Positions 1-28,853 of a stretch of DNA of 28,853 nt are shown in pieces. Numbering within the stretch: the first letter of the stretch is position 1; each line of letters starts with the position of its first letter. Origin of the DNA: Chrysophaeum taylorii (Eukaryota > Sar > Pelagophyceae > Pelagomonadales > Pelagomonadaceae); NCBI GenBank assembly GCA_029834535.1, contig JAQMWT010000568.1, positions 1 to 28,853 on the forward strand, in the 5' to 3' direction. Under the pieces are notes generated by a model. It searched no databases. It worked only from the letters and a program-made list of their open reading frames with translations, and was not told where the DNA came from. The position numbers and the translations under genes are program-made.

Positions 1-96
1 ACTGCACCACGCACGCGCCACGCACGCGCCACGTCGCCTGTCCTGACACTAGGTCACATGCCACGTTCACTTCATACACACATGACACTCATGCGG
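1..96 (+). repeat. 5' LTR of copia copy A (partial)
   Basis: This stretch, with tandem CACGCACGCGC motifs followed by the run to TGACACTCATGCGG, recurs at 5123-5203, 14929-15001 and 18448-18559. By comparison with copy B the whole LTR is only about 105-140 bp, and its first few tens of bases lie outside the window. The TG...CA ends usual for LTRs are not obvious at the edges I place, so the boundaries are approximate. Confidence 0.8.
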
Positions 97-108
97 TTAT
101 GAGGCCCA
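95..108 (+). promoter_or_regulatory. Candidate primer-binding site (half-tRNA iMet type)
   Basis: GGTTATGAGGCCCA lies directly at the inner edge of the 5' LTR. Its reverse complement, TGGGCCTCATAACC, contains CAT and closely matches the anticodon arm of eukaryotic initiator tRNA-Met (GGGCTCATAACCC or GGGCCCATAACCC), with one extra base. Drosophila copia and yeast Ty5 prime from this internal region of cleaved initiator tRNA. The identical 14-mer sits at the same place in copy B (15000-15013). Confidence 0.6.
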
Positions 109-154
109 TGTTGTTCGTGTTCTAGCACGACGCTACCACTTGCGCGCGAGTGTC

Positions 155-1300
155 ATGTCGGCCACCGAGCTCAAGGACGCACGGAAGCGCCTGCCGGACA
201 TCGTCAACCAGCTCCGCACTTTCAACCCCGACGGTGATGCGGTGGAGGACGCGACGCACCTGCGACACCTCGAACAGGACGTCGTGGACTACGCCCAGTT
301 CCTGGCTGACGCCACCGGCTCCATCAGGCTCCCGCCGTTGACGCCCGAAGCCGACCTGTTCCTGCTCTGCCTCCTGCGCCGCGGCACCGCGGCGGAGGCG
401 CAGCGCATTGTCGACCGCTGCCAGACTGGTGCCGACGCTTTGGACCGCCTACGCCAGCGCTTCGCCTTCAACAGCAAGACCGAACTCCGCCAGCATCTGC
501 ACGATCTGTCCTTCGTCTCGTTCGGCACGCCCGACCTTTACCTCGCGGCCTTCGAACGTAACATCACGGCCCTTGAGGCACTGGGCGACACATTCACCGA
601 CACGGATCGCATGCTCTACTTCCTCGAGGGCCTCAAGGGACCCAAGGGGGGGATGACCTGGCGGAGGCCCACCGTCTTCTCGCGATTGAGTCCGCCCGGA
701 CAGGCACCTCGTACGACACCTTCATCAAGGTCTTTACCCACGTACTGCCGCAACGCCGATATCAGCCGCGGCGGCTCTCGCGCACGCGCCCGCCAGACCG
801 CCGCGCAAACTGCTGCCCCGCCCGGCCGCACCACGCTCAACTACGACTTCCGTCCGGACTGGACCCCAGTCCCGTTCTGCAGCAAGTGCTACGGGCTCTT
901 TCACACCGCCCGCATATGCCCTGCCGACATCACGAGCCGTATGCCGTGCGGAATCTGCCGCTTCCCCACCCACACCACCGACAACTGCGCGCTCAAGACT
1001 CCCGGCTGGCAGCCCGGAGACGTCTCTCTCGATCCGCGACCTCCGCAAGTTGAGGACTTTCGCTCCCGGGACGTGCCACCCGCCCGCCCGGCCGCGCCGC
1101 CCCATCAGGCGCCCCCGCCGGCCCGCAGGCACCTGAGCCTGCGCCGACCGCTGCCGCGGCCGCCCGCCGCACCACCGACGCCTGTCGGACCGGTTACACC
1201 ATCGGCGCGCGCGCCTTTATGGCGCGCGGCATCGAGCCACCGTTGGTCTCTCCCGGCGCCCTTCACCTGACGTTGACGTTGCTCTTCGTGGCCGCCGGGC
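155..1300 (+). pseudogene. gag: copia copy A Gag (frameshifted), two CCHC zinc knuckles
   Basis: The capsid/nucleocapsid part of the retroelement polyprotein, which packages element RNA. I choose the ATG at 155 (product begins MSATELKDARK); upstream in-frame codons include only a TTG at 140. Two perfect CX2CX4HX4C knuckles are encoded at 878-919 (CSKCYGLFHTARIC) and 947-988 (CGICRFPTHTTDNC). Relative to copy B, one base is missing by the A/G run near 645 and one is gained near 739, so about 30 codons between them are read out of frame before the frame recovers. A further extra base near 1026 throws the proline-rich C-terminus out of frame. Copy B shows the undamaged reading of these segments. 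The N-terminal part has no family signature I recognise beyond its position. Confidence 0.85.
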
Positions 1301-1301
1301 T

Positions 1302-2440
1302 ATGCTCGGTCTCTGCCTCGACGGCCGTGTTGCGCTGCCCGCTCTCCTCCTCGTCCCCGGCCTTGCATGCGTCCTCCGCACTGTCTCATTCCCGCTCCTG
1401 TGCCGCACCACGGCGCGGGCAGCCCGTGCCCGCGCGGCGCCACCAGACGACTACGAGGAGTGGCTCGTCGACTCCGCCTGCGACAACCACACGCGGCCCG
1501 AGTACAGCACGGTGGTCTCCTACACGAAGACGTGGCTGTCCTGGCTCCCGGGCGGCTTCTTCGACGGTGGACGCCACAGCCACGCTGTCAGTGGACACGT
1601 CATCGAGAACGTCACGCTCCAGACTACGGACGGACACATCGACGTCACCATCGCTGCAGCCATTACGCCCTCGCTCCCGCGGCTCTTCTCGGTCGACCAG
1701 TTCGACAAGAGCGGGGGGCGCTTCATCAGCGGGTCGCGCCCTCGCCTCGAGACGAGCGACGGCAAGATCATCCCCCTCATCAAGCGAGGAAAGGACTACG
1801 TGCTCATCACCCGGCGCACGGGGACCGAACCGGCGACGGCCGGCACTGCGGCCGTCACCGCCGCGGCCCCCGCCGCCCCCCGCACGGGGACCGAACCGGC
1901 GACGGCCGGCACTGCGGCCGCCGCCGCTGCCGGACGCCGGCTCGCGCCGCGCGCTGTCTATGGCTCGGCTTTCGTCTCCTCCCTCGTCGCGACCGCGGTC
2001 TTGGCCGGCGCCATGGCTGCTGTGGCGTCGAGCCATGCCGTTGGGGCGGCAATGCTGCAGCACCCGAGCGCACGGCCGGTCGACCCGGTCCTCATGCCGG
2101 GCCTCCGCCTCGACGACGTCAGCGCCCATCAGATGCTCGGCCACGCCAGCGATGACCGCCGGGACGCCGCCCTGAAGCGGCTCGGCCTTCCCGCTGTCGG
2201 GGAAAGCCGGCACCCCATCTGCTGCACCCTCGGCCGCTTACGCAAGGCGCCCACGCATTCCACGACGACGAGCGCGACCACGGCACCCGACGGGGCCGTC
2301 CGTGAGGTCGACTTGCAAGGCCCCTTCAACCCGCCGACACTCGGAGGGGCGCGGTATGGCCTCGACTTCGCCTTTCGGCGCCCGGCTCGCCTGGCGAGCT
2401 CGCTCATTGCCAAGAAAGCGACGCGGCGGGGGAGCTCCCC
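1302..2440 (+). pseudogene. pol: copia copy A protease and integrase N-terminal part
   Basis: Open in one frame from 1302. The retroelement aspartic protease is indicated by WLVDSACDNH, with the catalytic Asp codon at 1470; copia proteases usually have DSG or DSA here. It is followed by a segment resembling the NLLSV-type region (LPRLFSVDQFDKSG). An Ala/Pro-rich spacer includes an in-frame 66-bp tandem duplication, with 39-bp identical cores at 1815 and 1881. HQMLGH near 2127-2145 matches the zinc-binding GAG-pre-integrase motif. REVDLQGPF, near 2303-2330, supplies the first integrase Asp, followed by GGARYGLDF. Near 2440 the frame changes. This segment is entirely missing from copy B. Confidence 0.82.
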
Positions 2441-4405
2441 GTGCTCCTCGCGTCCGCGCGCGCGGCTGGGCTGCACCCAACTACCCTCCGCGCGGACTTG
2501 GGGGGCGAGCTCGACAACCCGCACTTCCGTTCTACGGCCGTCGCCTCCGGCCTCGCCGTCGAGTACGTCGTCCCCGAACGCCACGTCAACGCCGCCGAGA
2601 ACGCCCACGTCCGGATTATGGACGTGGCGCGCGCCAACGACGTCTTGGTCCGGAACGTGCTCCATCCCAAATTCTGGGGCTATTCCTACCTCTACGCCGT
2701 CCGTCAGGTGAACGTCGTCGGCGGCTACATCGGCGAGCACGAGGACATTAGCGGCATGGCGCCCTACGGCTCGCTCGTTGCCTACCGCGTCGACGCCGCG
2801 AAGAACACCGAACGCCCATTGATCGGGATATACCTAGGATGTCGGCCCGAGGCCGGTCCCGGGGCCGTCTACGTTGTTCCAGCGCCGCGACCGGGCTGCG
2901 TCCAGGACGACCTTCGCCTCGTGCGCACGACCGCGACCGTCCGCTTCCTCGCCGCACCGGGCACGCCTGTTACGACCGACTTGCTCCGCACCACTCTCGA
3001 CAGCCTGCGTGCAGCGGCCACAGCCCCGCTCGCGGACGCCGGCGCCCCGACGCCGCCACCGCCCCCACCCCCTACCTTGACCCAAGCCTGCAAGATTGCG
3101 CAGGCGTACGCGACCGCGACGTCGGCGGGCGAACCCGCCCCCGACCACGCCCCGCTCCCGGGCCCGGGCTTGCTCGACGACGATCAGGACCCTGCCCTTT
3201 GGCACGAGGCGCCGCCCTCGACCTTCGTCTTCGACTACGGACCCCCCGACCCGACGGCTCCCCGATCCCTTCGGGAGGCCCGTGGCCGCCCGGACGCGCC
3301 TGGCTGGACGGCGGCCGTCCTCAAGGAACACGGCGCCTTCTTCCAATTCGAGGCCATCCGCGTTGTAGCCGCCCGTGACGTCTCTGATGACGCCGTGGTC
3401 GTCGGCTGCATTACCGCCCTCGCCGTCAAGCGCGATGGCACGCAGAAGGTTCGCTTCTGCTGCGACGGGGCTCAAGCCAAACGGACCGAGACTGCGCATG
3501 CGCTCGCCGTCCCGGAGGACCACGACGATGCGCCTTGTACCGTCACTGCGGTTTCACCCTCGTGCGCGTCGCCATGCGCTGACAACAATGCCGTGCTCGT
3601 CTTCGTGGCCGTCTGCAACCGCTACGGCTATGTCGCCTGCGCTGGGGACACTCGGTGCGCCTACCTCCAATCTCACCAACTCCTGCCTCATGAGCGCCGC
3701 TACATGCGCCCGCCTCGCCACATCGGCGACTACATGGCAGACCTTCCTCCGGACCAACGATACGACCCGACTCGGTCGCTGTGGCTCACGCTCAAGCCTG
3801 TCTACGGCCAGCCCCATGCGGGCCGCAAGTGGTATGAGACGTTCGTCGAGTACCTCGGCCTTCTTGGCTTCCTCGAATCGCCGTACCACCCCTGCTTCTT
3901 CTACCGCTATGAAGATACTGGGCCGCCGACGGTACTCACCAGCGTCGTCGACAACATTCCGCTCGCGGGCCAACCGGACGCCGTGGCTGAAGTACGCGCT
4001 GCGCTCAGCGACCGTTTTGTCATGACGTGGGAAGACGTCGCTCACGACATCTGCGGCATCACCCTCGACTACCGTGCCGATGGCACTGTCTTCGCCCACC
4101 AGCGCCCGTACATCGACAAGGTCCTCGGTTACCTCGGCTACGGCTCCATCACGGTCGGGCCTGCCACACCGATGCACCTGGACTTCAACGTCGACCCCCA
4201 CGTACCCGACAAGACGGCCGACAGCGGCGACGTCCGTGCCGCGCTCGCCATCAACCCACGCGAGGCCCTTGGTCTGCTCATGTTCACGCGGGCGACGTTG
4301 CCCACCTTCGCGCGCACGGTTCACGTCCTGGCCACCGCCGTAAACGTGTGGTCCGAGCGCCACGCTCGGGCCCTCGACCGTGCCCTGCGCTGGCTCGCGG
4401 CTCTC
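2441..4405 (+). pseudogene. pol: copia copy A integrase C-terminal part and reverse transcriptase
   Basis: Continuation of pol in another frame. LRADLGGEL (Asp codon at 2495) and NAAENAHVRIMD (Glu codon near 2597) give the second and third residues of the integrase D,D-35-E triad, followed by the copia-typical PKFWGYSYLYAV. After a Pro-rich linker the RVT_2 reverse transcriptase begins near 3230. Recognisable blocks are WTAAVLKEHGAF, AGDTRCAYLQS (first catalytic Asp, codon 3647) and LKPVYGQPHAGRKWYETF (the copia LYGLKQAPRQWY block). The box that should read YVDD is VVDN at 3944-3955. RT continues to the connection at RALDRALRWL, where two extra bases near 4405 shift the frame. Confidence 0.87.
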
Positions 4406-4961
4406 ACCGGGACCTTGGCATCCTGTTTCTGCTGCCTACCGAGGCGCCTTCCACCTCTCTGCTTATGCGGACGAGCGTCTTGGCTGTTAGCTCGCTCGCG
4501 GTGCGCACGGCTCTGCCCTCTCGCGCCTCGGTGGTGCCGTTCTCCTCCCGGGGGCCTGCGTCTCCGGGGCCAGTCGGCGCGTCTCTGCGACATGCCACAG
4601 CACGCCGGAGATTGCCATCTTAGCCCTGTCTCACACTGTCCGTCGCCTTCTTGGCGTGCGCCACCTCATCCAGACCCTCGAGGGGGTCCGGCCGCCTCGC
4701 ACCACGGTATGGTGTGATAACCAACCGGCACTGAAGATCGTCCGTCGCCGTCTTCTGTCGCCTAACTTGCGCCATGTGCGTATCGCCCTCAATGCCCTCA
4801 TTTGCGCAGTTGATACGTACGACTGTGCGTACGACTGTGCCTACAAGTACGTCAAGACCAAGCTCAATTACGCCAGCGTCTTCGTTTCCAACGAGGACGC
4901 TGACCTCTTCGAGCGCGATACTGCCTTCTTCACCGGCCATGTCACCCCTGACCTCTCCTAG
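4405..4961 (+). pseudogene. copia copy A RNase H (frameshifted, with a stop)
   Basis: RNase H that would degrade the RNA template. Copy B gives the intact version. Here the N-terminal part is scrambled by a two-base insertion near 4405 and a one-base loss near 4435, and the segment aligned to the catalytic DYADESL region contains an in-frame stop. The second half is open from 4656: RHLIQTLEGV, then WCDNQPALKI (catalytic Asp), ending in HVTPDLS at the stop at 4959-4961. A 12-bp tandem duplication near 4815-4840 (TACGACTGTGCS twice) adds four codons relative to copy B. Confidence 0.8.
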
Positions 4962-5080
4962 ACTCCTGGGGAGGTCCGACCTCGCTCTGCTCTTGTTCTT
5001 TCTTTTTCGCGCCCTTCCGCTGCGCTTCGCTCCTTTCACGTGCCTCCTGCAGCCCTCTCTTCGCACCTGATCGCTTCGCT

Positions 5081-5091
5081 GGATGGGGAGG
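5081..5091 (+). promoter_or_regulatory. Polypurine tract of copia copy A
   Basis: GGATGGGGAGG directly abuts the start of the 3' LTR (CACCAGCCTG). The identical 11-mer occupies the same place in copy B at 18407-18417. In LTR elements such a tract primes plus-strand DNA synthesis and defines the LTR 5' edge. Confidence 0.65.
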
Positions 5092-5203
5092 CACCAGCCT
5101 GTCCCAGTGACACGCCACTGACACACCACGCACGCGCCACGCACGCGCCACGTCGCCTGTCCTGACACTAGGTCACATGCCACGTTCACTTCACACACAC
5201 ACA
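5092..5203 (+). repeat. 3' LTR of copia copy A (3' end truncated)
   Basis: Matches the other LTR copies up to the CACACACA run, then lacks the terminal ATGACACTCATGCGG seen at 82-96 and passes straight into ACAAGTGCAGG, the start of the helicase-fossil array. The CA-rich run is a likely slippage or recombination point. Confidence 0.75.
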
Positions 5204-5570
5204 AGTGCAGGCCAGTAAGTTCACCTATCTCTAACCCCAGTAAGTTCACCAAATCCCGTTAAGTTCACCTAGTCCCAATCTCTAACCCCAGTAAATTCGG
5301 CGTAAGTCCAATCTCTAACCCCAGTAAGTTCGGCATAAACCCACTCGTGCTCACACCCACTCCTTCGAGCTCGTCGCTCTCACCCCCGCCAATCTAAGCT
5401 GCTTTGATCCGCACACGCCGCTAAGCTTTGAGTTTACTCTAAAAGCCCCAGTAAGTTCACACTTGGTCTCAGTAAGTTCACCTGGTCACTAAGTTCACCT
5501 AGTCCCAATCTCCAACCCCAGTAAGTTCACCTGGTTCCAGTAAGTTCACCTGGTCCCAGTAAGTTCACCT

Positions 5571-6180
5571 ACAGTGCGCGTGTAGACGCCGGGAGGGGGC
5601 TTATCGGTATTGCGCAGCACGTGTGGGGTAGGGTGGAGTCGTCGACCAGAAGAGCATATTCGGGGTTGCCGATCGACAGAGAGCCACGTAGAGCTGGACG
5701 TGGCAGAAGACGGGCGTTGGCAAGAGGACGCCGACCTCGCGGGGCGTCTGGCCCTGGCTCTTGGTGATCGTTTGGCGTCGGCGGGCCTTAAGGGATACAG
5801 GTTGGAGGAGCCTCGGTGACACGACACGATCGATCATGTATCTGGTACCGTTGCAGTGGCCGTGCGACGGGTCGAGGTTGCGAAGACATTAAGCTCGCGA
5901 TCAAAGTCAGCATGCCGTTGGTTGTCAGGGAGTTGAAAACTCGACTGTTAAGAGCGAGGCGTCGTCTTCCGACCCAACCTAGTCGGCCGAAAAGAACTCC
6001 GACGCCTCGTCTCCGGGAAAAAAAGGCCGCGGTCATGCGCGCGTTGTCAGCATCGACAACATCGTTTCGACGGGGCGTGAGAATGGCGCGCTGAAAGAGC
6101 CGCCGCGGGTCGTGGAAATAGTCTGCGAGGTCGCCGTAGACGGCTTGGAGGATCACTGTCTGGCTCTCGCGCCTACCTGA
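5571..6180 (-). pseudogene. PIF1/Helitron helicase C-terminal fossil, unit 1
   Basis: Read on the minus strand in three frames. First comes ILQAVYGDLADYFHDP with RAILTPRRNDVVDADN, the region between helicase motifs IV and V. NSLTTNGM follows, then [17 protein letters not shown] (motif V) and [10 protein letters not shown] (motif VI, normally YVALSRV). The complete helicase at 18530-20335 shows the same blocks in the same order. Motifs I-III are absent, so this is a 3' fragment of the gene. A frame change sits exactly between YPLRPADAK and ITKSQ (near 5770-5790), and the same break is in every unit. It cannot make an active helicase. Confidence 0.82.
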
Positions 6181-6606
6181 TCCTTACTCTCGCGCCTACC
6201 TGATCCTTACCCTAAATCGAGGGACAAACAAACAGACAAACAAACAAACAAACATCTGTCGATTAGTAGTTACAAGTGCAGGCCAGTAAGTTCACCTAGT
6301 CCCAATCTCTAACCCCAGTAAGTTCACCTGGTCCCAGTAAGTTTCATATAAGTTCACCTGGTCAGTATTATTATTGACAGTAAGTTCACCTAGCTCACAC
6401 CAACTCCTTTGAGCTCGTCGCTCTCGCCTCCGCCAATCTAAGCTGCTTTGATCCGCACGCGCCGCCAACCTTTGAGTTTACTCTAAAAACCCTTTACTCT
6501 AAAAACCCCAGTATGTTCACCTGGTCCCAGTTTCACCTGGTCACTCAGCTCACCTAGTCCCAATCTCCAACCCCAGTAAGTTCACCTGGTCCCAGTAAGT
6601 TCACCT

Positions 6607-7216
6607 ACAGTGCGCGTGTAGACGCCGGGAGGGGCTTATCGGTATTGCGCAGCACGTGTGGGTAGGGTGGAGTCGTCGACCCAGAAGAGTATATCCTCGG
6701 GGTTGCCGATCGACAGAGAGCCACGTAGAGCTGGACGTGGCAGAAGACGGGCTTGGGAAGAGGACGCCGACCTCGCGGGGCGTCTGGCCCTGGCTCTTGT
6801 TGATCGTTTGGCGTCGGCGGGCCTTAAGGGATACAGGTTGGAGGAGCCTCGGTGACAACGACACGATCGATCATGTATCTGGTACCGTTGCAGTGGCCGT
6901 GCGACGGGTCGAGGTTGCGAAGACATTAAGCTCGCGATCAAAGTCAGCATGCCGTTGGTTGTCAGGGAGTTGAAAACTCTACTGTAAAGAGCGAGGCGTC
7001 GTCTTCCGACCCAGCCTAGTCAGCCGAAAAGAACTCCGACGCCTCGTCTCCGGGAAAAAAGGCCGCGGTCATGCGCGCGTTGTCAGCATCGACAACATCG
7101 TTTCGACGGGGCGTGAGAATGGCGCGCTGAAAGAGCCGCCGCGGGTCGTGGAAATAGTCTGCGAGGTCGCCGTAGACGGCTTGGAGGATCACTGTCTGGC
7201 TCTCGCGCCTACCTGA
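6607..7216 (-). pseudogene. PIF1/Helitron helicase C-terminal fossil, unit 2
   Basis: Same blocks as unit 1, with INKSQGQT in motif V. A three-base insertion (TATATCCTCGG against TATTCGG) lies near the C-terminal end, and the poly-A run near 7050 is one base shorter than in unit 1. The motif V frame break is shared. Confidence 0.8.
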
Positions 7217-7395
7217 TCCTTACTCTCGCGCCTACCTGATCCTTACCCTAAATCGAGGGACAAACAAACAGACAAACAGACAGACAAACATCTGTCGATT
7301 AGTAGTTAGGACAAGTGCAGGCCAGTAAGTTCACCTACTCCCAATCTCTAACCCCAGTAAGTTCACCTGGTCACGTGGTCCCAGTAAGTTCACTT

Positions 7396-7985
7396 ATAGT
7401 GCGTGTGTAGACGCCGGGAGGGCTTATCGGTATTGCGCAGCACGTGTGGGGTAGGTGGAGTCGTCGGGGATGCCGATCGACAGAGAGCCACGTAGAGCTG
7501 GACGTGGCAGAAGACGGGCTTGGGCAAGAGGACGCCGACCTCGCGGGGCGTCTGGCCCTGGCTCTTGGTGATCGTTTGGCGTAGGCGGGCCTTAAGGGAT
7601 ACAGGTTGGAGGAGCCTCGGTGACAACGACACGATCGATCATGTATCTGGTACCGTTGCAGTGGCCGTGCGACGGGTCGAGGTTGCGAAGACTTTAAGCT
7701 CGCGATCAAAGTCAGCATGCCGTTGGTTGTCAGGGAGTTGAAAACTCTACTGTAAAGAGCGAGGCGTCGTCTTCCGACCCAGCCTAGTCAGCCGAAAAGA
7801 ACTCCGACGCCTCGTCTCCGGGAAAAAAAGGCCGCGGTCATGCGCGCGTTGTCAGCATCGACAACATCGTTTCGACGGGGCGTGAGAATGGCGCGCTGAA
7901 AGAGCCGCCGCGGGTCGTGGAAATAGTCTGCGAGGTCGCCGTAGACGGCTTGGAGGATCACTGTCTGGCTCTCGCGCCTACCTGA
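7396..7985 (-). pseudogene. PIF1/Helitron helicase C-terminal fossil, unit 3
   Basis: Shortest unit. About 20 bp between the GTCGTCG and GATGCCGATCG segments near 7460 have been lost, removing codons after motif VI. Motif V reads ITKSQGQT. The upstream 130-bp non-coding segment is absent from this unit. Confidence 0.8.
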
Positions 7986-8399
7986 TCCTTACCCTAAATC
8001 GAGGGACAAACAAACAGACAGACAGACAGACAGACAAACATCTGTCGATTAGTAGTTAGGACAAGTGCAGGCCAGTAAGTTCACCTAGTCCCAATCTCTA
8101 ACCCCAGTAAGTTCACCTTGTCCCAGTAAGTCCACCTGGTCAGTAAGTTCACCTAGTCCAAATCTCTAACCCCAGTAAGTTTGGCGCAAGCCCACTCGTG
8201 CTCACACCACTCCATCGAGCTCGTCGCTCTCGCCTCCGCCAATCTAAGCTGCTTTGATCCGCACACGCCGCTAATCTTCGAGTTTACTCTAAAACCCCCA
8301 GTAAATTCAATTGGTCCCAGTAAGTTCGCCTGGTCACTAATTTCACCTAGTCCCAATCTCCAACCTCCGTAAGTTCACCTGGTTCCAGTAAGTTCACCT

Positions 8400-9128
8400 A
8401 CAGTGCGCGTGTAGACGCCGGGAGGGGGCTTATCGGTATTGCGGAGCACGTGTGGGGTAGGGTGGAGTCGTCGACTCAGAAGAGCATATCCTCGGGGTTG
8501 CCGATCGACAGAGAGCCACGTAGAGCTGGACGTGACAGAAGACGGGCTTGGAAAGAGGACGCCGACCTCGCGGGGCGTCTGGCCCTGGCTCTTGTTGATC
8601 GTTTGGCGTAGGCGGGCCTTAAGCGATACAGGTTGGAGGAGCCTCGGTGACAACGACACGATCGATCATGTATCTGGTACCGTTGCAGTGGCCGTGCGAC
8701 GGGTCGAGGTTGATCGTTTGGCGTAGGCGGGCCTTAAGCGATACAATTTGGAGTAGCCTCGGTGACAACGACACGATCGATCATATGTATCTGGTACCGT
8801 TGCAGTGGCCGTGCGACGGGTCGAGGTTGCGAAGACATTAAGCTCGCGATCAAAGTCAGCATGCCGTTGGTTGTCACGGAGTTGAAAACTCTACTGTAAA
8901 GAGCGAGGCGTCGTCTTCCGACCCAGCTAGTCAGCCGAAAAGAACTCCAACGCCTCGTCTCCGGGAAAAAAAGGCCGCGGTCATGCGCGCGTTGTCAGCA
9001 TCGACAACATCGTTTCGACGGGGCGTGAGAATGGCGCGCTGAAAGCGCCGCCGCGGGTCGTGGAAATAGTCTGCGAGGTCGCCGTAGACGGCTTGGAGGA
9101 TCACTGTCTGGCTCTCGCGCTTACCTGA
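8400..9128 (-). pseudogene. PIF1/Helitron helicase C-terminal fossil, unit 4 (internal duplication)
   Basis: Contains a direct tandem duplication of about 115 bp (8595-8709 and 8710-8826), so the segment from the motif V break back to the [15 protein letters not shown] region is present twice. The second copy has picked up substitutions (for example ATACAATTTGGAGTAG for ATACAGGTTGGAGGAG). Other blocks match the other units. Confidence 0.8.
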
Positions 9129-9343
9129 TCCTCACTCTCGCGCCTACCTGATCCTTACCCTAAATCGAGGGACAAACAAACAGACAAACAAACAAACAAA
9201 CAGACAAACATCTGTCGATTAGTAGTTAAGATAAGATAAGACCCAGTAAGTTCACCTGGTCCCAGTAAGTTCACCTGGTCACTCAGTTCACCTAGTCCCA
9301 ATCTCAAACCCCAGTAAGTTCACCTGGCCCAGTAAGCTCACCT

Positions 9344-9955
9344 ACAGTGCGTGTGTAGACGCCGGGAGGGGGCTTATAGGTATTGCGCAGCACGTGTGGG
9401 GTAGGGTGGAGTCGTCGACCCAGAGGAGCATATCCTCGGGGTTGCCGATCGACAGAGAGCCACGTAGAGCTGGACGTGACAGAAGACGGGCTTGGGCAAG
9501 AGGACGTCGACCTCGCGGGGCGTCTGGCCCTGGCTCTTGTTGATCGTTTGGCGTAGGCGGGCCTTGAGGGATACAGGTTGGAGGAGCCTCGGTGACAACG
9601 ACACGATCGATCATGTATCTGGTACCGTTGCAGTGGCCGTGCGACGGGTCGAGGTTGCGAAGACATTAAGCTCGCGATCAAAGTCAGCATGCCGTTGGTT
9701 GTCAGGGAGTTCAAAACTCGACTGTAAAGAGCGAGGCGTCGTCTTCCGACCCAGCCTAGTCAGCCGAAAAGAACTCCGACGCCTCGTCTCCGGGAAAAAA
9801 GGCCGCGGTCATGCGCGCGTTGTCAGCATCGACAACATCGTTTCGACGGGGCGTGAGAATGGCGCGCTGAAAGAGCCGCCGCGGCTCGTGGAAATAGTCT
9901 GCGAGGTCGCCGTAGACGGCTTGGAGGATCACTGTCTGGCTCTCGCCTACCTGAT
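9344..9955 (-). pseudogene. PIF1/Helitron helicase C-terminal fossil, unit 5
   Basis: Last unit before the TM9SF gene. It carries the same order of blocks and the shared frame break. The minisatellite before it is short and preceded by AAGATAAGATAAG, and the unit lacks the ACAAGTGCAGG start and the 130-bp segment. Confidence 0.8.
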
Positions 9956-10050
9956 CCTTACTCTCGCGCCTACCTGATCCTTACCCTAAATCGAGGGACA
10001 AACAAACAAACAAACAGACAGACAAACAAACATCTGTCGATTAGTAGTTA

Positions 10051-10190
10051 GGAAGACTCATGCGAACTCTCCGTTTTTGGGAACTTCAACACGGTTCAAT
10101 GTAGGGTAAGGGCGAATTCGCGTTCCCACGTCCCGTTCTCAATGCAGCTGAAGCCCTCTTTTCTAAAAAACCCACATGTAACAGCAAAAC
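10051..10190 (+). other. Short 5' flank of the TM9SF gene
   Basis: About 140 bp of unique DNA between the end of the repeat array and the TM9SF ATG; the promoter and 5' UTR must lie here or inside the array. I see no TATA box. An in-frame stop (TAA at 10179-10181) precedes the chosen ATG, so translation cannot extend upstream without splicing. Confidence 0.5.
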
Positions 10191-12173
10191 ATGCAGGCGG
10201 TGTTGTTGGGGCTCACATCGATGCCGTGTGGCGGCATCCCTTACTTGCCGGGTGTCGCGCCACGGTCGTACAAGTCCGGAGACGTGGTCCAGCTGTATGT
10301 GAACAAACTGACGTCGACCCACACGCAAATTCCGTACGATTATTATCGGTTACCGTACTGTCATCCAAAGGTAGAGGAGTTCGAGGTGGAGAACATCGGG
10401 GAGCGCTTGGCGGGGGACAAAATTTTAACGTCAATGTACGAGCTGCAGATTGGGGTTCGGCAGCCATGCAAAGTCGTGTGCCGTAAAAGGCTGAGCCGGT
10501 CACAAGCCAGGCAATTTGCGGAGGCAATCGAGGACGATTATCGCGTGAATTGGCTCGTGGACAACTTGCCGGCATCGACAGTGTTAGCAGACCAGGGTGA
10601 ATGGAGTCGGTTCTATCGTGTGCGTGGCTTCCCCGTGGGATTCCGGGACGAAGGTGGTGGGCACTATCTGTTTAACCACGTGAGGCTGGTCGTGTCATTG
10701 AACAAGGAGAAGAACGAGCGGAAAATGTCGAAGGTCAAGGAACTAGAAGGAGAAAACGATGATAAAAAGGAAAAGAGACCGTTGTACAGCATCGTTGGCT
10801 TTCGTGTGGAACCGTTTTCTGTACAACATAAGTGGGACGGGGACTGGCCAGCGCCGCTGCAAACATGCAATGAAGGCACACCTGTGTCTCACAATCCAGC
10901 GTTGTATGTCTCGGTGGACGGTGCAGCCGAGGTGGTGTTCACATATGATGTCGAGTGGGAGGCTTCGGACACGCCGTGGTCTCACCGCTGGGATGTCTTT
11001 CTCGCGTCGTCGAATGTATCTCCTGGCGACGACAAGATCCACTGGTTCTCGATAACGAACAGCACTATGATTGTACTTTTTCTGACAGTCATGGTTGCTA
11101 TGATCCTCGTCCGTACATTAAGCAAGGACATTGCCAATTACAACAAAAGCACCACAACTCACACCACTATCACTACTGATTCGTCGTTGCTGGTGGAAGA
11201 GTCGAAAGAAGAGGCAGGCTGGAAGCTTGTCCATGCTGACGTGTTTCGTGCGCCGACATTTGCGCCCTTGTTGTATGCGGCTTTTGTTGGCACTGGCTCG
11301 CAGCTCGCGACAATGACAGCACTCGCATTGACATTTGCTTTAGCCGGGCTTTTGTCCCCTGCAAATCGTGGCAGTCTCATTACGGCTCTCCTCATGCTCT
11401 TCGTGTTCATGGGTGCTGTTGGTGGGTATGCTGCAGCGCGAGTCTACAAGACATTCCGTGGCCTTGACTGGTTGCGGTGTACCCTCTGGACTGCGCTCGG
11501 CTTTCCTAGCCTTGTCTTCGGAGTCTTCCTGGCCATCGATGTCGCCCTCACTCTGCTCAGATCCTCAGGGGCTGTTCCCCTTTCGACGCTACTCGCTCTG
11601 GTCACGCTATGGTTTGGGGTCTCGGTGCCCCTTGTATTTGCCGGTGCCTACCTCGGCTTCAAACGCAATATCGCACCAAATCCCGTCCGAACCAACCAGA
11701 TCCCCCGCCAAATCCCCCCCCAGCCCTGGTACATGCACGTTGCTCTCACCAGTATCTTTGGTGGGGTCCTCCCCTTCGGTGCTGTCTCTGTCGAACTATT
11801 CTTCGTTATGTCCGCCATCTGGCTCCACCAGATATACTATATTTTCGGCTTCCTATGCCTGGTACTAATCATTCTTGTTACGACCTGTGCCGAAATTAGT
11901 GTCCTCCTCTGCTACTTCCAGCTCTGCAACGAGGACTACCGCTGGTGGTGGCGTGCTGTTGCCAACTCTGGTGCCTGTGCCGTCTATGTCCTCATTTATG
12001 CAGTTTGGTACTTCACGTTTGAACTCGAAATCAATGGTATTCTCCCCGCCTGCCTTTACTTCGCGTATATGTCTCTCATTGCGGTTGCGTTTTTCCTCAT
12101 CACGGGCAGTATTGGGTTTTATGCCTGCTTCTGGTTCGTCCAAAAAATTTATGGCTCTATAAAAGTTGATTGA
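10191..12173 (+). CDS. TM9SF: Transmembrane 9 superfamily protein (nonaspanin, EMP70 family)
   Basis: 660 residues, close to the family's usual 580-680, with no intron. Family proteins are Golgi/endosomal membrane proteins implicated in sorting of membrane cargo and, in several organisms, in adhesion and phagocytosis. Visible features: a short N-terminus with family motif YLPGVAPRSYKSGD (residues 18-31); a large lumenal domain to about 285; first membrane segment about 290-308; DIANYN (313-318) just after it; GWKLVHADVFRAP (343-355); then eight more hydrophobic segments (about 368-388, 396-415, 433-455, 463-488, 520-541, 548-575, 592-610, 618-648). The last residues, KIYGSIKVD, end in the KXD-type signal that in this family binds COPI and keeps the protein in the Golgi. 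A charged lysine/glutamate-rich insert (171-197) interrupts the lumenal domain. The N-terminal signal peptide is weak (MQAVLLGLTSMPCGG), so a 5' exon joined at the AG before position 10197 is possible. The gene is less GC-rich than the repeats around it. Confidence 0.95.
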   Translation: MQAVLLGLTSMPCGGIPYLPGVAPRSYKSGDVVQLYVNKLTSTHTQIPYDYYRLPYCHPKVEEFEVENIGERLAGDKILTSMYELQIGVRQPCKVVCRKRLSRSQARQFAEAIEDDYRVNWLVDNLPASTVLADQGEWSRFYRVRGFPVGFRDEGGGHYLFNHVRLVVSLNKEKNERKMSKVKELEGENDDKKEKRPLYSIVGFRVEPFSVQHKWDGDWPAPLQTCNEGTPVSHNPALYVSVDGAAEVVFTYDVEWEASDTPWSHRWDVFLASSNVSPGDDKIHWFSITNSTMIVLFLTVMVAMILVRTLSKDIANYNKSTTTHTTITTDSSLLVEESKEEAGWKLVHADVFRAPTFAPLLYAAFVGTGSQLATMTALALTFALAGLLSPANRGSLITALLMLFVFMGAVGGYAAARVYKTFRGLDWLRCTLWTALGFPSLVFGVFLAIDVALTLLRSSGAVPLSTLLALVTLWFGVSVPLVFAGAYLGFKRNIAPNPVRTNQIPRQIPPQPWYMHVALTSIFGGVLPFGAVSVELFFVMSAIWLHQIYYIFGFLCLVLIILVTTCAEISVLLCYFQLCNEDYRWWWRAVANSGACAVYVLIYAVWYFTFELEINGILPACLYFAYMSLIAVAFFLITGSIGFYACFWFVQKIYGSIKVD

Positions 12174-12596
12174 CTGATGCGATTTACTTCTCTGTTCGTA
12201 GAGGGTCTCCAGATTCAAGCTTCCAGCTCATGCCGACTTCACCTCACGCCGAAGCTATTTGTTTTTACTTGTTCCGAGCTTTTGCCCCGGCTGGTGCTGC
12301 TTTTGGCTTCTTTTGCACCGCTTCAACCCCCGACTCATTTTCGAACTACCCCGTGAAACGAGCTGAATCTTCTTCTGCTTCTTCCACTTATCTCCTTAGA
12401 TGTGTTGCGATCATGGCTCCTCATAGCCCGATCTTAAACACCCCACCGGACTAAACTCGGTTTCGGATCGGTTTGTTCCGGATTGAACGCGACAAAAAGT
12501 CAAGAACGGCGTAAGAATGGCCTGCTGTCAGCATGTTTCCAAAAAAGGGTGCAGCAGTGCTGACACCGCGAAGGTGCAGGCCGGCTGGAGGTGACG
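12174..12596 (+). other. 3' flank of TM9SF, no gene recognised
   Basis: Pyrimidine-rich, unique sequence after the TGA. A 94-codon open stretch overlaps the stop region but has no recognisable domain and reads like chance coding in a 3' UTR. No AATAAA is seen near the stop. Confidence 0.4.
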
Positions 12597-12893
12597 ATGT
12601 CGGGCGGGCGTCTGAGGAGTGGTGTTCGCGCTCACGTGATCGAGCAGCACTTAGACGAGAATGGAACTACCAGATGGATGTGCGCGGCCCCTAGTTGCGG
12701 TGTCAAGCGCAGGTCGAAGAAGTTCAAGGCGGCGCAGTGGACTAAGGGGTACATAATTCGCTATCTACATTATCACAAGACAGGGAGAGTGTCCTTGCAG
12801 GTAGGAGGGAGCAGGTGTTACAGTGGTAGGTTGTCTCTACGTCTGCTCTCTAAAGACACGAGGCAACTCGGTGTACGTCACTTAGCTCGCTAG
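12597..12893 (+). CDS. Small hypothetical protein, possible zinc-finger (BED-like) exon
   Basis: 99 residues from ATG at 12597. The central part (VRAHVIEQHLDENG, WMCAAPSCGVKRR, then IIRYLHYHKTG) has an aromatic residue, a C-X4-C pair and two histidines in the rough order of BED/C2H2-type fingers found in DNA-binding proteins and hAT transposases, but the spacing is not canonical. TTGCAG/GTAGGAGG at 12795-12808 is a good splice-donor match, so the true product may end near residue 68 and continue in an exon I cannot identify. It lies 0.4 kb downstream of TM9SF on the same strand. It may equally be non-coding; I do not recognise a family. Confidence 0.3.
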   Translation: MSGGRLRSGVRAHVIEQHLDENGTTRWMCAAPSCGVKRRSKKFKAAQWTKGYIIRYLHYHKTGRVSLQVGGSRCYSGRLSLRLLSKDTRQLGVRHLAR

Positions 12894-13238
12894 TTAGGTG
12901 ACTTGGTGTGTGTGATTTAGGCGTAGTTCGAAGGTAAGGCTAACACGTCCTAGAATAAGAAGGTCGCTTCGAACGGCCAGCACGCAGACTGGTCCTTGAA
13001 GCTGCAACTGAACTAGAGCACTTAGTCCGGTTGATGGAACGGAGTTCCAGAGACAGCTACGAATCGAATAACCCGGGCGGCCGTGCGTCCGTCTACAGTG
13101 ATATGGTCCTCTTACGATCCCTCGTATGTTCAGATATGGTCCTGGATAAGGTCAGTGTACACAAACCTTCGGTACGTAAATATGTCCTGGCCATTAAATG
13201 GCATCTTTCAGCAAGGTTCCAACTTCGTCGAAGGTTTA
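12894..13238. other. Unique spacer, no gene recognised
   Basis: Sequence of mixed composition. The only structure I see is GATATGGTCCT at about 13102 and 13133, plus a weaker AATATGTCCTGG near 13180, spaced about 31 and 48 bp. It ends where the next ACAAGTGCAGG unit begins. Confidence 0.4.
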
Positions 13239-14222
13239 CAAGTGCAGGCCAGTAAGTTCACCTAGTCCGAATCTCTAACCCCAGTAAGTTCACCTGGTCA
13301 TCTGGTCCCAGTAAGTTCACCTGGTCAGTAAGTTCACCTAGTCCAAATCTCTAACCCCAGTTAGTTCGGCGTAAACCCACTCGTGCTCACACCCACTCCT
13401 TTGAGCTCGCCGCTCTCACCCCCGCCAATCCAAGCTGCTTTGATCCGCACGCGCCGCCAGCCCTTGAGTTTACTCTAAAAACCGCAGTAAGTTCACCTGG
13501 TCTCAGTAAGCTCACCTGGTCACTATATTCACATAGTCCCAACCTCTAACCCCAGTAAGTTCACCTTGTCCCAGTAAGTTCACCTACAGTGCGCGTGTAG
13601 ACGCCGGGAGGGGGCTTATCGGTATTGCGCAGCACGTGTGGGGTAGGTGGAGTCGTCGACCCAGAAGAGGATATCCTTGGGGTTGCCGATCGACAGAGAG
13701 CCACGTAGAGCTGGACGTGGCAGAAGACGGGCTTCGCCAAGAGGACGCCGACCTCGCGGGGCGTCTGGCCCTGGCTCTTGGTGATCGTTTGGCGTCGGCG
13801 GGCCTTAAGGGATACAGGTTGGAGGAGCCTCGGTGACAACGACACGATCGATCATGTATCTGGTACCGTTGCAGTGGCCGTGCGACGGGTCGAGGTTGCG
13901 AAGACTTTAAGCTCGCGATCAAAGTCAGCATGCCGTTGGTTGTCAGGGAGTTCAAAACTCGACTGTTAAGAGCGAGGCGTCGTCTTCCGACCCAACCTAG
14001 TCGGCCGAAAAGAACTCCGACGCCTCGTCTCCGGGAAAAAGGCCGCGGTCATGCGCGCGTTGTCAGCATCGACAACATCGTTTCGACGGGGCGTGAGAAT
14101 GGCGCGCTGAAAGAGCCGCCGCGGGTCGTGGAAACAGTCTGCGAGGTCGCCGTAGACGGCTTGGAGGATCAATGGCTGGCTGGCTCGCGGGCCTACCTGA
14201 TCCTTACCGTAAATCGAGGGAC
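13239..14222. repeat. Sixth helicase-fossil unit (detached)
   Basis: Same structure and orientation as the array at 5201-10050: ACAAGTGCAGG start, 19-bp minisatellite, the 130-bp segment, helicase fossil, GAGGGACAAAC tail. Its tail differs: after GAGGGACAAAC it runs into ACACACACCCGGGTGTC instead of the usual microsatellite and ATCTGTCGATTAG end. It is separated from the array by the TM9SF gene and about 1 kb of unique DNA. Confidence 0.87.
13586..14200 (-). pseudogene. PIF1/Helitron helicase C-terminal fossil, unit 6
   Basis: Blocks [48 protein letters not shown] and YVALCRS in the order of unit 1, with the same frame break before motif V. It has a local change at the N-terminal end (AATGGCTGGCTGGCTCGCGGGCC instead of the ACTGTCTGGCTCTCGCGCC segment of the array units). 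Confidence 0.8.
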
Positions 14223-14442
14223 AAACACACACACCCGGGTGTCACCCCCCTCTTAGCTAACTAACTAAACTAACTTCAGACCTTTCCCGAGCATGGGAGC
14301 CAGGCCGGACCGACAGGAGCCAGTCCGGAATCACGGGCCTGTAGACGAGGAGCGCCGAAAGGTCGGTCGGCGGAGAGTGACCATCAAGCTTGTCGCCATG
14401 CGACGAGGAGACCGCGATGTGACTGACAACCAACTCGTCGAT
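14223..14442. other. Spacer with a CACCCGGGTG palindrome, no gene
   Basis: Contains the palindrome CACCCGGGTG near 14229-14240, a CTAACTAACTAAACTAAC run near 14255-14275, and otherwise unique sequence leading into the 176-bp block. No convincing coding signal on either strand. Confidence 0.4.
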
Positions 14443-14618
14443 AACCTTCCGTCTTCGCCCCCCGGCCATACCCCGTCCCACTGCGAACGTTCCGGCTGCC
14501 AACTGGCCCGCCCGGGAGGCGACTAGGTGCCAACCTACGCCGGGAGGGCGGATGCCCTCGCAAGGCTCAGGATTCATGAGGCACCGTCCTCCATCGCAAC
14601 CGTAGTCGGCGATCAGGG
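14443..14618 (+). repeat. 176-bp dispersed block, copy 1
   Basis: From AACCTTCCGTCTTCG to GATCAGGG. Close copies are at 23481-23654, 25786-25960 and 28083-28257, and a diverged inverted copy is at 22384-22542. The flanks here are unrelated to those of the other copies, so the block is a discrete unit. GGTGCC and GGCACC about 40 bases apart could pair. It is C/G-rich and not convincingly coding. SINE-like, MITE-like or a structured RNA are all possible. Confidence 0.7.
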
Positions 14619-14619
14619 C

Positions 14620-14751
14620 TTAGCAGTCGACATTTAAAGACAAATATTATCTCCGCCCGTCAGGCACATCCCTCATACCCCACAAACCCACCCACATCCT
14701 TCATGCTCCCCACACACACCCCCCTCTTAGCAGTCGACATTTAAAGACAAA
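14620..14751. repeat. 25-bp direct repeat flanking a C-rich spacer
   Basis: TTAGCAGTCGACATTTAAAG followed by ACAAA occurs at 14620-14644 and again at 14727-14751. The about 80 bp between them are rich in CCCACAC-type runs. Confidence 0.75.
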
Positions 14752-14770
14752 CAAGCAAACAAACAAACAA

Positions 14771-14835
<65 letters not shown>
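14752..14835. repeat. (ACAA)n-(ACAG)n microsatellite
   Basis: A run of ACAA units followed by about fifteen ACAG units, then ACAAACATCTGTCGATTAGTAG, the same terminal motif that ends the helicase-fossil units. It is probably the detached tail of a unit. Confidence 0.9.
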
Positions 14836-14837
<2 letters not shown>

Positions 14838-14897
14838 TCTGTCGATTAGTAGTAAGGAAACCCTTCAACGGTCCAAAAAATCCTGTTGATGAATCAA

Positions 14898-15001
14898 CCA
14901 CCAGCCTGTCCCAGTGACACGCCACTGACACATCACGCACGCGCCACGCACGCGCCGCGTCGCCTGTCCTGACACTACACGTTCACTTGACACTCATGCG
15001 G
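14898..15001 (+). repeat. 5' LTR of copia copy B
   Basis: About 104 bp from CACCAGCCTGTCCCAG to CACTCATGCGG. Compared with the 3' LTR it lacks AGGTCACATGCC and most of TCATACACACA, and has two rather than at least three CACGCACGCGC motifs. The two LTRs are therefore clearly diverged, which points to an old insertion or inter-element recombination. Confidence 0.8.
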
Positions 15002-15013
15002 TTATGAGGCCCA
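15000..15013 (+). promoter_or_regulatory. Candidate primer-binding site of copia copy B (half-tRNA iMet type)
   Basis: Identical to the 14-mer at 95-108: GGTTATGAGGCCCA directly follows the LTR and is complementary to an initiator tRNA-Met anticodon arm with one extra base. Confidence 0.6.
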
Positions 15014-15040
15014 TGTACCGGCTCCATCAGGCTCCCGCCG

Positions 15041-16058
15041 TTGACGCCCGATGCCGACCTGTTCCTGCTCTGCCTCCTGCGCCGCGGCACCGCGGCGGAG
15101 GCGCAGCGCACTGTCGACCGCTGCCAGAGTGGTGCCGGCGCTTTGGACCGCCTACGCCACCGCTTCGCCTTCAACAGCAAGACCGAACTCCGCCAGCACC
15201 TGCACGATCTGTCCTTCGTATCGTTCGGCACGCCCGACCTTTACCTCGCGGCCTTCGAGCGTAACATCACGGCCCTTGAGGCGCTGGGCGACGCATTCAC
15301 GGACAAGGATCGCATGCTCTACTTCCTCGAGAGCCTCAAGGGACCCAAAGGGGGGGATGACCTGGCGGAGGCCCACCGTCTTCTCGCGATTGAGTCCGCC
15401 CGGACAGGCGCCTCGTACGACACCTTCATTAAGGTCTTCACCACGTACTGCCGCAACGCCGATATCAGCCGCGGCGGCTCTCGCGCACGCGCCCGGCAGA
15501 CCGCCGCGCAAACTGCTGCCCCGCCCGGCCGCACCACGCTCAACTACGACTTCCGCCCGGACTGGACCCCAGTCCCGTTCTGCAGCAAGTGCTACGGGCT
15601 CTTTCACACCGCCCGCATATGCCCTGCCGACATCACGAGCCGTATGCCGTGCGCAATCTGCCGCTTCCCCACCCACCCCACCGACGACTGCGCGCTCAAG
15701 ACTCCCGGCTGGCAGCCCGGAGACGTCCTCTCGATCCGCAACCTCCGCAAGTTGAGGACTTTCCGGTACCGGGGCGCGCCACCCGCCCGCCCGGCCGCGC
15801 CGCCTCATGAGGCGCCCCCGCATGCCCCGCAGGCCCCTGAGCCCGCGCCGACCGTTGCCGCGGTCGCCCGCCGCACCACCAACGCCGGCCGGACCGGCAA
15901 CACCATCGGCGCGCGCGCCTTTATGGCGCGCGGCATCGAGCCACCGTTGGTCTCTCCCGGCGCCCTTCACCTGACGTTGCCGTTGCTCTTCGCGGCCGCC
16001 GGGGCTATGCTCGGTCCCTGGCTCGACGGCAGTGTTGCGCTGACCGCTCTCCTCCTCG
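15041..16058 (+). pseudogene. gag: copia copy B Gag, N-terminally truncated
   Basis: Open from the deletion junction. There is no in-frame ATG before the one in RMLYFLES, and the start codon used in copy A is deleted. The central Gag segment is undamaged here and shows which bases are altered in copy A. Zinc knuckles CSKCYGLFHTARIC (15581-15622) and CAICRFPTHPTDDC (15650-15691) both keep CX2CX4HX4C. A Pro/Ala-rich C-terminus runs into ARAFMARGIEPPLVSPGALHL and a hydrophobic stretch just before the second deletion, after which the frame is lost. Confidence 0.85.
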
Positions 16059-16915
16059 GTGAACGTCGTCGGCGGCTACATCGGCGAGCACGAGGACATT
16101 AGCGGCATGGCGCCCTACGGCTCGCTCGTTGCCTACCACGTCGACGCCGCGAAGAACACCGAACGCGCATTGATCGGGATATACCTAGGATGTCGGCCCG
16201 AGGCCGGCCCCGGGGCCGTCTACGTTGTTCCAGCGCCGCGACCGGGCTGCGTCCAGGACGACCTTCGCCTCGTGCGCACGACCGCGACCGTCCGCTTCCT
16301 CGCCGCACCGGGCACGCCTGTTACGACCGACTTGCTCCGCACCACCCTCGACAGCTTGCGTGCAGCGGCCACCGCCCCGCTCGCGGACGCCGACCCCCCG
16401 ACGCGGCCACCGGCCCCGCCCCCTACCTTGACCCAAGCCTGCAAGCTTGCGCAGGCGTACGCGACCGGGACGTCGGCGGGCGAACCCGCCCCCGACCACG
16501 CCCCGCTCCCGGGCCCGGGCTTGCTCGACGACGATCAGGACCCTGCCCTTTGGCACGAGGCGCCGCCCTCGACCTTCGTCTTCGACTACGGAGCCCCCGA
16601 CCCGACGGCTCCCCGATCCCTTCGGGAGGCCCGTGGCCGCCCGGACGCGCCTGGCTGGACGGCGGCCGTCCTCAAGGAACACGGCGCCTTCTTCCAATTC
16701 GAGGCCATCCGCGTTGTAGCCGCCCGTGACGTCTCTGATGACGCCGTGGTCGTCGGCTGCATTACCGCCCTCGCCGTCAAGCGCGATGGCACGCAGAAGG
16801 TTCGCTTCTGCTACGACGGGGCTCAAGCCAAACGGACCGAGACTGCGCATGCGCTCGCCGTCCCGGAGGACCACGACGATGCGCCTTGTACCGTCACTGC
16901 GGTTTCACCCTCGTA
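16059..16915 (+). pseudogene. pol: copia copy B integrase tail and RT N-terminal part
   Basis: Begins at VNVVGGYIGEHEDISG, the integrase C-terminal region that in copy A starts near 2707. It continues through the Pro-rich linker to the RT start (WTAAVLKEHGAFFQFEAIRVV). The reading frame is not continuous with Gag upstream. At about 16915, CTCGTACGCTCGCC has one base fewer than the CTCGTGCGCGTCGCC of copy A, shifting RT into the next frame. Confidence 0.85.
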
Positions 16916-18289
16916 CGCTCGCCATGCGCTGACAACAATGCCGTGCTCGTCTTCGAGGCCGTCTGCAACCGCTACTGCTATGTCGCCTGCGTCGGGGACG
17001 CTCGGTGCGCCTACCTCCAATCTCACCCACTCCTGCCTCATGAGTGCCGCTACATGCGCCCGCCTCGCGACTACATGGCAGACCTTCCTCCGGACCAACG
17101 ATACGACCCGGCTCGGTCGCTGTGGCTCACGCTCAAGCCTGCCTACGGCCAGCCCCATGCGGGCCGCAAGTGGTATGAGACGTTCGTCGAGTACCTCGGC
17201 CTTCTTGGCTTCCTCGAATCGCCGTACCACCCATACTTCTTCTACCACCATGAAGATACTGGGCCGCCGACGGTACTCATCAGCGTTGTCGACAACATTC
17301 CGCTCGCGGGCCAACCGGACGCCGAGGCTGAAGTACGCGCTGCGCTCAACGACCGTTTTGTCATGACGTGGGACGACGTCGCTCACGACATCTGCGGCAT
17401 CACCCTCGACTACCGTGCCGATGGCTCTGTCTTCGCCCACCAGCGCCCGTACATCGACAAGGTCCTCGGCCACCTCGGCTACGGCTCGATCACGGTCGGG
17501 CCTGCCACACCCATGCACCTGGACTTCAACGTCGACCCCAACGTCCCCGACAAGACTGCCGACGGCGGCGACGTCCGTGCCGCGCTCGCCATCAACCCAC
17601 GCGAGGCCCTTGGTCTGCTCATGTTCACGCGGGCGACGTTGCCCACCTTCGCACGCACGGTTCACGTCCTGGCCACCGCCGTAAACGTGTGGTCCGAGCG
17701 CCACGCTCGGGCCCTCGACCGCGCCCTGCGCTGGCTCGCGGCTCACCGGGACCTTGGCATCCTGTTTTCTGCTGCCTACCGGGGCGCCTTCCACCTCGCT
17801 GATTACGCGGACGAGAGTCTTGACTGTGAGCTCGCTCGCGGTGCGCACGGCTCTGCCCTCTCGCGCCTCGGTGGTGCCGTTCTCCTCCCGGGGGCCTGCG
17901 TCTCCGGGGCCAGTCGGCGCGTCTCTGGGACGTGCCACAGCACGCCTGAGATTGCCATCTTAGCCCTGTCTCACACTGTCCGTCGCCTTCTTGGCGTGCG
18001 CCACCTCATCCAGACCCTCGAGGGGGTCCGGCCGCCTCGCACCACGGTATGGTGTGATAACCAACCGGCACTGAAGATCGTCCGTCGCCGTCTTCTGTCG
18101 CCCAACTTGCGCCATCTGCGTATCGCCCTCAATGCCCTCACTTGCGCAGTTGATACGTACGACTGTGCCTACAAGTACGTCAAGACCAAGCTCAATTACG
18201 CCAGCGTCTTCGTTTCCAACGAGGACGCTGGCCTCTTCGACCGCGATACTGCCTTCCTTGCCGGTCATGTCACCCCTGACCTCTCCTAG
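16916..18289 (+). pseudogene. pol: copia copy B RT C-terminal part and RNase H (long intact frame)
   Basis: Uninterrupted to the TAG at 18287-18289. RT blocks: VGDARCAYLQS (catalytic Asp), LKPAYGQPHAGRKWYETF, VVDN at 17284-17295 in place of YVDD, and AHDICGITLDY. RNase H: HLADYADESL (first Asp), STPEIAILAL (Glu) and WCDNQPAL (Asp), so the catalytic acids are present. The end matches copy A (HVTPDLS). Relative to copy A there is no 12-bp duplication, and a CACATCGG segment near 17067 is missing in frame. Confidence 0.87.
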
Positions 18290-18406
18290 ACTCCTGGGGA
18301 GGTCCTACCTCGCTCTGTTCTTGTCCTCTTTCTCGCGCCCTTCTGATGCGCTTCGCTCCTTTCACGTGCCTCCTGCAGCCCTCTCTTCGCACCTGATCGC
18401 TTCGCT

Positions 18407-18417
18407 GGATGGGGAGG
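18407..18417 (+). promoter_or_regulatory. Polypurine tract of copia copy B
   Basis: GGATGGGGAGG immediately before CACCAGCCTG, identical to 5081-5091 of copy A. Confidence 0.65.
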
Positions 18418-18560
18418 CACCAGCCTGTCCCAGTGACACGCCATTGACACACCACGCACGCGCCACGCACGCGCCACGCACGCGCCACGCGCCACGTCGC
18501 CTGTCCTGACACTAGGTCACATGCCACGTTCACTTCATACACACATGACACTCGTGCGGA
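18418..18560 (+). repeat. 3' LTR of copia copy B
   Basis: Longest LTR copy here, about 140 bp, with an expanded CACGCACGCGC array. It ends CACTCGTGCGG against AATCTCC of the flank. The flank is the C-terminal end of the minus-strand helicase, so the LTR supplies that gene's last codons and stop. Confidence 0.82.
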
Positions 18561-20335
18561 ATCTCCTTATAAACGATATTTTTCGTGTAGACAACGGGGT
18601 GGCGCCGGGCGTAGTCGCGGACGAAGGCGTTGCTTTCGGCGTAGAAGACGAAGTCATCACGCCTGCCGACGCGGCTAAGGGCCACGTATAGTTGGCCGTG
18701 GGAAAAGACGGGTTCAGGGAGGAGGAGGCCAGCCTTTTTCAGGGTTTGGCCTTGGGATTTGTTGATGGTCATGGCAAACGCGGGGCGGATGGGAAAGTGC
18801 CGCCGTCGTAGGGTGAAGGGGTTGTCGTTGCCGGTGGTGGTAAATGTGAAGCGGGGGACTAGGAGGGTGTGTTTTCGGGGGACACCGGCTTCGTCCTTGA
18901 TCCACGTGGCGAGTTCGAGGAGGTAGTCGGTGATGACGCGGGTGAGAACGTACCGCGTACCGTTGGAGTGGATACGGGTAGCGTTTCGAAGGAGCATGAC
19001 GGGCATGCCGATCTTGAGCTTGAGTTCGTGGGGAGGCATGCCGCTGGGCGTGAGGCCGTTTAAGAATTCGATGGGGTATAGGACGGATCGTCGTCGCGGG
19101 CGACTTCGTCGGCCGAGTGGAAGGTGTATATCGTGGAGCCGGGGAACGTCGCGGTCATTTCGGCGTTGTAATGGTCGACGTTCGAGTTCTTCGGGGTGAG
19201 AACGGCCCGTTCGAAGACCCAGGTGGGGTCGTCGAAGCGGGCGTCGCCGTAGACGCGAGTGGTAAGATCGGCGGCGCTGTCGGCGTGGGGGACGTGGGTG
19301 CCGAGGTTGATCCACTCGTCGCCGAGGCCGGGTTCGGTGGGTAACGTGCCGTCGCCGACGCGGAGGAGGAAGTCCGCGAACTCTTGCAGGTCAACCTGGT
19401 CCTGGCCGCCGGACATTTTGACGCGCATGTTGACGGTGAGCTCGCGCACTTGAACGCGGGCCCAGACGGGCGCGTTCTTGATGCAGGCGCCGACGATTTC
19501 GTAGCGCCGTCCTCGTTTTACGATCGGCAGCATCTGGCGGAAGTCGCCGAGGAGGACGACGACCTTGCCGCCGAAAGGCGCATCGGCCATGAGGATGTCG
19601 CGCAGCGTGCGGTCGAGGGTCATGATGGTGTCCTTGTTCGTCATGGGAGCCTCGTCCCAGAGAAAGAGCTTGGCTTGGCTGATCACGTCGCGGGTCTGGT
19701 CCTTCTTATTTCTCGTGATGTTGCAGACGCTCGTGTCAGAGACGTTGAGTGGGATCTTGAAACGGGAGTGCGTGGTGCGGCCGCCCTGGAGGAGCGTCGC
19801 GGCGATGCCGGAGCTGGCGGTCGCGAGCGCGACGTGGTGCGGTTCGCGCACGGCCGCGAGTTTGGCAGAGGAACGTCTTGCCGGTTCCTGCGGGCGCTTG
19901 GATGAAGAAGACGGCACCGGGCGTTGGACCGGGCGTCGGATTAACGGGGTAGACGTCGTGCATGATCGCGTTGTAAGCGTCGAGCTGCGGCTGGTTGTGG
20001 GTGCGCATGCTGTCGAGGTTGCGGCGCACGATGGCGGCGAACACGTCGCGCGTTTCCGGCGTGTCGCCGAAGTGGAGTTCCTCGGCGACCATGCGCGACG
20101 TCAGTTGTGCGGTCTGGGTGGGTTCGGGCAAACCCACCTGGCGCATCGACATGCCGGCCCCTTCGAGGTGGGCCTGGATGTGTTGGAGGGCTTCGTTTTC
20201 GACGTCCGCGTTGAACTCGAGCGCCGGGTTCCGGCGATGCGTGCGGTACCGGTGGAGGATGTCGGTGATAAGGGTCTTCTTCGTGGCTTCCCAGCTGTCA
20301 AAGGGGTTAGCGAGCTCGCAATGCGTGATGAGCAT
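18530..20335 (-). pseudogene. PIF1-family helicase of Helitron type, near-complete helicase domain, two frameshifts
   Basis: Minus-strand reading from ATG at 20335 (MLITHCELANPFDSW). The preceding KTLITDILHRYRT block resembles the linker just before the helicase in Helitron RepHel proteins. Motif I is APAGTGKT (19871-19900), motif Ia ATASSGIAATLLQGGRTTHS, motif II FLWDEAPMTN (19637-19666), motif III LLGDFRQMLP (19531-19555), then RAVLTPKN, NGLTPSGMPPHELKLKIG, motif V TINKSQGQT (18743-18772) and motif VI YVALSRV (18668-18690). One frameshift lies just after motif I (about 19866), another about 19078. The family is a 5'-3' SF1B DNA helicase; in Helitrons it is fused to a Rep/HUH nuclease, which is absent here. 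The C-terminus (KNIVYKEI) runs directly into the copy B LTR, giving a tail of a few foreign residues and a stop. Upstream, the gene ends where the TCCACAATAATT repeats start. Confidence 0.88.
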
Positions 20336-20942
20336 CCACAATAATTAATTGGGAAATGTCAGTCACAGCAGACGAACGGAACTCTACTTTCTGTTCGAAG
20401 CCCTATGTATGCTCGAAACGGGCCGACAAAATCTGCGTTTTGTGTACGTACGTCTCGAGTTCGGATCCTGGTGTTGTAGAAATCCACAATAATTAATTGG
20501 GAAATGTCAGTCAGTCAGTCACGGGACTCTAACGGGACTCTACTTTCTGTTCGAACGAGCATGTATGCTCGAAACGGCTCGACAAAATCTGCGTTTTGTA
20601 AATCCACAATAATTAATTGGGAAATGTCAGTCACGCCACACGAACGGAACTCTACTTTCTGTTCGAAGCCCTATGTAGCTCGAAACGGGCCGACAAAATC
20701 TGCGTTTTTGAACGGAACTCTACTTTCTGTTCGAACGAGCATGCTCGAAACGGGCCGACAAAATCTGCGTCCTCCCCTCGACCCAAACCCCGCCCGGAAC
20801 TCTACTTTCTGTTCTTTCGAGAATGTATGCTCGAAACGGGCCGACAAAATCTGCGTTTTGCAAAGCCCATTTATTTTGGCCTCCCCTCGACCCAAACCCC
20901 GCCCTTGAAGATATAACGATCCTAGAAGAGCCGGCGATCGGC
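20335..20942 (+). repeat. Cluster of short repeat heads (5 cores)
   Basis: TCCACAATAATTAATTGGG begins at 20335, 20483 and 20603, each time preceded by A. A core of about 60 bp (ACTCTACTTTCTGTTCGAA to AAAATCTGCGTTTTG) begins at about 20391, 20537, 20649, 20717 and 20799. Single cores recur at 23063, 25370 and 27663 as the heads of the 2.3-kb units. The core in the second repeat can form a perfect 7-bp hairpin, CGAGCAT-GT-ATGCTCG (20556-20571). The last two cores are separated by CCTCCCCTCGACCCAAACCC, which recurs near 20880. Not coding. Confidence 0.82.
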
Positions 20943-22383
20943 CGATCTTTTTGAAGGTTGAAGGTCGACGACGGCGATGGAGCCTTCGCCCGGCAAACGG
21001 GACGACGCGCTCGAGCCAGGGACGCGACTCGACGCCGGCATGGCATGCCGGGTGGCTCCCTCTTATCTTTCGATGTTCTTTCGGGGTTCTGGAGCGCGCA
21101 AAAATGCGACGCGATTTCGCCTTTTTTGCGCGCGAACTCTTCGGTACGCGCGCGATGCGTGCCGGCGTCTTCGTCGCCGCTGCGACACCGGCCACCGAAA
21201 TCGAGAAGGGCTTGCCGCGCTCGCGTCTGCGGTCAAAGCCCGCTTCCGCGGCTACGACTCGCTCTTCCGACGGGCCGTCCTCGAGAAACGCGTGAGACCG
21301 ACGAGACTCGAACGTCGACTCGGTGGATTGAACACCGTTTCACCTTCGTTACGATGCGTGCCGCCGGCTTCGTCGCCGCTGCGAGCGGCCACCGCCGTCG
21401 CGACCGCGGACTCGAACTCGCCCGCGGGTCCAGTCGACAAACCCGAAAAAAAACTCGGCGGCGCGCTCGACGGGCGGCGGCGCCGCCCGCCGGCCCGGCG
21501 CTCGATACGATGCGTGCCGGCGGCTTCGTCGCCGCTACCAGCGGCCACCGCCGTCCCGACCGTGGCCTCGGACTTCCGCCGCGGGCGACATCTGGCTCGC
21601 CGTAAAGTGCGCGGCCGATTTCGTCGAGGCGTCGTCGACCTCGACCGCGTCCGCGACCCGATTTTTACGCTTTGGTCGACGGGTTGGTCGCGCCACGACC
21701 TGGGACTGGCCCGGGCTCTGGCCATCGCAAACCTCGCGACTACTGCTGGAGCGCCTACCGATCGAAGACCACGACAAACGCGGCGACGACCGCGACGAAT
21801 CGTGCCGCGCGCGCGCGCGCCGACGACCCGGCCGCGCGCCCGCGCGCGCCCCCCGACGACCGCCCGTGGCCGCGCTCTGGCCATCGCCGACGGAGAAGAA
21901 AGAACGAAAGACCTCCCCTTTCGCGTCCTACGGCGAAGTCCGCTTCCGCGGCCAACGCCTCGCTTTCCCGCAGCGGCCGTCCTCGCCGCGAGAACCTCTG
22001 GACCGTCGACCGCGACGGCGCGTCCGCTATCTATGGGATTATGCGCCACGCCCTCCTTCTCCGCTCGACGCCCCCCGCCGCCACCCCGCGCCTACCACCA
22101 AAAAATTATCGGGAAAAAAAAAAAAAAAATTTAATCGTCTATAGGGGAAATACGGAGGACCAATAAAGAAAAAATGCGGCCATCCGCCATCACATATCCA
22201 TCCGCCAAAAAACGCAAAGGCCGAAAATAAAGAGGCATAACGCTAACCCCATTACGCTTCGCGAACGGAAAGGAAGGAAAACGGTCACACCCTAACCCAA
22301 GAACGAAAAATTACGCAGAAATCTTCAAGAACCGAAGACAGAATTTCCACGGCGTCGCGACGGCGTTTTTGGTCGGCTCCCAA

Positions 22384-22542
22384 CCCCTGCGATCGCTAAC
22401 CGTTGGTTGCGATGGAGGACGGCGCCTAACACGCTTGCTCCCTGCGGCGGCCCCGGCCGTCCCGGAGTGAGACGGTGCCTGCTCGCCTCCCGGCTGGCCG
22501 GTTAGCACCCGGAAAGTCCGCGCTGGGATGGGGTTTCGCTCG
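22384..22542 (-). repeat. 176-bp dispersed block, copy 5 (inverted, diverged)
   Basis: Aligns to the reverse complement of 14443-14618. Shared anchors are TGCGATGGAGGACGG, GCCT, CGCCTCCCGG, the GGCCGGTTAGCA / GGCCAGTTGGCA pair, CCGGAA and GGGATGGGGT. It sits in the first tail of U1, where other units have the CGAGACGCGGCGGCCGTCG segment. Confidence 0.6.
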
Positions 22543-22887
22543 TTGGGGGTTCGGGGGCTTCCCCCCCGAGAAAAAGCCCGAAAAAAACCCGACTTGCCCC
22601 GCCGCCACCCCGCGCCACCCAAAAATATTGTCTATAGGGAAATACTCCAATAAAAGCGGCCATCCGCCATCACATAGTCCATCCGCAAAAAACGCAAAGC
22701 CGAAAATAAACAGGCATAACGCTAACCCCCAGAACGCTTCGCGCAACGGAAAGGAAGGAAAACGGTACACACCCTAACCCAAGAACGAAAAATTACGCAG
22801 AAATCTTCAAGAACCGAAGACAGAATTTCCACGGCGTGCGACGGCGTTTTTGGTCGGCTCCCGAGACGCGGCGGCCGTCGAGGCGGT

Positions 22888-22972
22888 GGGGGGTCCGGGG
22901 GTGTCCCCCGGCGGGGGGTTTGGGGGCAGAGCCCCCCAATTCCCGGGGGGTTCGGGGGGCTTGCCCCCCGAG
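22888..22972. repeat. G/C-tract hairpin cluster, tail of U1
   Basis: Runs of five to seven G alternate with matching C runs: GGGGG-TGT-CCCCC, GGGGGCAGAGCCCCC and GGGGGG-CTTG-CCCCCC are successive perfect hairpins. Equivalent clusters lie at about 25225-25276 (shorter, lacking the middle hairpin) and 27489-27572. The plus strand also has enough G runs for G-quadruplexes. Confidence 0.85.
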
Positions 22973-22974
22973 AA

Positions 22975-23008
22975 AAAGCCCGGAAAAAACCCGACTTGGC
23001 TTTACTAG
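22975..23008 (+). other. Terminal stem-loop and CTAG end of U1
   Basis: AAAGCC (22975-22980) pairs with GGCTTT (22998-23003) and is followed by ACTAG (23004-23008). Equivalent sites: 25283-25315 (AAGGCC with GGCTTT, one G-T pair) and 27577-27608 (AAGGCC with GGCCTT). The pairing survives different bases in the three copies. The loop is 15-17 bases, A-rich then CCCGACTT. Confidence 0.55.
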
Positions 23009-23480
23009 TCCACAATAATTAATTGGGAAACGTGAGTGTGTGTGTCCCGACACATTAACGGAACTCTACTTTCTGTTCGAAGCCCTATGTATGCTCGAAA
23101 CGGCCACACAAAATCTGCGTTTTGTAAAGCCGATTCATTTCAAAACGCTTCACCCGCGGCCTACTTTCTGTTCTTTGCTAAATGTATGAGCCAAAAGCAT
23201 TAATGTTTATAAAATGTTTTGTTCTTGCCATCTGCGGCGACCCTTGGAGTATCGGAGAGACCGTAGAAGTTTGAGCGAGAATCTGGGGTAGTTGCTGTAC
23301 GTACGTCTCGAGTTCGGATCCTGTTAGTATTTCGAAGGAGAAAACCCTTAGTCGTGAGTATTTCGAAGAAGGAAACCCGTAGTATTCGTTGAAAAGAAAA
23401 CCCTGTCGGATGGTCGATTTCTATGCTGGCTGTATGCTGGCGTAGTCGTAGATCGCGAGTATTTCGAGGAAGAAAACCCT

Positions 23481-23654
23481 AACCTTCCGTCTTCGCCCCC
23501 CGGCCATGCACCGTCCCACAGCGAACGTTCCGGCTGCCAACCGGCACGCCCGGGAGGCGAATAGGTGCCAACCTACGCCGGGAGGGCGGATGGCCTCGCA
23601 AGGCTCAGGATTCGTGAGGCACCGTCCTCCATCGCCCGCAGTCAGCGATCAGGG
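23481..23654 (+). repeat. 176-bp dispersed block, copy 2
   Basis: Within unit U2. GGTGCC (23574-23579) can pair with GGCACC (23618-23623). An alternative pairing GCCTC (23593-23597) with GAGGC (23616-23620) would exclude it. Confidence 0.75.
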
Positions 23655-24210
23655 TAAGGTTGTAGTCGTAAAAAAATTTTTTTGAAGTAAGGTTGTCGCG
23701 TGCGACGGCGATGGAGCCTTCGCCCGGCAAACGGGACGACGCGCTCGAGCCAGGGACGCTACGCGAGCCTCGACGCCGGCATCGCATGCCGGCGTTTTAC
23801 GTTCGGGGTTCTTTCGGGGTTCTGGCGCGCGCAAAAATGCGACGCGATTTCGCCTTTATTCCGCGCGAACTCTTCGGTACGCGCGCGATGCTGCCCGGCG
23901 TCTTCGTCGCCGCTGCGACCGGCCACCGAAATCGACAACGGCTTGCCGCGCTCGCGTCTGCGGTCAAAGCCCGCTTCCACGGCTACGACTCGATCTTCCG
24001 ACGGGCCGTCCTCGAGAACGCGCGCGACCGAACGAGACTCGACCGTCGACTCGGTGGATCGACCACCGTTTAACCTCCGTTACGATGCGTGCCGGCGGCT
24101 TCGTCGCCGCGAGCGGCCACCGCCGTCGCGACCGCGGACTCGGACTCGCCCGCGGGTTGACGTCCAGTCGACCGACCGGAAAAAAAACTCCGCGGCTCGC
24201 TCGACGGGCG

Positions 24211-24270
24211 GCGCACCGCGCCGCCGGGCAGCGCACCGCGCCGCCGGGCAGCGCACCGCGCCGCCGGGCA
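24211..24270. repeat. 3 x 20-bp GC-rich minisatellite
   Basis: GCGCACCGCGCCGCCGGGCA three times in tandem in U2. U3 has a single related copy near 26310. Confidence 0.9.
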
Positions 24271-24462
24271 GCGCTTCGATACGATGCGTTTCGGCGTCTT
24301 CGTCGCCGCCGTCGCGACCGCGGGTTGACGTCCAGTCGACCAACCCGAAATAAAAACTCGACGGCGCGTCGAGCTCGACGCGTGCGCCAGCGCTTCGATA
24401 CGATGCGTGCCGGCGTCTTCGTCGCCGCTGCGAGCGGCCACCGCCGTCGCGGACTCGAACTC

Positions 24463-24536
24463 GGACTCGCCCGCGGACTCGGACTCGCCCGCGGACTCGG
24501 ACTCGCCCGCGGACTCGGACTCGCCCGCGGACTGTC
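24463..24536. repeat. 18-bp minisatellite, four copies
   Basis: ACTCGGACTCGCCCGCGG repeated in U2; three copies occur in U3 at about 26547-26601. The period is a multiple of three, so both strands stay open and give spurious repetitive peptides (AGESES on minus). Confidence 0.9.
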
Positions 24537-25315
24537 CAGTCGACCAACCCGAATGCAAACTCCGCGGCGCGGCGCGCCGGCGCTCGACGCGTCTGCCAGC
24601 GCTTCGATACGATGCGTGCCGGCGTTCGTCGCCGCTTCGATACGATGCGTGCCGGCGTCTTCATCGCCGCTGCGAGCGGCCACCGCCTTCGCGACCGCGG
24701 CCTCCGGTCGTCGGCGCGCGGGCGCGCACGACCGCCCGTGGCCATCGGCCATCGCCCACGGAGACGAAGACCTCCCCGCTCGCGTCTACGGCGAAGCCCG
24801 CTTCCGCGGCCACGCCTCGCTCTTCCCGCTGCGGCCGTCCTCGCCGCGAGAACCTCTGGACCGTCGACCGCGACGGCGCGTCCGCTATCTATGGATTATG
24901 CGCGACGCCCTCCTTCTCACTACGCCCGCCGCCACCCCGGCGCCTATTGTCTATAATGAAATACTCCATTAAACAAAGCGGCCATCCGCCATCTCATAGT
25001 CCATCTCATAGTCCATCCGCAAAAAACGCAAAGCCGAAAATAAACAGGCATAACGCTAACCCCCAGAACGCTTCGCGCAACGGAAAGGAAGGAAAACGGT
25101 ACACACCCTAACCCAAGAACGAAAAACTTACCAAGAAATCTTCAAGAACCGAAAAGACAGAATTTCCAGGGCGTGCGACGGCGTTTTTGGTCGGCTCCCG
25201 AGACGCGGCGGCCGTCGAGGCGGTGGGGGGTCCGGGGGTGTCCCCCGGCGGGGGGTTTTTGGGGGGCTTGCCCCCCGAGAAAAAGGCCGAAAAAAACCCG
25301 ACTTGGCTTTACTAG

Positions 25316-27608
25316 TCCACAATAATTAATTGGGAAATGTCAGTCAGTCAGTGACAGAACTCTAACGGAACTCTACTTTCTGTTCGAATCCCTATGTATG
25401 CTCGAAACGGCCCGACAAAATCTGCGTTTTGTAAAGCCGATTTATTTCAAAACGCTTCACCCGCGACCTACTTTCTGTTCTTTGCTAAATGTATGCGCCA
25501 AAAGCATTAATGTTTATAAAATGTTTTGTTCTTGCCATCTGCGGCGAGCCTTGTAGTATCGGAGAGACCGTAGAAGTTTGAGCGAGAATCTGGGGGTTGC
25601 TGTACGTACGTCTCGAGTTCGGATCCTGTTAGTATTTCGAAGGAGAAAACCCTTAGTCGTGAGTATTTCGAAGAAGGAAACCCGTAGTATTCGTTGAAAA
25701 GAAAACCCTGTCGGATGGTCGATTTCTATGCTGGCTGTATGCTGGCGTAGTCGTAGATCGCGAGTATTTCGAGGAAGAAAACCCTAACCTTCCGTCTTCG
25801 CCCCCCGGCCATGCACCGTCCCACAGCGAACGTTCCGGCTGCCAACCGGCACGCCCGGGAGGCGAATAGGTGCCAACCTACGCCGGGAGGGCGGATGGCC
25901 CTCGCAAGGCTCAGGATTCGTGAGGCACCGTCCTCCATCGCCCGCAGTCAGCGATCAGGGTAAGGTTGTAGTCGTAAAAAATTTTTCGCGTCTTCGTCGC
26001 CGCTGCGACCGGCCACCGAAATCGACAACGGCTTGCCGCGCTCGCGTCTGCGGTCAAAGCCCGCTTCCACGGCTACGACTCGATCTTCCGACGGGCCGTC
26101 CTCGAGAACGCGCGCGACCGAACGAGACTCGACCGTCGACTCGGTGGATCGACCACCGTTTAACCTTCGATACGATGCGTGCCGCCGGCTTCGTCGCCGC
26201 TGCGAGCGGCCATCGACGTCGCGACCGCGGTATCGGACTCGCCCGCGGGTTGACGTCCAGTCGACAAACCCGAAAAAAAACTCGGCGGCTCGCTCGACGG
26301 GCGGCGCGCCGCGCCGCCGGGCCCGGCGCTTCGATACGATGCGTGCCGGCGTCTTCGTCGCCGCTGCGAGCGGCCACCGCCGTCGCGACCGCGGCCTCGG
26401 ACTCTCCCGCGGGTTGACGTCCAGTCGACCAACCCGAAATAAAAACTCCGCGGCGCGTCGAGCTCGACGCGTGCGCCAGCGCTTCGATACGATGCGTGCC
26501 GGCGTCTTCGTCGCCGCTGCGAGCGGCCACCGCCGTCGCGGACTCGGACTCGGACTCGCCCGCGGACTCGGACTCGCCCGCGGACTCGGACTCGCCCGCG
26601 GTGTCCAGTCGACCAACCCGAATAAAAACTCCGCGGCGCGGCGCGCCGGCGCTCGACGCGTCTGCCAGCGCTTCGATACGATGCGTGCCGGCGTCTTCGT
26701 CGCCGCTGCGAGCGGCCACCGCCGTCGCGACCGCGGCCTCGGACTCTCCCCCGCCGGCGACAACGGCTCGCCGTAAAGTCGCGGCCTTCGTCGACGCGTC
26801 GTCGACCTCGACGCGTCTGCGACATCGATTTCGCTTTTGTCGACGGTGGTCGCGCCACGTCCTGGGACTGGCCGCGCTCTGGCCATCGCAAGCCTCGCGT
26901 CCTACTGCTGGAACGCCTACGGATCCAAGACCAGGAACAACGCGGCGACGAGCGCGCCGCGCGCGCCCGCGCCGACGACCGGCCGCGCGCCCGCGCGCGT
27001 CCACCACGACCGCCCGTGGCCATCGGCCATCGCCCACGGAGACGAAGACCTCCCCGCTCGCGTCTACGGCGAAGCCCGCTTCCGCGGCCACGCCTCGCTC
27101 TTCCCGCTGCGGCCGTCCTCGCCGCGAGAACCTCTGGACCGTCGACCGCGACGGCGCGTCCGCTATCTATGGATTATGCGCGACGCCCTCCTTCTCACTA
27201 CGCCCGCCGCCACCCCGGCGCCTATTGTCTATAATGAAATACTCCATTAAACAAAGCGGCCATCCGCCATCTCATAGTCCATCCGCAAAAAACGCAAAGC
27301 CGAAAATAAACAGGCATAACGCTAACCCCAGAACGCTTCGCGCAACGGAAAGGAAGGAAAACGGTACACACCCTAACCCAAGAACGAAAAATTACGCGGA
27401 AATCTTCAAGAACCGAAAAGACAGAATTTCCACGGCGTGCGACGGCGTTTTTCGTCGGCTCCCGAGACGCGGCGGCCGTCGAGGCGGTGGGGGGTCCGGG
27501 GGTGTCCCCCGGCGGGGGGTTTGGGGGGCAGAGCCCCCAATTCCCGGGGGGTTCGGGGGGCTTGCCCCCCGAGAAAAAGGCCGAAAAAACCCGACTTGGC
27601 CTTACTAG
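25316..27608 (+). mobile_element. 2.3-kb tandem unit U3
   Basis: 2,293 bp, directly adjoining U2 with the same TC start and ACTAG end. It differs from U2 by loss of the GATGGAGCC to CGCGATGC segment after the A/T palindrome (near 25985), three rather than four 18-bp ACTCGGACTCGCCCGCGG repeats, retention of a GACAACGGCTCGCCGTAAAG segment missing from U2 (26757 onward), and a longer G/C-tract block. Confidence 0.7.
25786..25960 (+). repeat. 176-bp dispersed block, copy 3
   Basis: Within unit U3. Nearly identical to copy 2 (GGCCCTCGC against GGCCTCGC). Confidence 0.75.
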
Positions 27609-28853
27609 TCCACAATAATTAATTGGGAAATGTCAGTGTGTCAGTGAGAGAACATTAACGGAACTCTACTTTCTGTTCAAAGCCCTATGTATGCTCGAAA
27701 CGGAAACACAAAATCTGCGTTTTGTAAAGCCGATTCATTTCAAAACGCTTCACTCGAGGCCTACTTTCTGTTCTTTGCTAAATGTATGAGCCAAAAGCAT
27801 TAATGTTTATAAAATGTTTTGTTCTTGCCACCTGCGGCGACCCTTGTAGTATCGGAGAGACCGTAGAAGTTTGAGCGAGAATCTGGGGTCGTTGCTGTAC
27901 GTACGTCTCGAGTTCGGATCCTGTTAGTATTTCGAAGGAGAAAACCCTTAGTCGTGAGTATTTCGAAGAAGAAAACCGTAGTATTCGTTGAAAAGAAAAC
28001 CCTCTCGGATGGTCGATTTCTATGCTGTATGCTGTATGCTGGTGTAGTCGAAGATCGCGAGTATTTCGAGGAAGAAAACCCTAACCTTCCGTCTTCGCCC
28101 CCCGGCCATGCCCCGTCCCACAGCGAACGTTCCGGCTGCCAACCGGCACGCCCGGGAGGCGAATAGGTGCCAACCTACGCCGGGAGGGCGGATGGCCCTC
28201 GCAAGGCTCAGGATTCGTGAGGCACCGTCCTCCATCGCCCGCAGTCAGCGATCAGGGTAAGGTTGTAGTCGTAAAAAATTTTTTTTGAAGTAAGGTTGTC
28301 GCGTGCGACGGCGATGGAGCCTTCGCCCGGCAAACGGGACGACGCGCTCGAGCCAGGGACGCGAGCCTCGACGCCGGCATCGCATGCCGGCGTTTTTACG
28401 TTCGGGGTTCTTTCGGGGTTCTGGCGCGCGCAAAAATGCGACGCGATTTCGCCTTTTTTGCGCGCGAACTCTTCGGTACGCGCGCGATGCTGTCGATCTT
28501 CCGACGGGCCGTCCTCGAGAACGCGCGCGACCGAACGAGACTCGACCGTCGACTCGGTGCATCGAGCATCGTTCCACCTTCGATACGATGCGTGCCGCCG
28601 GCTTCGTCGCCGCTGCGAGCGGCCATCGACGTCGCGACCGCGGACTCGGACTCGCCCGCGGGTTGACGTCCAGTCGACAAACCCGAAAAAAAACTCGGCG
28701 GCTCGCTCGACGGGCGGCGCTCCGCGCCGCCGGGCCCGGCGCTTCGATACGATGCGTGCCGGCGTCTTCGTCGCCGCTGCCAGCGGCCACCGCCGTCGCG
28801 ACCGCGGCCTCGGACTCTCCCCCGCTACGGATCGAAGACCACGAAAAACGCGG
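27609..28853 (+). mobile_element. 2.3-kb tandem unit U4 (cut by window end)
   Basis: Begins TCCACAATAATTAATTGGG immediately after the ACTAG of U3, and follows the U2 order through the head core (27663), AT-richer block, 176-bp block (28083-28257) and GATGGAGCC segment into the GC-rich subrepeats, where the window stops. Near 28490 it lacks a stretch of about 95-100 bp that is present in U2. Confidence 0.7.
28083..28257 (+). repeat. 176-bp dispersed block, copy 4
   Basis: Within unit U4. Nearly identical to copies 2 and 3, with GGCCATGCCCCGTCC in place of GGCCATGCACCGTCC. Confidence 0.75.

Follow-up and report, generated by a model that had tools for sequence, protein, structure and literature searches.

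The stretch of DNA analyzed here, referred to as the window, is 28,853 nucleotides long and makes up the entire contig C568 of a genome of 70.8 Mb in 697 contigs, all of which was searched. Head-to-tail repeat units of one family (family A) occupy its right-hand end on the plus strand, directly beside a helicase gene fragment on the minus strand, and those of another (family B) form a minus-strand array at positions 5202-10053. The features are as follows, a slash marking a joint or an insertion point here and below.

5202..6272, minus strand: family B unit, the last of its array; joint CACTTG/TAAC at 6272/6273; a copia-like element adjoins
6273..7311, minus strand: family B unit; clean joint CACTTG/TCCTAAC at 7311/7312
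7312..8061, minus strand: family B unit; clean joint CACTTG/TCCTAAC at 8061/8062
8062..10053, minus strand: the array's first two family B 5' ends, at 10053 and 9231; TCYTAACTACTAATCG starts, and decayed remnants of a helicase C-terminus
13239..14858, minus strand: further family B copy, rearranged; 5' end at 14858, 3' end (CACTTG) at 13239
18530..20334, minus strand: Helitron PIF1-type helicase fragment (ORF 18530-20341); PF05970, E 7.5e-56, and PF21530
20335..20482, plus strand: family A 5'-terminal stub, 148 nt, directly followed by another 5' end
20483..20602, plus strand: family A 5'-terminal stub, 120 nt, directly followed by the first long unit (U1)
20603..23008, plus strand: U1, probable non-autonomous Helitron of family A, 2406 bp
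23009..25315, plus strand: U2, probable non-autonomous Helitron of family A, 2307 bp
25316..27608, plus strand: U3, probable non-autonomous Helitron of family A, 2293 bp
27553..27608, plus strand: U3 3' terminus, with a GC-rich 8-bp hairpin, a hairpin of 7-bp stem and 13-nt loop, and ACTAG
27609..28853, plus strand: U4, family A unit, incomplete because the contig ends here

The window also carries an EMP70 gene. Among the best 120 of 849 matches in a protein search, the first is from Synchroma pusillum (Ochrophyta, Synchromophyceae), a repetitive prediction aligned in pieces at 45-63% identity, and the next-best are metagenome proteins at 70-73% identity; Aureoumbra lagunensis and Aureococcus anophagefferens (Pelagophyceae) are also among the matches listed. 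Judged by this one gene, the host is probably an ochrophyte.

Across the whole window the 12-mer TCCACAATAATT starts on the plus strand at exactly 20335, 20483, 20603, 23009, 25316 and 27609, with no match on the minus strand. ACTAG stands directly before the last three, so that the joints at 23008/23009, 25315/25316 and 27608/27609 fall precisely where they had been placed by the original prediction, which had likewise located the first three starts, each preceded by A, to the base. By a first-order Markov estimate, chance would provide 0.0007 copies of TCCACAATAATT and 3e-7 copies of ACTAGTCCACAATAATT on both strands of the window. Over their first 700 bp U2-U4 are 96-97% alike, and U1 shares 74-76% identity with them; in a self-BLAST of the window the longest blocks (1.1-1.3 kb), which cross the joints, show 91.6-95.1% identity and the inner blocks 78-91%. 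Rfam gave no match at gathering score in the window.

Family B units start with TCYTAACTACTAATCG and end with CACTTG; the joint at the 9231 start is not clean. In pieces, the decayed helicase C-terminus of the window copies shares 34-63% identity with the family A helicase. A family B copy with a Rep domain (PF14214) and a helicase was found at C105 48031-54811, bordered by CACTTG just before and the next B start just after, with no other A or B ends inside by the motifs used; its helicase shares 51-58% amino acid identity with that of family A in two pieces. A B start lying no more than 14 nt downstream of an A or B 3' end was detected at 720 places in the genome (reversed control 0), which count as candidate joints only, because the 3' part of the pattern is six letters long; among the 100 of these that were listed, one has an A-type ending. 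Gene content and the 5' TC make family B Helitron-like, but its 3' terminus, CTTG, departs from CTRR, so that it is non-canonical.

Termini, copies and Rep-helicase partners of family A

The family A 5' terminus begins with TC, and its 21-mer TCCACAATAATTAATTGGGAA is found in 189 exact copies in the genome (94 + 95). The 3' terminus is CTAG, which fits CTRR, its 19-mer being matched with up to two mismatches at 180 places (92 + 88); among the matches listed, one, on C30, reads CTAC. An exact head-to-tail joint of two A copies is present at 119 places (59 + 60). All three reversed-pattern controls gave 0. Solo copies with the same ends, for which a search had been proposed, were found on C162, C370 and C233 (read whole) and on C310 (both ends read).

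In U3 the GC-rich 8-bp hairpin ends 36 nt short of the unit end, and the last hairpin stands directly before ACTAG, a single base from CTAG, in agreement with the long-looped hairpin abutting CTAG that had been noticed from the sequence. In canonical Helitrons a short hairpin lies some 10-12 nt ahead of CTRR. Folding of three family A ends compared with shuffles gave z-scores of -2.13 (U3), -0.30 and -1.35, a weak and uneven signal that is clear in one of the three, and compensatory changes are unsupported, since AAGGCC or AAGCCC arms occur with GGCCTT or GGCTTT arms in several combinations among 44 distinct ends.

The Rep domain (PF14214, Helitron_like_N) gave 40 rows in the genome, some of them pieces of one place, with 39 above the family cut-off and a best E of 4.3e-59; none was obtained in the 14 control genomes. 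The window had been described as lacking Rep, and indeed no row lies on C568 and the ten window ORFs scanned contain none. Four copies of 6.0-6.5 kb, on the other hand, carry Rep between family A ends:

C370 259982-266028: 6047 bp, solo, Rep
C233 43512-37039: 6474 bp, solo, Rep, short 5' stub
C98 12929-19193: 6265 bp, in array, Rep
C371 106-6477: 6372 bp, in array, Rep

The C233 copy has a frame of 1862 aa with PF14214 (E 2.5e-53) and PF05970 (E 9.8e-65), the Y2 motif lying outside that frame; against Helraiser (7lcc_A) the frame scores E 4.7e-178, the best stretch being the helicase half, residues 1138-1862. HUH, Y2, Walker A, DEAP and SQGQT are all present in one 1031-aa frame of the C371 copy, the only one of seven long family A loci compared (C98, C370, C340, C233, C403, C688 and C371) to keep the motif set intact in a single frame, as the frames of the other six are interrupted, by decay or sequencing error. 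By its motifs and domains, a predicted autonomous partner, with a Rep (HUH/Y2) and a PIF1-type helicase, does exist between family A ends. The autonomous copy that the original prediction asked for has thus been found, four times over, and its Helitron reading is supported by the TC...CTAG ends, the Rep-helicase copies between them and the solo copies. The tandem non-autonomous family that it proposed is likewise recovered, in U1-U3, which lack Rep, and in the 119 exact joints; some family A arrays also contain autonomous units. The minus-strand PIF1 gene beside the array, which it had taken as the neighbouring Helitron helicase, does belong to that class, but is truncated, interrupted by the array and no working partner.

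The base before the 189 starts is A in 35, T in 16 and C in 3 (54 other than G), and G in the remaining 135, most of which (119 joints) show the final base of an adjoining CTAG; among those read, C24, C182 and C296 are exceptions. With a 16-letter 3'-end pattern, which leaves tails with C as third base outside, 11 tails were matched: five run into family B (C316, C370, C371, C688, C689), A-like starts follow another four (C118, C204, C603, C649), and the last two (C310, C407) continue as other sequence. The base after the 3' end is T in nine of the 11. Five more A tails run into family B as CTAG/TCCTAAC (C24, C162, C182, C233, C296), which brings the places where family B starts at a family A CTAG to 10. 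Two of these 10 (C370, C688) have B beginning at TAAC, without its first three bases, and the joint on C316 has extra bases ahead of the B start.

Target sites

The helicase fragment of the window, 88% identical to the helicase of the C233 copy over 263 aa, is bordered by the family A array on its upstream side and by a copia-like retroelement on the other. In its uninterrupted relatives, from 11 distinct places (19 rows, overlapping loci), the sequence is GAGTGATGAGCA/TGGCG, and the window array sits at that point, between A and T. The C634 array lies within an inverted A copy, at GGCTCA/TACATT, again A/T. For the flank common to C98 and C602, on the other hand, the uninterrupted relative on C189 reads CCT/TTC, a T/T site, and the C340 copy, which adjoins a family B end, likewise corresponds to T/T in two of three relatives, the alignment of the third being two bases short. 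All of these pre-insertion comparisons concern the 5' side and paralogous sites. Insertion between A and T, as originally proposed, is therefore seen at the window helicase and on C634 but not at C98/C602 or C340. No target duplication was seen by eye at the two flanks of seven copies (C24, C162, C182, C233, C296, C310, C370), as the original prediction expected; no empty site with both flanks was found. The family A target rule appears to be insertion before T, usually after A, the T being nearly constant and the A a preference.

Repeated 5' stubs

A search covering stubs of 7-16 nt found the first 7-14 nt of family A repeated ahead of a full start at 14 places in the genome, and C560 carries six stubs one after another. 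Stubs of greater length, 78-214 nt, are those of the window (20335 and 20483) and those on C403, C310, C602 and C26.

Two origins were weighed for these stubs. New copies may have landed in place in the A/T-rich start of a resident, a possible but doubtful route for which it speaks that the A/T steps of the 5' end, at nt 7, 10 and 14, are where nine of the 14 short stubs stop, although a base change is present in one of these nine and they are possibly non-independent. Such insertions should leave downstream remnants of the form CTAG/TTGGG, CTAG/TTAATTGGG or CTAG/TAATTAATTGGG, of which there were 0 exact matches against 14 short stubs (diverged remnants would escape this exact pattern), and four of the longer stubs end, by eye, at A/C, A/G, A/A or T/A of other copies and not at A/T. 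In-place nested insertion was set aside because these remnants are absent as exact patterns. A chimeric form of the process, as in the model put forward for Fusarium, in which, once self-insertion has occurred, transposition starts at the outer 5' end and finishes at the inner 3' end (PMC5148889), survives.

The other origin, to which we give no more credence than to self-insertion, is that the stubs are failed rolling-circle starts, in which a Rep-bound 5' end would be rejoined to the new strand when that strand was between a few and about 200 nt long. It would account for the missing remnants, for stubs whose 5' starts are exact and whose ends vary, and for the six consecutive stubs on C560; the C403 stub is, moreover, identical over 78 nt to the start that follows it, with no other start closer. 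The remaining longer stubs speak against it: other starts are closer than the next one in 49 of 61 cases for the 20335 stub, three of 61 for the 20483 stub, 60 of 61 for the C602 stub (46 nt aligned) and five of 62 for the C310 stub (35 nt aligned). The two C26 stubs, for which the compared starts ended at 150 nt, are not counted either way; among the seven longer stubs, the next start is the closest for one and not for four, a mixed result. Rejoining of this kind is not known to us from any Helitron.

Growth of the arrays and comparison with known systems

The reading that we prefer, with a probability of about 0.9, is that the 2.3-kb units are a non-autonomous family of canonical-type Helitrons mobilized in trans by the 6.0-6.5-kb Rep-helicase copies, and that two processes enlarge their arrays. 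Observed are the ends with Rep-helicase copies between them, insertion before T, the precise joints and the mixing of short and long units. Rep would nick at the 5' TC, the displaced strand would come free at the 3' end, and a target base with a T after it would receive the copy. Arrays would then grow through rolling-circle products longer than one unit and through new copies inserting one after another at a resident Helitron's end, where its 3' terminus and the T behind it would recreate a target site. Insertion just before the first T of a resident produces the same joint as insertion behind a 3' end, and the two are usually indistinguishable.

That the arrays arose solely by read-through during rolling-circle replication, with concatemers of one unit produced from a circle or by skipping of the 3' end and entering the genome in a single event, seems unlikely to us, even though the joints are precise, U2-U4 are alike, and tandem Helitrons are on record from plants and bats (PMC5876387) and from bat and silkworm, where bypass of the termination signal was the suggested cause (PMC4067079). 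On C98 and C371, units of 2.1-2.6 kb stand next to Rep-bearing units of 6.3-6.4 kb. Similarity within arrays barely exceeds that between them, being 0.861 (19 pairs) against 0.858 (212 pairs) for the first 700 bp and 0.953 (14 pairs) against 0.942 (176 pairs) for the last 500 bp, in a subset of all copies comprising 22 5' and 21 3' terminal regions (the 5' set excludes three stub starts, and the 3' set excludes the 20 of 210 pairs in which under 300 bases aligned). The 10 A-to-B joints, finally, link two families, which no single circle yields. With the mixed unit sizes, the near-equal similarities and the A-to-B joints, one-circle concatemers cannot explain everything, and these observations speak for repeated insertion at resident termini besides any concatemers.

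Tight groups do exist within arrays, namely U2-U4 in their first 700 bp and the C3 array, whose last 500 bp are 98-99% alike, and both would fit a single insertion multiplied as a satellite by unequal crossing-over, the element itself having no part in array growth. As a general account this is very unlikely, as the same two ends are found on copies across many contigs and on solo copies, arrays contain mixed unit types, and the closest relative of a copy can sit in another array (C340 and C366, 0.996). Unequal crossing-over may nevertheless act within arrays, and in the window the 96-97% similarity among U2-U4 is equally compatible with local duplication of whatever kind, such as unequal exchange.

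A more specific and decidedly tentative extension of the preferred reading is that the Helitrons of this genome recognize the ends of resident Helitrons of the same or the other family as targets (CTAG/T or CACTTG/T), the site being remade each time, and that failed starts leave the stubs of 7 to about 200 nt. If true, this would constitute a self-seeding target rule for rolling-circle transposons.

A telomeric or subtelomeric reading was also considered, since several arrays lie near contig ends (for example on C340, C366 and C370), and was left aside, although repeats also break assemblies. No telomere tract was found: a pattern of three TTAGGG-like repeats had five matches in the genome (reversed control 1), four of them on one contig. 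In a nematode, Helitron-like genes have been described within subtelomeric extensions (PMC8022731).

Tandem Helitron arrays may form by skipped 3' ends, by circles or by insertion beside residents, and this compact genome lends itself well to telling these routes apart, with its 119 exact A-to-A joints, about 720 candidate B joints, 10 A-to-B joints, Rep-bearing copies and 14 sets of short stubs. It also adds an apparent ochrophyte alga to the hosts of such arrays.

Family A shares with canonical Helitrons, of which Helraiser of bats is the studied member, the 5' TC, a 3' hairpin followed by CTAG, insertion before T, and one large Rep-helicase protein with non-autonomous partners bearing the same ends. 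It differs from them in the loop of its last hairpin, which is 13-16 nt long and one base from CTAG, and in the preceding base, which is often T or G rather than A. In descriptions of Helentrons, or Helitron2 elements, both termini bear inverted repeats and the insertion sites are T-rich (PMC4067079, PMC5148889). The Fusarium element FoHeli, described as Helitron2-like and with other ends, shows multiple 5' termini before one full element, as pieces of 31-85 nt in the examples given (PMC5148889), whereas the stubs found here are as short as 7-14 nt and up to six in succession.

Tandem Helitrons and multiple 5' termini have thus been published before. The arrays of plants, bats and silkworm have head-to-tail joints like those described here (PMC5876387, PMC4067079), and those of plants also have repeated 5' ends, with many 5' ends and one 3' end (Xiong et al. 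2016, as cited in PMC12628747). Rep-bearing copies inside arrays and a second family starting at the family A 3' end may set the present arrays apart, and they offer an unusually rich set of joints.

Host gene and retroelements beside the arrays

Besides the Helitron arrays, the window carries the following features.

10191-12173, plus strand: open frame of a host EMP70/TM9SF membrane protein gene (PF02990, E 1.1e-190)
314-5201 and 15017-18545, plus strand: two copies of a copia-like retroelement (RVT_2 matches under the family cut-off)

The array of family B, the Helitron-like family with 3' end CACTTG, begins about 140 bp upstream of the ATG of the EMP70/TM9SF gene, and another family B copy lies downstream of this gene. 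Comparison of the window with itself revealed that the two copia-like copies are 95% alike across long blocks; one of them adjoins the truncated Helitron PIF1-type helicase.

Sequence common to the two families and a second Rep subfamily

The same self-comparison detected a stretch of about 175 bp (93-94%) common to the units of family A, the canonical-type family ending in CTAG, and to an isolated place within the rearranged family B copy.

14442-14618 and 28082-28257, also 23480-23654 and 25785-25960: the stretch of about 175 bp
22405-22534: inverted and weaker match to it

This stretch is possibly captured sequence. A second Rep subfamily, with the motifs YSYSIEYQKRG and YIHKYVYKG, was found in the genome (e.g., contigs C6, C105, C268, C331 and C394), and it includes the family B copy on C105 that encodes a Rep-helicase.

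Repeated 5' ends, array position and a shared flank

Repeated 5' ends are present in family B as well (C24 96100-96260, bases 46-161), where 39-nt and 21-nt stubs, short 5'-terminal pieces of this family, are followed by a longer start, all immediately downstream of the 3' terminus of a family A copy. A number of family A arrays are located close to contig ends and face outward (C340, C366, C370, C3, C118 and others); those of C164 and C202 do not face outward. A genome-wide search by repeat pattern found no canonical telomere tract. The same 150-bp flank (94%) occurs at C366 358800-359318 and C540 13945-14094. The family A copies inserted there are not the same, and their 5' stubs differ too; this looks like repeated filling of a single site, or like a flank that is itself a repeat.
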